In this document: piece after piece, positions 1 through 64,000 of the stretch
How the letters are laid out: each line of letters begins with the position of its first letter
How positions within the stretch are numbered: position 1 is the first letter of the stretch
Assembly: GCF_010993735.1 (NCBI RefSeq)
Contig: NZ_WQNI01000009.1
Coordinates: 310,001-374,000, forward strand
DNA from: Chelativorans alearensis
GTDB taxonomy: Bacteria > Pseudomonadota > Alphaproteobacteria > Rhizobiales > Rhizobiaceae
Direction of reading: 5' to 3'
Length of the DNA: 64,000 bases
Made by a program: the position numbers and the translations under genes
Notes under the pieces: generated by a model
What the model saw: the letters and a program-made list of their open reading frames with translations, nothing else
Databases searched by the model: none
Told to the model about the DNA's origin: nothing

Positions 1-208
1 GGTGCCGGCGCTGACGGGAGGCCCCGGCATGACCTGGTGCGGACCGGGCATCGACGGGGAAATCACCGTCGCCATCGCCGGCCTGCCGACGGATTTTTGG
101 GCGCAGTGGGCGGACAACCACGCACTCTACCCGCTGGGAGTCGACGTCATCTTCGCCGCCGGCCGGGCGCTGGTCGGCCTGCCGCGCGGCATTCAGGTGG
201 AGGGCTGA
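1..208 (+). CDS. phnH: Phosphonate C-P lyase subunit PhnH (C-terminal part, 5' end outside window)
   Basis: This is the last 68 or so residues of PhnH, a structural subunit of the PhnGHIJ carbon-phosphorus lyase core complex, which cleaves the C-P bond of alkylphosphonates after they are attached to ribose triphosphate. The visible tail has the PhnH-like segment GPGIDGEITVAIAGLP followed by DFWAQWADNHALYPLGVDV and ends GLPRGIQVEG. The gene enters from the left edge, so its start is not seen. It stops 4 nt before phnI, in the usual phnGHIJKL order. Identification relies on the C-terminal pattern and on the unmistakable neighbours. Confidence 0.9.
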   Translation, partial: VPALTGGPGMTWCGPGIDGEITVAIAGLPTDFWAQWADNHALYPLGVDVIFAAGRALVGLPRGIQVEG

Positions 209-212
209 CGCC

Positions 213-1313
213 ATGTATGTTGCAGTCAAGGGCGGCGAGCGCGCCATTCTCAATTCCCACAAACTCATCACCGAGACGCGGCGCGGCGACGGCGCGGTGC
301 CCGAGGTCTCGGTGCGGCAGATCGGCGAGCAATTGGGGCTCGCCGTCGACCGGGTGATGACGGAAGGCTCCGTCTACGACCGGGAACTGGCCGCGCTCGC
401 CATCAAGCAGGCGCAGGGAGACCTCGTGGAGGCGATCTTCCTCCTGCGCGCCTACCGCACGACGCTGCCGCGCTTCGCCGTCTCCGAGCCGATCGATACG
501 GCAAAGATGCTGGTGCGCCGGCGCATCTCGGCGGCCTACAAGGACATTCCGGGCGGGCAGGTGCTGGGCCCGACCTACGACTACACGCACCGCCTGCTCG
601 ACTTCGCGCTGGCGGCCGAAGATGGGGTGGGTCTGCCCGAGGCGCCAGTGGCCGATGCGCCACTGGACGACGGCATGCCCCATGTGGCCGACATCCTCGA
701 TCACGAAGGGCTGATCGAGGAAGAGCGGCCGGACGGCGACGGCGCCGAGGTGTTCGACTTGACGCGCGAGCCCATGTCCTTCCCCGCCGGGCGCGACCAG
801 CGGCTGCAAAACCTGGCGCGCGGCGACGAGGGGTTTGTGCTCGCGCTCGGCTACTCCACCCAGCGCGGCTACGGCGGCAACCATCCCTTCGCCGGCGAGA
901 TCCGCATGGGCGAGGTGAGTGTCGAGATCGTACCGGAGGAACTGGGCTTTGCCATCGACATCGGCGATGTCGTCATCTCCGAGTGCCACATGATCAACCA
1001 GTTCGAGGGCTCGAAGGAGAAGCCACCGCAGTTCACCCGCGGCTACGGCCTCTCCTTCGGCCACAACGAGCGCAAGGTGATGGCCATGGCGCTGGTCGAC
1101 CGGGCGCTTCGCGCGCGTGAGATGGGCGAGACGGCAATGTACCCGGCGCAGGACGAGGAATTCGTCCTCTACCACGCCGACAACGTCGAGGCCGCTGGCT
1201 TCGTCTCGCACCTCAAGCTGCCGCACTATGTCGACTTCCAGGCCGAGCTGAACCTTATCCGCAAGCTCCGCCAGGAACATCAGGATCGTCTTGAGAAGGA
1301 AGCCGCCGAATGA
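213..1313 (+). CDS. phnI: C-P lyase subunit PhnI
   Basis: PhnI is part of the C-P lyase core and, with PhnG, H and L, installs the phosphonate on the ribose C1 of a purine nucleotide (family knowledge). The 366-residue product is close to the usual length and opens with the family-typical MYVAVKGGERAI and a later ALAIKQAQGDLVEAIFLLRA segment. The ATG lies 4 nt after the phnH stop. Its TGA overlaps the ATG of phnJ (4-nt ATGA overlap), so phnH, phnI and phnJ are translationally coupled. Nothing looks broken. Confidence 0.97.
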   Translation: MYVAVKGGERAILNSHKLITETRRGDGAVPEVSVRQIGEQLGLAVDRVMTEGSVYDRELAALAIKQAQGDLVEAIFLLRAYRTTLPRFAVSEPIDTAKMLVRRRISAAYKDIPGGQVLGPTYDYTHRLLDFALAAEDGVGLPEAPVADAPLDDGMPHVADILDHEGLIEEERPDGDGAEVFDLTREPMSFPAGRDQRLQNLARGDEGFVLALGYSTQRGYGGNHPFAGEIRMGEVSVEIVPEELGFAIDIGDVVISECHMINQFEGSKEKPPQFTRGYGLSFGHNERKVMAMALVDRALRAREMGETAMYPAQDEEFVLYHADNVEAAGFVSHLKLPHYVDFQAELNLIRKLRQEHQDRLEKEAAE

Positions 1314-2254
1314 ACGCCGCCGCCGAAAAAGCTTCCTGGGACGAAGCCTACAACTTCGCCTATCTCGATGAGCAGACCAAGCGGATGATCCGCCGCGCCC
1401 TTCTGAAGGCGGTGGCCATTCCCGGCTATCAGGTGCCCTTCGGCGGCCGGGAGATGCCGCTTGCCTATGGCTGGGGCACCGGCGGCATGCAGGTGACGGC
1501 GAGCGTCATCGGGCCTTCCGATACGTTGAAGGTGATCGACCAGGGCGCCGACGACACCACCAACGCCGTCTCCATCCGCCGCTTCTTCAAGCGCGTTGCC
1601 GGCATCGCGACGACGGAGGCGACGGAAGAGGCGAGCGTCATCCAGACGCGCCACCGCATTCCCGAAAAGCCGCTGAAGGAGGGGCAGGTTCTGGTCTACC
1701 AGGTGCCGCAGCCCGAGCCCCTGCGCAAGCTGGAGCCGCGCGAGACGGAGACGCGCAAGATGCACGGCTATGCCGAGTACGGTCTGATGCACGTGCGGCT
1801 CTACGAGGACATCTCCCGCTTCGGCCACATCGCCACCACCTACAGCTATCCGGTGATGGTCAACGGGCGCTACGTGATGTCGCCGTCGCCGATCCCGAAA
1901 TTCGACAACCCGAAGATGGAGAACAATCAGGCGATCCAGCTCTTCGGCGCGGGGCGGGAAAAGCGCATTTACGCCATCCCGCCCTATACCAGCGTGAAGA
2001 GCCTCGATTTCGAGGACCATCCGTTCGAGGTGCAGCGCTGGCCGCAGGCTTGCGCGCTGTGCGGGGCGCGGGACAGCTATCTGGACGAGGTGGTGCTCGA
2101 CGACAAGGGCGGGCGGATGTTCGTGTGCTCGGACACGCATTTCTGCGCCGACCGCCAGGAAAAAGGACATCGCGGGCCGATGGCAGCCGACCCCGCGGCC
2201 GGAGCCTTCGCCCGGTCCTCCGACACGAGCGCACGGAAGGAGGGCGAGCGATGA
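1310..2254 (+). CDS. phnJ: Alpha-D-ribose 1-methylphosphonate 5-phosphate C-P lyase PhnJ
   Basis: PhnJ is the radical-SAM enzyme that breaks the C-P bond, releasing the alkane (methane from methylphosphonate) and a ribose cyclic phosphate. The 314-residue product carries four cysteines near its C-terminus at about residues 248, 251, 273 and 279. Their spacing (3, 22, 6) matches the iron-sulfur ligands and catalytic cysteine I recall for E. coli PhnJ (241, 244, 266, 272). The segments around them read CALCGARD and FVCSDTHFC. The gene overlaps phnI and phnK by 4 nt each. The enzyme is expected to be active. Confidence 0.98.
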
Positions 2255-3060
2255 GCGCACTCATGCTTTCCGAAACCGTCACCCCGAAGCGGCAGCCACT
2301 GATGCGGGCCACCGGCGTCAGCAAGTCCTATGGCGAGACCATCGGCTGCCTGGACGTTTCCTTCACGCTCAATCCGGGCGAGGTGATCGGCATCGTCGGC
2401 GAGTCCGGCTCGGGCAAGTCCACCCTCCTCAACGTGCTTTCGGCGCAGCTTTCGCCGGACATCGGCACGGTCGAATACGACCTGCGCCACAAGGGCATGA
2501 GCGACATCTTCAGGCTTTCCGAGCCCGATCGCCGGCGGCTGATGCGCACGGACTGGGGCATCGTCCACCAGAACCCGCGCGACGGCCTCAGGATGGACGT
2601 CTCGGCCGGCGGCAATGTGGGCGAGCGGCTGATGGCCATCGGCGCCCGCCACTATGGCGAGATCCGCGCCGAGGGGCTCGACTGGCTCGCCAAGGTGGAG
2701 CTCAACGCCTCGCGCGTCGACGACAAGCCCAGGACCTTCTCCGGCGGCATGCAGCAGCGCCTGCAGATCGCCCGCAACCTTGTGACGCGGCCACGGCTGA
2801 TCTTCATGGACGAGCCGACGGGCGGTCTCGACGTCTCGGTGCAGGCGCGGCTGCTCGACCTGTTGCGCGGGCTGGTGCGCGAGCTCGGCATCGCGGCCAT
2901 CGTCGTCACCCACGATTTGGCGGTGGTACGCCTCCTGGCCGACCGCCTGATGGTGATGCGCCACGGCCGGGTGGTCGAGGAAGGGCTCACCGACCAGGTG
3001 CTCGACGACCCCCACCACCCCTATACGCAGCTTCTCGTTTCCTCCGTTCTGCAGGTCTGA
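2251..3060 (+). CDS. phnK: C-P lyase ATP-binding subunit PhnK
   Basis: PhnK is an ABC-type ATPase that docks on the PhnJ side of the C-P lyase core; it is not a transporter component. It has a Walker [10 protein letters not shown] at residues 50-58, the signature [15 protein letters not shown] and Walker [14 protein letters not shown] longer open frame extends upstream, but the ATG at 2251 gives the normal 269-residue length and an ATGA overlap with the phnJ stop, so I chose it. phnL follows after 2 nt. The partner ATPase PhnL is also intact, so both nucleotide-binding subunits of the complex are present. Confidence 0.96.
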
Positions 3061-3062
3061 TC

Positions 3063-3764
3063 ATGAAGTCAATGATCTCCGTTTCCGCCCTCTCCAAGGA
3101 ATTCGTCCTCCACACCCAGGGCGGCGCCCGCATCCCCGTCTTCGACCGGCTCGACCTCGAGGTGGCCGCCGGCGAGTGCGTATGCCTGCACGGGCCGTCG
3201 GGCGCCGGCAAATCGACGCTCCTGCGCTCGCTCTATGCCAACTACAAGCCGTCGTCCGGCCACGTGCGGGTGGTGCACGGCAAAGACGTGGTGGAGCTTG
3301 GCAGTGCCGAACCCTGGCAAGTCATCGAGGTGCGGCGGCGCTCCGTGGGCTATGTCAGCCAGTTCCTGCGCGTCATCCCGCGCGTGCCCGCGCTTGAAGT
3401 GGTGGCCGAGCCGGCACGGCTTGCCGGCGTCCCGGATGCGGAGGCGGAAAGGCGGGCACGCACCCTCCTTGACCGCCTCAACATCCCCCAACGCCTGTGG
3501 GGCCTGGCGCCGGCCACCTTCTCCGGCGGCGAGCAGCAGCGTGTGAACGTCGCCCGCGGCTTTGCGCTCGATTACCCCATCCTGCTGCTCGATGAGCCGA
3601 CTGCCTCCCTCGACGCAGCGAACCGGCAAGTGGTGGTCGCGCTCATCAATGAAGCCAAGGCACGCGGGGCCGCCATCGTCGGTATCTTCCACGACGCGGA
3701 GGTGCGCGAGGCCGTGGCGGACCGGCTGTTCGAGGTCACGGCCTATCGGAGGGATGCGGCGTGA
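3063..3764 (+). CDS. phnL: C-P lyase ATP-binding subunit PhnL
   Basis: PhnL is the second ABC-type ATPase of the C-P lyase system; with PhnGHI it performs the nucleobase-displacing phosphonylation step (family knowledge). The 233-residue product has Walker [10 protein letters not shown] at about residues 44-52, the signature [15 protein letters not shown] and Walker [13 protein letters not shown]. The start is 2 nt after phnK. The stop overlaps the GTG start of the first phnM. Length and motifs are normal. Confidence 0.96.
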
Positions 3765-4909
3765 GCGGAGAATTGGTCCTGACCGGCGGGCGCATCGTCC
3801 TAGACGACGCGGTGATCGCCGGAACCGTGCAGATCGCCGACGGCTGCATCAGAAACGTCGACATGGGCGGCACGAGCCTGCCCGGCGCCGTCGACCTTGC
3901 CGGCGATTATCTTCTGCCCGGCCTCATCGACGTGCACACGGACCATCTGGAAAAGCATGTCTTCCCGCGTGCCCACGTGCGCTGGAACATGATGCGGGCG
4001 GTGATGTCTCACGATGCGCAGATCGTCGGCGGCGGCGTAACGACGGTCTTCGATTCGCTGTGCGTCGGGGCCACAGACCGGAACCCGGAGCGGCGAGAGA
4101 TCCTAGGCCCCATGATCGACGCGCTGGAGTTCGCCGGCACCAACGGCATGCTGAGGGCCGAGCACCTGGTGCATCTGCGCTGCGAGATCACCGACGAGGA
4201 GGCGCCGGGGCTGGCCGCGGCCAATATCGCCCGTGAGATCGTCCGGGTGGTCTCGGTGATGGAGCATGTGCCGGGCAAGCGGCAGAGCCGCGACATCGGC
4301 GGCTATGTGGAGCGTCGCATGGCCGAGACCGGCAAGTCGCGCGCGGTCGTGGAACGGGAGATGCGATTGATGCTCGAGGAGCTGGAGGCCAACTCGGCCG
4401 AGGTGCGCGCCGCCGTCATCGCCCTTGCCAAGGAGCGCGCCCTGCCGCTCTTCAGCCACGACGACGCCACGCTGGAGCACATCCACATGGCGCTGGAGGA
4501 AGGAATCAGGGTGGCCGAATTCCCGGTGAGTCTGGAAGCGGCACGCGAGGCACGCGCCAGGGGCATGCTGACGGTGGCCGGCGCGCCCAACATGCTGCGC
4601 GGCGGCTCGCAGTCGGGCAACGTGGCGGTCCACGACCTTCTGGCGGAGGGGCTGGTGGACATCCTTGCTTCCGACTACGTGCCGCGCTCCATGATCGACT
4701 GCGCCTTCATGGTGGCGGGCGAGCGGGCGCTCGACATCGACCTGCCCATGGCGGTGCGCATGGTGACGAGCGCGCCGGCGCGCGCCTGCGGGCTGGACGA
4801 CCGCGGCGAGATCCTGCCGGGCCTCAAGGCCGATCTCATCCGCGTTCATCTTGTCGACGATTTTCCCGTGATAAGGTCCGTCTGGCGCAACGGGCGCCAC
4901 GTCAACTGA
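3761..4909 (+). CDS. phnM: Alpha-D-ribose 1-methylphosphonate 5-triphosphate diphosphatase PhnM, copy 1
   Basis: PhnM is an amidohydrolase-fold metalloenzyme that removes diphosphate from ribose 1-methylphosphonate 5-triphosphate, giving the PhnJ substrate. This 382-residue copy has the metal-site segment HTDHLEKH at residues 59-66, FSHDDAT near the middle and ASDYVPRSM towards the C-terminus. It starts at GTG 3761, which overlaps the phnL stop by 4 nt. A second full-length phnM follows after 29 nt. The two proteins share the same motifs throughout but differ at many positions, so this is an old duplication or a separately acquired paralogue and not a recent copy. Confidence 0.9.
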
Positions 4910-4938
4910 TTCCCAAGTCAACCGATTCTGGGTCGAAC

Positions 4939-6078
4939 ATGTCAAACCTCGCAGTCGGCAATGCCGCGCTCGTCTTGCACGACGAAATCATAAAGGGCTC
5001 ACTCGATGTGCGGGACGGTATGATCGTCGGTATCGACGTCGGCTCCGGCACGCCGCCGGCGACGGTCGATTTCGAAGGCGACTACCTGCTGCCGGGCTTC
5101 ATCGAAGTGCATACGGACAACCTGGAAAAGCACCTGCAGCCGCGGCCGGGCGTCATGTGGCCGTCGAGTGCCGCTGCCGTCCTGGCGCATGACGTGCAGA
5201 TCGCCGGTGCCGGCATCACCACCGTCTTCGACGCCGTCGCCGTCGGCGAATATTCGGCCGCCAGCGCCCGTCGGCAGATGATCGCCAGCACGGTCGAGAC
5301 CATCGGCAACCCGGCAGTACGTGCGGTGCTCAAGGCAGATCACCTGCTGCACCTGCGCTGCGAACTGGCCGACCCCGCCGTCCTAGACATCTACGAACCG
5401 CTCGCCGACAACCCGCTCGTCCGCCTGGTTTCGCTGATGGACCACACGCCCGGCCAGCGCCAGTGGGCCGACCTTTCCAAATGGCGCCAGTTCAACCGCG
5501 GCAAGAAGTGGAGCGATCAGGAGTTCGAGGAGACGGTGGAGCGGCGGCGCGCCGAGCAGGAAAAGCATGTCGGCCTTCACCGCAAGGCCGTGGTCGCGCT
5601 CGCCCGCGAACACGGCACCGTGCTCGCCAGCCACGACGACACGACGCCGGAGCATGTCGAGGAAGCGGTGGCCGACGGCATCGCCATCTCCGAGTTCCCG
5701 ACGACGCTCGAGGCCGCCGGTCACGCCCGCGCTCATGGCATGAAGGTGGTGATGGGTGCGCCCAACATCGTGCGCGGCGGCTCCCACTCGGGCAACGTCT
5801 CGGCGATCGAACTCGCCAAGCGCGGCCTCCTCGACGGCCTGTCGTCGGACTACGTGCCGTCGAGCCTGATGCAGGCGGTATTCCTGCTCAGCCGGGAAGA
5901 GGAGATCGCCCTGCCCGAGGCGGTGGCTACCGTCTCCGCAAGCCCCGCCGGCATGGTCGGGCTCGCCGACCGGGGCAGCATCGAGGTCGGCAAGCGCGCC
6001 GACTTCTCCCGCGTGCGCCTCGTCGACGGTGTGCCCGTGGTGCTCGGCGTCTGGCGCCAGGGCCGGCGCGTGGCGTGA
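4939..6078 (+). CDS. phnM: Alpha-D-ribose 1-methylphosphonate 5-triphosphate diphosphatase PhnM, copy 2
   Basis: This is a second intact PhnM-type amidohydrolase, 379 residues long. It has HTDNLEKHLQPRPGVMWP from residue 58, LASHDDTTPEHV, APNIVRGGSHSGN and LSSDYVPSS, which are the metal- and substrate-site segments of the family. It looks closer to the standard PhnM than copy 1 does, judging by the NLEKHLQPRPGV pattern and the WADLSKWR insert. It starts 29 nt after copy 1, probably in the same transcript, and its stop overlaps a possible GTG start of the following kinase gene. Why two are kept is unknown: different leaving groups or substrates is one option. Confidence 0.93.
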   Translation: MSNLAVGNAALVLHDEIIKGSLDVRDGMIVGIDVGSGTPPATVDFEGDYLLPGFIEVHTDNLEKHLQPRPGVMWPSSAAAVLAHDVQIAGAGITTVFDAVAVGEYSAASARRQMIASTVETIGNPAVRAVLKADHLLHLRCELADPAVLDIYEPLADNPLVRLVSLMDHTPGQRQWADLSKWRQFNRGKKWSDQEFEETVERRRAEQEKHVGLHRKAVVALAREHGTVLASHDDTTPEHVEEAVADGIAISEFPTTLEAAGHARAHGMKVVMGAPNIVRGGSHSGNVSAIELAKRGLLDGLSSDYVPSSLMQAVFLLSREEEIALPEAVATVSASPAGMVGLADRGSIEVGKRADFSRVRLVDGVPVVLGVWRQGRRVA

Positions 6079-6607
6079 TACAGCGCGTCATGATCGTCGG
6101 CGGGCCGGGCTCGGGCAAGTCGACGCCCGCAGGCTGGGCGCAGCGCTGGGCCTTCCGGTCTTCCACTTCGACCACATCCACTGGAAGCCCGGCTGGACCC
6201 CGCGCCCGGAGGAGGAAAAGCTTGCGCTGGTCGAGGAGATCGTCGCCGGCGATGCCTGGGTTCTGGAAGGCGACCATTCCCGCTCCTACGAGCTCAGGAT
6301 CGCGCGCGCGGAGATGCTCGTCTTTCTCGACATGCCGCGCCGGCTGAGGATGGCGCGGCTCTTGCGCCGCCGGCTCGAATACCACGGCCGCACGCGCCCG
6401 GACCTGCCGGAGGATTGCCCCGAGCAGCTATCGCTTGAGTTCCTCCACTGGAGCTGGAACTGGGACCGCACGCTGCGCCCGAAGGTGCTCCGGCTCACCG
6501 AGGAACGCGCGGCCAAGCTGGCGGTCCATATCCTGCGCTCGCCGGCGGACGTGCAGCGGTTTGTGGAAGACTTGAAGACGCTTTCCCTCAAGTCGGCGCA
6601 GCTCTAG
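6075..6607 (+). pseudogene. Adenylate-kinase-like P-loop protein, frameshifted after Walker A
   Basis: From a GTG at 6075 (overlapping the phnM stop as GTGA) the frame reads VIQRVMIVGGPGSGKST, a clear Walker A. It then loses sense near 6125-6130. A second frame carries on with ARRLGAALGLPVFHFDHIHWK and runs to the TAG at 6605-6607. The join is consistent with loss of one base, or of four, just after AAG TCG ACG. The protein would be about 176 residues and resembles small FlaR-like/topology-modulation P-loop kinases. It sits where phnN (ribose 1,5-bisphosphokinase) often lies, but the FDHIHW segment is not PhnN-like. It is a pseudogene unless the shift is a sequencing error. Confidence 0.75.
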
Positions 6608-6633
6608 CCCTCCTTGTTTTGGAGACTCCAAAT

Positions 6634-6668
6634 TGCTATCTTTGCTCTCAGTGAGAGCATTGAGAGCA
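6634..6668 (+). promoter_or_regulatory. Four-half-site operator of the FitA/VapC-type cassette
   Basis: Four 8-bp half-sites lie head to tail at a 9-bp period: TGCTATCT (6634-6641), TGCTCTCA (6643-6650), TGAGAGCA (6652-6659) and TGAGAGCA (6661-6668). The inner pair is a perfect inverted repeat with a 1-nt spacer. The outer left half matches the consensus at 6 of 8 positions. The array ends 5 nt before the antitoxin ATG. Ribbon-helix-helix antitoxins autoregulate through such palindromes, so this is the likely binding site. Confidence 0.75.
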
Positions 6669-6673
6669 CAGCG

Positions 6674-6913
6674 ATGGCCGGCAATTTGCATGTCCGCAAT
6701 CTGGACGATGATTTAATCGCGAAGCTAAAGATTCGTGCTGCTCGCCACGGCCGTTCGGCAGAAGCGGAGCACCGTGAGATCTTGCGCCAAGCCCTGGAGG
6801 CCGAGGTTGAGCCTTCCTTTGACGATCTCACGGCCGAGCTTCGCAGGCTGACCGCGTCTAGAAAGCAGACCCCCTCTGAGACGCTGCTGCGCGAAGGGCG
6901 TGACGAGCGCTGA
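6674..6913 (+). CDS. FitA/VapB-type ribbon-helix-helix antitoxin
   Basis: This 79-residue protein begins MAGNLHVRNLDDDLIAKLKI and continues with RAARHGRSAEAEHREILRQAL, the ribbon-helix-helix pattern of FitA-type antitoxins. It would dimerise on its own promoter and use its C-terminal tail to block the partner toxin. A longer frame opens upstream at 6614, but the ATG at 6674 gives the standard length and lies just after the operator repeats. Its TGA overlaps the toxin ATG (TGATG at 6911-6915). The cassette sits alone between two convergent phn operons. Confidence 0.88.
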   Translation: MAGNLHVRNLDDDLIAKLKIRAARHGRSAEAEHREILRQALEAEVEPSFDDLTAELRRLTASRKQTPSETLLREGRDER

Positions 6914-7356
6914 TGGAAACGCTCGTCATTGACGCCAGTATCGCCGTAAAATGGGTTGTCGAGGAAGAAGGAACGGAAGCCGCGCTTGGCCTGAGATCAG
7001 GATTCCGCTTTCTGGCGCCGGAGCTGCTGGTCGCAGAGTGCTCCAATATCCTATGGAAGAAGGTTCAACGTGGCGAGCTGCTGCGTGACGAGGCCGTAAT
7101 GGCAAGCCGCTTGCTGGAGCGGGCGGGCATTGAGTTTGTGCCCATGCGGGGAATGTTGGAGCAAGCAACGGATCTTGCCATCACGCTCTCGCACCCCGCT
7201 TATGATTGCGTCTATCTGGCAATCGCGCGCCGCAAAGAGACACGCTTCGTCACCGCTGATCAGCGATTGCTTCGTGTCGTCTCCGAGCGCGCATCAGACG
7301 AACTAGCCCGATTGTGCGTTTCGCTCTCCGATGTGCGCAACAGTTCCCGCCAATAA
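6913..7356 (+). CDS. VapC/FitB-type PIN-domain toxin
   Basis: This is a 147-residue PIN-domain protein, a predicted Mg-dependent endoribonuclease toxin. Acidic active-site residues are visible: D7 in VIDASIAVKW, E42 in AECSNILWKK, and aspartates in HPAYDCVYLAIA and FVTADQRLL. The ATG overlaps the antitoxin stop, giving translational coupling. The product is intact and of normal length. The target RNA cannot be read from sequence. It ends 9 nt before the convergent end of the acetyltransferase gene. Confidence 0.9.
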   Translation: METLVIDASIAVKWVVEEEGTEAALGLRSGFRFLAPELLVAECSNILWKKVQRGELLRDEAVMASRLLERAGIEFVPMRGMLEQATDLAITLSHPAYDCVYLAIARRKETRFVTADQRLLRVVSERASDELARLCVSLSDVRNSSRQ

Positions 7357-7365
7357 GGGCAACTG

Positions 7366-8007
7366 CTATGCGTACTTCCCGATAAACGCATCCACCCCCA
7401 GCGCCCTGATGTCGGGCAGCGCCGTGCTGAGCTTCTCGCGCGGCCAGTCCCAATAGGCGATCTTCAGGAGCGCCTCTTCCTGCGCTTCCGTGAAGCGGCG
7501 GCGGATGGGCTTTGCGGGGACGCCGCCGACGATGGTGTAGTTCGGCACATCCTTGGAGACGACGGCGCCCGCGCCGACCACCGCGCCGGTGCCGATCGAA
7601 ACCCCAGGCAGGACGGTGACGCCGTGGCCGATCCACACGTCGTGGCCGATGGTCACCCAATGATCGCGGCGCCACTGGAAGAACTCCGCATCGTCCTCGC
7701 CGAGGCCGTATGCGGCGGCGCGGTAGGTCCAATGGTGCTGGCTGACGCGCCAGGTAGGGTGGTTGCCGGGATTGATGCGGGCGCCGCGGGCGATGGAGCA
7801 GAACTTGCCGATGGTGGTCCAGACGATGTGGCAGTCCTCCACGACATAGGAATAGTCGCCCATGGACGACTGCACCATGGTGGTGCCGGTGCCCACTTCC
7901 GTCCATGCGCCAAGATCGCAGTCGACGACACGGGCGGTCGGGTGGACGGTGGGGTTTTCGCCGAGGTCCTGCTTGGGGGCTGGGGCCTTCACGGTCGCTT
8001 CGCTCAA
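7366..8007 (-). CDS. Phosphonate-cluster hexapeptide-repeat acetyltransferase
   Basis: This is a left-handed beta-helix acyltransferase of about 213 residues. Hexapeptide-repeat stretches include [20 protein letters not shown] and, near the C-terminus, [20 protein letters not shown] followed by [14 protein letters not shown]. It matches the transferase family that recurs in rhizobial phn clusters and is sometimes annotated as phnO-like, though it is unrelated to the GNAT-type PhnO of E. coli. The likely start is TTG at 8007, whose last bases form the TGA of the upstream phnE gene (TTGA overlap); a GTG a few codons in is the alternative. It probably acetylates an aminoalkylphosphonate or related intermediate, which is inference. 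Confidence 0.82.
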
Positions 8008-8870
8008 TGCACGTTCTCCGTGTTGCCGATGATCCGGGCCCTCAATCGGGCGGAGATGGCGTCGATGATATAGACCGTCAGGATGATGAGGAAGATGATC
8101 GTCCAGGCCTCCGACCAGCGATAGGCGTTGATGCGGTCGGACAGAAGAAACCCGATGCCGCCAGCACCGACGATGCCGAGGATGGTGCCGCTGCGGGTGT
8201 TGGATTCGAAGTTGTAGAGGGTGATCGAGAGGATCACCGGCATGGCCTGCGGCACGACGGCATAGCGGATCGTTTGCAGCGGCCCGCCGCCCGAAGCCCT
8301 GACGCCGTCGACCGGCTTCTTCGAGGTGTTCTCGATCGCCTCCGAGAAGAGCTTGGCGCAGGTGCCGATCTCCGAAACGGCGATCGCCAGGATGCCGGCG
8401 AGCGGCCCGAGGCCGAAGGCGCGGATGAAGATCAGTGCCAGGATGATCTGCTCCACCGCCCGCAAGGCATCGAAGCCGCGCCGGGCGGTGAGCCGCAGGA
8501 AGCCGAAGGGCATGATGTTCTTGGCGCCGAGTAGCGCCAGCGGAAAGGCGACGACAGCGCCAATAACGGTGCCCAGGAAGGCCATGGAGACGGTCTCTCC
8601 GAGACCTTGCAGAACCTCCGCCCATTCCCGCCAGCTCTGCCAGATATGCGGCGGGAACATGAAGGAGAAAATGCGGCCAAGGCGGGTGAGCCCCTCCAGG
8701 ATGCGCGCCGGAGAGACGTCGAAGGCATAAAGACACCAGCCGGTGAGCGCGGCGAAGAGGACGGCAAGCCCGAAACGCATGAGGCGGACACGAAGCGGCT
8801 TGGCGAAGGCCGCCGGCACCAGCGCTTTCGCCTCGGCAATCGTTGCAAGCTCGATATCGGCCATTCTCAC
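8004..8870 (-). CDS. phnE: Phosphonate ABC transporter permease PhnE (second permease)
   Basis: This 288-residue inner-membrane permease carries the ABC-permease EAA loop near [20 protein letters not shown] and the PhnE-typical [16 protein letters not shown]. With the adjacent permease, PhnC and PhnD it forms the high-affinity phosphonate/phosphate importer. Its start overlaps the stop of the upstream permease by 4 nt. Its stop overlaps the start of the acetyltransferase. Two non-identical PhnE proteins per transporter are usual in rhizobia. Confidence 0.93.
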
Positions 8871-9787
8871 ACCCCCTTACCGGTGATGCCGATGATGCGA
8901 TGGCGCAGCTTCTCGCTCAGGAAATCGATCAGGATCACCGTGGCGAAGATGATGACGAAGAGCGCCGAGAGGTCCGTGTATTCCTGCAGCGACATGGCGG
9001 TCCGGATCTCCTGCCCCAGCCCGCCGGCGCCGACGAAGCCGATGATGGAGGAGGCGCGCACGTTGATCTCGAAGCGCAGGAGCGTGTAGCTGATGATGTT
9101 GGGGATCACCTGCGGCACGATACCGTAGCGGATCTGCTGGAACCAGCTGCCGCCGGCGGCCTTCACGCCCTCCACGGGCCGCATGTCGACGTTCTCGTTG
9201 GCCTCCGAATAGAGCTTGCCGAGCGAGCCCGTGGCGTGCAAGCCGATCGCCAGCACGCCGGCGAGAGGGCCGACGCCGAAGCAGAAGACGAAGATCAGCG
9301 CCCAGACTAGCTCCGGCACGGTGCGGATGATCTCCAGATAGCGGCGCGTGAGGTTGAGCACCAGGCGGTTGGGCGAAAGGTTGCGGGAGGCGGGAAAGCT
9401 CAGGACGAAGGCGCCGACGACGCCGAAGAGGGTCGCCATATAGGCGATAAGGACGGTCTCAAGGAGAAGGCGCAGCCACGTCTGCCAGCGCCAGAACCAC
9501 TCAGCAAGGTCGGCGCCAAGGCTCTCCCAGCGCAAGACGGGCAGCGTCTTTCCGAGATATTCGCCGAGGCGGGGAAGCCCGGCCCAGATCTTCCAGGTGC
9601 TGACGCGCTCGCCGGAGGCGAGCGTCACGTCGGTCATGTCGAAGAAGCCGCCCATACGCGCGGTGACGAAGAAGACGATCGCGAAGACCAGGATCGAGAC
9701 GATCTGTACCCGGCGGGCGCGGGTGCGCGCCTGGGCATAGTCGAACTCGAACCGGCGGATAGCAGGCGAAGCTTCGATAGCGGCCAT
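8867..9787 (-). CDS. phnE: Phosphonate ABC transporter permease PhnE (first permease)
   Basis: This is a 306-residue permease with several hydrophobic helices. Its loop sequence [19 protein letters not shown] is followed by [17 protein letters not shown], the conserved cytoplasmic coupling region of PhnE proteins. It aligns by eye with the next gene on the same strand, so the transporter probably uses a heterodimer. It lies 62 nt downstream of phnD. Its ATG-stop overlap with the second permease implies coupled translation. Confidence 0.93.
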
Positions 9788-9849
9788 GCAGGAACCCGTA
9801 GCTGATGGGCGCCGGGAAGAAGCCGGCGCCCGTCTTCAGGAAAGGAGCC

Positions 9850-10758
9850 TCAGCCCGAGCGGCGCTGCTCTTTCAGCCAGTCGCGCATCTCGATGATCCA
9901 CTGATAGCGGTCGTGGTCGACGGCGATGAAGCCCTTGCCGGTCGACGTCTCGCCGCCGTCCATCTCGCGGAAGGCTTCCGGGTCCTTCTCGGGCACGGCC
10001 AGCACGGCCGCCTGCATCGCCGCGATCAGGTCCTGCGGCAGGTTGGCGCGCGCCGTGAAGGGGCCGGAGGTGATCTCCGGCGACTGCCAGATGGGGCAGA
10101 CAGTGCCCTCATCGATCATGCCCTTGGCGACCATGCGCTGCGGGATGCCGTTGATCTCGTTGTTCTGATAGGTGGCCGCCGCGTCGTACTGGCCGTTCAC
10201 CACGCCCTGCACGCCGGTCTCGTGCGCGCCCGAGAAAGGAGTGGCGCTGAAGAACGTCCCGGGCTCGTAGCCCTGCTTGACCATGTTGAAATACGGCACG
10301 GCATAGCCGGACGTGGAATCGGGATCGGCAAAGGCCAGCACCTTGCCCTCGAGGTCGTCGAGCGACGCGTAGCCGGAATCGCAGCGCACGACGACGATGG
10401 AATAGTAACCGGTGGAGCCATCCTCCTGCTGCTTGGTGGTCAGCGGAACGACGCCGCCGCTGGTTTCGGTATAAGCGGCGGCGTAGGCGGAAGAGCCGAG
10501 GAAGGCGAACTCGATCTGATCGGCGGCGAGCGCCTGGATGACGCCGTCGTAGGAGCCGGCCGTGAAGATCTCGATCTCGACGCCAAGCTCCTTCTCAAGA
10601 TAGTTCTCGAAGCCGGTGTAGCGGGCGATGCGGTCCTTCTCGTTCTCGCCCGACAGGACGCCGAAGCGCAGCGTCTTGTACTGATCTTTCCATTCCTCCG
10701 CCGCATGGGCGGGAGCGAGGCCGGCGATCAGACCGGCGGCGATGGCGATATGCTTCAT
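9850..10758 (-). CDS. phnD: Phosphonate-binding periplasmic protein PhnD
   Basis: This is the solute-binding component, 302 residues from the ATG at 10758. It has a Sec signal MKHIAIAAGLIAGLAPAHAA and the family opening KTLRFGVLSGENEKD. Further PhnD-type segments are FAFLGSSAYAAA and FADPDSTSGYAVP. A longer frame reaches 10797, but the chosen ATG has GGAGAG six bases upstream and makes a proper signal peptide. It sits between phnC and the two phnE genes. It binds phosphonates in the periplasm and presents them to the permease pair. Confidence 0.94.
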   Translation of the reverse strand: MKHIAIAAGLIAGLAPAHAAEEWKDQYKTLRFGVLSGENEKDRIARYTGFENYLEKELGVEIEIFTAGSYDGVIQALAADQIEFAFLGSSAYAAAYTETSGGVVPLTTKQQEDGSTGYYSIVVVRCDSGYASLDDLEGKVLAFADPDSTSGYAVPYFNMVKQGYEPGTFFSATPFSGAHETGVQGVVNGQYDAAATYQNNEINGIPQRMVAKGMIDEGTVCPIWQSPEITSGPFTARANLPQDLIAAMQAAVLAVPEKDPEAFREMDGGETSTGKGFIAVDHDRYQWIIEMRDWLKEQRRSG

Positions 10759-10838
10759 GGGGTGCTCTCCTCTTGTCGAAAGGGGCCTCGCGTCCACGAC
10801 GTGCCGGCCCTGAGTGAAAATTCCGCAGTGCGAGAGAA

Positions 10839-11660
10839 TCAGGCGGCTTCCGTCTCCAGCGCCGCGTGCTTGCGCGGAGCGGGGATCGCGGTGGAGGTGA
10901 CGAATTCGTCGATATCCGCTTCCAGGCCCGCCTCGCCGTAGATCTCGCGCACCCGCGCCTCGGTCAATTCATGGGCGGCGCCGTCGAAATGGACCCGGCC
11001 GGCGCGCATGGCGACGATGCGGTCGCAATAGCTGCGGGCGGTGTCGAGGGTGTGCAGGTTGACGAGCACGGTGATGCCATCCTCGCGGTTGATGGCCTTG
11101 AGCGCATCCATCACCCGCGTCGCATTGGCCGGGTCGAGCGAGGCGATCGGCTCGTCGGCCAGAAGTATCTTCGGGTTCTGCACCAGTGCCTTGGCGATCG
11201 CCACCCGCTGCTGCTGGCCGCCCGAGAGCGAGCCCGCCCGCTGCAGGGCCTGGGGCACGAGATCGACGCGGTCGAGCGCGCGGATGGCACCGGCCCGATC
11301 CGCCTCGCTGAAGTGGAGCGCCATGGAGGGCAGCAGCCCCTGGTGGGCGACACGCCCGATGAGGACGTTGGTCAGCACATCCATGCGCTCCACCAGGTTG
11401 AACTGCTGGAAGATCATGCCGCAGGAAGCGCGCCACAGGCGCAACTCGCGGCCCCTGAGGCGTGTAACGTCGCGCCCGCAAAAAGCGATCCTGCCCTGCG
11501 TCGGGTCGATCAGGCGGTTGATGAGGCGCAGCAGCGTCGACTTGCCGGCGCCGGAACGGCCGATGACGCCCACCATCTGGCCCGGCGTGATTTGCAAGGA
11601 GACTTCATCGACAGCTGAAATGTCTCCGAACTTCTTCGTAATCCCATCGATCTCAAGCAT
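10839..11660 (-). CDS. phnC: Phosphonate ABC transporter ATPase PhnC
   Basis: This is the ATP-binding subunit, 273 residues from ATG 11660. It has Walker [10 protein letters not shown], the signature [15 protein letters not shown], Walker [13 protein letters not shown] and the H-loop NLHTLD. It is the first gene of the importer operon and is preceded by a Pho-box promoter. A frame extending to 11675 adds only five residues. The operon order phnC-phnD-phnE-phnE-acetyltransferase runs towards the C-P lyase operon, so the two transcripts converge on the toxin-antitoxin cassette. Confidence 0.95.
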
Positions 11661-12020
11661 GCCAACGCCTCCCACCGCGTCGATATGGTCACTTTTGGAT
11701 TATTATTACTATAAACGACCAAAATTTCCTTCGATCTAAGATTCTGACCAGACTATACCGGCGCAATATGACAATGATATTTCAGGTGTTCCTGCGAAGG
11801 GATAAGTAAAACCTATACGAATACCGGATTGGTATAGACAGCGGCGGGATGAATTGAGGGCAAGACGAGGCAGGGCGGGCCTCCGCGACACGCCCGCGCC
11901 TTGTCCTTCCATAAGGTTAAAGATCGCATTCAGTCTTTTTTGGTAATTTACCGTTAGCAATGCACGCAAGGGATGCCCGGCTTTGCCGTCGATCCGTTTT
12001 TGTTCTGCGTACAGGTGACC
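11661..12020. other. 360-nt intergenic region upstream of phnC and the GH25 gene
   Basis: No gene is seen here. The stretch is clearly AT-richer than its surroundings and separates two divergent genes. It contains the Pho-box promoter of phnC. A further AT-rich tract around 11700-11735 lies in the phnC leader. Nothing else was recognised. Confidence 0.6.
11752..11785 (-). promoter_or_regulatory. PhoB-type promoter (Pho box plus -10) of phnC
   Basis: On the minus strand 11785-11768 reads CTGAAAT-ATCA-TTGTCAT, two 7-bp direct repeats 11 bp apart that match the Pho-box half-site CTGTCAT at 5/7 and 6/7 positions. Exactly 10 nt further on is TATAGT (11757-11752), a good -10 hexamer. A Pho box replacing the -35 element at this spacing is the classical PhoB-activated promoter. 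The start codon of phnC is about 90 nt downstream of the -10. This predicts induction by phosphate starvation. Confidence 0.75.
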
Positions 12021-12992
12021 ATGCGTTTCCGAGGCTTGCCAGCTATTCTCTCCGCCTGCATTGCTTTTGTCGGCTGCACCTCCAACGGCCCGAGCGTGGA
12101 GGAGCTTCTCGCGCGGCCGTCGCAGGAGACGACGAGTTCCGTCACAAGGCCGGACAATCTGGTACCACCGGTAGAGATCGGTTCAGCACCTTCGGAGGGG
12201 GGAGAACTGCAACAGATGATGGCGATGGTGCCATCGGACCCCAAACCCGAAGGGCTGACGGTCGCCCTTGCAAGCCCGCCGAAGCCCTTCGTGCGCGGGC
12301 AGATCTACAGGCAGCGCTTTCGCGATGCCAAGCCCATAAACTTCGGCTCCGCCTCGCCCTCGTCACTGGCCGTCCACGGCGTCGACGTCTCACGCTGGCA
12401 AGGCGAGATCGATTGGGCCAAGCTGCGCACGCAAGGCGCGAACTTCGCCTATATCAAGGCGACGGATGGCGGCGACCATCTCGACCCGATGTTCAAGAAG
12501 AACTGGCGCGCCGCCGCCGAGGCCGGCTTGCGGCGCGGCGCCTACCATTTCTTCTATTGGTGCCGGACGGCCGGCGAACAGGCCGACTGGTTCATCCGCA
12601 ACGTGCCGAAGGTGGAGGGTGCCCTGCCGCCGGTCATCGACGTCGAGTGGAACCACACGTCCAGTTGCAAGAAGCGTCCGTCGCGCAGCCTGGTCCTGGA
12701 GAAGATGCAGGTCTTCATGAACAAGCTGGAAAGGCACTACGGCCAGCGCCCGGTCATCTACACCGCCCCGGACTTCTACCGCGACAACCTGCAAGGCGCG
12801 TTCCTCGACTATCCGTTCTGGCTTCGCTCCGTGGCAGAGCCCCCCTCCAAGGTCTACCCGGACCGGAAATGGGTGTTCTGGCAATATTCAGGCTCCGGCC
12901 TCTCACACGGCGTCGACGGCAGGATCGATCTCAACGTGTTCCATGGCAGCGAAGACGAGTGGCATCGATGGGTAGCCGCACACGCGGGCTGA
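12021..12992 (+). CDS. GH25-family lysozyme-like lipoprotein
   Basis: This is a predicted lipoprotein of 323 residues from ATG 12021, with a signal sequence ending in the lipobox AFVGC near residue 19. A low-complexity linker follows. The GH25 (Chalaropsis-type muramidase) domain starts at about residue 110 with HGVDVSRWQGEIDWAKLR and contains FAYIKATDGG, AYHFFYW and VIDVEWN, the last carrying the acidic active-site residues. It would cut the glycan strands of peptidoglycan from the periplasmic face of a membrane. An upstream start at 11973 would destroy the signal peptide. It is convergent with the opgG-like gene, 39 nt away. Confidence 0.88.
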   Translation: MRFRGLPAILSACIAFVGCTSNGPSVEELLARPSQETTSSVTRPDNLVPPVEIGSAPSEGGELQQMMAMVPSDPKPEGLTVALASPPKPFVRGQIYRQRFRDAKPINFGSASPSSLAVHGVDVSRWQGEIDWAKLRTQGANFAYIKATDGGDHLDPMFKKNWRAAAEAGLRRGAYHFFYWCRTAGEQADWFIRNVPKVEGALPPVIDVEWNHTSSCKKRPSRSLVLEKMQVFMNKLERHYGQRPVIYTAPDFYRDNLQGAFLDYPFWLRSVAEPPSKVYPDRKWVFWQYSGSGLSHGVDGRIDLNVFHGSEDEWHRWVAAHAG

Positions 12993-13031
12993 GCATTCCG
13001 GGAAACGGTGAACGATACGCGCCCCTGCGCT

Positions 13032-14630
13032 TCATGACGGGCTTCCGTCACCCCTTCTCCATTGATACATCCAGGTCTCCGAGAGACGGCGGTCCCCACT
13101 CGTCAGGAAGGCGCTGATCTCGACCGGATCACCGCCGTCCGGCCGGACGTCGACGGCAAGGCGCCATGTGTCGTCCTGGACAGACGAGATGGTGGAATGC
13201 TCGATCTTGCCGCCGCCGACACCGATGCTCGCCGAGATGCCGGGCTCGCCGGAAAACTTCCGCAGGATGTCCCCCCTAAAGTCGACCACGAACTTTCGCA
13301 CGGCTTTGTCGACCTTGTCCTCCTCGAGGACGGAGACGCCGCCGATACCGGTCCGCACGCCGAGGACACGAGCCGTCGTGTCCGACCGCTCGCTGATCGC
13401 GCCCCAGGTCAGCCGGTAGCTGAACTCCAGCCTCTGGCCGCGCGTGATCTCACCTTCCGGGACCCAATAGGCAACGATGTTGTCGTTGATTTCGAGGTCG
13501 GTCGGGATCTCGATGAGATGGACGAACCCCTTGCCCCACTCGCCAAGCGGCTCCACCAGCAATGAGGGACGCCTGTGATAGGCGGCTCCGCCGTCCTGAT
13601 AATCCTCGAAATTCCGGTCCCTCTGGAAGAGACCGAAGGCCTCCGGGTTCTCCTCCTCAAAGAAGGAATTGGCGAGCACGGAGGGGTTGTTGAGGCTGCG
13701 CCAGATCTCTTCCCCGTCGGTGCGCACGATCTTCAGCCCGTCGCTGTCGTGGACTTCCGTACGGTAGTCGTCGAAAGCCCGATTGTTGTTTTCGCCGAAA
13801 AAGAACATGGATGTCATCGGGGCGATGCCGAGCCGCTCGACCTTGCTGCGCATGTAAAGTCGCGTCGTCACCTCCATTTGCGTGTCCTCGCCGGGCGTGA
13901 TGCGAAAGGCGTAGGCGCCCGTCACGCTGGGCCCGTCGAGTGCGGCGTAGAGCGTGACGTCCTTGTCGCGTTCGCCCGGACGCTCGATGTAGAAATCCGT
14001 AAAGCGGGGGAACTCCTCGCCTGTCGCCGTGGCGGTATCGACCGCGATTCCCCGCGCCGACAGGCCGTAGAGATTGCCGCGTCCGAGCGCGCGAAAATAG
14101 CTCGCACCCAGAAAGGTGACGAGCTCGTCCATGATCTCGGGATCGTTGAGCGGGTGGTGCAGCCGGAAGCCGGCAACGCCCGGCATGGAGATGTCCTTGA
14201 AACGGTCCGCCTCGAGCGGGGGCCGATACTCGAAATCATCTCCGCTGAACACCAGGGGTCTGGCAGCACCGCCTTCCACCACATGAAGGTTCACCGGCTC
14301 CTTGAACAGCCAGCCCATATGAAATGCCTGCAGTTCGAACGGCGCCTCGCCTTTCCATACGGCCCGTTCAGGCCGATAGCGGATGGCGCGATGCTGGTCG
14401 TAGGTGAGATCGGCAATTATCTTGGGCAGATCGGCGTTTGGCGCCTGGTAGGGCTCGGCGGCCCGCGCCTCCATCGCCTCACTCAGCATATCGAACGAAA
14501 AGGGGACGGCGTCATCGCCGGTCGCCGATGCCCCTTCAGCAGCCAGCGCCCCGGAGGTCTTCAACACGGTCGAAGGGCTCGACAGAATGCCGGCCACGGC
14601 GCTCAACAACAGGATCCTCCGGTGCATCAC
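13032..14630 (-). CDS. Periplasmic glucan biosynthesis protein OpgG/OpgD family
   Basis: This 532-residue protein has an N-terminal export signal (MMHRRILLLSAVAGILSS, with a twin-arginine look). Typical MdoG segments follow: PFSFDMLSEAME, YDQHRAIRYRPERAVW, FQLQ-like FELQAFHMGWLF, and MTSMFFFGENN. The family acts in the periplasm on the backbone or branching of osmoregulated glucans. No opgH glucosyltransferase lies next to it, so its partner must be elsewhere. OpgG and OpgD cannot be told apart from this sequence. The gene is followed, towards its 5' side, by a long non-coding region. Confidence 0.88.
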   Translation of the reverse strand: MMHRRILLLSAVAGILSSPSTVLKTSGALAAEGASATGDDAVPFSFDMLSEAMEARAAEPYQAPNADLPKIIADLTYDQHRAIRYRPERAVWKGEAPFELQAFHMGWLFKEPVNLHVVEGGAARPLVFSGDDFEYRPPLEADRFKDISMPGVAGFRLHHPLNDPEIMDELVTFLGASYFRALGRGNLYGLSARGIAVDTATATGEEFPRFTDFYIERPGERDKDVTLYAALDGPSVTGAYAFRITPGEDTQMEVTTRLYMRSKVERLGIAPMTSMFFFGENNNRAFDDYRTEVHDSDGLKIVRTDGEEIWRSLNNPSVLANSFFEEENPEAFGLFQRDRNFEDYQDGGAAYHRRPSLLVEPLGEWGKGFVHLIEIPTDLEINDNIVAYWVPEGEITRGQRLEFSYRLTWGAISERSDTTARVLGVRTGIGGVSVLEEDKVDKAVRKFVVDFRGDILRKFSGEPGISASIGVGGGKIEHSTISSVQDDTWRLAVDVRPDGGDPVEISAFLTSGDRRLSETWMYQWRRGDGSPS

Positions 14631-15137
14631 CTACCCCTCACCCGGTTTGGCTGCTCACAAGCGAGCAAATAGTGGAGAGGTTCCGGCTGACCTCATAAAT
14701 TTGCAATAAGGTCGTTAACACGCCGATTGAAGCCATGACGGCCGGGCCTGCTCCCCTCGCTCCGAAAATGCAACCGGGCATCAAGTCGATGTCAATATTT
14801 CGGAGTTCACAATTGGTTTTTTAGTGTAATTGTACGAATTTCTGTATAGCTTTATCGAGTGATATCAATTTGAAAGAAGATATTTTATGGAAGAAAAAGA
14901 ATTTTTAGAAAGCACACTAAGAGCGTCTCTCCCTCCTAATCGATAACTGTTACCGCCTGAATGAATGTTTGAATTCCGATCGTTTCACCATCGAATTGAA
15001 GCCACATTCTGGTGGGATCGATTTGCCATGTATCGCCCGGGCTAGGGTTCGGCGCGACGCTGGAACGTGGCGCCGGGCCGCTCTTCTGGTGCCCTGCGCA
15101 CAGACCGGCAGTCTTTCTCGGAGTCCACGGTCATACG
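14631..15137. other. 507-nt intergenic region with an AT-rich core
   Basis: This region lies between the divergent opgG-like gene and the arylsulfotransferase operon. Positions about 14790-14940 are strikingly AT-rich for this window, which suggests promoters or an operator for one or both operons. A 19-codon frame (ATG 14887 to TAA 14946, lysine- and glutamate-rich at its start) exists but has only a weak purine tract before it; I do not call it a gene. No RNA gene was recognised. Confidence 0.5.
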
Positions 15138-16526
15138 ATGAATATTCACGATCCGAAGCAAAAGCAGGTGGATGTCGGCGGCGCGCATACGCGCTCCGAC
15201 AAGTTGTTCTACGCGGCATTCGTCGCCGCCCTCGGCATACTGATCTTCCTCGTCGGATCGCTCCTGACTGTAGCAGAATACTTCCCCGGGCCTCAGATCT
15301 CGCGTGCCCTTGAAGGGGGCAAGGCGCTTTACGCCAGGTACAACCAGACCAAGGACGTCTATGGCACCGACCTATGGTATCCCGAGCGCCGCAAGGACAA
15401 GGGCGTCACCGTCAAGCGCGAACACCTGATGCAGGAAGGGCCGACCCTCTACATGTCGGGGAGCGAGCCTACGGTCTACCTGATCGATGCGGACGGGAAC
15501 GTGCTGCATTCCTGGACGAAGCAGTTCAGCGAGATCTGGTCGGCAGACCCGGACGCCGGCTGGATGAAGGAGCCGCAGCCCGATTCGCATGTCTATATCC
15601 GTCGGGCCCATGTCTTTCCCAATGGCGATGTCGTCGCCATCTACGAAGGGGCCGGCGACACGCCCTATGGCTATGGCGTCGTCAAGCTCGACCGGGATTC
15701 ACAAGTGATCTGGAGCTATCCCGGCCGCGCCCATCATCAGTTCGACATCGGCCCGGACGGCACGATTTACGTGCTTACGCACGAATTCATCGAGGACGAG
15801 ATCGATGGATTTGCGCATATCGCCAAGCCGCGGCTGGAAGATTTCCTGGTCATCCTTTCGCCGGAGGGTAAGGAGCTGAAGAAGATCCGGCTCTTTACCG
15901 CGTTGGCCGACTCGGAGTTCCGGCAGCTTCTCTACACCATTTCCAGTTGGGGGCTCGCCGACCCCACCCACGCCAACACGGTGGAATATATCGGTGACGA
16001 AGCAGCGGCCAATTTCCCCTTCGGCGAGGAGGGGCAGATCATGCTTTCGTTCCGGGAAATCAATACAATCGCCGTGCTCGATCCTGAGACGGAAGAGGTT
16101 ACCTGGGCGACCATAGGGCCGTGGCTCGGGCAGCACGATCCCGACGTCCTTCCCAACGGCAACATTCTCTTGTTCGACAACTACGGGAACTTTAACCGCC
16201 CGAACGGCATTTCCCGCGTGATCGAGTTCGATCCGAAGACCAAGGAAATCCTGTGGGAATACGCCGGTACAGCCCAATCTCCGCTCGCCAGCACCATCCG
16301 CTCCGACCAGCAGCGGCTGGCGAACGGCAACACGCTGATCACCGAATCGGACGGCGGCCGCATCGTCGAGGTAACTCCGGATGGCGAGATCGCCTGGGAA
16401 TTCGTGAACCCCGTCCGCGGCGGACCGGACGGCGACCGGATCCCCATCATGGCATGGACCGAGCGGCTGGATCCCGACAGCCTGGACCCCTCGCTGCTGC
16501 AACCCCGGCAGCAGTTGACCCAATAA
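15138..16526 (+). CDS. Membrane-anchored arylsulfotransferase-like (ASST) protein
   Basis: From ATG 15138 this is a 462-residue protein with one N-terminal transmembrane helix (about residues 21-45) and a large outer domain of beta-propeller type. Typical ASST segments are PTVYLIDADGNVLHSW, AHHQFDIGPDGTIYVL, LPNGNILLFDNYGN and GNTLITESDGGRIVEV. Classical ASST transfers sulfate between phenolic donors and acceptors in the periplasm; whether this branch does so is unproven. It heads a four-gene operon ending in a PAPS-type sulfotransferase. The same domain occurs at the C-terminus of the protein at 44753-47266. Confidence 0.82.
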   Translation: MNIHDPKQKQVDVGGAHTRSDKLFYAAFVAALGILIFLVGSLLTVAEYFPGPQISRALEGGKALYARYNQTKDVYGTDLWYPERRKDKGVTVKREHLMQEGPTLYMSGSEPTVYLIDADGNVLHSWTKQFSEIWSADPDAGWMKEPQPDSHVYIRRAHVFPNGDVVAIYEGAGDTPYGYGVVKLDRDSQVIWSYPGRAHHQFDIGPDGTIYVLTHEFIEDEIDGFAHIAKPRLEDFLVILSPEGKELKKIRLFTALADSEFRQLLYTISSWGLADPTHANTVEYIGDEAAANFPFGEEGQIMLSFREINTIAVLDPETEEVTWATIGPWLGQHDPDVLPNGNILLFDNYGNFNRPNGISRVIEFDPKTKEILWEYAGTAQSPLASTIRSDQQRLANGNTLITESDGGRIVEVTPDGEIAWEFVNPVRGGPDGDRIPIMAWTERLDPDSLDPSLLQPRQQLTQ

Positions 16527-16543
16527 CAAACGGAGGCCTCTCC

Positions 16544-16804
16544 ATGAAGAAATTTGCGGCATTGATTTCCTTTGCGCTCGCCGCACTCGTGCCGACGGCA
16601 GCCCTCGCCTATGTCGGCCCCGGCGCCGGACTGAGCCTTTTGGGCGCACTCTGGGCGCTGATCGCGGCCGTCGGCACCGTCCTGATTTTCATTGTCGCCT
16701 GGCCGGTACGCCGGATGCTGCGCCGGCGCCGCGCGGCTGACAACGCGGGCGCCCGGCATATGGAAGCGACACACCAGGCCCCTGCGGACAAACAGAGCCG
16801 TTGA
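16544..16804 (+). CDS. Small two-helix membrane protein (YVGPGAG type)
   Basis: This protein has 86 residues. An N-terminal signal-like helix (MKKFAALISFALAALVPTA) is followed by YVGPGAGLSLLGALWAL, a second hydrophobic helix and then an arginine-rich stretch (RRMLRRRRA). It has a good GGAGG ribosome site 6 nt before the ATG at 16544. The gene lies 17 nt after the ASST-like gene and 10 nt before the next, so it belongs to the same operon. Small proteins with this YxGPGAG pattern accompany sulfatase or phosphatase-type genes; function is unknown. Confidence 0.75.
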   Translation: MKKFAALISFALAALVPTAALAYVGPGAGLSLLGALWALIAAVGTVLIFIVAWPVRRMLRRRRAADNAGARHMEATHQAPADKQSR

Positions 16805-16814
16805 GGCCAAATCC

Positions 16815-17534
16815 ATGGGTCTATTGGATCTGCCTTCGTCGACCCTTTCGGCGATCGATGGCTGGCTGAGCCCGGTCCTCCCGCCGGCGGCAAGGCTGCT
16901 CGTGTGGGCGGCCTTGGGCGCGGTCCTATCCATGGAGATCTACCGCCTCCTGTCGCCGCAGTCGCGGATCGTGCAGATCAAGCGATCGTTCGAGGAGATG
17001 AGACGCCGTGTCGCCGGGTTCGACGGGGAATTCGAGGACGTATGGCCGGATATGCGAAGAATGATGTCGCTGGCCCTGCGCCGCATCATGCTGGTCTTTC
17101 CCGCCACCATCGCCGCTTCCCTGCCCTTGCTCGTCGTCATCGTATGGATCTCCACCCAATACGGCGCCACTTATCCGCCGGCCAATGAGCCGGTGAGGGT
17201 CTCCGTGCCCGGCGGCTTCGAGGGACGTTGGGTCGGTGCGGACGTCGGCACACCGCGCGCCCAGGTAATGGACCGCGACGGCCGTTCGGTGGCCGATATC
17301 GCCGTCCTCGAGCCGGTGCCGGTGATCCACAAGCGGCTGTGGTGGAATATCCTTATCGGCAATCCGGCCGGCTACCTCGACGACGCCCTTCCGTTCGACC
17401 AGATCGACATCGCGTTGCCGCGCCGGCAGATTCTCCCCTTCGGTCCATCGTGGCTGCGGGGATGGGAGGTGACCTTCTTTGCCGCGATGATCGCCTTCGC
17501 CTTGGCATACAAGTCCGCCCGGCGGATCACATGA
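16815..17534 (+). CDS. Three-helix membrane protein, possible EMC3/DUF106-like
   Basis: This protein has 239 residues from ATG 16815. A first membrane helix at about 24-44 is followed by a charged, likely coiled-coil cytoplasmic segment (SPQSRIVQIKRSFEEMRRRV onwards to about 90). A second helix lies at about 95-116, then a roughly 95-residue outer domain rich in valine and proline, and a third helix at about 217-235. The layout of helix, cytoplasmic coiled coil and helix recalls the Oxa1-superfamily proteins EMC3/TMCO1/DUF106. That resemblance is by eye and uncertain. The gene overlaps the sulfotransferase start by 4 nt. Confidence 0.65.
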   Translation: MGLLDLPSSTLSAIDGWLSPVLPPAARLLVWAALGAVLSMEIYRLLSPQSRIVQIKRSFEEMRRRVAGFDGEFEDVWPDMRRMMSLALRRIMLVFPATIAASLPLLVVIVWISTQYGATYPPANEPVRVSVPGGFEGRWVGADVGTPRAQVMDRDGRSVADIAVLEPVPVIHKRLWWNILIGNPAGYLDDALPFDQIDIALPRRQILPFGPSWLRGWEVTFFAAMIAFALAYKSARRIT

Positions 17535-18658
17535 CGACGGCCGCGCACGCAGTGAGGCCACAGGGCAAATCCCCTCCCCCCGAGATCGACCCGTGGACGC
17601 ACAGGTTCGGCGGTCTTCTCGAGCGCTACCCCCGTTTCTGGATCGGGCTCGGGAACCAGGAGACGCGCGCCCTCAATGATCGGATCGAGAAGGTGACGGT
17701 GGACCGGCCGATCTACATCGCCGGCCTCGCCCGTTCGGGCAGCACCATCCTGCTCGAGTTGCTCGCCCGCCATCCCGATACGGCGAGCCACCGCTACCGC
17801 GATTTTCCGCTCGTCCTCACGCCATGGCTGTGGAACTGGTTCGTCGACCGTGCCGGCAACCGGCAGCCGGAAGCGGCGGAACGCGCGCATCGCGATCGGA
17901 TCAAGGTGACACCGGAAAGCCCCGAGGCCTTCGAGGAGGTCATCTGGATGGCCTTCTTCCGGAATCTGCATGATGCCTCGACACAAACGACGTTCGACAA
18001 AAACGCACACCACCCACATTTCGAAACCTTTTACCGCGACCACATCCGCAAGCTCCTCGCCCTGCGCGGGGCCTCGCGCTATCTCTCCAAGGGCAACTAC
18101 AACGTCGCCCGCCTGGGCTACCTGAAAAAGCTCTTTCCCGACGCCCGCTTCCTCGTCCCGATCCGCGACCCCGTCTGGCACATCGCCTCGCTGATGAAGC
18201 AGCACCGGCTCTTCGCCGCGTGGGAAAGCGAGGACCCGCGCGTGCGCACCCACATGTGCCGCAGCGGACATTTCGAATTCGGGCTCGACCGCAGACCCTC
18301 CAATATCGGCGACGGCCGGGCGGCAGCCGAGATTGCGCAACTGTGGGAAGACGGCGACGAGGTCGCAGGCTGGGCCGCCCATTGGGCCTCGGTCTACGGT
18401 CATGTCGCAAGCCAACTCGATGATCCGGAATTGGCCGCGGCCACGCTCGTCGTTCGCTATGAAGACCTGTGCGGCGACCCCGGCGCCACGCTTGCCGCTA
18501 TCCTGGAGCACTGCGCACTGGCGGATGACGGCCTGGTCGAGACCGCCCGCGCAACCATCAGCGCCCCGACCTATTACGAACCGTCGTTCACGGAGGCCGA
18601 GCGGCAGGCGATAAGCGACCGCACCGGCACGGTGGCTCGGCTGTTCGGGTATGGCTGA
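17531..18658 (+). CDS. PAPS-dependent sulfotransferase family protein
   Basis: This is a 375-residue soluble protein from ATG 17531. The 5'-phosphosulfate loop is GLARSGSTIL at residues 65-74, and the 3'-phosphate region is near FPDARFLVPIRDPVWHIAS. The middle and C-terminus (WAAHWASVYGHV, VVRYEDLCGDP) fit the sulfotransferase family 3-like group. It would transfer sulfate from PAPS to a carbohydrate or lipid acceptor in the cytoplasm. It closes the ASST-like operon, which suggests that sulfate is added inside and handled again outside. The acceptor is unknown. Confidence 0.85.
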   Translation: MTTAAHAVRPQGKSPPPEIDPWTHRFGGLLERYPRFWIGLGNQETRALNDRIEKVTVDRPIYIAGLARSGSTILLELLARHPDTASHRYRDFPLVLTPWLWNWFVDRAGNRQPEAAERAHRDRIKVTPESPEAFEEVIWMAFFRNLHDASTQTTFDKNAHHPHFETFYRDHIRKLLALRGASRYLSKGNYNVARLGYLKKLFPDARFLVPIRDPVWHIASLMKQHRLFAAWESEDPRVRTHMCRSGHFEFGLDRRPSNIGDGRAAAEIAQLWEDGDEVAGWAAHWASVYGHVASQLDDPELAAATLVVRYEDLCGDPGATLAAILEHCALADDGLVETARATISAPTYYEPSFTEAERQAISDRTGTVARLFGYG

Positions 18659-18669
18659 CGGGGCCGCTC

Positions 18670-19344
18670 TCAGGCTTCGGGCGGCTTGCGCATCAGCGCC
18701 ACGTCCTTGGCGGGCACCTCGCAGGCCCATCCCCGGCTCCCGGCGATGAAGCGCATCGTTGCCTCCCGATAGAAGACGACGTGGGTGGGATCCCTCCTGT
18801 AGCGCCAGTCGGCGAACCGCTCATCCTCGGTCTGGAAACAGGTCATGATCGCCAGCCATCCTCCCGGCCGAAGCAGGCCGCCAAGCCGGTCGAACTCTTC
18901 TGCCGGGTGATGGAAATGCTCGGCGGTCTCGGTGCACGTGACGAAATCGTACACCCAGTTCAGCACTGCTGGATCGGGATGAAAGAACGGGTCGTAGAGC
19001 GCCATGGGGTGACCGGCTTCCTTCAGCATCGCCGCCAATGCCGGACCCGGACCGCAGCCATAATCGAGCCCTCTCGCACCCGGTTCCAGCCGCTCCATCA
19101 GCGGATCGGCGATCTTCGACAGAAACCGGCGGTATTGGGGGTCGTCGGGGCGGTTCTCGTGATGCAGGTAGTGGGCGCGCTCCGCTTCACGTGAGGGATA
19201 ATAGCGCGGGTCGAGAAAACGCGCCTCACAGATCGCGCACCGCCAATAGTCTCTGCCCTCCAACGACAGGAACGGCCGCGGCGCCGGCGCGCGGCACACC
19301 GGACAGGCGTCAAGAATTGCCGACCCCACCGCCCCTGCCGTCAT
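18670..19344 (-). CDS. Class I SAM-dependent methyltransferase with N-terminal zinc ribbon
   Basis: This is a 224-residue protein. Two CxxC pairs at the N-terminus (ACPVC and CAICEARF) suggest a small zinc ribbon. Motif I, LDYGCGPGPALAAM, lies near residue 92 and is followed by YDPFF and a TCTETAEHFHHP segment, as in many Methyltransf_23/UbiE-like enzymes. The substrate is unknown. It overlaps the next gene on the minus strand by 4 nt and is convergent with the sulfotransferase, 11 nt away. Confidence 0.82.
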   Translation of the reverse strand: MTAGAVGSAILDACPVCRAPAPRPFLSLEGRDYWRCAICEARFLDPRYYPSREAERAHYLHHENRPDDPQYRRFLSKIADPLMERLEPGARGLDYGCGPGPALAAMLKEAGHPMALYDPFFHPDPAVLNWVYDFVTCTETAEHFHHPAEEFDRLGGLLRPGGWLAIMTCFQTEDERFADWRYRRDPTHVVFYREATMRFIAGSRGWACEVPAKDVALMRKPPEA

Positions 19345-20078
19345 GCCGCCCCGTCGGATGCGCCGCCGGTACGGGCAAGATAGACCGTCTGCGTGAAGGG
19401 GCGGTCCTGCAGCGGATTATGAAAAGTCACCGGCTCCGCCCAGGCTTCGGCGAAGACGCTTCCCAACCGGTCGACGAAAGACGGGTCTGGCTCCTCGTTC
19501 GACCAGAGGCCGAAGACGCCACCAGGCTTGATGTGGGCGGCAAGCGCGTGGAGCCCTTCCGGCCGGTAGAAGCCGGTGCTGCGGTCATCGAGCAGGGCAT
19601 CGGGCGAGTGGTCTATATCGAGGAGAACCGCGTCGAAGCGGCGCCCAGGTGCATCCGGATCGAACCCGCCCTTGCCGCCGGCCATGGCGAAGAAATCGCC
19701 TTGAACCAGACGGCAGCGCCCGTCTGCGACGAGCCCGGGACCAAGCGGCAGCAACCCCTCCCGATGCCAGTCGATCACCGCGTCCAGCATCTCCACCACG
19801 ATCAGCGAACGGGCTGTGTCGTGCTCCAGAACCGCCTGCGCCGTATAGCCAAGACCAAGCCCGCCGACGACCACATCGAGGCCGGCGCCTTCAAGCACCG
19901 CAAGGCCGAGCCGGGCCAGCGCGATCTCCGACGCGGTGAACATGCTGGACATGAGATGCTCTTCGCCGAGCTTGATCTCGAACACATCGACGCCGAGCGA
20001 CAACACATGCCGACGCCGAAGGCTCAGCGCCCCGATCGGCGTGGGGCGGTAGTCCAGTTCCTCGAACAAAAAGCTCAT
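19341..20078 (-). CDS. Spermidine-synthase-like protein
   Basis: This is a 245-residue Rossmann-fold protein from ATG 20078. It has VGGLGLGYTAQAVLEHD in place of the methyltransferase motif I, an acidic VVEMLDAVIDWHREGL motif II, and FDAVLLDIDHSPDALL. This is the pattern of spermidine-synthase-like proteins that lack the N-terminal beta-barrel. Aminopropyl transfer is not assured; many such proteins are uncharacterised. The frame opens at 20177, but the extra segment looks non-coding. Its stop overlaps the start of the methyltransferase gene, so the two are co-expressed. Confidence 0.75.
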   Translation of the reverse strand: MSFLFEELDYRPTPIGALSLRRRHVLSLGVDVFEIKLGEEHLMSSMFTASEIALARLGLAVLEGAGLDVVVGGLGLGYTAQAVLEHDTARSLIVVEMLDAVIDWHREGLLPLGPGLVADGRCRLVQGDFFAMAGGKGGFDPDAPGRRFDAVLLDIDHSPDALLDDRSTGFYRPEGLHALAAHIKPGGVFGLWSNEEPDPSFVDRLGSVFAEAWAEPVTFHNPLQDRPFTQTVYLARTGGASDGAA

Positions 20079-20193
20079 GGCGCGCTCCGTTGACCTCTCC
20101 GGGCGGCCGGACAGCCGGGCGACAATGAATGGGAATGGGCCGCTTGTCGATGCTTCGAACGCAAAGGCCAGGGGCAACGGCGGAGCGTCCCCG

Positions 20194-20299
20194 CTAGATC
20201 ATTCCACCGTTCCATGGAAACAATAAAGTGGTCTAACATTTTGATTTTACGCAATTTCGGACGGAAAACCGGTTTCCACTTTTCCTGGAATTGCTCTAA
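20194..20299 (-). repeat. 106-bp palindromic intergenic repeat, family A copy 1
   Basis: On the minus strand this begins TTAGAGCAATTCCAGGAAAA and ends ATGATCTAG. It is the same length as the copy at 43885-43990 and about 84 percent identical by hand count, with the first 42 bases nearly identical. It contains nested inverted repeats (CAATTCC/GGAATTG-like and GGAAAA/TTTTCC). Its first TAG is the stop codon of the EEP nuclease gene. The terminal stem is less perfect than in copy 2, but most pairs survive with G-U pairs. Confidence 0.85.
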
Positions 20300-21099
20300 T
20301 GGAAGTCAAGAACCAGCGGGCAATGGTCCGAAACCTCCGGTTCCCTGATCACATCGAAAGACAGAACGTTCACCGCAGCATTGACCAGCATGTAGTCCGC
20401 GTATCGCCCGGATTTCCGGTAGTGAGACGTTCTGGTGCCTTCGAACCCGCGCGTCGTCACCAGGTCGGCAAGGCCGATTGCGCGCAGGATGTCGAAGGTC
20501 CCACTTTCGGGAAGCACATTGAAGTCGCCGCAGACGATCATACGATCGCCGTCCTGGGCGATAGACTGGGCCAGGTCCGCCAGCCTTTGCGCCTGGGCCA
20601 GGCGCGCCGCGGTATCATGCTTGCCGTCAAGATCCCTTAGCCCATGCATATGTGCGATGACGACCGGATGCCCCCTGTCGAAGTCGAAAAGCCTGACCGC
20701 GTGTGCGCTCCGTGGGCGAGGATGGTCGCCATATCCGTTGGCCGAGAATTCGCCATGCACGAATCCCTGCTTCTGGCCAATGATCGGGATCGACTTGCGC
20801 ACGAATGTCGCGAGGCCCCATTGGGAATCATAGCGCGTTTTGCCGTCCCAAAGGTCTCCCTGCGCGGCAGGGCAGAAAACAGCGGCATGGTCGGGAAGGG
20901 CGCGACATGTTTCGAGGAAGAAATTCGCCCGCTGCGGAAGTTCGACGCCGTCATGCCAGTAGGTTAACCAGGTGCGGTCGGCGGTCGGCGTGTGAACGAC
21001 CTCCTGGAGACACAGGACATCGGGGTCCGATGCTTTCAGGTACGGGATCAATTGATCGTGGAGCTTCCCGCCCCACCCGTTCAGGCACATCAGGCGCAA
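20296..21099 (-). CDS. Endonuclease/exonuclease/phosphatase (EEP) family protein
   Basis: This is a 267-residue protein of the DNase I/exonuclease III-like fold. Visible motifs are MRLMCLNGWGG at the start, PDVLCLQEVVHTP with the metal-binding glutamate, VVIAHMHGL, MIVCGDFNVLPES and, at the end, VSDHCPLVLDF with the catalytic Asp-His pair. It is a phosphodiesterase of unknown substrate and has no signal peptide. The stop codon TAG is supplied by the family A repeat that begins at that point. Confidence 0.85.
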   Translation of the reverse strand: MRLMCLNGWGGKLHDQLIPYLKASDPDVLCLQEVVHTPTADRTWLTYWHDGVELPQRANFFLETCRALPDHAAVFCPAAQGDLWDGKTRYDSQWGLATFVRKSIPIIGQKQGFVHGEFSANGYGDHPRPRSAHAVRLFDFDRGHPVVIAHMHGLRDLDGKHDTAARLAQAQRLADLAQSIAQDGDRMIVCGDFNVLPESGTFDILRAIGLADLVTTRGFEGTRTSHYRKSGRYADYMLVNAAVNVLSFDVIREPEVSDHCPLVLDFH

Positions 21100-21184
21100 A
21101 TATAGACCCTCGCAACCGAGACGAAGCGCGCCGACGATAGCCGCAATAAAAGCAAAATCAAAGGCATGCAGTCAGTTCTCGTCA

Positions 21185-22102
21185 CTATGCCTGAGCCGCC
21201 TCGCGCGGCTGCTGCCATTCGCTGACGAGCATATCCACGAAGCGCTGGGCCGTCGGGGAGAGCGTGGTGCCACGGCGGTGCACGATGCCGATTGTGCGGG
21301 TGACGGAGGGATCCGTCAGCGGCCTGACGACAATGATCGGGTGATCGTCCGGCGGCGTGGCCATACGCGGCAGAACGGAGACGCCGATCCCCGCCTCGAC
21401 CAGCCCGAGCGAGGTGGACAGATGCGTGGTCTCGTAGGTCCAGCGGATGTGGACGTTGGCCCTGGCCAGCGCCGAATCGAGCAGCGTGCGGTTGCCGCTC
21501 GTCCGCCCGACGGTGATCAGCGCATGCCCTTCCAGGTCGCTCCAGCGCACCAGCGGCAGCGTAGCGAGCGGATGTTCGCGATGGGTCGCCAGAACGAAGG
21601 GGTCCTCGCACAACGGCGTGAACTGCAGCTCCGAGCTGGAGGCGCCCATGAGGTTGATGCCGAACTCCACCTCCCCGCGCGAGACGGCGGCGAGCCCGTC
21701 ATTGGCACTCAGGTCCATGATGCGAAAGCGGATGTTGGGGAACTCGAGCCGGAAACGCTTGATGACGGCGGGCAGGAAGTAGAAGGCGGCCGTCGGCAGG
21801 CAGGCCATGGTGACCAGCCCGCCACGCCGCAAGCCAACGTCGCGGAACGAAAACAGCGACTGGTCGAACTCGTCGATCAGCCGGCGGACGAGCGGCAGCA
21901 TCTCCCGGCCCACCGCTGTTGGTTCCACGTTGCGCGTCGTGCGGTTGAAAAGCTGCGCGCCGATCGTCTGCTCAAGCTTCTGGATACGGCGCGACAGGGC
22001 AGGCTGCGACAGGGCAAGCGCGTCCGCGGCGCGATGGAAATGGCCAAGCTCCATCACGGCGATGAAGGCGCGGAGGTCGAGGATGTCGCAATTGATGTTC
22101 AT
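21185..22102 (-). CDS. LysR-type transcriptional regulator
   Basis: This is a 305-residue regulator with an N-terminal winged helix (DLRAFIAVMELGHFHRAADA then LSQPALSRRIQKLEQTIGAQLF) and a C-terminal effector-binding domain. It is divergent from the tripartite tricarboxylate transporter operon at 22278, with 175 nt between. It therefore probably responds to the transported acid and controls that operon and itself. A perfect palindrome TTGTATACAA lies in the shared region. Confidence 0.9.
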   Translation of the reverse strand: MNINCDILDLRAFIAVMELGHFHRAADALALSQPALSRRIQKLEQTIGAQLFNRTTRNVEPTAVGREMLPLVRRLIDEFDQSLFSFRDVGLRRGGLVTMACLPTAAFYFLPAVIKRFRLEFPNIRFRIMDLSANDGLAAVSRGEVEFGINLMGASSSELQFTPLCEDPFVLATHREHPLATLPLVRWSDLEGHALITVGRTSGNRTLLDSALARANVHIRWTYETTHLSTSLGLVEAGIGVSVLPRMATPPDDHPIIVVRPLTDPSVTRTIGIVHRRGTTLSPTAQRFVDMLVSEWQQPREAAQA

Positions 22103-22233
22103 TCGTTATCAATAGGCGTAAAATTTCTATTTCACATATTAAACCTCAAGAGCCACCATCAGGCAATAGGAGGTGCGACCGGAGGCAAAGCCCAGTCGAG
22201 CGCGGCTTATCTCGCCTGGGATTTAGAGCACAA

Positions 22234-22243
22234 TTGTATACAA
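22234..22243. promoter_or_regulatory. TTGTATACAA palindrome upstream of the TTT operon
   Basis: A perfect 10-bp palindrome 35 nt before the TctC start codon, in an AT-rich patch. Sites of the form ATTGTATACAAT are bound by several FCD-type GntR regulators; LysR sites with a T-N11-A core are also possible. The adjacent regulator is LysR-type, so which protein binds is open. Confidence 0.45.
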
Positions 22244-22277
22244 AAACTCACCGTCAACATCCTGGGAGGAAAGGACC

Positions 22278-23378
22278 ATGACCCGTATCAACCGCCGTCA
22301 TTTCATCGCAGCCGGCTCCGTCGCGGCAACTGCATCAGCCTTCGGTCTCGCGAGGGCTCGGGCCCAGGAAGGTGTCAACTTCGCCGGCCAAACGATCGAA
22401 TGGACCATCCCCTTCTCCGAGGGCGGCGGCTCCGACGTTTGGGCGCGCTTCTATGCTCCTTATCTGGGGCGCCATCTTCCCGGCGGCCCCAACGTGATCG
22501 TGCGCAACGTTCCCGGCGGCGGCTCCATCACTGGCACCAACGAATTCGTCGCCCGCGCGCAGCCCGACGGGCTGTCACTGCTCGGCACCTCCGGCTCGAC
22601 CCAGTTCCCGTTCCTCCTGGGCGACCCGCGCGTCCAGTACGACTACGCCAAGCTCCAGCCCGCGCTGGTATCGCCGACGGGCGGCGTCGTCTACATCCCC
22701 GCGAGCTTCGGCGTCGAGGATGCCGCGCAGCTCGGGCAGCTTACCGACCGCGAACTCGTCTATGCGAGCCAGGGCGCCACCTCGCTCGACCTGGTGCCGA
22801 TGCTTGCCTTCCTGGTGATGGGCCTGAACGTGCGCCACGTCTTCGGCATGACGGGCCGCGGCGACGGCAGGCTCGCCTTCGAGCGCGGCGAGGCGACGAT
22901 CGACTACCAGACGTCGTCCGCCTACCTCACCAATGTCGTGCCTCTCGTCGAGGCGGGCGATGCGGTGCCGCTCTTCTCCTGGGGCGTGCTGGATGGCCAG
23001 GGTAATGTGCAGCGCGACCCGACCTTCCCCGACCTGCCGCATTTCGTCGAGGCTTACGAGATGATGCACGGCTCGAAGCCGTCCGGCGTTGAGTTCGACG
23101 CCTACAAGGCCTTCTTCGGTTCCGGGTTCGCGGCGCAGAAGCCGGCCATGCTGCCCGAGGGCACGCCGCCGGAGATCGTCGCCGCCTACCGAAAGGCCTT
23201 CGCCGATGCGGTGGCCGACCCCGACCTGCAGGCAAACAAGGGCGACGTTCTCGGCGAATACCAGCAAGCGGTGGGCGAGGATGTGGCAGGCCTCTACGAG
23301 GTCGCCACATCGATCGACCCTAAGGCTCGCGAGTGGGTCCGTCAGTACCTGACGGAGAACCACAACGTCCGCTTCTAG
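22278..23378 (+). CDS. Tripartite tricarboxylate transporter substrate-binding protein (TctC family)
   Basis: This is a 366-residue periplasmic binding protein. It has a twin-arginine signal (R6R7 in INRRHFIAAGSVAATASA, cleavage near RARAQE). The family segments FVNWTIPF-like EWTIPFSEGGGSDVWARF and VPGGGSITGTNEFVARA follow. It begins after a strong GGGAGGAAAGG ribosome site. It is the first gene of an operon encoding the fused membrane component and an oxalomesaconate-tautomerase-like enzyme. The ligand is probably a di- or tricarboxylate, inferred from those neighbours. Confidence 0.88.
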   Translation: MTRINRRHFIAAGSVAATASAFGLARARAQEGVNFAGQTIEWTIPFSEGGGSDVWARFYAPYLGRHLPGGPNVIVRNVPGGGSITGTNEFVARAQPDGLSLLGTSGSTQFPFLLGDPRVQYDYAKLQPALVSPTGGVVYIPASFGVEDAAQLGQLTDRELVYASQGATSLDLVPMLAFLVMGLNVRHVFGMTGRGDGRLAFERGEATIDYQTSSAYLTNVVPLVEAGDAVPLFSWGVLDGQGNVQRDPTFPDLPHFVEAYEMMHGSKPSGVEFDAYKAFFGSGFAAQKPAMLPEGTPPEIVAAYRKAFADAVADPDLQANKGDVLGEYQQAVGEDVAGLYEVATSIDPKAREWVRQYLTENHNVRF

Positions 23379-23534
23379 CCGAACCGGCGGAGGCGCTGCC
23401 CGAACTGACAGCGCCTCCGGCAAGGATTTTCACTGGCCCATGCCGGGCCGGCCGCGCCGCTGGGACCTTGCCGCCCGGCACGCCGCGCCGCACGGAAGAG
23501 CCGGACCTAAGATGCTCCCGCAGGATGAACCCGC

Positions 23535-25520
23535 ATGCTGGAAACACTCCTCCTCGCACTTACCAATCTGATGACCCTTCAGCACATGGGTTTCATGGGC
23601 CTTGGCGTCGTGCTCGGGCTGGCGGTGGGTATCCTGCCGGGCCTTGGCGGGATCGTCGGCCTGTCGCTGCTCCTGCCCTTCATCTACGGGATGGACCAAA
23701 CCTCCGCGCTCGCCATGCTGATCGGCCTCGTCGCCGTCATCCCTACATCGGACACCTTCGCCTCAGTGCTGATGGGCATACCGGGCTCCACCGCCTCGCA
23801 GGCCACCGTCCTCGATGGTTTTCCATTGTCGAAGCAGGGGCAGGCGGCCCGCGCGCTGGCGGCGGCCTTCTCCGCCTCGCTCCTCGGCGGTCTCTTCGGC
23901 GCGCTCGTCCTCACCGGCTTCGTCGTCATCGCCCGCCCGCTGATCCTCAGCTTCAGCTCGCCGGAGCTGTTCGCGCTCACCGTGTTCGGGCTTTCGATGG
24001 TGGGCGTGCTGTCGGGCAGCAACCTCGCCAAGGGCATCGCCACGGCGGCGCTTGGGCTGGCGTGCGGCACGATCGGCGCCGCGCCCGCCACCGGCGAATA
24101 CCGGATGGAGTTCGGCTCGCTCTACCTTATGGACGGGCTGCCTCTCGTCATCGTCGCCCTCGGCCTCTTCGCCGTGCCAGAGATCGTCGACCTCCTGCGC
24201 AGCCAGTCTGCCATTGCGAAGGAAGCGACGCTCGGCAAAGGCTGGATCGAGGGGGTCAAGGACACCTGGCGCGAGAAATGGCTGGCGCTGCGCTGCTCCG
24301 GTCTCGGCGCCATGGTCGGGGCGATCCCCGGCCTCGGCGGCAGCGTCGTCGACTGGATCGCCTATGGCCACGTGGTCCAGACGAGCAAGGACCGCTCCCG
24401 CTTCGGCAAGGGCGACATCCGCGGCGTCATCGCCCCGGAATCGGCCAACAACGCCAAGGAGGGCGGCGGGCTGGTGCCGACGCTGCTCTTCGGCATCCCA
24501 GGATCGGGCTCCATGGCCGTGTTCCTGGCGGGCCTCATCCTTCTCGGCCTGCAGCCAGGCCCCGCCATGGCCGACCGCAACCTGGAGATCACCTATACGA
24601 TCGTCTGGTCGCTGGCCCTCGCCAACGTGCTCGGCACGGTGCTTTGCATCGTCGCCGCGCCCGGCATCGCCCGCCTCACGACGATCCGCTACGCGCTCAT
24701 CGCGCCGTTCATGATCATGGTGATCTCCTTCGCCGCCTTCCAGGCGACCCGCTCGCTCTACGATCTCGTGGCGCTCCTGGCGATGGGCGTGGTGGGCGTG
24801 CTTCTCAAGCGCTTCGGCTGGCCGCGGCCTGCCTTCCTCATCGGCTTCGTGCTGGCCACGCAAGCCGAGCGCTACCTCTACCAGGCGGTGCAGTTCTCCG
24901 GCTGGAGTTTCCTCAACCGGCCGCTGGTGATCGCCATCATCGTGCTCACCGTTGCCTCCGTATGGCTCGGCGCACGCAAGCGGCCCGGCGAAGCCGGAGG
25001 CGCGGTCAGCACCGAGGGAACGGCGGAGCTGGCGCAGGCTGGCCATGTCTGGCCGCAGCTTCTCTTCGGCGCGGCCGTGCTCGCCACATTCATTTTTGCC
25101 TTCTCGGAAAGCTTCCGCCTTTCCATGCTCGGCGGCGTCTTTCCCGCCACGGTCGCGGTGGTGGGCGTCGCCGCCACCATCGCCGCCATGGCGCCCCTTG
25201 CCATGGGCAGGCTCGGAACCTCGGCGAACTTCGACGTCGAGACCACCAAACGCGAGAACGACGTGCCGGGCGGCGCCTGGGCGATGATCGCCTGGCTCGC
25301 CGGCTTCGTCGGCGGCGTGGCGGTCGTCGGTTTCTTCCTCAGCCTCGTCGGCTTCTTCGTCGTCTTCCTCAAGGTCGTCGCCAAAACGTCGTGGATCAGA
25401 ACCGTCATCCTCACACTGACCGCGGCCGTCTTCATGCTCGCGCTCGCACGTGCCCTCAACCTGGTGTTCCCGGGCGGGCTCCTGCAGGCGGGCTTCGACC
25501 TCCCCTGGCCCCTCCGGTAG
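23535..25520 (+). CDS. TctA-TctB fusion, membrane component of a tripartite tricarboxylate transporter
   Basis: This is a 661-residue membrane protein. Residues 1 to about 490 are a TctA permease with the typical GLAVGILPGLGGIVGLSL near the N-terminus and an internal second copy of the G-PGLGG motif (AIPGLGGSVVDWIAYG). After a hydrophilic linker, residues from about 510 carry four more hydrophobic helices resembling the small TctB subunit. No separate tctB gene lies in the operon. The fusion would work with the TctC protein encoded 156 nt upstream. Confidence 0.85.
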   Translation: MLETLLLALTNLMTLQHMGFMGLGVVLGLAVGILPGLGGIVGLSLLLPFIYGMDQTSALAMLIGLVAVIPTSDTFASVLMGIPGSTASQATVLDGFPLSKQGQAARALAAAFSASLLGGLFGALVLTGFVVIARPLILSFSSPELFALTVFGLSMVGVLSGSNLAKGIATAALGLACGTIGAAPATGEYRMEFGSLYLMDGLPLVIVALGLFAVPEIVDLLRSQSAIAKEATLGKGWIEGVKDTWREKWLALRCSGLGAMVGAIPGLGGSVVDWIAYGHVVQTSKDRSRFGKGDIRGVIAPESANNAKEGGGLVPTLLFGIPGSGSMAVFLAGLILLGLQPGPAMADRNLEITYTIVWSLALANVLGTVLCIVAAPGIARLTTIRYALIAPFMIMVISFAAFQATRSLYDLVALLAMGVVGVLLKRFGWPRPAFLIGFVLATQAERYLYQAVQFSGWSFLNRPLVIAIIVLTVASVWLGARKRPGEAGGAVSTEGTAELAQAGHVWPQLLFGAAVLATFIFAFSESFRLSMLGGVFPATVAVVGVAATIAAMAPLAMGRLGTSANFDVETTKRENDVPGGAWAMIAWLAGFVGGVAVVGFFLSLVGFFVVFLKVVAKTSWIRTVILTLTAAVFMLALARALNLVFPGGLLQAGFDLPWPLR

Positions 25521-25528
25521 GAACCGCC

Positions 25529-26632
25529 ATGCTCTCACAGACCACGATTCCCTGTATCCTCATGCGCGGGGGCACATCCAAGGGCCCGTACTTCCGCGCG
25601 CAGGACCTTCCCAGCGATCCGATCATGCGTGACCGTGTCCTGCTTGCCGCCATGGGCTCGCCGGACGCGCGCCAGATCGACGGCCTCGGCGGCGCCGACA
25701 CCCTCACCTCAAAGGTCGCCATCGTCGGGCCGTCGTCACGCGAGGGGGTCGACGTGGACTTCCTGTTCGCGCAGGTATCGGTCACCGAGGCGATCGTCGA
25801 CACCGCGCCCTCGTGCGGCAACATCCTCGCCGGCGTGGGACCTTTCGCCCTCGAGACAGGAATGCTGCCCATGACGGAAGGGGAAACGCCGGTCGTCATC
25901 TACAACATCAATACGCAAAGCCGCATCGAGGCGCTCGTGCCGACGCGCGACGGGGCCGTCGTCTATGACGGCGATGCCGCGATCGACGGCGTGCCCGGCA
26001 CCGCCGCCCCGATCCGCCTCAACTTCATGGAGATCGTCGGCTCCAAGACCGGTGCGCTGCTGCCCACCGGCAAGGTCGTCGAGGAGATCGACGGCGTTCC
26101 CGTCACCCTTATCGACGTCGCGGTTCCGATGATGATCGTCAAAGCCGCCGACCTCGGCAAGAAGGCCCACGAGACGCCCGCCGAGCTCGACGCCGACCGC
26201 GCCTTCTTCGCCCGCATCGAGGCGATGCGCCGGGAAGCGGGCGCGCGCATGGGCCTCGGCGACGTGTCCGACCGGGTGGTCCCCAAGGTGGCCATCCTCG
26301 GCGCGCCGCGCAACGGCGGCGCCATCGCCGCGCGCTACTTTGTGCCGCACGCGACCCATGCCGCTTTCGCGGTAACCGGCGGGCTGTGCGTCGCCGCCTG
26401 CTGCGTTCTCGAAGGTTCCGTCTCCGACGGCCTGGCCGACCGCCCGGAGGGCAACGACCGCCGCATCGCCATCGAGCACGCGGTCGGCGTCCTCGAGGTC
26501 GCCCTCCTGACGGAGGGCTCCGGTGCCGACCTTAAGGTGAGAAGCGGCGGCGTCATCCGCACCGCGAGGAAGATCATGGAGGGCAAGCTGTTCGTGCCCT
26601 CCCGCCTGCTGACGATTGAGGCCACCCCGTGA
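25529..26632 (+). CDS. PrpF/4-oxalomesaconate tautomerase-like isomerase
   Basis: This is a 367-residue protein of the PrpF superfamily with the diaminopimelate-epimerase fold. It shows IPCILMRGGTSKGPYF at the N-terminus, the active-site APSCGNILAGVGPFA region, and EGKLFVPS near the end. Known members isomerise aconitate or 4-oxalomesaconate (GalD). It begins 8 nt after the TctA-TctB gene, so it most likely acts on the imported acid. Its TGA overlaps the GTG of the broken dehydrogenase that follows. Confidence 0.85.
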   Translation: MLSQTTIPCILMRGGTSKGPYFRAQDLPSDPIMRDRVLLAAMGSPDARQIDGLGGADTLTSKVAIVGPSSREGVDVDFLFAQVSVTEAIVDTAPSCGNILAGVGPFALETGMLPMTEGETPVVIYNINTQSRIEALVPTRDGAVVYDGDAAIDGVPGTAAPIRLNFMEIVGSKTGALLPTGKVVEEIDGVPVTLIDVAVPMMIVKAADLGKKAHETPAELDADRAFFARIEAMRREAGARMGLGDVSDRVVPKVAILGAPRNGGAIAARYFVPHATHAAFAVTGGLCVAACCVLEGSVSDGLADRPEGNDRRIAIEHAVGVLEVALLTEGSGADLKVRSGGVIRTARKIMEGKLFVPSRLLTIEATP

Positions 26633-26820
26633 AGCTGCTCGTTCTGCCGGGCGACGGGATCGGACCCCGAGATCGCCGCCGCCGCCCTTGCCGCGATCGA
26701 GGCCGCCGGCCGCCGCTTCGGCCTCGATTTCTCCTATACCCACCGCGACATCGGCTTCGCCGCGCTCGAAAAAGCCGGCACGACGCTGCCGCCCGACATC
26801 CTGCCCCTCGCCCGCCCTGG
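26629..26820 (+). pseudogene. Remnant of an isopropylmalate/tartrate dehydrogenase-family gene
   Basis: From GTG 26629 the frame reads VKLLVLPGDGIGP, the unmistakable N-terminus of the isocitrate/isopropylmalate/tartrate dehydrogenase family. An extra C in GGACCCCGAG shifts the frame. The other frame continues EIAAAALAAIEAAGRRFGLD and then HRDIGFAALEKAGTTLPPDI until about 26816. The rest of the roughly 350-residue enzyme is absent. An overlap with the preceding isomerase stop shows it was once the next gene of the operon. Confidence 0.8.
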
Positions 26821-26854
26821 CACGGCGAACGAAGCGGCGCACGCGGCTACAGCG

Positions 26855-26970
26855 AACGGTGCCGATATCGGATTGCCACAAGCCTTCGCGCACAAGCTGG
26901 TGCCGCTCGGGATCGAAGGCGCGCAGGGCCAGGATGAGCCCCCAGGCAAGCTCGGGCGTCGCATGGTGGG
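26855..26970 (-). pseudogene. Internal fragment of a D-2-hydroxyacid dehydrogenase gene
   Basis: On the minus strand one frame reads ATPELAWGLILALRAF and continues to LVREGLWQSDIGTV. This is the helix just before the nucleotide-binding domain in phosphoglycerate-dehydrogenase-like enzymes. The sequence that should follow (a G-x-G-x-x-G Rossmann motif) is missing, and so is the N-terminal part. The fragment lies back to back with the dehydrogenase remnant at 26629-26820, leaving a deletion scar of under 40 nt between them. Confidence 0.65.
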
Positions 26971-26983
26971 ATTCCCCACCCTC

Positions 26984-27898
26984 TCAGCCGTCCGGGACGG
27001 TATAGCTCTCCCGGCAAAGCGCCACGAAAGCCTCGACCGAGGCCGCCGCCCGCACCTTCCGGCGCCGCGCGACCACAAGTTTCCTCCTTGCCCATTCCTC
27101 CGAGAGGGGCGTGTAGACGAGATCGGTCCCGGCAAGAAGATGGATGCTGGAATTCCGCAGGAAACCGATGCCGAAGCCCGCCTCCACCATGCGCACCAGC
27201 GAGGGGAAGCTCTCCACGTTCACCCGCTCGCCCAGCGCCCGTCCGGATTTGCGCACCGCGTCGCTCAGCAACCGGTCGAGCGCGCCGCCATGATGGACGC
27301 CCACCACCTCGAAATGCGCCACGTCCTCGAATGTGAGCCTTTCGCGCGCCGCGATGCGGCCGGCCAGCGGATGGCCGGGAGAGGCGATAACCCAGACGTG
27401 GTCGTCCTCGAACGGCATCACGTCGAAGTCGGCGAAGTCGTAATAATCGGCGATGATGGCAAGGTCGACCTGGGCGTCCTCCAGCGCCGTGAGTGCGGCA
27501 CGCGCCGCCATCTCCCTTATATCGAGCTGCACGGCCGGATGGCTCTTCGCGTATTCGGCCAGCAGTTCCGGCAGGCGGCCCGAAAGGGCGGAGCTGGTCG
27601 AGGCGATGCGAAGCTGGCCGCCTTCTCCGGATGCAAAACCGGCCATCGCCGTTTCCAGATCGGCGATCTCGCGGAAGATGCGCCGGCAGCCTTCCGCATA
27701 GACCGCGCCCGCCGCCGTGAGCGCCACGCCCTGGGCGGAACGGTCGAACAGCACGATGCCCGAGCGCAGCTCGAGATCGGCGATGCGGCGGCTGATGGCG
27801 GAGGGGGCGATGTTCTCGCGCTCGGCGGCCTTGGCGATCGAGCCGTCCCGGACCAGCGCCAGAACAAGGCGGGCGGTCACGGGATCGAAATGCGTCAT
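26984..27898 (-). CDS. LysR-type transcriptional regulator
   Basis: This is a 304-residue LysR regulator: winged helix LVLALVRDGSIAKAAERENI then APSAISRRIADLELRSGIVLF, followed by an effector domain with RIASTSSALSG and DFDVMPFEDDHVWVIA. It lies downstream of the TTT operon on the opposite strand and next to the two dehydrogenase remnants. It may once have controlled the lost genes. It looks intact. Confidence 0.9.
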   Translation of the reverse strand: MTHFDPVTARLVLALVRDGSIAKAAERENIAPSAISRRIADLELRSGIVLFDRSAQGVALTAAGAVYAEGCRRIFREIADLETAMAGFASGEGGQLRIASTSSALSGRLPELLAEYAKSHPAVQLDIREMAARAALTALEDAQVDLAIIADYYDFADFDVMPFEDDHVWVIASPGHPLAGRIAARERLTFEDVAHFEVVGVHHGGALDRLLSDAVRKSGRALGERVNVESFPSLVRMVEAGFGIGFLRNSSIHLLAGTDLVYTPLSEEWARRKLVVARRRKVRAAASVEAFVALCRESYTVPDG

Positions 27899-27984
27899 CT
27901 GCGGCCCTCCGGTCTCTGCGGAGCGCCACTATAGCAAGCAGCGGCGTGAAATCAGAAGGCCGCCCGCGGCCGCTCGCGACACAC

Positions 27985-28119
27985 TCACTCCGTCAAGCCG
28001 AGCTGGCGACGCGCCTCAGCCGGCAAGCGGTGGACCTCGGTATAGAGCGCGAAGGACTGGTAGAGCCGTATGCGCTCTATCCAACGCTCGATGGCGGCGG
28101 GGAAAGCTTTTATTTTCAT
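27985..28119 (-). CDS. Small DUF1127-like protein (44 residues)
   Basis: A short frame from ATG 28119 to TGA 27985 encodes a 44-residue basic protein. It begins MKIKAFPAAIERWIERIRLY and ends EARRQLGLTE. The final pattern, an arginine-rich helix leading to LGL, is that of the DUF1127/YjiS small proteins that are abundant in rhizobia and linked to RNA handling and phosphate or carbon control. The ribosome site is weak. The frame is supported by its sequence character, not by neighbours. Confidence 0.55.
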   Translation of the reverse strand: MKIKAFPAAIERWIERIRLYQSFALYTEVHRLPAEARRQLGLTE

Positions 28120-28319
28120 AAGAATGGACCGTCTCACGGCATGGATACCCGGTTATTGCCAGGCATTTAATGCCGGCCGGGCACCGCCGCCATCGACCGA
28201 TGGCGAAAGGGGGCATCGCGTTCCGGCATGGCTGTGGCCGCGGGTGTGAGCGCTACTCCCCCGCCTCCTTCTCACGCGCCGCCAAGATGGCGCGGCCCCA
28301 GCCGGTGCTCAGCCTGCCT

Positions 28320-29522
28320 TCAAGCGGCTTTCGGCACAGCACGCGTCTCGACGCCGGCCATGATCGTTACCGCTGCGATGACGAGCACCGCACCGCTCGC
28401 CAGGAAGACGGTCGTCACACCGCTGACGTCGAAGATAAGGCCGCCCGCCGCCGCGCCGGTGGCGATGGCGAGGTTGATCGACGCGACGAAGAGGCCGCCG
28501 GCGCTTTCAGCCTCGTCGGGTACGGCGCGCGTGATCCAGGTGGACCAGGCGACCGGAACCGCACCGAAGGCGAGGCCCCAGAGCGCCACCATCGCCGCGT
28601 CGGCGGCCACATTGCCGCCAAGCGCGGAAAGCGACAGCGCCAGTGTGCCCATGGTCAGCGGCATGATGGCGAGCGTCAGCCGCATCGAGCGCTCGAGCAG
28701 GAACGCGCCGAGATAGTTGCCGAACAAGTTGGCGATGCCGAAGGCCAGGAGGATAATGGAAATACCCGTCACGCCGACGCCGGTCACCGTCTCCAGGAAC
28801 GGCCGGATATAGGTGAAGAAGGCGAAATGGCCGACGAAGACCAGGAGGATCGCGGCCATGGCGAGGCCGACCGCCCGCCGGGAGAGCACCTCGATCAGCG
28901 TGCCGAAGCGCGACTGCCCGCGCGGCGGCAAATCCGGCAGCGTGGCGAACTGCACGGCAAGCGCCAGCACGCCCAAGCCCGCCGCCGCCACGAAGACGGT
29001 ACGCCATCCGGCGACGGCGCCGAGATAGCTGCCCATGGGGGCGGCGAAAATCGTTGCCGCCGACACACCGGAAAACAATATGGAAAGGGCGCGCGGCACA
29101 TAGCGTTCCGGCACCAGCCGCATCATGGTCGCCGCCGACAGCGTCCAGAACCCGCCAAGCGCGACGCCGAGCAGGATGCGGCCGGCAAGCAGCAGCGGCA
29201 GGTTGGGAGCGATCGCCACCAAGAGGTTCGACAGGATGAGCAGGATAGAAAAACCGAGGAGAACGAAGCGCCGGTTGAGCTTCCGCGTCACCGCCGTGAT
29301 CGACAGGCTGGTGATGAGTGCCACCGCCGCGGTCGCCGTCACCGCCTGTCCGGCCATTCCCTCCGTCACGCCGAGTTCCGCGGCTATCGGTGTCAGCAGG
29401 CTGGCGGGCAGGAACTCCGCTCCCACCAGCCCGAATACGCCGAGGCTCATGGAAACCACGGCCCCCCAGGCCGGCGCGGAGCCGGCATCTTCCCCCCTCT
29501 CCGCAATCGTCGCGTCATGCAT
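28320..29522 (-). CDS. MFS transporter, DHA1 family (NepI-like)
   Basis: This is a 400-residue inner-membrane protein with about 12 hydrophobic helices. It has the family-typical EFLPASLLTPIAAELGVTEG near the N-terminus and LLLAGRILLGVALGGFWTLS, resembling sugar or purine-nucleoside efflux proteins such as NepI. It is divergent from the AraC-type regulator at 29603, with an 80-nt shared promoter region. It probably exports a drug or metabolite sensed by that regulator. The substrate is not deducible. Confidence 0.85.
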   Translation of the reverse strand: MHDATIAERGEDAGSAPAWGAVVSMSLGVFGLVGAEFLPASLLTPIAAELGVTEGMAGQAVTATAAVALITSLSITAVTRKLNRRFVLLGFSILLILSNLLVAIAPNLPLLLAGRILLGVALGGFWTLSAATMMRLVPERYVPRALSILFSGVSAATIFAAPMGSYLGAVAGWRTVFVAAAGLGVLALAVQFATLPDLPPRGQSRFGTLIEVLSRRAVGLAMAAILLVFVGHFAFFTYIRPFLETVTGVGVTGISIILLAFGIANLFGNYLGAFLLERSMRLTLAIMPLTMGTLALSLSALGGNVAADAAMVALWGLAFGAVPVAWSTWITRAVPDEAESAGGLFVASINLAIATGAAAGGLIFDVSGVTTVFLASGAVLVIAAVTIMAGVETRAVPKAA

Positions 29523-29602
29523 CTGCAGGATCCTCTGGTTGATGAAGTCGATCGCTTGCAGATGGGTGGCGGTTTCGGACGATCCATGCCATAATCTCCG
29601 GA

Positions 29603-30607
29603 ATGCTTGATCGAAACTCCGAAATACAAACGGAAGCAGCCCGCGCCGATCCGATCAGCGAGCTGCTCATGGGCATGCGCCTTCGCGGCGCCAGCTACGG
29701 CAAGCTGCGGCTTGCGCCGCCCTTCGGCATCCACTTCCCGGCCGCGCCCGAAGCCCGCTTCCAGTTCATCGCCGCCGGCAACGTCTATCTTCAGTCGGAA
29801 GGGCTTGCGCCGAGGCCGCTTGCCTGCGGCGATGCAATCCTGCTGCCGCGGGGCGACGGCCACTCCCTCGTCTCCGCGCCGGGCGTCGCGGTGCGTCCCG
29901 TCGACAGCTTCGAGAGGACCCCGCTGTGCGCCGACGTCTGCGCCGTGAGCAAGGCCCCGGAGGATGCGAGCCGCACAAAGGATGTCCTGATCTTCACCGG
30001 CCGCATGGAGTTCGAGCTCGATACGCTGCATCCGCTCGTAGGCCTCATGCCGCAGGTCATGTCGGTCGGCGCGCTTCTCGCCCGGCAGCCGGAGATCATG
30101 CCGCTTCTGTCGGCGATGGAGCGCGAGATGGCGACCGAGCGCGCGGGCTCGGCCGGCATTCTCGCGCGGCTTGCCGATGTGGTCGCCGCCACCATCGTGC
30201 GGGGCTGGGTGGAATGCGGCTGCGGCGATGCGACAGGGTGGATCGAGGCGCTGCGCGATCCGCGCCTCGGCCGTGTCATCGCCGCGCTGCACCGCGATCC
30301 CGGCCGCGCCTGGACGGTGGCCGAAATGGCGGCGGAGATGGGTAGTTCCCGCTCTGTCTTCGCGGAACGCTTCGCAGCCGCCACCGGCACCACGCCGCTG
30401 CGCTATGTCGCCGCTTTGCGCATGCGGCTCGCCACGCAGTGGATCGGACGCGATCGGATCGCGATCGACACCGTCGCTAGACGCCTCGGCTACGGCTCGC
30501 AAGCCGCGTTCGCCCGCGCCTATAAGCGCGTCACCGGCCACCCGCCGGGAAAAGCCCGCGCGCCGACGCCGCCGATACCGCGCGAAGCCCCGACGGCGCC
30601 GCTGTAG
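29603..30607 (+). CDS. AraC-family transcriptional regulator with cupin-type N-terminal domain
   Basis: This is a 334-residue protein. The N-terminal 190 residues fit the cupin_6 sensor domain (GKLRLAPPFGIHFPAAPE, CGDAILLPRGDGH, MPQVMSVGALLARQPE). The C-terminal 100 residues are an AraC DNA-binding domain (WTVAEMAAEMGSSRSVFAER and VARRLGYGSQAAFARAYKR). Such regulators usually activate the divergent transporter gene, here the MFS exporter at 28320. Confidence 0.9.
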   Translation: MLDRNSEIQTEAARADPISELLMGMRLRGASYGKLRLAPPFGIHFPAAPEARFQFIAAGNVYLQSEGLAPRPLACGDAILLPRGDGHSLVSAPGVAVRPVDSFERTPLCADVCAVSKAPEDASRTKDVLIFTGRMEFELDTLHPLVGLMPQVMSVGALLARQPEIMPLLSAMEREMATERAGSAGILARLADVVAATIVRGWVECGCGDATGWIEALRDPRLGRVIAALHRDPGRAWTVAEMAAEMGSSRSVFAERFAAATGTTPLRYVAALRMRLATQWIGRDRIAIDTVARRLGYGSQAAFARAYKRVTGHPPGKARAPTPPIPREAPTAPL

Positions 30608-30621
30608 CCGCTCCCGCTCGC

Positions 30622-31221
30622 TCAGCCCTGCAACGACCAGCGATCGATCACGTTGTACCGCGTAAGCCCCCGCTCGCTGTGGACGAGCGCGAATTCCCTC
30701 GCCACGAAGCGGATCGGCTCGATCGCCTGCATGGGCACCGGTTCCGGCCCGTAGAACAGCGTCATATGCGGCGTGAAAGGCTCCGCCGCCCTCAACCCGT
30801 TCTTCTCCATGGCGGCGCCGAGGGATTTGTGAAGCGCCGGCAGAGCCTCTCCGTCCCCGAGCAGAACCAGCGGCCGCTTTCGCTCTCCGCCAGTGATCGA
30901 TGGGGCGCCCTCGAAGCTTTTGACGAAGCGAAAAACCACCTCGAACGGATGCATCGAAACGGCTTTTCCGGCCTGCCTCGCCGCATAAACGAATTTGGTC
31001 CGCAGGTACCCGTAATCCCCCACATGCTGCAGCGAGATGTGGAGGCGCGGCGCCTGAAGCAGCGTCCCCCGCAGGTGATTTTCGCAAACGAAGCGCTCTG
31101 CGAACCCTCGCGCGTAGATGGCTGTTTCGGTATCCGGAAACAGGCAGAAAAACAGCCGCTCCGGCCGTTTGGGCCGCTTTGGCCAAGGCGGCAAGCAGTA
31201 AAACTCGAATACGCCTTGCAT
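30622..31221 (-). CDS. 2H-phosphoesterase superfamily protein (2'-5' RNA ligase-like)
   Basis: This is a 199-residue protein with the two HxS/TxL motifs of the 2H superfamily: HISL in the first half and HMTL in the second, about 90 residues apart. RLFFCLFPDTE marks the start of the fold. Members act on cyclic phosphates or 2'-5' linked RNA ends. The N-terminal 20 residues (proline- and lysine-rich) may be an extension, with a later start possible. It stands alone, convergent with the AraC gene. Confidence 0.85.
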   Translation of the reverse strand: MQGVFEFYCLPPWPKRPKRPERLFFCLFPDTETAIYARGFAERFVCENHLRGTLLQAPRLHISLQHVGDYGYLRTKFVYAARQAGKAVSMHPFEVVFRFVKSFEGAPSITGGERKRPLVLLGDGEALPALHKSLGAAMEKNGLRAAEPFTPHMTLFYGPEPVPMQAIEPIRFVAREFALVHSERGLTRYNVIDRWSLQG

Positions 31222-31370
31222 ACGCGCACATCACAGCCACCCGCCACGCCCCTATGTCACAGGGCAAGAGAACATAACATGAACAAACTTGCAAGAAAGA
31301 AAACACGGATTCGCGCCGACTTACAGCGCCAGCGCAGGCGCGCTTCGAATGACCGGTGTTCAGCCTGCCA

Positions 31371-32114
31371 TCACGCGACCGCCTTTGGCGGTGCAAACCC
31401 AGCGAGCGCGCCGGTGTAGGCCTTCCGCGCGGGAAAGGCGTAGGCGCCCCTCTTGCCGGTCGTAAGCCCGAGCGAAACGAGCGCCTCTGCTTGTTTGACG
31501 GCCGCGCCCACCCCGTCGACCACCGGCACGCCGAACTCGCCCTGAAGCTCGGCGGCAAGGTCGGCCATCCCAGCGCAGCCAAGCACGATTGCCTCTGCCC
31601 GGTCGTCCTCAAGCGCGCGGGCGATCTCAGCGCGCAGCTTGGCGGCGGCGCTCGAAGCCGGGTCCTCCAGGGAAAGCACGGGAATGTCGGCCGCCCTGAC
31701 GCGGGCGCGCGGCGCCATCCCATAGCGCGCCACCAGCCCCTCCACCGGCACGCGCGAGCGCTCGGTGGTGGTGACCACCGTGAAGCGCTGGGCGATGAAG
31801 GCGGCAAGGCTGAGAGCCGCCTCGCAGATGCCGACGACCGGAATGCCGGCCATGGCGCGCGCGGCATCGAGGCCCGTATCGTCGAAGCAGGCGATGACGG
31901 CCGCATCGGCGCCCGCCGCTTCGCCGCGCGCGATCTCCTTGAGCAGCCCCGGCACGGCCAGCGCCTCGTCGTAGTAGCCCTCGATGGAGGCGGGGCCCAT
32001 GCTGGACGTGACCGCTTCGATCGCGGTCGAGCCGGCTGCGGCCCGGCGCGCGGCGGCCTCGATGGTGGCCGTCATGCTGGCGGTCGTGTTCGGGTTGACG
32101 ACGAGGATGCGCAT
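31371..32114 (-). CDS. Asp/Glu/hydantoin racemase family protein
   Basis: This 247-residue protein begins MRILVVNPNTTASMTATIEA, as in HyuE-type racemases. It has the two active-site cysteine regions, AAVIACFDDTGLDAAR and AIVLGCAGMADLA. It is the last gene of a polyamine-type ABC transporter operon, 17 nt after the second permease. The longer open frame that runs through the permease gene is a shadow. It may racemise an imported amino acid or hydantoin; this is inference from family and position. Confidence 0.88.
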   Translation of the reverse strand: MRILVVNPNTTASMTATIEAAARRAAAGSTAIEAVTSSMGPASIEGYYDEALAVPGLLKEIARGEAAGADAAVIACFDDTGLDAARAMAGIPVVGICEAALSLAAFIAQRFTVVTTTERSRVPVEGLVARYGMAPRARVRAADIPVLSLEDPASSAAAKLRAEIARALEDDRAEAIVLGCAGMADLAAELQGEFGVPVVDGVGAAVKQAEALVSLGLTTGKRGAYAFPARKAYTGALAGFAPPKAVA

Positions 32115-32131
32115 TGCGTGGATAAGCTCCC

Positions 32132-32950
32132 TCAGCCGCGCGCGCTGCGGCGGCGGAGATAGACGATACAGCCGAGCGTGGCCAGGATGACGAGGAAGGA
32201 GAAGACCGTGGTGACGGTGCCCAGCGCGTAGAGCACGGGTGTCGTCACATTGGTCGTCATGCCGTAAATCTCCAGCGGCAGCGTGTTGTAGGTGCCGGCC
32301 GTCATGAGGCTGCGGGCGAACTCGTCGTAGGAAAGCGTGAAGCCGAACAGGCCGACGCCGATCAGGCTCGGCGCGATCATCGGCAGGACGACGTGACGGA
32401 AGGTCTGCCACGGCGTCGCGCCCAGGTCGCGCGCGGCCTCCTCGTAGGCCGGCGAGAAGCGGTTGAAGACCGCGAACATGATCAGCACGCCGAAGGGCAG
32501 CGTCCATGTCAGATGCGCGCCGAACGCGGAGGTGTACCAGGAGGGGCGGAAGCCGATCTGCTGGAACATCACGCCGATGCCGAGCGAGATGATGATGGAA
32601 GGCACGACGAGGCTGGCGACGGCCACGTAGAAGAGCGCCGTGGAGCCGAAGAACCGGCGCCGGAAGGCAAGGCCGGCGAGCAGCGAGACGGCCACGGTTA
32701 CGCCCATCACCATCAGGCCGAGGATGAAGGATCGCCGGAAGCTGCCGCCGAAATCGCCGACCGCCTGCTGCTCGAACAGGTTGGCGAACCAGTGCAGCGA
32801 CATGCCGTTGAGCGGAAAGGTGAGCCCGCCGGCAGGCCCCTGGAAGGACAGGACCAGGATCGCCGAAAGGGGGCCGTAGAGGAACAGCACGAAGAGAATG
32901 AAGAAAGCCGCAAGGAGGTAGAACCCGGCGGTGCGTTTCTCGTGGTCCAT
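32132..32950 (-). CDS. ABC transporter permease, PotC type
   Basis: This is a 272-residue permease with six predicted helices and the EAA-loop segment EEAARDLGATPWQTFRHVVLP, typical of spermidine/putrescine-family importers. It pairs with the permease encoded 3 nt upstream. The substrate is not fixed by sequence; the operon also encodes an Asp/Glu-type racemase, so an amine or amino-acid derivative is plausible. Confidence 0.9.
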   Translation of the reverse strand: MDHEKRTAGFYLLAAFFILFVLFLYGPLSAILVLSFQGPAGGLTFPLNGMSLHWFANLFEQQAVGDFGGSFRRSFILGLMVMGVTVAVSLLAGLAFRRRFFGSTALFYVAVASLVVPSIIISLGIGVMFQQIGFRPSWYTSAFGAHLTWTLPFGVLIMFAVFNRFSPAYEEAARDLGATPWQTFRHVVLPMIAPSLIGVGLFGFTLSYDEFARSLMTAGTYNTLPLEIYGMTTNVTTPVLYALGTVTTVFSFLVILATLGCIVYLRRRSARG

Positions 32951-32953
32951 CGT

Positions 32954-33862
32954 TCACAGCTCCTTGCGGATGTCGACAACCCGCAGGATGCCGGCGACGA
33001 GGAGGAGGACGAGGACGAGCAGCACCACCGCGTTGGCGGCGGCGGCCGGGTATTGCAGCAGCGACATCTGGTTCTTCATGATAAGCGCGACGGAAGCGCT
33101 CTGCCCGCCGGACATCACCTGCACCGTGATGAAGTCAGCCATCACCAGCGTGACGACGAAGATCGTGCCGATGGCCATGCCCGGCTTGGCCAGCGGGATG
33201 ATGACGTTCCAGAGGATCTGCCGCCCGCTGGCGCCGGCGTCTCGCGCCGCCTCGATCAGCGAGCGGTCGATGCGCATCAGCGTGTTGAAGATCGGCACCA
33301 CCATGAACAGCGTGTAGAGATGGACCATGGCCAGCACGACCGCGAACTCGGAGTAGAGCAGCCATTCGAGCGGCGCCGGCACCAGCCCGCTCTCCACCAG
33401 CGCCGCGTTGACCAGCCCGTTGCGGCCAAGCACCGGGATCCACGAGATCATGCGGATGATGTTGGAGGTGAGGAAAGGCACGGTGCAGACCAGGAACAAG
33501 ACGATCTGCATCGCCGTCGTGCGGATGTGGAATGCCAGGAAATAGGCCACCCAGAAGCCGATGAAGAGCGTGAGCGCCCAGACGATGGCGGCGAATTTGA
33601 GCGTGTTGAGATAGGTCTTCCAGGTGACCCAGGAGCCGAGCGCCTCGGTGTAGTTGTAGGTCACGAAATCGGGATAGAGCCGGGCGAAATCGTAGTCCCA
33701 GAAGCTCACCACGACGATCATGAGAATGGGCGCCACGAGAAACGCACCGAGGATCAGCGTCAGCGGCGCGGCCTGGAGATAGGGCGCGAGGCGGGCGAGG
33801 TTGAAGCGGCTGGCGGGCTTGGCGGCGGCTCCGTCCACATGCTGTTCAGCGGCGATGGTCAT
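32954..33862 (-). CDS. ABC transporter permease, PotB type
   Basis: This is a 302-residue inner-membrane permease. The coupling loop reads IEAARDAGASGRQILWNVIIP and the segment AQAFTIPF-like PFLTSNIIRMISWIPVLGRNG is also typical of PotB/PotH proteins. The second permease follows after a 3-nt gap. The binding-protein gene lies 118 nt upstream on the same strand. Confidence 0.9.
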   Translation of the reverse strand: MTIAAEQHVDGAAAKPASRFNLARLAPYLQAAPLTLILGAFLVAPILMIVVVSFWDYDFARLYPDFVTYNYTEALGSWVTWKTYLNTLKFAAIVWALTLFIGFWVAYFLAFHIRTTAMQIVLFLVCTVPFLTSNIIRMISWIPVLGRNGLVNAALVESGLVPAPLEWLLYSEFAVVLAMVHLYTLFMVVPIFNTLMRIDRSLIEAARDAGASGRQILWNVIIPLAKPGMAIGTIFVVTLVMADFITVQVMSGGQSASVALIMKNQMSLLQYPAAAANAVVLLVLVLLLVAGILRVVDIRKEL

Positions 33863-33980
33863 CGTGGTCTTCCATCGTGATATTGCAGCGTCCCTTCGCG
33901 CCCCACTCTGTCCTCCCGAGCTTTTGTCGAGGGGCGGACAGAGGGGGGCGCGAAGTGCGTCGGCATTCCAGTCTGCTCGA

Positions 33981-35270
33981 TCAGGACGCGATGAACTCGT
34001 TCCAGCGGCGCACCATGTAGCGGTCCTCGTCCATCACCGAGTTCCAGCAGGCGACCTTGCCCATGCGCTCCTCGAAAGAGCCGCCGTCGCGCACGGCACC
34101 TGCCTTTTCCATCACCTTTCCATCGGGCGCGAGGATGTCGCCCTCGGCGGGCTTGCCCTCGACCCAGAAGCCCCACTCGTCTTCCGACATGTGCTCCTTG
34201 GCCGTTTCCATGGCGGCGGAATAGTAGCCTTGGCGGTTAAGATAGGCGCCGACCCAGCCCGACAGGTACCAGTCGATGTATTCGTAGGCCGCGTCGAGCT
34301 TGGCGCCCTCCAGATGCGCGGCAAGGCCGAGGCCGCCGCCCCAGGCGCGGTAGCCTTCCTTGAGCGGCTGGTAGACGCAAGGGATGCCCTTGGCCCGGAC
34401 GGCGGCGACCGCCGGCGACCACATGGACTGGATCACCACCTCGCCCGAGGACATCAGATTGACGCTCTCGTCGAAGGATTTCCAGAAGGCGCGGAACTGG
34501 CCGTCGGCCTTGGCCTTGATGAGGAAGTCGATGGTCTTGTCGATCTCCTCCGTCGTCATGTTGCCCTTGTCGGCATAGGTGATCTCGCCCATCGCCTCCA
34601 TGATCATGGCGGCATCCATGATGCCGATGGAGGGGATGTTCAGGATCGAGGTCTTGCCCTTGAAGGCGGGGTCCATGATATCGGCCCAGGTGGTGATCTC
34701 GCGGCCGACGAGGTCCGGCCGGATGCCCAGCGTGTCGGCGTTGTAGATGGTGGGCACCATGGTCAGCCAGTCGGTCGGCTCGGCGGCGAATGTCGTCGAC
34801 CCTTGCGCCTCCACGAAGCCGACCGTGTGCGGCGCCGTGCCCTGCGCGATGTCGCTGTCCGGCGTCAGCTTGCCATCTATGAAGAGCGGGACGATCTTGT
34901 CGTAATATTTGAGCTTCGACACCTCCATCGGCTGCATGACGCCGGCGGGGAACACCTTCTTGGCGATCCAGTATTCGATATCGGCGATGTCGTAGCTGTC
35001 GGGCTGGGTGACGGCGCGCTGCGCGGCGGCGTCCGAATCCGTCGCGGTCATCTCGAGCGTGATGCCGAGATCCTCCTTGCACTTCTGGGCGATGGCGTTG
35101 AGGTTCGAGACGCCGGTGCCGAACTGGCGCAGGGTGATCGGGTTTTGCGCCCAGATGGTCGGAAAGCCGGTGATGGCGCCCGAGCCGGCCGCAAGGCCGG
35201 CGGCCGCCGCTCCGGTCTTCAGCAGCGCGCGGCGCGAGATTCCTTTTTGTCCCGTTGTCGTCCTGGTCAT
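33981..35270 (-). CDS. ABC transporter solute-binding protein, PotD/PotF type
   Basis: This is a 429-residue periplasmic protein from ATG 35270 with a twin-arginine signal (ISRRALLKTGAAAAGLAAG) and mature start near FPTIWAQNPITLRQF. The body has YDIADIEYWIAKK, FKGKTSILNIPSIGIMDAAM and AHLEGAKLDAAYEYIDWYLSG, as in bacterial extracellular proteins of the spermidine/putrescine group. It is encoded between the ATPase and the permeases. An apparent extension to 35444 enters the ATPase gene and is spurious. Confidence 0.88.
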   Translation of the reverse strand: MTRTTTGQKGISRRALLKTGAAAAGLAAGSGAITGFPTIWAQNPITLRQFGTGVSNLNAIAQKCKEDLGITLEMTATDSDAAAQRAVTQPDSYDIADIEYWIAKKVFPAGVMQPMEVSKLKYYDKIVPLFIDGKLTPDSDIAQGTAPHTVGFVEAQGSTTFAAEPTDWLTMVPTIYNADTLGIRPDLVGREITTWADIMDPAFKGKTSILNIPSIGIMDAAMIMEAMGEITYADKGNMTTEEIDKTIDFLIKAKADGQFRAFWKSFDESVNLMSSGEVVIQSMWSPAVAAVRAKGIPCVYQPLKEGYRAWGGGLGLAAHLEGAKLDAAYEYIDWYLSGWVGAYLNRQGYYSAAMETAKEHMSEDEWGFWVEGKPAEGDILAPDGKVMEKAGAVRDGGSFEERMGKVACWNSVMDEDRYMVRRWNEFIAS

Positions 35271-35304
35271 AGCTGTTCCCCTTTTTTTTCGGATGGTTGT
35301 TTCT

Positions 35305-36393
35305 TCAGGCGTCGAGGCGGCCGAGGACGATGGCGTCTTCGGCCTCCCATGCCAGCGGCACCGTCTCGCCAACCCTGATGGGCCGGGCGAAGAACGCCGT
35401 GTCGCCGACGATCGCGGTGAAGTCGTCGATGCCCGCACCGGCAAACGACAGCTTCACGGAAGAACCGCGATATTCGATGTTGGAAACGGTGCCGGTGAAG
35501 CCGAGCGTGGGGTCGTCCGCCTCGCCGATCCTCACCCGGTCGGTGCGGATGGCGATGTCGGCTGCTTCTCCGGCCGTCCGCCCGCCTCCCCTCGCCACGA
35601 AGGCGCCGCCGCCTTCCACGCCGATTGTCACGGAGCCCTCGGCAGCGGCGGTGACGGTGCCGCCGAGCACATTGTGATCGCCCATGAAGCGCGCCACGAA
35701 GGCGGTCGCTGGACGCTCGAACACGGTGCGCGGCACCGCCGCCTGCTCGATGCGCCCGTCATTCATCACAACGACCATGTCGGCCAGCGCCATGGCCTCC
35801 TCCTGGCTGTGGGTGACGTGAACGAAGGTGATGCCGAGCTTGGATTGCAGTTTCTTGAGCTCGGCCCGCATCCTGATCTTCAGGAACGGGTCGAGCGCCG
35901 AAAGCGGCTCGTCGAGAAGCAGCGCCTCGGGATCGGTGATGAGCGCGCGCGCCAGCGCCACCCGCTGCTGCTGGCCGCCCGAAAGCTGCGCCGGCCGGCG
36001 CGCGGCATATTCCTCCATATGCGTCAGCCGCAACATCTCCAGCGCCCTTGCATGACGCTCCGCCTTGGGCACGCCCTTCATCTTCAGGCTGAAGGCGACG
36101 TTTTCGGCCACGTCCAGATGCGGAAAGAGCGCATAGGACTGGAACATCATCGCCGTGCCGCGGCGCGCCGGCGGCAGGCCGGTCACCACCGTGTTGCCGA
36201 GCCTGATGTCGCCCGAGGAAATGCTCTCGTGGCCGGCGATCATGCGCAGCGTGGAAGATTTCCCGCAGCCCGAGGGCCCGAGCAGGCAGCAATAACTGCC
36301 GGCCGGAATCTTGAGGCTGACCGCGCGAACCGCCGTCGTCGCTCCATAGGTCTTGGTCACGGAGACGATATCGATCGCTGCGGCCTTGCTCAT
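35305..36393 (-). CDS. ABC transporter ATPase, PotA type
   Basis: This 362-residue protein has Walker A GPSGCGKSS, the signature [15 protein letters not shown], Walker B ALLLDEPLSALD and a C-terminal TOBE domain (from about residue 270). It is the first gene of the operon. The divergent GntR gene begins 265 nt away, and an inverted repeat suited to such a regulator lies between. The frame extends to 36423, but ATG 36393 gives the natural start. Confidence 0.92.
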   Translation of the reverse strand: MSKAAAIDIVSVTKTYGATTAVRAVSLKIPAGSYCCLLGPSGCGKSSTLRMIAGHESISSGDIRLGNTVVTGLPPARRGTAMMFQSYALFPHLDVAENVAFSLKMKGVPKAERHARALEMLRLTHMEEYAARRPAQLSGGQQQRVALARALITDPEALLLDEPLSALDPFLKIRMRAELKKLQSKLGITFVHVTHSQEEAMALADMVVVMNDGRIEQAAVPRTVFERPATAFVARFMGDHNVLGGTVTAAAEGSVTIGVEGGGAFVARGGGRTAGEAADIAIRTDRVRIGEADDPTLGFTGTVSNIEYRGSSVKLSFAGAGIDDFTAIVGDTAFFARPIRVGETVPLAWEAEDAIVLGRLDA

Positions 36394-36563
36394 GCGCTTT
36401 CCCTTCTGCTCGGGAAAAGGCAATGCATTATGTGTGCCAGTTGAGTGATCTATTGATAAGTTGTTGCTTTATCTACTTTTTCAGAAAACCCGCAGCAAAC
36501 CGAAACCTGGCGCACAAAGCGGCAATGCCCAAAATATGAGCATATTGTCTCCTATTTTGGCAG

Positions 36564-36579
36564 AGATTGTATCCAATCT
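36564..36579. promoter_or_regulatory. Inverted repeat AGATTG-TATC-CAATCT, candidate GntR operator
   Basis: Perfect 6-bp arms with a 4-nt spacer lie in the AT-rich region between the divergent PotA-type operon and the GntR gene, 80 nt before the GntR start codon. FCD-family regulators bind short palindromes of this kind. No experimental match is implied. Confidence 0.5.
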
Positions 36580-36658
36580 TTGCTATGATCGCATTCAAAT
36601 AGACTCTTCCCTCAGCGGCATTTCAGGCTAGAACAGGACGAATTGAGCTCAAGGTGCC

Positions 36659-37375
36659 ATGACCATCACCGACCAGAAGCCTGCCCATAACGACCGTGCC
36701 CCCGAGGATCGCGCGCAGATCATCCGCGAGCATTTCCGCAACGCCATCATCGAGCGGCGGCTGGCGCCGGGCACGAAATTATCGGAGAGCGAGGTCGGCG
36801 GCCTGTTCGACGTCAGCCGGACGGTGGTGCGCTCGGCCCTGCAGATGTTGGCCCTCGAAGGGCTGGTGCGCAGCGAGCGCAACCGCGGCGCCTTCGTCGC
36901 CACCCCCTCACCCGAGGAAGCCCGGCAGATCTTCGCCGCCCGCAGGCTGGTCGAGCCCGGCATGGCGGCGGCCGCCTGCGACCGCGTCGACCCGGCGGAC
37001 ATCGCGGCCCTTAAGAGGCACCTGCGCGGCGAGGCCAGCCTCATGACCGAGCGCGGTCCGAGTGCCCGGCGCGCCGAGATCAGGGCCTCGGGCGAGTTCC
37101 ACCTCCTCCTGGCGTCGGTTGCGGGAAACGACATCCTCTACCGCTTCCTGGAAGAGCTGACCGCCCGCTCCTCGCTGGTGATCGCGCTCTACGGCCGCTC
37201 GGGCGCCTCGAGCTGCGGCCACGACGAGCACGAAAGCATCGTCGTGGCGCTGGAAGCCGGCAACGCGCAGCGCGCGGCCAAGCTCATGCTGCAGCACATC
37301 GATCATATCGAGGCCGACCTGGACTTGCGGCTGACGGAAGGCCTCCCCTTGAGCGAGGCACTGCACCTGCCCTAG
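36659..37375 (+). CDS. GntR-family regulator, FCD (FadR-like) subgroup
   Basis: This is a 238-residue protein. The winged helix (RAQIIREHFRNAIIERRLAP, KLSESEVGGLFDVSRTVVRS) is followed by an all-helical FCD effector domain with the metal-ligand pattern around EFHLLLASVAGN and a late HDEHESIVVALEAGN. It is divergent from the polyamine-type importer operon and probably represses it until ligand is bound. Its stop codon TAG coincides with the start of a degenerate family A repeat. Confidence 0.9.
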   Translation: MTITDQKPAHNDRAPEDRAQIIREHFRNAIIERRLAPGTKLSESEVGGLFDVSRTVVRSALQMLALEGLVRSERNRGAFVATPSPEEARQIFAARRLVEPGMAAAACDRVDPADIAALKRHLRGEASLMTERGPSARRAEIRASGEFHLLLASVAGNDILYRFLEELTARSSLVIALYGRSGASSCGHDEHESIVVALEAGNAQRAAKLMLQHIDHIEADLDLRLTEGLPLSEALHLP

Positions 37376-37411
37376 GGCAATTCCAGAAAGCCGGAACCCG
37401 TATTCCGTGCC
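37372..37411 (+). repeat. Degenerate or truncated family A repeat, copy 3
   Basis: CTAGGGCAATTCCAG followed by GAAAGCCGGAACCC and TATTCCG aligns with the first 40 bases of the family A repeat, with several substitutions. The 3' stem-loop half is missing. As in the two full copies, the TAG at its start is the stop codon of the upstream gene. Confidence 0.6.
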
Positions 37412-37422
37412 CCGCGCGGACA

Positions 37423-38034
37423 TCACGCTCCCGCAAGGAGGCGCTTCACCTTGCCGAGCATCATCTGCGGATCCTCGCCATAGCCGAGGGTGCCGAAGAA
37501 ACGCCCCTCCCCGTCCATCAGGAGGACCGAAGCGGTGTGATTGATCGTGTAGTCGCCGCCGTCCTCGGTCGGAGCCCGCTCGTAGAAGACCTTGTAGGCC
37601 TTGGTGACCTTTTCGATCTCTTCCTCGGTTCCGGAGAAGCCGCGGATGCGCTCATCGAAAGCGCCGAGATACTCCCGCAGTTCCTCAGGCCCGTCACGTT
37701 CCCAATCGACGGAGATGAACACCCAGTTCATCCTGTCGGCGTCCTGGCCGAGCTCGTCGATCAGGCCCGACAGCTCGTAGAGCGTCGTCGGGCAGACGTC
37801 GGGGCAGAAGGTGAAGCCGAAGAAGATGGCGCTCGGCTTGCCGAGAAGGTCGGCTTCCGTAACGGTCTTTCCCGTCTCGTCGGTCAGGGTGAAGGGGCCG
37901 CCGACATCGGCGACCCCCGAGACCTGCTGGACGCCCGTGGGCGCCCTGTTCCCCACCAGAAGCGTGAATGCGGTGAGGGTGCCGGCGATCACGAAGACCG
38001 CCAGCGCCGCAAGTACAGCGATACGCGTGCGCAT
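37423..38034 (-). CDS. SCO1/SenC family copper chaperone
   Basis: This 203-residue thioredoxin-like protein has one N-terminal membrane helix. The copper-binding motif is CPDVCP (in FFGFTFCPDVCPTTL), and the later conserved histidine is in INHTASVLLMD. It delivers copper to the CuA site of cytochrome c oxidase and acts in redox control. It overlaps the upstream PCuAC gene (TGATG), and the two proteins are known to cooperate in CuA assembly. Confidence 0.93.
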   Translation of the reverse strand: MRTRIAVLAALAVFVIAGTLTAFTLLVGNRAPTGVQQVSGVADVGGPFTLTDETGKTVTEADLLGKPSAIFFGFTFCPDVCPTTLYELSGLIDELGQDADRMNWVFISVDWERDGPEELREYLGAFDERIRGFSGTEEEIEKVTKAYKVFYERAPTEDGGDYTINHTASVLLMDGEGRFFGTLGYGEDPQMMLGKVKRLLAGA

Positions 38035-38522
38035 CAGTGCCCTCCCCCGTGATCGTGTTCGTCCTTAGACCCCGGCGCGCCGGCCGGGGCAACGGCCATT
38101 TCCACGTCGATCGATCCGGCCTTCTCGAAGGTCAGGGTGAGCGGCACCCGCTCGCCCTCCTTGATCGGGCCGGTAAGATCGCGAAACATGATGTGGAAGG
38201 CGCCGGGCTTGAGCTCGACGGTCTCGCCCGCGGGAAGCGCGATGCCGTTGGGCTGCGGCCGCATTTTCATGATGCCGTCGGTCACCTCCATCTTGTGGAG
38301 CTCGGCCCGGCCGGCCACCGGCGATGCCGCGCCGACGAGCCGGTCTGCCTCCTCCCCGCTATTGGTCAGCGTTACGAAGCCGCCCCCGGACGGAGCCGAA
38401 GGCGGCGTCGCCCGGGCCCAGGGGTGGATGATTTCGATGCCGCCGAGCTTGTACTCGTGGGCGAAGGCGGCGTTAACGGCGAGCGTCAAAGCAGCCGCCA
38501 GAAGGAATGGAAGGGTTCGCAT
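38034..38522 (-). CDS. Periplasmic copper chaperone PCu(A)C
   Basis: This is a 162-residue exported protein with signal MRTLPFLLAAALTLAVNAAFA. The copper site H(M)X10MX21HXM is represented by ELHKMEVTDGIMKMRP and later GAFHIMF. A histidine-rich tail (HDHGGGH) may bind extra metal. It loads copper onto cytochrome oxidase together with SCO1, whose gene it overlaps. Confidence 0.92.
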   Translation of the reverse strand: MRTLPFLLAAALTLAVNAAFAHEYKLGGIEIIHPWARATPPSAPSGGGFVTLTNSGEEADRLVGAASPVAGRAELHKMEVTDGIMKMRPQPNGIALPAGETVELKPGAFHIMFRDLTGPIKEGERVPLTLTFEKAGSIDVEMAVAPAGAPGSKDEHDHGGGH

Positions 38523-38596
38523 GTTCGTTTCTCCATAAGCGCAAAGACATGAGGCCGTGCGCGCCAGTCGGCGCAGCGGTCCCACGGATTGAAGCG

Positions 38597-39007
38597 TCAG
38601 ATGGAGTGGAGCGGCGGCGCGCGGGCTTCGCACGACAGCCCCAGGGCGCTTGGCCGGGGCGAGACCTCCAGCGCCGGAAGGTGCGGCGGCGTTCCGGCTT
38701 CCGGCACGAAGGCGGGGCCGAGATCGGCGGTTGGAAGCGCCGGGCTATGGGACGCGGCGGCATGGCACAGTGCCGCACAGCAATGGTGGGCCGCGCGCTC
38801 CAGAGGCCCATCCCCGACCGTACCCTCGGTGCCCGGAACCGCGCCGGTCAGCGAGCAGATGACGAAGGTCGATCCCGGCTGCGGCGCCGCCAGGGCGCCC
38901 TGCGCGAACGCGGAGACAAGCCCCTGCAGCAGCATCACATAGGCGATCAGGGCGGCCAGAACGCCTCCCCTCAGCCGATCGCCCAGCATGCAACGCATGG
39001 TCCTCAT
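38597..39007 (-). CDS. DUF2946-like copper-cluster protein
   Basis: This is a predicted 136-residue protein with one N-terminal hydrophobic segment (LAALIAYVMLLQGLVSAFA). A middle HHCCAALCHAAA stretch holds His and Cys residues, as in DUF2946 proteins found beside PCuAC and SCO genes. Several ATGs cluster at the start: 39007 and 38998 both have a G-rich tract nearby. It lies 74 nt upstream of the PCuAC gene on the same strand. The role is unknown; metal binding is inferred. Confidence 0.65.
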   Translation of the reverse strand: MRTMRCMLGDRLRGGVLAALIAYVMLLQGLVSAFAQGALAAPQPGSTFVICSLTGAVPGTEGTVGDGPLERAAHHCCAALCHAAASHSPALPTADLGPAFVPEAGTPPHLPALEVSPRPSALGLSCEARAPPLHSI

Positions 39008-39164
39008 GCTCCCCCAATCGCACAGTTCCGCCATGGAGTCACTGCGGCGAATCGGGCCGCGTCATCATGTTTGGTACCCATGGTAACGGGCTGCATCGGG
39101 GTGGGAACGAGGCGGTGCCTCGGGAGTTCGGTGACCGTGAGGAACAGCGCGAAGGGTCTATCCG

Positions 39165-39614
39165 ATGTCTTATCTGAGATTCGCGGCCATGATCGCCACC
39201 GGGACGGTGGTGATGTACGCGGTCATGTACATGGCTACTTACCAGCTGGATCACATCACCCTTAGCGAGTCGCGCATCTACATGGCGTTGGCGATGGGTG
39301 CGACGATGGCCGTCATCATGCTGGCCTACATGTGGAGCATGTATTCCAGCAGGGCCGGCAATATAGGCATCCTCGCAGTGGGGGTCGTCGTATTGGCGGT
39401 CGCGGTCTCCCTCGACAGAAGCCAGGCGCTGGTAAAAGACGTCGCCTTCATGCGGGCGATGATCCCTCACCACTCGATGGCCATAACGAGGAGCGAGCGG
39501 GCACGAATATCCGACCCACGGGTCAGGAAGCTCGCTGATCAGATCATCGAGGCCCAGCGGGAAGAAATCGCCGAAATGAAGATGCTTATAGAAGACTTGG
39601 ACGATACGCGCTGA
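39165..39614 (+). CDS. DUF305-family membrane protein
   Basis: This 149-residue protein has three hydrophobic helices in the first 85 residues. A DUF305 helical segment follows with the signature FMRAMIPHHSMAI and then QREEIAEMKMLIEDL. The His pair of PHHSMAI is the conserved feature. DUF305 proteins are frequent in copper and silver resistance regions, which fits the divergent SCO/PCuAC group. Function is not established. Confidence 0.82.
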   Translation: MSYLRFAAMIATGTVVMYAVMYMATYQLDHITLSESRIYMALAMGATMAVIMLAYMWSMYSSRAGNIGILAVGVVVLAVAVSLDRSQALVKDVAFMRAMIPHHSMAITRSERARISDPRVRKLADQIIEAQREEIAEMKMLIEDLDDTR

Positions 39615-40088
39615 CAGGAAAGCGGGGCCTGCGTCAGGTCTTCAGCCTTCCATCGGGGACGATGGTCCCCGCTCACCGAACCCTGCGACCAAGTTGCTCA
39701 CACGCATCGGGAGGAGGAAAGCTCGGTGTAGCTGTGCCGTGCTGGGGTGGATGCCCTATCCGGCTTCTTCGATGTGCAGTCCTCGATAAAGGCCCATCCA
39801 GGAACGTCCCGCGAGCGTCGTCGATCGCGCGTTGACAGCTCCCGGTCGCATGTCCCGTCTGGTTTGCATCGCCCTTCCAAACCGTTGCCGCCATTGTTGC
39901 CGCTCCGTCGGCGCCCAGGTGCCGGGGCATAGAGCCTCGTCACAGGGACCGGGAGCGGCATCTACTGAAGGAACCAAAGACGCCTTTCGGCATTAGCCCG
40001 GCGGACAAGTCGGAACTCTGCTTTTCGGTCAGATTTTTGCTACTAAAAATCCACAGCAACACCATATTTCGGTGGAAGTATACCAGTC
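39615..40088. other. 474-nt intergenic region
   Basis: No gene is supported. Several overlapping frames of 60-90 codons exist on both strands between 39673 and 39977, but none has a recognisable domain or ribosome site. The last 80 nt before the next gene are AT-rich and are probably the promoter of the arabinose-type cluster. Confidence 0.5.
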
Positions 40089-41078
40089 ATGCCCGAGTTT
40101 CACATGAATAATAACAACGTATACAAAAATTTATACTTGAAGGCCGGACGCATACTGCTTCCGGTCGCGATCGTCGCTGCCGTCTTGTGCACCTTGCTTC
40201 TGACCCCTCTGGACATGGATGAGACCATCCGCGCCGTCGCGGCTGTCGATCTTCAGACGCTGTTCCTCGTGCTCGTCCTGTCGCTGGTGAACTATGCGTT
40301 CCGCTTCTGGCGCTGGACCATGTTTTTGGGCGGGCGCGACGCCCCGGTCCCTGTCGGCCGGCACCTTGCCATCTATGTCGCCGGCTTCGCGCTTACGGCC
40401 ACGCCTGGAAAAGCCGGCGAGACCATGCGCAGCCTCTACCTGCGCCCCTTCGGCATTTCCTCGAGCAAGAGCCTGGCCGCCTTCTATGCCGAACGCCTGC
40501 TCGACCTGATCGTCATCAGCGCTCTTGCAATGCTTCTCGTCACGCATTCGGACCCGGTCGTGCGGGCACTCGGGCTTATCGGCGCGGCGATCGCCACGGG
40601 CCTCCTCGCCATGCAGTATCCGAGGGTCACGGCTCTGATCGAAGGCGCAACGGCCGGTTGGTCGCCTCGTGGAGCCCGCCTCGCCACCGTCGCGGCCGGT
40701 TTCCTGCGCGATGTCCGCGCGATGATGACACCGCGCATCGCCCTTTCCGGAACGTTCCTCGGCCTTCTTGCCTGGGCAGGCGAGGGCCTCGGAACATATC
40801 TCGTGGTTCGCTCCATGGGGCTCGATCTCGACCTGTCACTGGCCATCGGAATCTACGCCACCGCGATGATCGCCGGCGTTCTGTCGTTTCTGCCGGGGGG
40901 CCTCGGCGGGACCGAAGTGGTGATGACGACGCTGTTGATCTACGCCGGCGCCTCCGCGCCGGTTGCCGTCGCCGCGACCGTCGTCGTTCGCCTCGCCACC
41001 CTATGGTTCGCCGTCGCGCTCGGACTGGGCGCGTGGCTGGGTCTCGAGGCCACCCGCGGCCTCAGAGCGCATGAATAG
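40089..41078 (+). CDS. Flippase-like integral membrane protein (LPG synthase TM/YbhN family)
   Basis: This 329-residue protein has about eight hydrophobic helices. It shows the family pattern ALTATPGKAGETMRSLYL near residue 100 and SFLPGGLGGTEVVM near residue 268, as in the transmembrane part of lysylphosphatidylglycerol synthase and AglD/YbhN proteins. Members are suspected lipid or polyprenyl-glycan flippases or their helpers. It is followed after 24 nt by the UbiA-type enzyme, so it may move the polyprenyl-phosphoryl sugar across the membrane. An ATG at 40104 is an alternative start. Confidence 0.8.
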   Translation: MPEFHMNNNNVYKNLYLKAGRILLPVAIVAAVLCTLLLTPLDMDETIRAVAAVDLQTLFLVLVLSLVNYAFRFWRWTMFLGGRDAPVPVGRHLAIYVAGFALTATPGKAGETMRSLYLRPFGISSSKSLAAFYAERLLDLIVISALAMLLVTHSDPVVRALGLIGAAIATGLLAMQYPRVTALIEGATAGWSPRGARLATVAAGFLRDVRAMMTPRIALSGTFLGLLAWAGEGLGTYLVVRSMGLDLDLSLAIGIYATAMIAGVLSFLPGGLGGTEVVMTTLLIYAGASAPVAVAATVVVRLATLWFAVALGLGAWLGLEATRGLRAHE

Positions 41079-41102
41079 AAACCTCCTCCGCGAAGGGATG
41101 CA

Positions 41103-42581
41103 GTGGTCATGACCGATCTCGACATACTCCCGAGTGCCGGACCGACCGAGCCGCCGCCGAAGGCGCCGCCGGTCCCTCTGGTTGTGGATCTCGACGGAAC
41201 GCTGATCCGAACCAACCTGCTGCTGGAGTCCGTGATTGCGCTGGTCAAGCAGTCGCTGCTGACGGTGTTTCTCTTGCCCCTGTGGCTGATGCGCGGCAAA
41301 GCGACCCTGAAGGAAGAGGTCACGCGGCGCGTCTCGCTCGACCTGTCGGTGCTGCCGCTCAACGCGCCGCTCCTTGAACATCTGAGGCGGAAAAAGGCGC
41401 GCGGCCACCGGCTGATCCTGGCGACAGGGACCCACGAAACGCTGGCGCGGAAGATCGCCGACCAACTCGGCCTCTTCGACGAAGTCCTGGCCACGAACGG
41501 TCGCCACAACCTTACGGGCATCAACAAGCTGACGGTCCTGCGCCACCAGTTCGGCGCGACCGGCTTCGACTATGCCGGAAACGCGGCGGCCGACTGCCCG
41601 ATCTGGTGCGCGGCCCGTCAGGCAACCGTCGTCGACGCGCCGTCCCGCCTTGTCGGCTGGGCGAAGCGAAATGCCAATGTCACACACGTGTTTCCGCGCC
41701 AGAGGCCGCCGCTCTGGCTCTACGTGCGCGCCCTTCGCCTCCACCAATGGCTCAAGAACATTCTTCTGTTCGCGCCGTTGGTCGCCGCGCTGAAGTTCAC
41801 CGATGTCGCCGCCCTGACAGACCTTTTGATCGGCTTCTTCGCCTTCGGCTTGTGCGCTTCCAGCGTCTATCTCGTCAACGATATCATCGACCTGGAGGAC
41901 GACCGCCTCCATCCCAACAAGCGGCACCGTCCGTTTGCCTCTGGCACGCTGCCGGTCGCCCACGGGCTGGTCCTGGTCCCGCTTCTTTTGGCCGCCTCGG
42001 CGGCCCTGTGTCTCTTCCTGCCCTGGCAATTCGCCGCCGTCCTCGGCGTCTACTACGCCGCGACGCTCGCATACACCTTCGGCCTCAAGCGCCTGGAGGC
42101 CATCGACATCGTGACGCTGGCGCTGCTCTATACGACGCGGATATTCGCCGGCGCCGCCGCTGCCCAACTGCCGCTCTCGGTATGGCTCCTCACCTTCTCG
42201 ATCTTCCTGTTCTTGAGCCTGGCGATCGCCAAGCGGTACGCTGAACTCATATTGATGCACAAGAACGGTAAGCAGGGGAGCACAGGGCGCGGATACCGGT
42301 TCGCCGATCTGCCGATACTGCGCAGCATGGGCGTCGGCGCGGGCTATGTCGCAGCCGTCGTCCTCGCGGTCTATCTGGACACACCGCAGGTCGCCGCCGC
42401 CTACGCGCATCCGCAGATCCTGTGGGTTTTCGTGCCCGTCCTCGTCCTGTGGCTGACGCGGGTGTGGATCAAGACAGGCCGCGCCGAGATGCATGACGAC
42501 CCGCTGGTCTTCGCCGCGCGGGACCGTGTCAGCCTCGCCTTCGCCGTCCTGTGCGGCGCCGTCATCGGGATGGCGCTGTGA
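41103..42581 (+). CDS. HAD-UbiA fusion: decaprenyl-phosphate phosphoribosyltransferase-like
   Basis: This is a 492-residue two-domain protein. Residues 25-215 are a HAD phosphatase domain (DLDGTL at 29-34, ILATGTHE, DYAGNAAADCPIW). Residues 220-492 are a UbiA prenyltransferase with about eight helices and the Asp-rich site NDIIDLEDDRLHPNKRHRP from residue 259. UbiA proteins followed by DprE1/DprE2 homologues are 5-phosphoribosyl-1-diphosphate:polyprenyl-phosphate transferases. The HAD domain could remove the 5-phosphate. This is step one and perhaps two of polyprenyl-phosphoryl-arabinose synthesis. The start is GTG 41103 or ATG 41109. Its stop overlaps the next start. Confidence 0.85.
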   Translation: MVMTDLDILPSAGPTEPPPKAPPVPLVVDLDGTLIRTNLLLESVIALVKQSLLTVFLLPLWLMRGKATLKEEVTRRVSLDLSVLPLNAPLLEHLRRKKARGHRLILATGTHETLARKIADQLGLFDEVLATNGRHNLTGINKLTVLRHQFGATGFDYAGNAAADCPIWCAARQATVVDAPSRLVGWAKRNANVTHVFPRQRPPLWLYVRALRLHQWLKNILLFAPLVAALKFTDVAALTDLLIGFFAFGLCASSVYLVNDIIDLEDDRLHPNKRHRPFASGTLPVAHGLVLVPLLLAASAALCLFLPWQFAAVLGVYYAATLAYTFGLKRLEAIDIVTLALLYTTRIFAGAAAAQLPLSVWLLTFSIFLFLSLAIAKRYAELILMHKNGKQGSTGRGYRFADLPILRSMGVGAGYVAAVVLAVYLDTPQVAAAYAHPQILWVFVPVLVLWLTRVWIKTGRAEMHDDPLVFAARDRVSLAFAVLCGAVIGMAL

Positions 42582-43888
42582 CAAGCGCCAACGCAGCGTA
42601 CCGCTCCTGGGGGCGGCCGCAGTCGGAGGCGGGCAAGCGGGTCGTCCGGCTGTGGTGGCGCGACCAGGCTTTTCCCGCCGACCGCCCCGCCCTGCCCTTC
42701 GGCAACGGGCGCAGCTATGGCGACAGTTGCCTTGCCCGCGAGGGAGCGCTCATAGACCTGCGCGGTCTCGATCGCTTCATCTCGTTCGACGACGACACGG
42801 GGCTCCTGCGGTGCGAGGGGGGTGTTCTTCTGTCGGACATCCTCGCCCACTTCGTCCCCAAAGGCTGGTTCCTGCCGGTGACGCCGGGTACGCGGTTCGT
42901 AACGCTCGGCGGCGCGATCGCCAACGACGTGCACGGCAAGAACCATCATCGGGCCGGCAGTTTCGGCCATCACGTGCGGTGCTTCGAGCTTCTGCGCTCC
43001 GACGGCGCGCGGATCGTCTGCTCCCCCCACGAAAGCGCCGACTGGTTCGCCGCCACCATCGGCGGCTGCGGCCTGACCGGCGTCATCCTATGGGCCGAGA
43101 TCGCCCTGCAACGGGTGCCGGGACCGGCCATGGAGGTCGATACCCTGCGCTTTTCAGGCGTAGACGAGTTCCTCGAAATAAGCCACGCCTCGCACAACTC
43201 GCACGAATATACGGTGGCGTGGATCGACGCCCTCAACCCCGGGCGAGACGGGGCGCGCGGGCTCTTCTTCCGCAGCAATTTCGCCGCCGACCAGCGCCCC
43301 GTCGCAGCCCCCCGGCCGAAGCCGGGGCTGCCGTTCACCCCACCCGTCTCGCTGCTGCCCAAGCCGGCGGTCCGGCTCTTCAACACGGCCACCCGCCGCT
43401 GGCCGCGCCGGTCCCGGCAATATGTCCACTACGAGCGGTCCTTCTATCCGCTCGACGCCGTGCCGAACTGGAACCGCCTGTTCGGCCGCCGGGGCTTCTA
43501 TCAGTATCAGTGCGTCGTTCCCTACAGCGCGGCCGAGGCGATCGGCGAACTCATCGCGCGCGTTGCGCGTGCGGGCGAGGGATCGTTCCTCTCGGTGCTG
43601 AAGGTCTTCGGCGATCACAAACCGGTCGGCTGGCTGTCCTTCCCCCGCCCGGGCCTGACGCTCGCTCTCGACTTTCCCGATCGCGGCGAGCGGACGCTGA
43701 AGCTGCTCGACACGCTCGACGAGATCACCGCGGAAGCGGGCGGCGCGGTCTATCCCGCCAAGGATGCGCGGATGGACGCGCAAACCTTCCAGCGCGGCTT
43801 CCCGTCCTGGCGGCGGCTCGAAGACTACCGCGACCCGGCCATCTGCTCGGATTTCTGGCGCCGCGTCGCCATTCCGCAACCAACCTAG
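42578..43888 (+). CDS. DprE1-like FAD oxidase (polyprenyl-phosphoryl-ribose 2'-oxidase)
   Basis: This is a 436-residue VAO-type flavoprotein from GTG 42578, overlapping the upstream stop as GTGA. FAD-binding landmarks are GNGRSYGDSCL (42-52), PVTPGTRFVTLGGAIANDVH (100-119) and KNHHRAGSFGHH. These follow the mycobacterial DprE1 pattern closely. The C-terminal domain has SFLSVLKVFG and YPAKDARM. DprE1 oxidises the ribose C2' of the lipid-linked sugar to a keto intermediate. The stop codon TAG is the first TAG of a family A repeat. The closest rhizobial precedent is the Nod-factor arabinosylation gene set of Azorhizobium. Confidence 0.88.
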   Translation: MTSANAAYRSWGRPQSEAGKRVVRLWWRDQAFPADRPALPFGNGRSYGDSCLAREGALIDLRGLDRFISFDDDTGLLRCEGGVLLSDILAHFVPKGWFLPVTPGTRFVTLGGAIANDVHGKNHHRAGSFGHHVRCFELLRSDGARIVCSPHESADWFAATIGGCGLTGVILWAEIALQRVPGPAMEVDTLRFSGVDEFLEISHASHNSHEYTVAWIDALNPGRDGARGLFFRSNFAADQRPVAAPRPKPGLPFTPPVSLLPKPAVRLFNTATRRWPRRSRQYVHYERSFYPLDAVPNWNRLFGRRGFYQYQCVVPYSAAEAIGELIARVARAGEGSFLSVLKVFGDHKPVGWLSFPRPGLTLALDFPDRGERTLKLLDTLDEITAEAGGAVYPAKDARMDAQTFQRGFPSWRRLEDYRDPAICSDFWRRVAIPQPT

Positions 43889-43990
43889 AGCAATTCCAGG
43901 AAAAGTGGAAACCGGTTTTCCGTCCGGAATTGCGACAAAACAAGGAGTTAGACCAGTTCATCGATTCCATGAAACGATGAACTGGTCTAG
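43885..43990 (+). repeat. 106-bp palindromic intergenic repeat, family A copy 2
   Basis: This begins CTAGAGCAATTCCAGG and ends ACTGGTCTAG. It fills the whole gap between the dprE1-like stop and the first possible start of the dprE2-like gene. The 3' half forms a near-perfect hairpin: GACCAGTTCATCG (43951-43963), an 11-nt loop, and CGATGAACTGGTC (43975-43987). The 5' half has nested repeats GCAATTCC/GGAATTGC and GGAAAA/TTTTCC. About 84 percent identity to copy 1 by hand count. Confidence 0.9.
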
Positions 43991-44739
43991 TGAGTGACGT
44001 GATGCGCAAAGTCCTGATCATCGGTGCCACCTCGGCCATCGCCGCCGCCATCGCCCGTCTCTTCGCACAGGACGGCGACCGCGTGTTCCTCATCGCCCGC
44101 AACGAGGAGCACCTGAAGGCGACGGCAGACGATCTCACTGTCCGGGGCGCCAGCGTCGCGGGATATAAGAGCCTCGACGTCAACGCGCTCGACCGGCACA
44201 AGGCGGTTCTGGACGAGGCGGAGGAGGCGCTGGGCGGCATCGACATCGCGCTCATCGCCCACGGCACCCTGCCAGTCCAGGCGGACTGCGAGCGCTCGCC
44301 GGGCCTCACCGCCCAGGAGCTGCAGACGAACGCGGTGAGCACCATCGCCCTCCTCACCCGTCTTGCCGAGCGGATGGAAGAAAGGCGCAGCGGCAGGATC
44401 GCCGTCATCACCTCCGTCGCGGCCGACCGCGGCCGGCAGAGCAACTATGTCTACGGGGCGGCAAAGGCAGCCGTCGACACCTTCCTCGAGGGCCTGCGGC
44501 AGCGGCTCCACAAATCCGGCGTCGGCGTGACCGCCATCAGACCCGGCTTCATCGACACGCCGATGACCGCCGGGTTCCGGAAGGGGCTTTTATGGGCCAA
44601 GCCCGAGGCGGCCGCCAAGCGCATTCATGCTGCGATCGGCAAGGGCACGGACGTCGTCTACGTGCCGTTCTTCTGGCGGTGGATCATGCTGGTGATCCGC
44701 CTCATGCCGCGCAGCCTCTTCAAACGCATCGAGCTTTAG
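43990..44739 (+). CDS. DprE2-like short-chain reductase (polyprenyl-phosphoryl-2-keto-ribose reductase)
   Basis: This is an SDR of 245 (ATG 44002) to 249 (GTG 43990) residues. The nucleotide site is LIIGATSAIAAAIARLFA, and the catalytic part is ITSVAADRGRQSNYVYGAAK with the Tyr-xxx-Lys pair. The C-terminus ends in a hydrophobic, arginine-flanked helix (FFWRWIMLVIRLMPRSLFKR), as expected for a membrane-attached DprE2. With DprE1 it would epimerise lipid-linked ribose to D-arabinofuranose. The GTG start would overlap the end of the repeat; the ATG is the more typical N-terminus. Confidence 0.87.
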   Translation: MSDVMRKVLIIGATSAIAAAIARLFAQDGDRVFLIARNEEHLKATADDLTVRGASVAGYKSLDVNALDRHKAVLDEAEEALGGIDIALIAHGTLPVQADCERSPGLTAQELQTNAVSTIALLTRLAERMEERRSGRIAVITSVAADRGRQSNYVYGAAKAAVDTFLEGLRQRLHKSGVGVTAIRPGFIDTPMTAGFRKGLLWAKPEAAAKRIHAAIGKGTDVVYVPFFWRWIMLVIRLMPRSLFKRIEL

Positions 44740-44752
44740 CTAGCTGCCAGCT

Positions 44753-47266
44753 TCACCGCCGCCGAGCCGCGGCCGGCTGCGCAAGCTTGTAGCGGAAGCC
44801 CTGCTCGAAATAGTCCGGCCCGATCCTTTGGGCACCGTTGACGATGGGGATGAGGTGCTGCCGGTCCCCGCGCCGGATCGGGTTCACATAGCTCCACACC
44901 ACGTCCCCCTGCCGCGTCACCTCCAGGAGCCGCCCGCCGTCGGATTCGGTGATCAGCGTGTTACCGTTCGGCAGCCGCTCCGCGTTCGAGCGCAAGTAAC
45001 TATAGAGGGGGTGGTCGGACGTGCCGCCGAAGCTCCATACGATGTTGGAGGTTTGCGGGTCGATCTCGATGATACGCGAACTGTTGCCGCGTTCCAGGCC
45101 GCCCAGATTGTCGAACATCAGTATGTTGCCGTTCGGCAGTATGCTCGGGTCGTGCTGGCGCAGCCAGGCTCCCGTCTTCGCCCACTTTATCTCACCGGTC
45201 TCTATGGAAACGACGGCGATCAGCGACTGCTCCCTGATCGAGACAAGCAGGTCGCCCTCCTCGCCGAACGGGAAATTCCGCGCCGCCTCCGCGTCGATAT
45301 ACTTGACATTGTTCGGGTGCAGCGGGTCACCGAGGGTGGAATAGGGCAGGAACCGGAGGAGCCCGCCATATTGCGATTTCAGCAGCGCTTCCGTCAGCGA
45401 TATCCTCTTCAGTTCCTTTCCCTCAGGCGAGAGCTCGACGATGAAATCCTCAAGGTACGGGCGGTCGAACTGCCTCGCCCCGGGCGGCTGCTCCTCGCGG
45501 AATTGGTGGACGAGCGTGTAGATGCGGCCGTCCGGCGCGATCGCCATCTCGTGATGTACATTTTCGAGATAGCTCCAGATAACGCGGGAATCGCGGTCCA
45601 TCTTGACCATCCCATAGCCCCACGGCGTATCGGCGGAGGAAATATAGATCGCCAGCAGATCGCCGTTCGGGAAGACCTTGGCGCGGTCCATGTAGATGAC
45701 GGAGCCGGGCTGCGGGTCGGCGACCGCAGCTCCCTCCTCCCAAACCCTCTTGTATGGCAGCCGCCACTCGTGCACGACCCGCCCATCCATGGCGATGAGG
45801 CGGGCAACCTGGTCATCGCCCGACGTGAACAGCGTATAGCCCGGAAAAGCGCGGGCCGGATCGTTGACCGTGACACCGCGCTCGTCCGTCCTCGCGCGCT
45901 CGTAAAGGTTGGTCAGGATGGGATTGCTGAGGATCCGTTGCTGGACCCGCAGCGCGTCCCAGGCCCGATAAGCGTCGCTGAAAAACTGGTGCGGGAAGAC
46001 CCGCGCCTGCATCACCATCGCGCCTCCCACGAAGGCGAGAAACATCAGCATGAGCACGAAAACCATCGTCCCGCCTCTTTCCGCGACGCTTTGCCCCCCT
46101 CCTCCCGGAGCGCTGGCGGCGTTGATGCTCACCGCCCTTGGCCTGGGCGGCGATGTGACGGCGGAGCCGCGGTGGCTGGCATTCCAGGCGGTGATCGCCT
46201 GAACCGCCGCAAGCCATATGATCGGCATGATCTCGACAACCACGCGCTGCTCGGCCAAACGGCCGAAATACACGGCCAAGGCCAGAAACGGCAGCCCGAA
46301 CCAGATCAGCGTCCGCCCCAGGACAGGCGACAGATAGCGGTGCAACAGCAGCACCGGCAGATAAAGCCCGGCGCCGAACCGCGCGAAATAGGTCACGAGG
46401 TAAAGCGGGCTGGCAAACAGCGCGAGGTTGTGCACGAGGTGGTTTTCATATTCCGATCCCGCAACGTTGGCATGCGGATTGTCGATGTTCGGGATAAGCC
46501 ACACCGCCGCGCCGTAGACCGCGGCGAAGACGACGATCTGCGCCGCCAGCGTCTTCAACAGCACCCCGCGGTCGACGCGGTCGTAGCAGACGGCGAGGAA
46601 CGCCGGGATCATGCACACCGTCGTCTCGCGGTTCAGCGTGGCGACGGCGAACAGCCCGAGATAGGCAGCGAAACGGCGCATATCCGGGCGCTTGTGGAAG
46701 CGCGCGAGCAAAACCACGAGCGCGAGCGTGAAAACGGCGGCCGGCAGATCGTACACGTAGCGGAAGAGCCTGACCGTTCTCCACTCGCCCAATTCCAGAA
46801 GCCCGCCGTCCTGTTGGAACGTCGAGGCGAACCTCAGGTCCGGCACGATCAGATGCATCGCAACCGGAATGACGACCGTTATAGCCAGGATCCGGCGCAC
46901 CGGCGGTGAGACATCGGGACAAAAAAAGTCCAAGCCGCGCAGCGCGACGACGACCAGCAGAATCCAGGCGACCACCTCGATGGCGGCAAAGACGAGATCG
47001 GCATCGAGCCATGGAACGCCCTCGCTGATCCCCGCTACGATAAGCGGCAACAGCGTCCGATACTGAAACGGCGCCGCGGCGTTGAAATCGGCCATGCGCC
47101 AAGGGCTGGCGAGCCACCATGGCAATGCCGCGACATAGTGAAACGTCGTCAGAAGAACGGCGATCCACAGGAGCGCGAGGAGCCACACCGCGCGCCAGAC
47201 ATACTCCCGCTGAACGGTCGGCACAGTCTCCCGCACCCCTACCGCCGATGATGGGACAGCTTCCAC
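44753..47266 (-). CDS. Polytopic membrane protein fused to an arylsulfotransferase-like domain
   Basis: This is an 837-residue protein from GTG 47266. Residues about 25-390 hold some nine to ten hydrophobic helices with loops reminiscent of GT-C glycosyltransferases (ADFNAAAPFQYRTLLP in the first outer loop). A further helix lies at about 405-430. Residues 450-830 are an ASST-like propeller (MVKMDRDSRVIWSY, LPNGNILMFDNLGG, NTLITESDGGRLLEV), closely similar to the protein at 15138-16526. It converges with the dprE2-like gene, 13 nt apart. It could transfer a sugar or sulfate to the exported glycan; neither activity is demonstrated. Confidence 0.75.
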   Translation of the reverse strand: MEAVPSSAVGVRETVPTVQREYVWRAVWLLALLWIAVLLTTFHYVAALPWWLASPWRMADFNAAAPFQYRTLLPLIVAGISEGVPWLDADLVFAAIEVVAWILLVVVALRGLDFFCPDVSPPVRRILAITVVIPVAMHLIVPDLRFASTFQQDGGLLELGEWRTVRLFRYVYDLPAAVFTLALVVLLARFHKRPDMRRFAAYLGLFAVATLNRETTVCMIPAFLAVCYDRVDRGVLLKTLAAQIVVFAAVYGAAVWLIPNIDNPHANVAGSEYENHLVHNLALFASPLYLVTYFARFGAGLYLPVLLLHRYLSPVLGRTLIWFGLPFLALAVYFGRLAEQRVVVEIMPIIWLAAVQAITAWNASHRGSAVTSPPRPRAVSINAASAPGGGGQSVAERGGTMVFVLMLMFLAFVGGAMVMQARVFPHQFFSDAYRAWDALRVQQRILSNPILTNLYERARTDERGVTVNDPARAFPGYTLFTSGDDQVARLIAMDGRVVHEWRLPYKRVWEEGAAVADPQPGSVIYMDRAKVFPNGDLLAIYISSADTPWGYGMVKMDRDSRVIWSYLENVHHEMAIAPDGRIYTLVHQFREEQPPGARQFDRPYLEDFIVELSPEGKELKRISLTEALLKSQYGGLLRFLPYSTLGDPLHPNNVKYIDAEAARNFPFGEEGDLLVSIREQSLIAVVSIETGEIKWAKTGAWLRQHDPSILPNGNILMFDNLGGLERGNSSRIIEIDPQTSNIVWSFGGTSDHPLYSYLRSNAERLPNGNTLITESDGGRLLEVTRQGDVVWSYVNPIRRGDRQHLIPIVNGAQRIGPDYFEQGFRYKLAQPAAARRR

Positions 47267-47583
47267 GAGCGCCTCCGCAGCCGTCTTGCTTCGCCCCCCG
47301 ATCGCCTTGGCGGCGCCGGGCGCTACACCTGACCATGGTTCACTAGCCGGCTGGCTCGAACGAGCTACCGGCGGAACGGCAACGGCAGGACGGCGAAGAG
47401 AGTTCCATCATATGGGATTAACGGGTGCAACATGGGGTGGGAGTCAGGAGCGCCGAGCCCGTCGCGCCCCCACCAGCGGCCGTCATCCCGGCCCCACCCG
47501 CGCGCGGGTGGGGATGACACTTTTGGAGGAACCGTGCACCCCTACACCGGTTCAAGGCGTGACCTCGGATAAGCCAACGCCCG
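47267..47583. other. 317-nt intergenic region with a family B repeat
   Basis: The region lies between the start of the membrane/ASST fusion and the end of the DUF4185 gene. It contains the palindrome listed at 47482-47518 and otherwise no recognised gene. The part near 47267-47400 should hold the promoter of the fusion gene. Confidence 0.5.
47482..47518. repeat. GTCATCCC palindrome, family B copy 1
   Basis: Outer arms GTCATCCC and GGGATGAC enclose a perfect 22-bp palindrome (47492-47513) made of CCCCACCCGCG and its complement. GTCATCCC-armed palindromes are common intergenic elements in rhizobia. A related element lies at 49013-49058, on the other side of the DUF4185 gene. Confidence 0.75.
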
Positions 47584-48765
47584 CTACCCGTCTTCGGAAG
47601 GCGCCTCGGGAACGGCGGCGACTGCCGGGGCCGGCCACTCCAGCCTCGTGCGCATGAGGAAGACGTTGTACGGCGTCCATTGCGACATCGTGTAATAGAG
47701 CTCGGTATCGATGTCGCTGCCCGGCACGATATAAGGCGCGTAAAGACCGGGATAGTCCTGCGCGCCGACGACGACCTGCGCATCGCCCCACGGGCCGGTC
47801 AGGTCGGGGGCGAGCCGCAGGACGACGGCGCGGCGCTCCGGGTCGAAATACATCATGACCCAGCTTTCGTGCGTCTTGCTCCACGCAACCGACAGTTCTC
47901 CGGCAGGTGCCGGCACGATCATACTGGCAGCAGTGGGATCGGCGGCCCACCCGCTTCCGGTCCAGTACTCGTAGGCGTCCAGGTCCAGTATCCGCTCGGC
48001 TGCGACACGGCGCAGCTTCACGCCGCCGAACCGCCCCTCCGGAATGCCGAAGGTATAAAGCACGTCCTCGTCACGCACGACGGCGACCTGCTCGAACCCG
48101 ATCGCCCGGTCCTCCACGGCTTCGGGCGGGACCACCCAGGTGTGCCCGTCGTCGTCGGAATAGGCGATACCGGAATGGCGGACCTCCCACTGTCCCGGCG
48201 CGCCCCATCCCTTGACCGACATGTAGTGAAGATACATGCGGCCGCCGATGGAAACGCCATAGGTCGGGATCACGGTCTTCTCCACGCCGCCGATCTTGCG
48301 CGAATAGAGCAGTTCCTTCGCCGCGCCGTTCGCGCCGGTGATCATGGTCTCTATCGGCAGGCCGTTGCGCGGGTCGGGGTCGGCGATGCGCGCAATCGTG
48401 TTGCTGCGCCAATTCATCCGGCCGAACATCCCCCTCTGGCCGAACGTATCGCCGAAGACCATGTACATCGCGCCCTCGTGCAGGAACATATGCCCGAGGT
48501 CCGTGCCATGGACATCCCACCGGCGCGCGGTATCGTTCGTCCCGTCGGGGCCGGTGACCTGGTTCACGACCTCGCTTCCGGCGATACGCACCGTCACCGG
48601 CGATATGGCGGTCTCATCGCCCGCCATATCGCCCGGCTGCAATGAAGCATCCTGAATTTCCCGGGTTTCCATGGCAGGTATTTCGGTCGGGGGACCGGCT
48701 GAGGCAACAGAGGAAAGCGCAAAAAGCGCGCTGCAAAGAAGGGTCGCCGACCAATTGCGCGACAT
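47584..48765 (-). CDS. Secreted DUF4185-family protein, candidate endo-D-arabinanase (GH183-like)
   Basis: This is a 393-residue exported protein from ATG 48765 (ribosome site GGGAGT) with signal MSRNWSATLLCSALFALSSV and cleavage near ASAG. The body is a five-bladed-propeller-like DUF4185 domain: VHGTDLGHMFLHEGAMYMVF, GDTFG, WRSNTIARIADPDP, and AYSDDDGHTWVVPP. Mycobacterial DUF4185 proteins were recently shown to be endo-D-arabinanases (family GH183) acting through two aspartates about 18 residues apart. Here D89 (GTDLG) and D106 (FGDTF) are 17 apart. Placed beside D-arabinose precursor genes, it is a good candidate for trimming a D-arabinan. Substrate is inference. Confidence 0.8.
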   Translation of the reverse strand: MSRNWSATLLCSALFALSSVASAGPPTEIPAMETREIQDASLQPGDMAGDETAISPVTVRIAGSEVVNQVTGPDGTNDTARRWDVHGTDLGHMFLHEGAMYMVFGDTFGQRGMFGRMNWRSNTIARIADPDPRNGLPIETMITGANGAAKELLYSRKIGGVEKTVIPTYGVSIGGRMYLHYMSVKGWGAPGQWEVRHSGIAYSDDDGHTWVVPPEAVEDRAIGFEQVAVVRDEDVLYTFGIPEGRFGGVKLRRVAAERILDLDAYEYWTGSGWAADPTAASMIVPAPAGELSVAWSKTHESWVMMYFDPERRAVVLRLAPDLTGPWGDAQVVVGAQDYPGLYAPYIVPGSDIDTELYYTMSQWTPYNVFLMRTRLEWPAPAVAAVPEAPSEDG

Positions 48766-49012
48766 CCGTGACTCCCGACATACGCCAAGAGCCCCGCCGC
48801 CTTCGGACACACGTCCGCGCGCGATCACAAGTCGGTTGGGGGCCCCCGCCCGGTTGAAGAATGATCAACGCCCTTATAGTGGATTTTTACATCACATACA
48901 ATTAATGTCGGAAACAAATTTGTCGTTATATCAATTTTTCCCTTCCTTATTAATATGTTACATCATCAAACCTTCACGAACGGGTATGGATCCTTGAAAC
49001 CCACCCACCACG

Positions 49013-49058
49013 CGCACGTCACCCCGGAAAGCCGAAGGCTTGTCCGGGATGACGTGCG
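49013..49058. repeat. GTCATCCC-type palindrome, family B copy 2
   Basis: Arms CGCACGTCACCCCGGA (49013-49028) and TCCGGGATGACGTGCG (49043-49058) pair at 15 of 16 positions. The interior AAGCC-GAA-GGCTT pairs too, so almost the whole 46-bp element folds into one hairpin. It shares the GTCATCCC arm with the element at 47482. Confidence 0.8.
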
Positions 49059-49205
49059 TTGGAAAGGCAGTAGGTGCCCTTCGCGCCCCTTCCCCAAACG
49101 CCCCTTACAATCCTCACCATCGCTCTCGCGGGAACCGGACGCGCACCGGGTGTTCGGGAGGCTCGGGAGGGCGGCGGAGACCTCCCACTGCGGCGCACCG
49201 GTGCC

Positions 49206-49225
49206 CGCGGGCCTGAGGGCCCGCG
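49206..49225. repeat. GC-rich hairpin CGCGGGCC/GGCCCGCG
   Basis: Eight-base perfect arms with a 4-nt loop (TGAG). No T-run follows on either side, so a rho-independent terminator is unlikely. It lies in the repeat-rich stretch upstream of the abiE pair and may be part of a larger intergenic element. Confidence 0.5.
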
Positions 49226-49491
49226 AGGATCGAAACCGATATACACTGAAAGTAGCCGTGTAGCGCTTGGCCGCGATCCGCGGCTTTGAATCTGTGGCGC
49301 AAAGCCGAAAGTTGGAAGAATGACCCACGACCCTGAGCGGATTGGATGCGCACCATTTTGCCGAAGATGGATCACGGCCAGGGTTCCGACCCTGAAGCCG
49401 ACGACGAACTGCCCGTTAAAACTAGAACTTATATGTCGTGCAGGTTCAATTTGCGCGAGCGTCATCGCTTCGAACGTACCGCTATGACATG

Positions 49492-50406
49492 TGCTTCGAT
49501 GAGTGGCCGTTAAGAAGCGCTTGCAGTTGATCACGCTGTGCGGCATGTTTTTCCTGGTTATCGACCTTGAGTTTATTCAGGTTGATGAGCTTCCATTTGG
49601 CCGCCGGAAGATCTGTAGCCTGCGGGCGGTCGATCGCATCGAAATCCGGTGCCCCGTCATGCAGGCTTAGCAGGAATTTCTTCGCACTCTCATCGAAACG
49701 TGACTGGATATCGGCGATCAGATGGTTCTGCGAGTCTGGCAGGTTGCCTCGTCATTCCCTCGAATTCCTGCGCATAGGGCTGATCGAGCGCAATCAGATT
49801 CGGGTTTAGCAGTTCATGCGCCGGGCGCGGCGAACAGGCGATATAGATCAGGAATGTGCGGAACAGGTCTTCTGTCAGCCCTTCATTCTCATAGAGCAGT
49901 TTGACGTCGAACAGGTCGCGCGGGTGCTGGCGGTCCACTGCCGCATGCAGCTTGCCGCCGAACAAATCCTCGAACGAAACGACCTGGATTTCCGCATACC
50001 CGAATTCATCCTCGGCGGTCGGGCAGACCGGCAGGGTTTGCGGGTCGTGAACAACGCCGCGCATGACAGGCGAAGTTTCGATCTTAATCTCCGCATCGTC
50101 GAGTCGTGCAAGCAAACGGGTCGCGCCACCGTCGCCACCGGCGATGCGTTGCGCTGTTGCTCCTGTAATGCCGCCTTCTATGGCGGAGGCGATCCGGTTC
50201 ATCGCCTCATTGATTTCAGCAAGGCTTTCGGCGCGGTCTTTGACCGGCAGATATGTCAGGTCGATATCCACAGACAGGCGCGGCATGTCGCGGTAGAATA
50301 GGTTGATTGCCGTTCCACCCTTGAGCGCGAATATCTCTTCCATTGCCACATGCGGCAGAATGCGCACGAGCAGGGCGACCTGTGCGGCATACTTGTCATG
50401 CGCCAT
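49492..50406 (-). pseudogene. abiEii: AbiEii-type nucleotidyltransferase toxin, frameshifted in its C-terminal third
   Basis: This is the toxin of a type IV AbiE system: LKGGTAINLFYRDMPRLSVD and IDLTYLP mark the nucleotidyltransferase site. The intact frame from 50406 ends prematurely at 49690. In a neighbouring frame the expected C-terminus continues from about 49745 (NLPDSQNHLIADIQSRFDES, then FLLSLHDGAPDFDAID and LPAAKWKLINLNKL) to a TAG at 49492. The join needs a one-base change around 49743-49756. A whole gene would encode about 304 residues, the normal size. The start overlaps the antitoxin end by 11 nt. Confidence 0.85.
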
Positions 50407-51220
50407 CGCCTGCCCCCTCTGTGGTTACGAATTCTTCCGGCACCATGATGCGATAGCGGGGATGTATTCTGCCGCCCTTGACCAGTGCGCGGTCGCCGCT
50501 GCCAAGGTCGAACGCTTGCGGGTCGAGACGTTTGCGCCAAGCATAGTTGTGGCGATCGGCAAAGACGAAAAACAGCCGCCTGACCTTGATCGTCTTGCAA
50601 CTCTCCAGCAGGGCGGTCAGCAGGCGCGGGCGCAACGTTGTCAGGCTCTGGAACACCATATCGAGATTGTGGAAACTCTCTTGGTCTGGCAGTTCATCCA
50701 GCGCCTCCAGCACGGCGCGTTCGGGCGAGGACATGCTCAGTTGCCATTCCCAGGGCAACGTGTCCTCGGCGCTGGTATCGTCTTTCGACAAGCCAACCTC
50801 TGGATCGGAAAACAGGGAGGTGCTGCGCGTTACGAGTGGCGCGTTCAGCGGCAGCTTTGTCAGCCAGTTCGGGATATCCTGCCCGTAGAGCCAGACCGGC
50901 GGGTTGCCTCCCAGGGGCAGGTAATGCCTGTAGCCGTGCAGATCGAGAGCAGTCATGCCGCCGACATGGACGCCATAGCCCATAATGTGCTGGACAGAGA
51001 GCAGGCATGTCTTCCAGTCGATCGTACCGGTCCTGGCGGCGGTGGGCACAGGGCGGCGGAACACGCCGCGCGCGAGCCGTTCCAGCCAGCCGCGTTTGAC
51101 GTAGTCGCGAAAGGTCTCGTAGGCAAAGCCATGCGAAGTAAGCCATGCGGCATCGACCAAATATCCCGCAGGTACCGCTTCAAGGACTTTCTTCAGCTTT
51201 TGCGATCTTTCAGCACTCAT
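50396..51220 (-). CDS. abiEi: AbiEi-type antitoxin/transcriptional repressor
   Basis: This is an intact 274-residue protein. The N-terminal winged helix (SQKLKKVLEAVPAGYLVDAA, WLTSHGFAYETFRDYVKRGW, LERLARGVFRR) is followed by the AbiEi C-terminal domain (SPERAVLEALDELPD, VRRLFFVFADRHNYAW). AbiEi represses the operon by binding inverted repeats and counters the toxin without binding it. Here the antitoxin is whole while the toxin is broken, a common state after toxin inactivation. Confidence 0.88.
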   Translation of the reverse strand: MSAERSQKLKKVLEAVPAGYLVDAAWLTSHGFAYETFRDYVKRGWLERLARGVFRRPVPTAARTGTIDWKTCLLSVQHIMGYGVHVGGMTALDLHGYRHYLPLGGNPPVWLYGQDIPNWLTKLPLNAPLVTRSTSLFSDPEVGLSKDDTSAEDTLPWEWQLSMSSPERAVLEALDELPDQESFHNLDMVFQSLTTLRPRLLTALLESCKTIKVRRLFFVFADRHNYAWRKRLDPQAFDLGSGDRALVKGGRIHPRYRIMVPEEFVTTEGAGDGA

Positions 51221-51636
51221 GACGCTTATAATGGCATGTTTTTAAAGGGATGGCCACACATCTCTTTAATATATCCCGATTAGCAGCGTTACAGACGCCT
51301 AAAATCGCTATAATATAAAGATAAGATGGGGCTAACCAGCGAGGCGGGCGCCGGTAGCCCACAGCCAGTGAAAAAGTAACGGACAGGCCTGCCCACCGGA
51401 AACACTCCGCTTCACGCGTGCCGGCCCCGTCGCCTGCCGCCGTGTCCCGGCCCTGACGGAACCGCGCTACTGCTTCTCAAGGTCATCATCGGTATGGAGA
51501 AGGGCCATCTTGCTTACTGCTGACGACGCCTGGAGCCCCGAACATGCCAACGAGCCAACCTTGATTGCGGTCGACCCCAGCTATCGACGGCGATGACACT
51601 CGCCGCTGCCTTATCCCGAACAAAGTCGCGTTGTCG
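51221..51636. other. 416-nt intergenic region upstream of the abiE pair
   Basis: The first 100 nt next to abiEi are AT-rich and contain its probable promoter and the inverted repeat at 51244-51267. The remainder is GC-rich with no frame that I recognise. No insertion sequence ends were seen. Confidence 0.5.
51244..51267. promoter_or_regulatory. Inverted repeat upstream of abiEi, candidate AbiEi operator
   Basis: AAAGGGATG and CATCTCTTT are separated by GCCACA; the arms match at 8 of 9 positions. The repeat lies 23 nt before the abiEi start codon, within the expected promoter. AbiEi proteins autoregulate through paired inverted repeats, so binding here is plausible. Confidence 0.5.
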
Positions 51637-52059
51637 TCATTCCGTTTCCGAGACCGTAACGCCCGGCACGTTTTCGACCGTCTGCTTCAGATCATTGAGC
51701 AGTTTATCCACCGAACCCGAAGGGACCGGATGGTCGCTATTTGGATAGAAAGCAAAATCGAATTTCTCTGGTTTCCATACGCTGTTGCCCAGAACCTTTA
51801 AGCCCTCACGATACATTTGTACGCCAATGTACTCGCCATCCGGTGTTGTTGGAGCAATCCGGATGGCAAAACCGTGGGTGTCAGCGAACTGCCTAAGCTG
51901 AGCAAAAAACCGCTCGCGTGCCATCGGTGGCACAGCGATGACCACCGAACGGAGCGGTTTCTGTGCCGGGCTCAATTCTGGCGTCACAGCATGTCCCTCT
52001 ACCGCACCAGCAACCACTATATACAACATCCCATATAGCATCGCCCGACGTCGCATCAT
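51637..52059 (-). CDS. Secreted protein of unknown function
   Basis: This is a 140-residue protein with an N-terminal signal sequence (RAMLYGMLYIVVAGAVEGHA). It shows RSVVIAVPPMARERFFAQLR, FAIRIAPTTPDGEYIGVQMY and FDFAFYPNSDHPVPSG. The Tyr/Phe-rich alpha-beta pattern suggests a small periplasmic fold. I do not recognise a named family. It sits alone between the abiE region and the glycosyltransferase gene on the same strand. Confidence 0.7.
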   Translation of the reverse strand: MMRRRAMLYGMLYIVVAGAVEGHAVTPELSPAQKPLRSVVIAVPPMARERFFAQLRQFADTHGFAIRIAPTTPDGEYIGVQMYREGLKVLGNSVWKPEKFDFAFYPNSDHPVPSGSVDKLLNDLKQTVENVPGVTVSETE

Positions 52060-52284
52060 TTATTGGCTCCTGGAGACTCGGACGGCTACATCTATCCCAA
52101 CCTGGAGCTGATCTTAACGCTCGTTCAAAGAGACGCTATCGCCGCGATGATGGGTGGGCAGGGCAAGTAATTCCTGCATCGCGATCATCTCGCCTCGGTG
52201 CGCGCGGTCACTATACCAGGGGCCTCATATTTGACCGCTGGTGGCGCATCGGTGTTCGGGCCAAGCCAAGCCGCAGCGAGGAGA

Positions 52285-53958
52285 TCAGCGATGCTGCCCT
52301 ATAGTCGGTGCCGATACCTTGAACGTTGCACCTCCCGGCGGCGGCTCCGAATCGCTTTGGCAAACGAAGGCGTAGGCCGGCCATCGCCTTTCCTGCAAGG
52401 GCACCTCGCGGGTCGTGCACTTCAGTTCGGGCCGTTCGTGCTCGACCCATTGCACGAACTGGAAGCCGTCGGTCGGCACGACGACGCCGCCAACCTCGGC
52501 CAGGTGCTTGACTTCCGGCACCGCCCGCCACCAGACGCGGTAGGAGGGCGAACGCGGGAGTTCGCCCGACAGTTCGTAATAGAGCGCCGCCATGCGCAGT
52601 CCGTAGGGCATGACGAACAAAGGATGCTCGACCGGCGCATCGGCGACCATCTGCCGGATCGTCGGCTTCAAACCGTCGAAAAGGGGTTCGCGGTCCTGCA
52701 GCAGCGTTGCCACGTGCTCCCCCCGCACGATCCCGACGACCAGCAGCAATGTCGCCACCGCGTCGCGAAAAACCGGACGGCGCGCGAGCCACCAGGCCGA
52801 CGTCGCCACGACGGCGACGAGAAGCGGCCCAAGAACCGGGAGATGGAAGGCACGGATGTCGTAGGCGCCGTACCACAGCATGAAGGGCGTGAAGGAAAGT
52901 GCCGCACCGTAAACGAGTGCCAGGCCCCGCCAGGCAGCATCGCGACGCCTGCAGCCGGCGAGGAAAAGCGCGATGCCGACGACGATCAGCGGCGCCGAGA
53001 CCCACGGATGGGCGGAGCGAAGCGTAAAGACCAGGTCTTCCAGCGTTCGCGTCGAATCGAGACCAGACCCGTAGAGATCGGCGAAATAGGTGCCGCGGAT
53101 ATATTCGACCAGTTCCATGGGCGGCGGCGGCAGCGGCATATATTCCGAATAGGCCGTGTGCGGGCTATAGGCGGTGTAGGCGAGATAGAGGTACTGACTG
53201 GCCCCAAGCAGTATGAAGAAGGCAATCGCGGCCATCGGGCGAGGGCGCAGGATCAGGCGGAAGTGCAGGACCGTCAGCCAGATGAAGACCGGCAACAGCA
53301 TGATCATCATCAGGTGGTTGCCGAAGGAGGCCGCATAGACCGCACATGCAGCGACGAAGAAGCCGATCCTGCGGCTTTCCACGAAAAGAAGAAGCAGGAA
53401 GACGGTCGTCAGGATGAAGGCGAGCGCGAGCGGGTAGACTTCCGCTTCCGTCGCCTGGATGGCCATCAGGCTGGATGTGCCGAGCAGCAGCGCTGCGGCG
53501 ACGGCGGTGCGGATATGGCGCGTCAGGTGATAGACGATCAGGAGAGCGACGGCATTGGCAATTGCCGCCGGGACTACGGCAAGCGCGAAGGTCATCGTCC
53601 ACCACGGCGGCAGCGGCAATCCGAGCGCGCGCACCCCTGCCCCGAGCATAAGCACGAATGGATATCCCGGCCCGTGCAGCATGATCGGCGTGTGGCCGAG
53701 GATCTGGATTTTCGTCGAATCCCCGGCGTTCAACTCCCCGCCCAACCCGGGAAACATGCACCAGCCGTAATAGACGAGCGAGGCCAGGAAAACGGCCACC
53801 GCGGCCGCTACTGCGCGCCGCCAGCCTTCCCGGTCCCCGGATTGCCGGCCGCCCGTCAAGAGCCAGCGAAGCAGCCGTGGCATTGCTCCAGGCGGACCCG
53901 CCGCTATCGCGGCGCCCTGCCGGTCCATTCCGCTACCGATTTCCTTCGCCAGCTGCAT
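52285..53958 (-). CDS. GT-C type membrane glycosyltransferase, DUF2723-like
   Basis: This is a 557-residue protein with about eleven hydrophobic helices. The first outer loop carries GGELNAGDSTKIQILGHT and then PGYPFVLMLGAGVRAL, the acidic-loop arrangement of DUF2723/GT-C enzymes that use polyprenyl-linked sugars. The C-terminal 150 residues form a soluble outer domain. Its ATG overlaps the stop of the AsmA-like gene (TGATG), so the two are co-translated. A link to the D-arabinose cluster 4 kb away is possible but unproven. Confidence 0.78.
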   Translation of the reverse strand: MQLAKEIGSGMDRQGAAIAAGPPGAMPRLLRWLLTGGRQSGDREGWRRAVAAAVAVFLASLVYYGWCMFPGLGGELNAGDSTKIQILGHTPIMLHGPGYPFVLMLGAGVRALGLPLPPWWTMTFALAVVPAAIANAVALLIVYHLTRHIRTAVAAALLLGTSSLMAIQATEAEVYPLALAFILTTVFLLLLFVESRRIGFFVAACAVYAASFGNHLMMIMLLPVFIWLTVLHFRLILRPRPMAAIAFFILLGASQYLYLAYTAYSPHTAYSEYMPLPPPPMELVEYIRGTYFADLYGSGLDSTRTLEDLVFTLRSAHPWVSAPLIVVGIALFLAGCRRRDAAWRGLALVYGAALSFTPFMLWYGAYDIRAFHLPVLGPLLVAVVATSAWWLARRPVFRDAVATLLLVVGIVRGEHVATLLQDREPLFDGLKPTIRQMVADAPVEHPLFVMPYGLRMAALYYELSGELPRSPSYRVWWRAVPEVKHLAEVGGVVVPTDGFQFVQWVEHERPELKCTTREVPLQERRWPAYAFVCQSDSEPPPGGATFKVSAPTIGQHR

Positions 53959-55808
53959 CAGTCGGTACCCGGTTTTTCCGTCGCAATGATATCGTCCGCC
54001 GAGAGCGAGGCGGAACGCGTGCCGATGCGCGGGATGCCCGGTGCGATCATCGGCTCGCGCATCGTGCCGCCCACACCGAAGGGAAGTTCGACGAGCGGTA
54101 TTTGCAGACGAGCCGGGGCATCGGCGGCATGGAGGGAGGCGGTGCCCTCCGCCTCGACCTCACCGTCGGCAAGCTTTCCGCGGCCCGACAGGCTGATCTC
54201 GAAACGGTCGCCCTCGAAGCGGACCCGCGGCACATGAACGACGCCGCCCCGCACGTCGGCAGAGGCAATGAGGGTCGAGAACGATGTCCGTCCGGCAGCG
54301 GGAATAAAGGGCTTGCCGGTGCCAAGGTTCACGGCGCCGGATGCCAGCCGCTGCAGCGTCGCCACGATGTCGGCACCGTCGAGGCTTCCGTCGCGGACGA
54401 CGGCGACGCCCCAGCCGTCGAGCGAGGCTATAATGGCGCCGAGCGTCTTCCCCCGCCCCGTGAGCTCGGTTGCCGCCGTGACGATGCCCTCGGGCGGATG
54501 GTCCTGGCCGATGGGCAGGCTGATGGTCTCCGGCCAAAGCGCCCGGCCGATATCGCTCACCGATACGCCGTCGACGCGGCTGGCAAAACGCACGGATGCG
54601 CCCGCTGCCTCCGGTGTGACGAGCAGCGTTCCCTGCACACTTCCGCCCGCCACTTCCGCCTCCTCCAAGGCCACGCTTATCCGCCCCGCGCGGTTGCGGA
54701 ATCTCACGGTGGGACTTGCGACGCTGAACAGCCCGAAATTACTCGCCGGAGCCCCGGCAGCAAGGTCGATATCGATACCCCGCAGTTGGTGGGGCACGGC
54801 GGGGAGCCTCAGCAACTCGGCCAGTTTCTCCGGAAGGAGCGCTTTCAGATAGGAGCCGAGTTCGAGTTCATCGACCTCGAGCGCGCCGGTGAGCCGTGGT
54901 CTTTCGCCTCTCCATCCGAAGGCGAGACTGCCCGATGCCGACATTCCGGGCAGTTCGAAAGTCGCATCTTCCAGCGTCACGGCATCGCCGCCGGCCGCCT
55001 TGAATATGCCGGCGATGCTGAGCGGGCCGATAGCGTGGTCCGGCTCAAGCAGTGTGATCGCCCGCCTCGGCCGATGAGTCCCCGACCAAAGATCCAGGAA
55101 ATCGAGTGCACCCGCCGACAGCACCGCCGGCCTTGCGGCGATCCTCAGATGGCCCTGGCTTCCCTTTGTGAGAATGCTTTGCGGGTCATCGAGGCTGGCG
55201 CTAATATCGATCCGTCGACGGCGCCACTCCAGCGAGCCGGTAAGCTCGACGAGCTGCCCGCTTCCCCCCCGCGCAAACTTCATGTTGACGCCGGTAATCT
55301 CTTCCGTCCGCCCGGTACCGCCATCTTCCAACCGGATGGCCCCGTTCCGCAGGACGACTTCGCCGATGCCGCCATCCCCGGCATTGGCGAACAGGGGATG
55401 CTGTGCATAGCCCGCCAACTTGGACAACAGCTGCCGCGGCTCTTCGCCGTTCGCGTTCCAGTTCAGGTGGATTCGTGCGTCATCCAATGTCAAGCTGCGA
55501 GGCTCGATCCGCCCACCCAGCAGCGGGAGAACCCGAAGCGACGCGCTAAGAGATGTAATCGTGAAGCGCGGCCGGTCGTCGGGACGACCGTTTTCCCTTA
55601 TCTCCACGTCCTCCATGGTGACGGTGGGAAACGGCAGCACAGCGATGGTCGTATTGCCGCGAATGCGGATATTCTCACCGGTCGAGGCGTGGATAAGGCT
55701 GGCAATCCGCCCTTCGGCAAAATTCGCCGAGGCATGCGGAAGTATAGCTACGAGTGCTGCCGCTGCGACAGCGGCTATTGCCAGCACAATGTAAATCGAC
55801 GTTCTCAT
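53958..55808 (-). CDS. AsmA-family protein
   Basis: This is a 616-residue protein with an N-terminal membrane helix (MRTSIYIVLAIAAVAAAALV) and the AsmA-type opening region FPTVTMEDVEI. A long beta-rich body follows, with repeated SLTLDDARIHLNW-like segments and a C-terminal AsmA_2-like part (IPLVELPFGVGGTMREP). AsmA-like proteins form bridges for lipid traffic across the envelope. A start at 55835 would add nine residues. It is transcribed ahead of the GT-C gene. Confidence 0.8.
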   Translation of the reverse strand: MRTSIYIVLAIAAVAAAALVAILPHASANFAEGRIASLIHASTGENIRIRGNTTIAVLPFPTVTMEDVEIRENGRPDDRPRFTITSLSASLRVLPLLGGRIEPRSLTLDDARIHLNWNANGEEPRQLLSKLAGYAQHPLFANAGDGGIGEVVLRNGAIRLEDGGTGRTEEITGVNMKFARGGSGQLVELTGSLEWRRRRIDISASLDDPQSILTKGSQGHLRIAARPAVLSAGALDFLDLWSGTHRPRRAITLLEPDHAIGPLSIAGIFKAAGGDAVTLEDATFELPGMSASGSLAFGWRGERPRLTGALEVDELELGSYLKALLPEKLAELLRLPAVPHQLRGIDIDLAAGAPASNFGLFSVASPTVRFRNRAGRISVALEEAEVAGGSVQGTLLVTPEAAGASVRFASRVDGVSVSDIGRALWPETISLPIGQDHPPEGIVTAATELTGRGKTLGAIIASLDGWGVAVVRDGSLDGADIVATLQRLASGAVNLGTGKPFIPAAGRTSFSTLIASADVRGGVVHVPRVRFEGDRFEISLSGRGKLADGEVEAEGTASLHAADAPARLQIPLVELPFGVGGTMREPMIAPGIPRIGTRSASLSADDIIATEKPGTD

Positions 55809-55942
55809 GGCAGCATTTCTGTTGCCCCGCCACATGACCAATCTAGCGCGCCGAAGCGAGCAAAAATAGGGTTGGCCGCCATGATGTTGAAAAGTCACGA
55901 CAAGCCGCCCCGGGGGCAGCCTGGAGGCGAAAACGTTCTATC

Positions 55943-57232
55943 TCACCCGAAAATCAGCCTCGGCAGGAAGAGCACAGCGCCCGGCACGAAGATCAAAAAC
56001 AATGTCACCAGCGCGACCGCCGTGAAGAGCGGCATGGATTCGCGCGTATAGGCGCCGATGGGGCATTGCAGGATCGAGCACACCGCGTACATGGCCGCCC
56101 CTACTGGCGGCGTGAAATTGCCGATGGTGGCGGCCAGGATGAAGACGATGCCGAAATGGACCGGGTCGCCGCCAAGCTCGCGCACCAGCGGCAGGAAGAT
56201 CGGCGTCAGCATGATGATGAGCACGGTGGCGTCGATGAAGAAGCCGATGACGAGCACGAAGAGCGCGATCAGCACCATGGCGCCCTGGAGATTGCCGGTC
56301 AGGCCGAGAATCCAGCCGGAAACCGCCTCCGGCACGCGGTCGAGCACGATGCCGTAGCTGAAGATGGCCGACAGGGCGATCAGGAACATCACCGAACCGA
56401 CGTCGCCAAGGCTACCCTCCAGCGCCTCGAGAAAGCCCCGCACCTTCATCTTGCGATAGATGAGCACGCCGATGAAGACGGCGTAGATGACCGCGAAGGC
56501 GCCGATCTCCGACGGCGTGAAGACGCCCATGCGCAGGCCAAGGAGCAGGAAGACCGGAAACAGAAGTGCCCAGATGCCGCCGGTGAAGGCGTGGACGGTT
56601 TCGCGCACGGTCGGCCGCCGCTCGCGCTCCGGCGTGTAGCCGCGCCGTCTGGCCGTCAGCCACACCGCCATGGAAAGGCCGAGCCACAGGAGAAAAGCCG
56701 GCACGAAGCCGGCGGCGAACAGCCGGCCTATCGAGACCTGGCCGATGGTGCCGTAGAGGATCATGCCGACGCCGGGCGGGATAATCGGCGTCAGAACGGC
56801 GCCGTAGGAGAGCACCGAGGCGGCGAAGCCGAGGGTGAAGCCGCGCTTGACCATCTCCTCGCCCAGCATGCGCGACTGCATGGCGGCATCGGCGATCGCC
56901 GAGCCGGACACGCCGCCCATCAGCGCCGAAAGGGCGATCGAGACCTGCGCCAATCCGCCCGTCAGCCGCCCCGTGAGCACCGACGCCAGTTCCAACAGCC
57001 GCTCGGTGATGCCCGACCGGTTCATGAAGTTGCCCGCCATGATGAAGAGCGGCACTGCAAGAAGGGCGAAATTCTGCGTCTGCGAGACGGTCACCTGCAC
57101 CGGGATCGTGAACGGCAGTTCCGGATGCTGGATGAAGAACAGCGCGCCCGAAATGCCGATGGCGAAGGCGACCGGCATACCCATCAGGATGAGCACGACG
57201 AAGGCAAGGGCGACGATCAGCATGGCGCTCAC
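55943..57232 (-). CDS. TRAP transporter large permease (DctM type)
   Basis: This 429-residue membrane protein has about twelve helices. It begins FVVLILMGMPVAFAIGISGA and contains GGVSGSAIADAAMQSRMLGEEM and PPGVGMILYG, the TRAP-T large subunit signatures. It overlaps the small-subunit gene by 4 nt and forms the sodium-driven translocation unit with it. Confidence 0.93.
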   Translation of the reverse strand: MSAMLIVALAFVVLILMGMPVAFAIGISGALFFIQHPELPFTIPVQVTVSQTQNFALLAVPLFIMAGNFMNRSGITERLLELASVLTGRLTGGLAQVSIALSALMGGVSGSAIADAAMQSRMLGEEMVKRGFTLGFAASVLSYGAVLTPIIPPGVGMILYGTIGQVSIGRLFAAGFVPAFLLWLGLSMAVWLTARRRGYTPERERRPTVRETVHAFTGGIWALLFPVFLLLGLRMGVFTPSEIGAFAVIYAVFIGVLIYRKMKVRGFLEALEGSLGDVGSVMFLIALSAIFSYGIVLDRVPEAVSGWILGLTGNLQGAMVLIALFVLVIGFFIDATVLIIMLTPIFLPLVRELGGDPVHFGIVFILAATIGNFTPPVGAAMYAVCSILQCPIGAYTRESMPLFTAVALVTLFLIFVPGAVLFLPRLIFG

Positions 57233-57726
57233 CGTGCGGCCGCGGAGGAGGCACGGAAGAAGCCGTCCTCCCTAAGCGCGGCGCGCACCTTGATGAGGGT
57301 GGTGAGGAGCAGCAGCATGCCGCCTGCGACGAGGCTCGCCGTCACCCATGAATAGCTGACGCTCGGGATGCCCTGGAAGGCGCGCGCCCGGCTGACCCAG
57401 GAAAGCCACGTGCCTGCATAAATGACATAGACGAGGAAGGCCGAGATGACCGTGTAGTTCACATAGGTGAGCGCGCGCGCGGCTTTCGCCGGCAGCCGCG
57501 CCGTCAGAACGTCGATCGACATGAGCGCATTGCGCCGCCAGGCGATGTCGGCGCACAGAAATGCACCCCAGGCGAAGAACGACGTGGAAAGATCGATGGT
57601 CCAGTTGAGGGGGTGGCCCAGCATGCGCGCCACCCCGCCGGTGAAGATCAAGACCACCATGAGGAGCAGAAACATCCCGGCAAGGACCGCCTCGAGCCTT
57701 TGCAGGAAAGCATATATGGCTGCCAT
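57229..57726 (-). CDS. TRAP transporter small permease (DctQ type)
   Basis: This 165-residue protein has four predicted helices and the DctQ-type opening LQRLEAVLAGMFLLLMVVLI then FTGGVARMLGHPLNWTIDLS. It lies 43 nt downstream of the binding-protein gene and overlaps the large subunit gene. Confidence 0.9.
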   Translation of the reverse strand: MAAIYAFLQRLEAVLAGMFLLLMVVLIFTGGVARMLGHPLNWTIDLSTSFFAWGAFLCADIAWRRNALMSIDVLTARLPAKAARALTYVNYTVISAFLVYVIYAGTWLSWVSRARAFQGIPSVSYSWVTASLVAGGMLLLLTTLIKVRAALREDGFFRASSAAAR

Positions 57727-57769
57727 GGGCTATCCTTCGCCGGACCCTTTTCGCCCTCCGCGGGCGGCA

Positions 57770-58762
57770 CTACCGCCCAATCTCTTCCTGCACCTTATCC
57801 TTCGCCTCCACGAGACCGAGCGCCTCATAGGCCTTTTCGCCGGCCTTTCGGAACGCTTCGAGATCCACGTCCTCGACGACGGTCATGCCCGCTTCGATCA
57901 GCTGCGCCTTGGCCTCCTCTTCCGCCTGCTGGATGGTCGCGGAGGTCTCCTGCCCCGCCGCCCGGCATTCCTCGACCAGCGCGGTCTGATAGTCCTCGGG
58001 CAGGCCATCGAACCATTGCGCGCTGACCACCTGAAAGTTGACGAGCAGGATATGAGCGGTCTCGTTGGCGTGGCTCAGGACCTCGTTGAGGTTGGCGGAG
58101 GTGATATTGGGATAGACGAGTTCCGCCCCGTCGACCGCCCGCTGCTGCAGGCCCGGATAGATGTCGGTGAAATTGAGGGCCACGGGCACCGCGCCAAGCG
58201 CCCGCACCGACTCCTGCCAGATGGGCGCGGGCGGCGTGCGGATGCGCAGGCCGGCGAGGTCTTCCGGCGTGCGGATTTCCTTGTTGGTGAAGAAGTGGCG
58301 AAAGCCTTGCACCCAGTCGAAACACACCACCTTCAGCCCGTGCTGGTCGGCGAGTTCCCGCTGCCATTCCTGCATGGTGGGGGAATCGGCGAGAGCATAG
58401 GCCTCTTCCAGCGACTCCACGAAATAGGGTCCGTTGACCACGGCGATGCCCGGCACATAGTTGCCGAGCCGGGCGGAATCGGTGTTCTGGCCAATATTGG
58501 CGCCCTGGCGGATCTGCTCGATGATATCCTCCTCCACGCCGAGCTGCGCGCTGTGGAAGACCTCGATGGTGAGCCCGCCGTCCGTGCGCTCTTCGACACG
58601 CTCGGCCCAGTTCAGAAAGCCCTGGTGGTAGGGCTCGTCGGGGCCCAGAACATGGTTGAAGCGGAGCGTGAAGGTCTCCTGCGCACCGGCGCCGCCATGG
58701 AACCCCACGGCAAGGGCCAACGCGGCGCAGGCGATCGAAAGCCGTCTCGTCAATCTACGCAT
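57770..58762 (-). CDS. TRAP transporter solute-binding protein (DctP type)
   Basis: This 330-residue periplasmic protein has a Sec signal (MRRLTRRLSIACAALALAVG, cleavage near GAGAQE). The DctP pattern LRFNHVLGPDEPYHQG follows. The conserved carboxylate-binding arginine is in the segment DLAGLRIRTPPAPIWQ. With two adjacent dehydrogenases, the ligand is likely a sugar acid or hydroxy acid. It is the third gene from the divergent promoter. Confidence 0.9.
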   Translation of the reverse strand: MRRLTRRLSIACAALALAVGFHGGAGAQETFTLRFNHVLGPDEPYHQGFLNWAERVEERTDGGLTIEVFHSAQLGVEEDIIEQIRQGANIGQNTDSARLGNYVPGIAVVNGPYFVESLEEAYALADSPTMQEWQRELADQHGLKVVCFDWVQGFRHFFTNKEIRTPEDLAGLRIRTPPAPIWQESVRALGAVPVALNFTDIYPGLQQRAVDGAELVYPNITSANLNEVLSHANETAHILLVNFQVVSAQWFDGLPEDYQTALVEECRAAGQETSATIQQAEEEAKAQLIEAGMTVVEDVDLEAFRKAGEKAYEALGLVEAKDKVQEEIGR

Positions 58763-58889
58763 CTCTTCTCCTCCTTACGCGAGTACGTTCACTCCATCGG
58801 CCGGCGAAACGGCGGAACGCCAAGCTTCGCCGGCAGGCAAACAGAAACCCGTATGCATGAACCACGGCGCATCCCCCAGACGCCGTGGC

Positions 58890-59981
58890 TCATGCGCCGG
58901 CCCCTCCCGGCATCTCGATACCGAACCCATCGGCAAGACGCCGAAAGGCTTCGAGCGTGGTGGGGTCGAGGGGGATGCCCTCGACCGCCCGCCGGTCCGC
59001 CTCCGCCCATTCGCGGTCACCGGGGGCCATGACCTTCCCACCGGCACGCGCCGCCGAGCCGCGCAAAGCGGTCAGATAGCGCGTCATGCCGTCGGCGAAG
59101 GTTTTTTCGTCCACGAAAGCATCGGGCTTTAAAGCAAGGACGAAGGCGCCGAGGCCGCGCGGTGTGGAAAAATCGGGGCCGACCATTGGCGCGATGTCGA
59201 AGCTCAGCCGCATGCCCGAGACAACGGCGCTGAATATCTCGACCAGACCGGCAAGGCCTGCGCCCTTGAAGCCGAACTCACCGCCGAGAGGAGCGAGCAT
59301 TTCGGCCTCGTCGGCTTCTTCCGTGTCCTTGCCATCGGCGCGCGAGGCGGTGCTTTGAGGCAGCTTAACGCCGAGGCTCTTGTAGAGCTGGACACGGTTG
59401 AACGGGATCGCGCTTGTGGCCATGTCGAGCAGCCACGGGCGCCCGCCGGGAACGGGCACCGCACAGGCGATGGGGTTTGTGCCGTGGAAGCGCTCTGCGC
59501 CATCGTGCAACCGGACAACGCTGTCGGAATTGCACATAGCCACGCCGATCATGCCGGCCTCGGCCGCGGCAAGCGCATAGGCGCCGGCCGGCCCGAAATG
59601 GGAGCTGTTGCGGATGGCGACCGCGCCGATGCCCAGGCTTTGCGCCAGTTTTCCGGCCTCGCTCATGGCGAAATAGGCGGCGAGAGCGCCATGGGCGTCG
59701 TCGGCCTTGAGGGTAGCGGCGGCACCGCCCTTCCAATCAAGGTGAAGCTTCGGCCTCGGGTTCACCCGACCGTGCGAAAGGGCCCGGACGTAGTGGTCGA
59801 GCAGGCGCACGCCGTGGCTGTCGATGCCGAGCCGGGAGCCGTGCAACATGGCGCGGGTGGCCGCATCCGTCGTCGCCGCATCTGCGCCGGCGGCCGAGAG
59901 AACGGCGCGGCAGAAGCGGTCTAGCGCGTCCGCCCTCACCCGGTGCAGGGTGCCCTCGGTCCTTTTGCGTTCGAGCGCCAT
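58890..59981 (-). CDS. Ldh_2-family (malate/L-lactate/sugar-acid) dehydrogenase
   Basis: This is a 363-residue NAD(P)-dependent dehydrogenase of the YlbC/YiaK fold. It shows DSHGVRLLDHYVRALSHGRV, IRNSSHFGPAGAYALAA with the catalytic His, GTNPIACAVP and LDMATSAIPFNRV. Members reduce 2-keto acids such as diketogulonate or oxidise malate-type acids. The ATG at 59981 overlaps the stop of the SDR gene. The operon context points to sugar-acid catabolism. Confidence 0.88.
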   Translation of the reverse strand: MALERKRTEGTLHRVRADALDRFCRAVLSAAGADAATTDAATRAMLHGSRLGIDSHGVRLLDHYVRALSHGRVNPRPKLHLDWKGGAAATLKADDAHGALAAYFAMSEAGKLAQSLGIGAVAIRNSSHFGPAGAYALAAAEAGMIGVAMCNSDSVVRLHDGAERFHGTNPIACAVPVPGGRPWLLDMATSAIPFNRVQLYKSLGVKLPQSTASRADGKDTEEADEAEMLAPLGGEFGFKGAGLAGLVEIFSAVVSGMRLSFDIAPMVGPDFSTPRGLGAFVLALKPDAFVDEKTFADGMTRYLTALRGSAARAGGKVMAPGDREWAEADRRAVEGIPLDPTTLEAFRRLADGFGIEMPGGAGA

Positions 59982-60724
59982 CACAACGTCTGCCCCCCGT
60001 CCACGACCATGATCGTGCCCGTCGTGAAGGCGGATCCGTCGCCGGCGAGATAGAGGGCGGCGGCGGCCATCTCTTCCACCTTGCCGAGCCGCCCCATGGG
60101 CTGGCGCTCGACAAACGCGCGGCGGGTCGCCTCGGGGTCATCGGTGGCGGCAATGCGCGCCTCCAGCGACGGCGACCGTGTCGTGCCGGGACAGAGCGCG
60201 TTGACGCGCACGCCGGTGCGGATCACGTCGCGCGCTACGGCCTTGGTGAGCCCGATGACGGCGGCCTTGCTGGCGCCGTAGGCGGCGCGGTTCGCCACGC
60301 CGGTGATCGAAGAGGCAACGGAAGCCACGTTGACGATCGAGCCGCTGCCGCGCTCGATCATGCCGGGAAGGGCCGCGCGGATGGTGAAGAAGCAGGAGGT
60401 GACGTTCTGGTCGAGGCTTCTTGCCCAGTCCTCGTCCGAGCAGTCGAGCAGCGTGCCGTTGTGCACCCAGCCGGCGCAGTTGACGAGGATATCGACGCGG
60501 CCTGCATCTTGAATGGCGCGGGCGACGGCGGGACCGTCCGTGACATCGAGGCCGATGGGCCGGATCGAAGGCGAATGCCCGGGCAGGTCGCGCATCTTCT
60601 CGGCGGTGCGGCTGGCGGCGACCACCTCGGCCCCCTCCTCGGCAAAGGCGAGCACAACGGCGCGCCCGATGCCCTGCCCCGCACCGGTCACGAATGCGCG
60701 TTTACCCGCAAGCCGAGCCGCCAT
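59981..60724 (-). CDS. Short-chain dehydrogenase, 2-keto-3-deoxy-sugar-acid dehydrogenase-like
   Basis: This is a 247-residue classical SDR from ATG 60724 with a GAGGAGG ribosome site. It has VTGAGQGIGRAVVLAFAEEG for cofactor binding, ILVNCAGWVHNG, and the active-site YGASKAAVIGLTKAVARDV. The overall pattern, including LDVTDGPAVARA and CPGTTRSPSLEARI, resembles 2-keto-3-deoxy-L-fuconate dehydrogenases. It is the first gene of the catabolic operon and divergent from the two-domain GntR gene. Confidence 0.85.
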   Translation of the reverse strand: MAARLAGKRAFVTGAGQGIGRAVVLAFAEEGAEVVAASRTAEKMRDLPGHSPSIRPIGLDVTDGPAVARAIQDAGRVDILVNCAGWVHNGTLLDCSDEDWARSLDQNVTSCFFTIRAALPGMIERGSGSIVNVASVASSITGVANRAAYGASKAAVIGLTKAVARDVIRTGVRVNALCPGTTRSPSLEARIAATDDPEATRRAFVERQPMGRLGKVEEMAAAALYLAGDGSAFTTGTIMVVDGGQTL

Positions 60725-60763
60725 CGCCTGCAACCTCCTCCCGGGCCGCGATTGCTTCACCTG

Positions 60764-60791
60764 TTGTCAAAAAACGTCTAATGTCTACACT
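60764..60791 (+). promoter_or_regulatory. Probable promoter of the tandem-domain GntR gene
   Basis: TTGTCA (60764-60769) and TACACT (60786-60791) are separated by 16 nt, upstream of the GTG at 60869 and inside the divergent region shared with the SDR operon. The match is moderate. The regulator probably binds in this AT-rich patch. Confidence 0.4.
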
Positions 60792-60868
60792 ATACGAAAT
60801 GCGAGCCTTGGACAAGCCGTTTCGGGTTGGCCCATCTCATCGTCAAATGCAGCAGGAGGGGAAAGGAA

Positions 60869-61918
60869 GTGAGCGCATCGCCGGCTGGAGGCCGAGAAGG
60901 GAGCAAAGGGTGGCAGGGGCGTTCGCGGGCCGGCGAGCAAGGCGCGGGCCTTGCACCCCGGCTCTACCAGCGTGCCTTCGATATCCTCGCTGCGCAGATC
61001 GGCGACGGCGTGCTTGCGGCCGGCACGCGGCTCACCGAATCGGGCGTTGCCGAGCAGTTCGACATCAGCCGTGCGCCCGCCCGACGGGCGCTGGCCGAGC
61101 TTGAAAGGAGCGGCTTTGTCGTCAAGTCGGAAGGCAGAGGCTACGCAGTGCGCAAGCCCTTGGAAGGTGTGAGCGCGCACCGGACGGCTACCCCGGCGGA
61201 GGAGGACGTCCGGCTCGTCTCGCAGCCGAGCTGGGAGCGCATCTACGCGGAAGTGGAGGACGAAATCGTCGGCCGCATCTCGTTTGCGAGCTGGCGCGTC
61301 AACGAGGCGAAGCTGGCGCGCTACTATCACGTCAGCCGCACCGTGGCGCGCGACGTGGTGGGCCGCCTGCAACAGCGCGGTGTCTTGCGCAAGGACGACC
61401 GCTCGCGGTGGTATGCGCCGGCGCTGACGCCAGAGCATGTCGGCGAGTTGTACGAATTGCGGAGCATCCTGGAACCCGTCGCGCTGACGAAGGCCGCGCC
61501 CAACATGCCGCGGAATTTCCTGGCCGGCATGCGGGAGCATCTGGACGAAGCGATTGCCCATGCCGACGCCATCGAGGGGCCGACCCTCGACCGGCTGGAG
61601 GAGGAGATGCATGTGACGCTGCTCGAATATTGCGGAAACCGCACATTGATGCAGGCGATCACGCTGCCGCAGTCGCTTCTGATCGCGCACCGGTTCCTTT
61701 ACCGCTGGACGCCACGGCTGTTCAACACGGAGCCCTTCCTGCCGGAACACATGGAGGTCGTGCGGCATCTGGGGGCGGGCGACATCCGGGGGGCGGCAAA
61801 TGCACTCGAACACCACCTGAAGGTTTCCAGCGGCCGGGCGCTGGCACGCGTGGATGTCATCCGGCGCGAGTTCCACGCCGAGAGCCTGCCCTACCTGGAT
61901 CGCCTCGACGTGAGTTGA
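60869..61918 (+). CDS. GntR-family regulator with two winged-helix domains and an FCD domain
   Basis: This is a 349-residue protein from GTG 60869 (AGGAGG 9 nt upstream). Two GntR-type winged helices are visible: residues about 32-97 (RLTESGVAEQFDISRAPARR) and about 121-186 (RVNEAKLARYYHVSRTVARD). An FCD effector domain follows from about 190 (LYELRSILEPVAL, LDRLEEEMHVTLLEYCGN). Most GntR proteins have one DNA-binding domain and act as dimers. It is divergent from the SDR/Ldh_2/TRAP operon, its likely target. Confidence 0.85.
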   Translation: MSASPAGGREGSKGWQGRSRAGEQGAGLAPRLYQRAFDILAAQIGDGVLAAGTRLTESGVAEQFDISRAPARRALAELERSGFVVKSEGRGYAVRKPLEGVSAHRTATPAEEDVRLVSQPSWERIYAEVEDEIVGRISFASWRVNEAKLARYYHVSRTVARDVVGRLQQRGVLRKDDRSRWYAPALTPEHVGELYELRSILEPVALTKAAPNMPRNFLAGMREHLDEAIAHADAIEGPTLDRLEEEMHVTLLEYCGNRTLMQAITLPQSLLIAHRFLYRWTPRLFNTEPFLPEHMEVVRHLGAGDIRGAANALEHHLKVSSGRALARVDVIRREFHAESLPYLDRLDVS

Positions 61919-61998
61919 GCGCCGAATTTTTTCCGACACCGCGACCGGCGGTCTCGCTCCAGCCGTAGTTCGGCAGATAATGACGGCCGGGAAAAAGG

Positions 61999-63261
61999 AT
62001 GCGGTCCATGAAAGCGAACACGCTCGGCTTCCTTCGGGTAGCGCTCCTGCTTCTTCTCACGCCGGCGGCGGCGCTCGCCGACGACCTGCCCCAATCCGGG
62101 CAGCCGGTGTTCGACCACGTCGTCGAGCTTGTGATGGAACACTTCTACGACGCGTCGGCTCTCGACGGCTTCACCACGGCGGTGCGAAACGAGATTGAGG
62201 ACCAGGAGGCACCGGTGACGGCCGACAGCACCGAAGCGCGGGTCGACGCGGCGGTCGATACGGTGCTTGCCAGCCTCGATGCATCGCATACAGGGCGCTA
62301 CAAGCCGGACGGGATCGACTATTTCGAGCTGATCGACATCTTCCGCTTCGCGGTTCGGGACCACGCGCGGCGCTTGTTCCCGCCGGAAGGCGAGGCGAGC
62401 TATCACGGCATAGGCATGGTCGCCCGGGAGAGCGACGGCACTCTGTTCGTCAGCGACGTCTATGACGGTTCGCCGGCGGATCGCGCCGGAATACTGGTGG
62501 GAGATGAGATCGTCTCGGTGGACGGTGCGCCCTATGACGAGATCGAGTCTTTCCGGGACAAGGTTGGCGAGACCGTCGAGGTGCGCTTGCGCCGGCACGA
62601 AGGCGCCGAACCGGTCATCGTCGAGGCCACGGTGGAGCGGCTGCGGCCGCTGCGAAGCTTCTCGAAGGCGATAAAGGAGAGCGCGACCGTCACGGAGCGC
62701 GACGGCCGGCGGATCGGCTATGTTCGGCTATGGACGCTCTCCAGCCGCGATGCGATGGACGTCGTTGCCCGGGAGCTTGCCACGGGCCGCCTCAAAGACG
62801 CCGACGGGGTGATCGTCGACCTGCGCGGCCGCTGGGGCGGCGGCCAGTCCGATGCGGCCGAGCTTTTCGTCGGCGATACTGCGCCGTTCCGGCTTATCCT
62901 GCGCGACGGCGAGGAAATTCTTGCCAATGTGCGCTGGAACAGGCCGGTTGTCGCCATCATCGACGAGGGATCGAGAAGCGGCCTCGAAGTTTTCGCCTAT
63001 TCGCTGAAGACGAACGGCATACCGCTCGTGGGAGCGCGGACGGCGGGTGCGTTGCTGGCCGGCCGCGCCTATCTCCTGCCAGACGACAGCCTGCTCATCC
63101 TGGCCGTGTCCGACGCGGTGCTCGGCGAGGAGACGAGGCTCGAAGGGCGCGGCATCCAACCGGATATCCCGGTTGCGTTCAGCCTGCCTTATTCAGCGGG
63201 CCGCGACCCTCAGCTCGATGCTGCCATCGAGGAGATGCGGCGCATCCTTGCCGAGGAGTAA
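61999..63261 (+). CDS. S41-family peptidase-like protein with PDZ domain
   Basis: This is a 420-residue exported protein (signal near LRVALLLLLTPAAALA). A PDZ-like domain lies at about residues 135-215 (GMVARESDGTLFVSDVYDGS, PADRAGILVGDEIVSVDG). The S41 domain follows with VIVDLRGRWGGGQSDAAELF and the nucleophile region DEGSRSGLEVFAY. The glycine-lysine motif expected after GARTAG is replaced by ALLAG, so the usual Ser-Lys dyad is not seen. A His in LDASHTGRY could form a Ser-His dyad, as in some S41 members. Substrate unknown. Confidence 0.8.
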   Translation: MRSMKANTLGFLRVALLLLLTPAAALADDLPQSGQPVFDHVVELVMEHFYDASALDGFTTAVRNEIEDQEAPVTADSTEARVDAAVDTVLASLDASHTGRYKPDGIDYFELIDIFRFAVRDHARRLFPPEGEASYHGIGMVARESDGTLFVSDVYDGSPADRAGILVGDEIVSVDGAPYDEIESFRDKVGETVEVRLRRHEGAEPVIVEATVERLRPLRSFSKAIKESATVTERDGRRIGYVRLWTLSSRDAMDVVARELATGRLKDADGVIVDLRGRWGGGQSDAAELFVGDTAPFRLILRDGEEILANVRWNRPVVAIIDEGSRSGLEVFAYSLKTNGIPLVGARTAGALLAGRAYLLPDDSLLILAVSDAVLGEETRLEGRGIQPDIPVAFSLPYSAGRDPQLDAAIEEMRRILAEE

Positions 63262-63275
63262 GGCCGCGTCGCCCG

Positions 63276-63638
63276 CTACGGCGCCCTATTCCAGTCGGCG
63301 TGTTGGGGATCGTTCTCGAGCAAGATCGGCTTGCCGTGCGGTGTGGCGTGGGCCGCGCGCTGCCAAGCCGCGGCCAAGGCATCGACATCGCCTGGCGTAG
63401 CGACGCTTTTGGCCGCGAGGAGTTTTTCGAGCGCGGAGAGCCAGCATTCGTAGTAGCCGCTGCCATCCTCGGCACCGCCCCCCTGCTTCAATTCCTCCGA
63501 CAGGCTCTCGGCCCACTCGCTCCAGGAAAACAAACCTTTCTGGTGGAGTGCGAGCGTCAACGCAAAAGCTTGCGCCTGCCAGGGCTCGGCGAATGCGCGA
63601 TCATCGTCGGCCTGCGGAAGCAGATCACGCAGGTTCAA
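63276..63638 (-). CDS. Nitrile hydratase accessory protein
   Basis: This 120-residue protein begins MNLRDLLPQADDDRAFAEPW, then QAQAFALTLALHQKGLFSWSEW, and has YYECWLSALEKLL: the pattern of the small activator encoded after the nitrile hydratase subunits. It helps load the non-corrin cobalt or iron centre. It overlaps the end of the beta-subunit gene by 14 nt and converges with the S41 gene. Confidence 0.85.
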   Translation of the reverse strand: MNLRDLLPQADDDRAFAEPWQAQAFALTLALHQKGLFSWSEWAESLSEELKQGGGAEDGSGYYECWLSALEKLLAAKSVATPGDVDALAAAWQRAAHATPHGKPILLENDPQHADWNRAP

Positions 63639-64000
63639 GATAACTCTCCCATGCGTCGACAGAGACGGTCAGCGCCGGATCGCCCGTCTCACCCCAGATC
63701 TCACGGCCTTCAAAGACCACGGTGTAGACCCATTGCGGGTTTTCCCCTTTCCCATGGGCGTTTGTATCGGGGAAGACGAACCCGCCCCGTACGGCCTCGA
63801 CGACGCCGAGCTTGCCGCGCGCGTAGCGCGGCAGCCGTGTATGGTCCCGAGGATGGAAATTCCTCGTTCGCACACGATCGCCGGCCTTGAAGCGCGCCGG
63901 GGCCGAGACCGGCCTGTCGCACGGCGCGCCCTTTGCCAGAACCGCCGCGACGTCAGCCGCCTTCAGCGTCCGTTTCGGCCTGGCGCCTTCGACCAGTGCC
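63625..64000 (-). CDS. nthB: Nitrile hydratase beta subunit (C-terminal part, 5' end outside window)
   Basis: The frame is open from the right edge to 63625. It shows FKAGDRVRTRNFHPRDHTRL, PRYARGKLGVVEAVRGG, FVFPDTNAHGKGENPQWVYT and a tail ELWGE-like REIWGETGDP...DAWESYLEPA. This is the C-terminal domain of the nitrile hydratase beta chain, which with the metal-bearing alpha chain converts nitriles to amides. The alpha-subunit gene should lie beyond the window. Confidence 0.9.
   Translation of the reverse strand, partial: ALVEGARPKRTLKAADVAAVLAKGAPCDRPVSAPARFKAGDRVRTRNFHPRDHTRLPRYARGKLGVVEAVRGGFVFPDTNAHGKGENPQWVYTVVFEGREIWGETGDPALTVSVDAWESYLEPA

Follow-up and report, generated by a model that had tools for sequence, protein, structure and literature searches.

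The locus lies in a 64,000-nucleotide stretch of a Chelativorans alearensis contig (hereafter the window), and it comprises a forward-strand block at positions 40089-44739 and a reverse-strand block at 55898-44753. The forward strand encodes a flippase-like membrane protein of the LPG_synthase_TM / TIGR00374 type (40089-41078), a HAD-UbiA fusion (41103-42581), a DprE1-like FAD 2-oxidoreductase (42578-43888), and a DprE2-like SDR reductase (43990-44739). These four genes are spaced by a 24-base gap, an overlap of 4 bases when the GTG at 42578 is taken as the start codon, and a 101-base gap, suggesting that they form one transcript. The reverse strand encodes a membrane-ASST fusion (44753-47266) and a predicted secreted DUF4185 protein resembling GH183 endo-D-arabinanases (47584-48765). 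All six genes had been listed in the initial annotation, and each lies where it was placed there, to within a few bases. The locus extends further, as that annotation had missed an AbiE-type toxin-antitoxin pair (49690-51220), a TMEM260/DUF2723-like GT-C glycosyltransferase (52285-53958), and an AsmA-like membrane-anchored protein (53958-55898), all on the reverse strand. The last two genes were counted into the locus because their gene order is conserved. The AbiE-type pair, which separates them from the DUF4185 gene, consists of an AbiEii-type toxin (49690-50406; PF08843, 3.8e-43) and its AbiEi-type antitoxin/regulator partner (50396-51220; PF11459, 6.8e-41; PF17194, 1e-22). This segment is missing at the corresponding place in Chelativorans salis, the toxin was not found in the stretches of 23 DUF4185 loci compared, and it is not thought to be part of the pathway. 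A small reverse-strand ORF (51637-52059) matched no Pfam family at E values of up to 0.1 and was likewise not found in those 23 stretches.

The gene content of the forward strand points to the synthesis of a lipid-linked pentofuranose donor. The HAD-UbiA fusion passed the cut-off of NF006088 (628 bits, cut-off 351) and by family match is a putative 5-phosphoribose phosphatase joined to a polyprenyl-phosphate phosphoribosyltransferase (PPPRS). Its best solved match was the DPPRS structure 8j8j (3.4e-32). The protein displayed a DxDGT motif at residue 29 (D29) and an NDxxDxxxD motif at residue 259 (N259, D260, D263, D267), the counterparts of D18 and N247/D248/D251/D255 described for Citrobacter youngae ORF15 (PMC11127046). 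Thus, the ORF15-type arrangement of a HAD nucleophile Asp followed by a UbiA domain with NDxxDxxxD is present. The DprE1-like ORF opens at 42551, and a GTG at 42578 overlaps the TGA stop of the HAD-UbiA gene. Its product retains the HGKNHH motif and the AKD lysine motif, and its closest solved relatives are DprE1 proteins (4aut, 2.6e-67). The DprE2-like protein, with an SDR YxxxK motif at residue 155, had its best solved match to DprE2 (21gq_C, 8.1e-31) and passed the cut-off of NF005489 (316 bits). Both proteins scored under the NCBI equivalog cut-offs (343 bits against 500 for NF053785; 187 bits against 250 for NF053786) and are therefore referred to as DprE1-like and DprE2-like. The LPG_TM flippase-like protein (PF03706, 1.5e-42; TIGR00374, 98 bits) is a candidate exporter of the lipid-linked sugar.

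Specificity drifts within the SDR and FAD oxidase families. Together with the sub-threshold scores, this leaves some room for an oxidoreductase pair that makes another polyprenyl-linked pentofuranose, accompanied by a DUF4185 protein of different specificity. We consider this improbable: no solved structures match the pair better than those of DprE1 and DprE2, and the hydrolase encoded alongside gives separate evidence for D-arabinofuranose (D-Araf). A D-Araf donor also agrees with the Gram-negative pentofuranose systems, in which DprE1/E2 homologues are reported where the sugar is Araf (PMC11127046).

The DUF4185 ORF spans 47584-48828 on the reverse strand. The ATG at its residue 22, which is the end of the locus at 48765 in the initial annotation, is preferable as a start to the upstream GTG. 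A protein begun there carries a signal peptide, as judged by eye, suggesting that it is secreted. The DUF4185 domain scored 339 bits (PF13810, 3e-101; curated cut-off 39.5), and the best solved match was the endo-alpha-D-arabinanase EndoMA1 (8hhv, 1.9e-70). Eight active-site residues are named for EndoMA1, namely D33, D51, W138, P141, R198, E243, L292, and Y293 (PMC10509167), and all eight were kept in an alignment read by eye. The nucleophile and acid/base aspartates D33 and D51, the third carboxylate E243, and R198 correspond to D110, D127, E311, and R266 of the window protein. These four residues and Y363 were invariant in 18 aligned proteins. We therefore describe this protein as a putative GH183 endo-D-arabinanase-like enzyme. 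It shares the catalytic domain of EndoMA1 (PMC10509167) and, as described, of DgGH4185 and Rv3707c (PMC10115798). Its ORF of 414 aa is shorter than the 488-residue chain of EndoMA1, leaving no room for the C-terminal CBM of the latter. It also lies beside synthesis genes rather than in a catabolic PUL.

GH183 enzymes retain the anomer and can transglycosylate methanol (PMC10115798, PMC10509167), so the protein might instead link ready-made D-Araf chains to an acceptor by transglycosylation, a role with which its co-conservation with the GT-C would agree. This seems quite unlikely, since the characterised members are described as hydrolases in these two reports and no sequence feature of the window protein singles out transglycosylation. 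A hydrolase might also be secreted against the D-arabinan of neighbouring actinobacteria, its place next to the donor genes being accidental. GH183 enzymes are known from a predator and from actinophage lysis cassettes (PMC10115798). In line with this, the window protein matches the phrog_28089 endolysin, and, outside Alphaproteobacteria, its nearest relative in a plasmid collection is a Nocardia protein (44.8% identity). A TRAP-type uptake cluster adjoins the locus in the window; it is missing at the corresponding place in C. salis. Furthermore, the GH172 exo-enzymes (DUF2961, PF11175) were matched in 0/11 genomes, a search that gave no match in controls either. Such scavenging or predation appears a poor fit, above all because in each of two GH183 groups the enzyme is tightly and repeatedly linked to genes for D-Araf synthesis.

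This linkage was assessed in 23 loci of named genomes found with the DUF4185 query, with neighbours counted within 10 kb (some of these stretches end at contig ends). UbiA was present in 18/23, DprE1 in 17/23, DprE2 in 15/23, GT-C in 20/23, AsmA in 20/23, and ASST in 19/23. All six loci without a nearby DprE1 had one elsewhere in the genome. In G1106, only a DprE2 remnant lies beside GH183 and DprE1 is on another contig. The LPG_TM flippase occurred in 3/23 loci and GtrA in 14/23, a GtrA-type protein taking its place in many Rhodobacterales. In a second, diverged DUF4185 group, UbiA, DprE1, and DprE2 were adjacent in 4/4 loci, two of them from one genus. Meanwhile, none of five weak DUF4185 matches (L027-L030, L083) had UbiA, DprE1, or DprE2 in the 20 kb covered, and two of these genomes (G289, G1041) have a DprE1 match elsewhere. 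Further weak matches, in G120, G344, G425, and G598, lie outside this count. The initial annotation had raised random co-occurrence of DUF4185 with these genes as an objection. It is ruled out by the neighbour counts in both groups, the result for the weak matches, and the rarity of strong DUF4185 matches. The argument rests on adjacency, as DprE1 occurs in 82/228 genomes of the family of G977 and genome-level co-occurrence alone is weak there.

The inner order AsmA-GT-C-GH183-ASST is common to the window and Tateyamaria, while the donor and GH183 modules are convergent in one of them and divergent in the other. GT-C and GH183 form the best-conserved pair between the two (57% identity each), whereas the donor genes are 38-42% identical. 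The two alphaproteobacterial GH183 groups are 27-28% identical to each other, compared with the 44.8% to Nocardia. Two independent recruitments of GH183 were considered on this basis and not adopted, the tree being long-branched.

The TMEM260-like protein (PF11028, 8.5e-6) contains nine hydrophobic segments. Its model (pTM 0.75, mean pLDDT 70, a middling confidence) matched OST, ArnT, and AftA, and more weakly EmbA, in structural comparisons, indicating a GT-C fold. An early Asp, D80, was invariant in 21 sequences and falls within residues 71-97, where pLDDT is below 50. We propose this protein as a candidate D-arabinofuranosyltransferase, with the reservation that the fold does not tell the donor or the linkage. 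The AsmA-like protein (PF05170, 1.1e-15) is a possible inner-to-outer membrane transport factor.

The membrane-ASST fusion combines a multi-pass membrane domain (approximately residues 1-407) with an ASST propeller-type sulfotransferase domain (PF14269, 5.5e-31 at residues 534-795). The ASST part of the model matched the PAPS-independent sulfotransferase Cpz4 (9kf4, 4.5e-16), with which it shares the propeller fold, the QHD motif, and conserved histidines. H571, H572, H650, and H705 are nearly invariant, so conserved histidines of the His436 type are present. Cpz4 is reported to prefer the sugar hydroxyl of glycosides (PMC13426309). The window domain differs in being fused to a membrane domain. 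The membrane half has a low-confidence model only, no Pfam match, and no homologues in the plasmid collection; its Mesorhizobium homologue gave a PMT_2 match (0.003) below the cut-off. It is possibly a GT-C as well, and maybe a second transferase. In Mesorhizobium (locus L034), the membrane and ASST halves are separate genes, and no GT-C of the TMEM260-like type was found within 10 kb. An empty insertion site was sought in G963, which is without the membrane domain of the fusion, but the flanks were not syntenic within the two stretches compared.

Based on these findings, we postulate, with a probability of about 0.7, that this locus makes and processes a D-Araf-containing cell-surface glycan. 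The suggestion of the initial annotation that it both builds and trims a D-arabinan or arabinosylated surface polymer gains support, at the level of structure matches, conserved catalytic residues, and gene neighbourhood. During synthesis, the fused HAD domain would remove the 5-phosphate, and the DprE1-like and DprE2-like proteins would invert C2 to yield polyprenyl-phosphoryl-D-arabinofuranose, which the LPG_TM protein may flip to the periplasm. There, the TMEM260-like GT-C would attach or polymerise D-Araf on an acceptor, perhaps alongside the membrane half of the fusion. The ASST domain may add or exchange sulfuryl groups, sulfation of the glycan being only possible, and AsmA may help carry the product outwards. 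The secreted GH183 enzyme would then cut alpha-D-arabinofuranosidic bonds of the same glycan, possibly for length setting, release, or recycling of stalled chains.

A narrower form of this explanation, partly compatible with it, is that one or a few D-Araf residues decorate an existing polysaccharide, pilin, or lipid, with GH183 acting in quality control or turnover and no arabinan polymer being made. The window holds one confident GT-C only, the Gram-negative pentofuranose systems described so far in PMC11127046 add side chains, and the substrates of some GH183 enzymes include short alpha-1,5-D-Araf oligosaccharides such as those of Pseudomonas pilin (PMC10115798). Nevertheless, the GH183 enzymes of PMC10115798 and PMC10509167 are endo-acting on D-arabinan, so at least short chains would be expected, and GH183 is conserved with GT-C in 20/23 loci. 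We regard decoration alone as a serious contender that falls somewhat short of an even chance. More tentative still, and rather unlikely in our judgement, is the boldest form of the surface-glycan reading. In it, a horizontally moving cassette of some marine, saline, and soil alphaproteobacteria would build a true sulfated surface D-arabinan processed by a dedicated GH183. The Chelativorans fusion would then join a second GT-C to a PAPS-independent sulfotransferase and so couple polymerisation and sulfation.

Several known systems resemble parts of this locus. As far as they are described in PMC11127046, the three-component extracytoplasmic pentofuranose systems that serve Gram-negative O antigens, those of C. 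youngae O1/O2, share the HAD-PRP + UbiA PPPRS fusion order, the NDxxDxxxD motif, a flippase, and a GT-C, and by gene content all three components (PPPRS, flippase, and GT-C) are present in the window locus. The latter differs in its flippase candidate (LPG_TM, or GtrA in many Rhodobacterales, instead of MATE) and in its additional GH183, ASST, and AsmA genes. Its GT-C is TMEM260-like by family match, that of the prototype being GT136. The mycobacterial DPA pathway (Rv3806c, Rv3807c, DprE1, DprE2, Emb/Aft) has, by homology, the same UbiA, DprE1, and DprE2 chemistry. However, its Rv3807c phosphatase is described as unrelated to the HAD domain (PMC11127046), and AftA and EmbA resemble the window GT-C in fold only. 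Mycobacteria too carry GH183 enzymes (PMC10115798); in the window, unlike in that pathway, the hydrolase gene lies inside a biosynthetic locus, and in a Gram-negative. Alphaproteobacterial D-Araf donor synthesis by a homologous pathway, likened here by description, is known from Nod-factor arabinosylation by noeCHOP / noeCNHOP in Azorhizobium and Rhizobium sp. IRBG74 (PMC5080398); the hydrolase, GT-C, and ASST distinguish the window locus from these systems as reported.

The initial annotation had considered a builder paired with its own degrader notable in a Gram-negative. This holds for D-arabinan with GH183, a pairing for which our literature search found no published description alongside Gram-negative D-Araf donor synthesis. 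It does not hold for the builder-plus-breaker theme as such, nor for donor synthesis by UbiA/PRP and DprE1/E2 in Gram-negatives, already published (PMC11127046).

Novelty is limited in this way because hydrolases inside Gram-negative polysaccharide-synthesis operons are familiar, as with BcsZ, AlgL, PslG, and PelA. Meanwhile, D-arabinan counts as a signature polymer of mycobacteria and related bacteria. If our reading is correct, a compact environmental cassette that combines donor synthesis with candidates for an arabinosyltransferase and a sulfotransferase and with an endo-D-arabinanase-like enzyme would open the making and trimming of D-arabinan to study in a genetically simple setting. Such a cassette would also suggest one natural role for GH183 outside Actinomycetota, supply research on D-Araf glycans with new candidate transferases and hydrolases, and make a poorly charted surface sugar of marine, saline, and soil alphaproteobacteria directly testable. 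Genes of the donor half are widespread among Alphaproteobacteria: while the NF053785 cut-off was reached in 0/385 genomes of the class, DprE1 matches at E<=1e-45 were found in 54/385, a hint of D-Araf glycans in many of these bacteria.

The synthesis of a D-arabinofuranose (D-Araf) donor by this locus is well supported by the homology of its gene products. The six genes listed by the initial annotation lie at the coordinates expected, and profile scans identify them as follows: on the forward strand, an LPG_TM flippase-like protein (40089-41078), a HAD-UbiA fusion (41103-42581, after a gap of 24 bases, the first of this gene set), a DprE1-like gene (42578-43888), and a DprE2-like gene (43990-44739); on the reverse strand, a fusion of a membrane domain with an ASST domain (44753-47266) and a secreted DUF4185 protein (47584-48765) with a predicted signal peptide that ends near residue 44. 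The identities proposed for four of these products were supported, as their top matches among solved structures were the mycobacterial UbiA-type phosphoribosyltransferase DPPRS, DprE1, DprE2, and the endo-D-arabinanase EndoMA1 of family GH183. The membrane-ASST fusion returned no match in a single-sequence search of solved structures. We name the DprE1-like and DprE2-like proteins "-like" because their scores (343 and 187 bits) fall below the NCBI cut-offs (500 and 250, respectively); the DprE1 cut-off was reached by none of the 385 genomes of the class.

The HAD-UbiA protein keeps D29, N259, D260, D263, and D267, whose counterparts in ORF15, a HAD-UbiA fusion of Citrobacter, have been probed by mutagenesis. 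The DprE2-like protein displayed the YxxxK motif, and the DprE1-like protein HGKNHH and the lysine of AKD. Aligned with DprE1 of M. smegmatis, the latter has an alanine in place of the cysteine targeted by benzothiazinones, so covalent inhibition of this enzyme would not be expected. For EndoMA1, PMC10509167 assigns the roles of nucleophile and acid/base to D33 and D51, describes E243 as essential for catalysis and R198 as pivotal, and lists W138, P141, L292, and Y293 as substrate contacts. The window DUF4185 protein keeps all eight, at positions 110, 127, 311, 266, 208, 211, 362, and 363, respectively (structure-search alignment read by eye, letters checked), and when 18 alphaproteobacterial DUF4185 proteins from two groups are aligned, D110, D127, R266, E311, and Y363 do not vary. 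A GH183 specificity for this protein is thus well supported by its residues.

The initial annotation was right about these six genes but drew the locus too small, missing a TMEM260/DUF2723-like glycosyltransferase (GT-C, 52285-53958) and an AsmA-like gene (53958-55898), both on the reverse strand. We include them because their counterparts match in a locus of Tateyamaria omphalii, which is borne on a plasmid (NZ_CP019313.1). There, one strand carries UbiA-GtrA-DprE1-DprE2-hypothetical and the divergent strand AsmA-DUF2723-DUF4185-hypothetical-sulfotransferase-ASST (Pfam-checked). Identities to the window by blast were 57% for DUF4185 and GT-C, 38% for UbiA, 42% for DprE1, 38% for DprE2, and 29% for ASST and AsmA. 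The two modules are convergent in the window and divergent in Tateyamaria, and the inner order AsmA-GT-C-GH183-ASST is identical.

The pairing of DUF4185 with donor genes that had been proposed from the window alone recurs in other genomes. A collection of 84,980 species, each represented by a single genome, was scanned with a two-sequence DUF4185 alignment, whose two peptide patterns limit the scan to the window's DUF4185 group. This yielded 23 loci (20 from Rhodobacterales, two from Chelativorans, and one from Mesorhizobium). Within 10 kb on each side where the contig permits, a span of less than 1% of a 3 to 6 Mb genome, tblastn (E<=1e-6) detected UbiA in 18, DprE1 in 17, and DprE2 in 15 of these loci, along with GT-C (20), AsmA (20), ASST (19), a sulfotransferase (17), and GtrA (14). 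The LPG_TM flippase occurred only in the two Chelativorans loci and that of Mesorhizobium (3/23). All six loci without a nearby DprE1 (L035, L040, L048, L050, L052, and L053) come from genomes that encode it elsewhere, about 11 kb off on the same contig for L035 and about 30 kb off for L048. GT-C was missing from the stretch in three of the 23 loci, those of Paracoccus alkanivorans (L052), C. xinjiangense, and Mesorhizobium. In P. alkanivorans, it lies beside UbiA-DprE1-DprE2 on another contig; in C. xinjiangense, whose DUF4185 is 93% identical to that of the window, GT-C and AsmA lie at the end of another contig, apart from GH183. Adjoining the Tateyamaria locus, at L022:8507-11746, are a gene annotated as a glucan biosynthesis protein and a hypothetical protein of 531 amino acids with no Pfam match; the latter, found in 14 of the 23 loci, may be a further transferase.

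HMM searches of genomes and a plasmid collection provided a second, diverged DUF4185 group, which shares 27-28% identity with the window protein and adjoins UbiA, DprE1, and DprE2 in all four of its loci (L024 and L025, from one genus, L026, and L031); in L031, a GT87 transferase also adjoins DUF4185. Five weak DUF4185 matches whose surroundings were examined (L027-L030 and L083) had no UbiA, DprE1, or DprE2 there, although in two of these five genomes (G289 and G1041) a DprE1 match lies elsewhere. Strong DUF4185 matches (>100 bits) occurred in 3/199 family, 1/385 class, and 2/397 order genomes, the window's own included, and in 2/228 genomes of the family of G977, which was picked because it bears the gene and is therefore not independent. 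Four genomes with strong matches were new from these searches (G102, G174, G850, and G1106), three of them with DprE1 within 10 kb. The locus of G1106 retains UbiA, GtrA, GH183, GT-C, AsmA, and ASST, with only a remnant of DprE2 and with DprE1 on another contig. DprE1 itself (E<=1e-45) was detected in 54/385 class genomes and in 82/228 of the family of G977. Since DprE1 is common and strong DUF4185 rare, the donor half is commonplace in alphaproteobacteria and the GH183 half a rare addition that recurs beside it. Their linkage supports the view that both would act on one glycan.

The GT-C model (AlphaFold2, 21 sequences) reached a pTM of 0.75 and a mean pLDDT of 70, falling below 50 around the conserved D80. 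Foldseek matched it to oligosaccharyltransferase, ArnT, DPY19, and AftA, and more weakly to EmbA. As modelled, this protein has the GT-C fold, a fold that does not reveal which sugar it transfers. For the membrane-ASST fusion, the C-terminal half alone was modelled reliably; its top match, also by profile, was Cpz4, described in a review as a PAPS-independent sulfotransferase with a preference for the sugar hydroxyl of glycosides (PMC13426309). Histidines 571, 572, 650, and 705 of the fusion are nearly invariant. The two halves of the fusion, membrane and ASST, are encoded by separate genes in Mesorhizobium sp. ORS 3428 (L034:8277-9488 and L034:13679-15196), a Rosetta-stone case tying a possible GT-C to a sulfotransferase. 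The Mesorhizobium membrane protein is 56% identical to the fusion's membrane half and has a weak PMT_2 match (0.003). A sulfated product is plausible, because the ASST domain resembles Cpz4 and a separate sulfotransferase gene (PF13469 in Tateyamaria) is additionally present in 17 loci.

What we propose for the length of the polymer, its acceptor, its sulfation, and the direction in which it is exported is inference. Hydrolases occur in other Gram-negative polysaccharide operons, and by analogy the GH183 enzyme could serve in length control, release, or the clearing of stalled chains. PMC11127046 describes Gram-negative pentofuranose systems that use PPPRS/PRP, with DprE1/E2 homologues for Araf, and thus already reports Gram-negative donor synthesis with such homologues; noeCNHOP is covered in PMC5080398. 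Among the matches listed in the open-access literature (titles and abstract openings), we found no Gram-negative described in which a GH183 gene neighbours those for D-Araf synthesis.

The distribution and surroundings of the cassette bear on its possible mobility. Within the window's genus, three of 16 genomes (its own included) encode the membrane domain of the fusion, and the related locus of Tateyamaria lies on a plasmid. The C. salis cassette, which extends from flippase to AsmA, is flanked by SCO1/PCuAC genes and an S41 peptidase. The interval between GH183 and GT-C spans about 3.3 kb in the window, where it holds an AbiEii/AbiEi type toxin-antitoxin pair (49690-51220, reverse strand), versus about 0.6 kb in C. 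salis. Between AsmA and the S41 peptidase, the window carries a cluster of a TRAP transporter (DctP/DctQ/DctM), Ldh_2, SDR, and GntR genes (55943-61918), which is absent from the corresponding place in C. salis and occurs in the genome of C. xinjiangense, as checked for DctM, SDR, and GntR.
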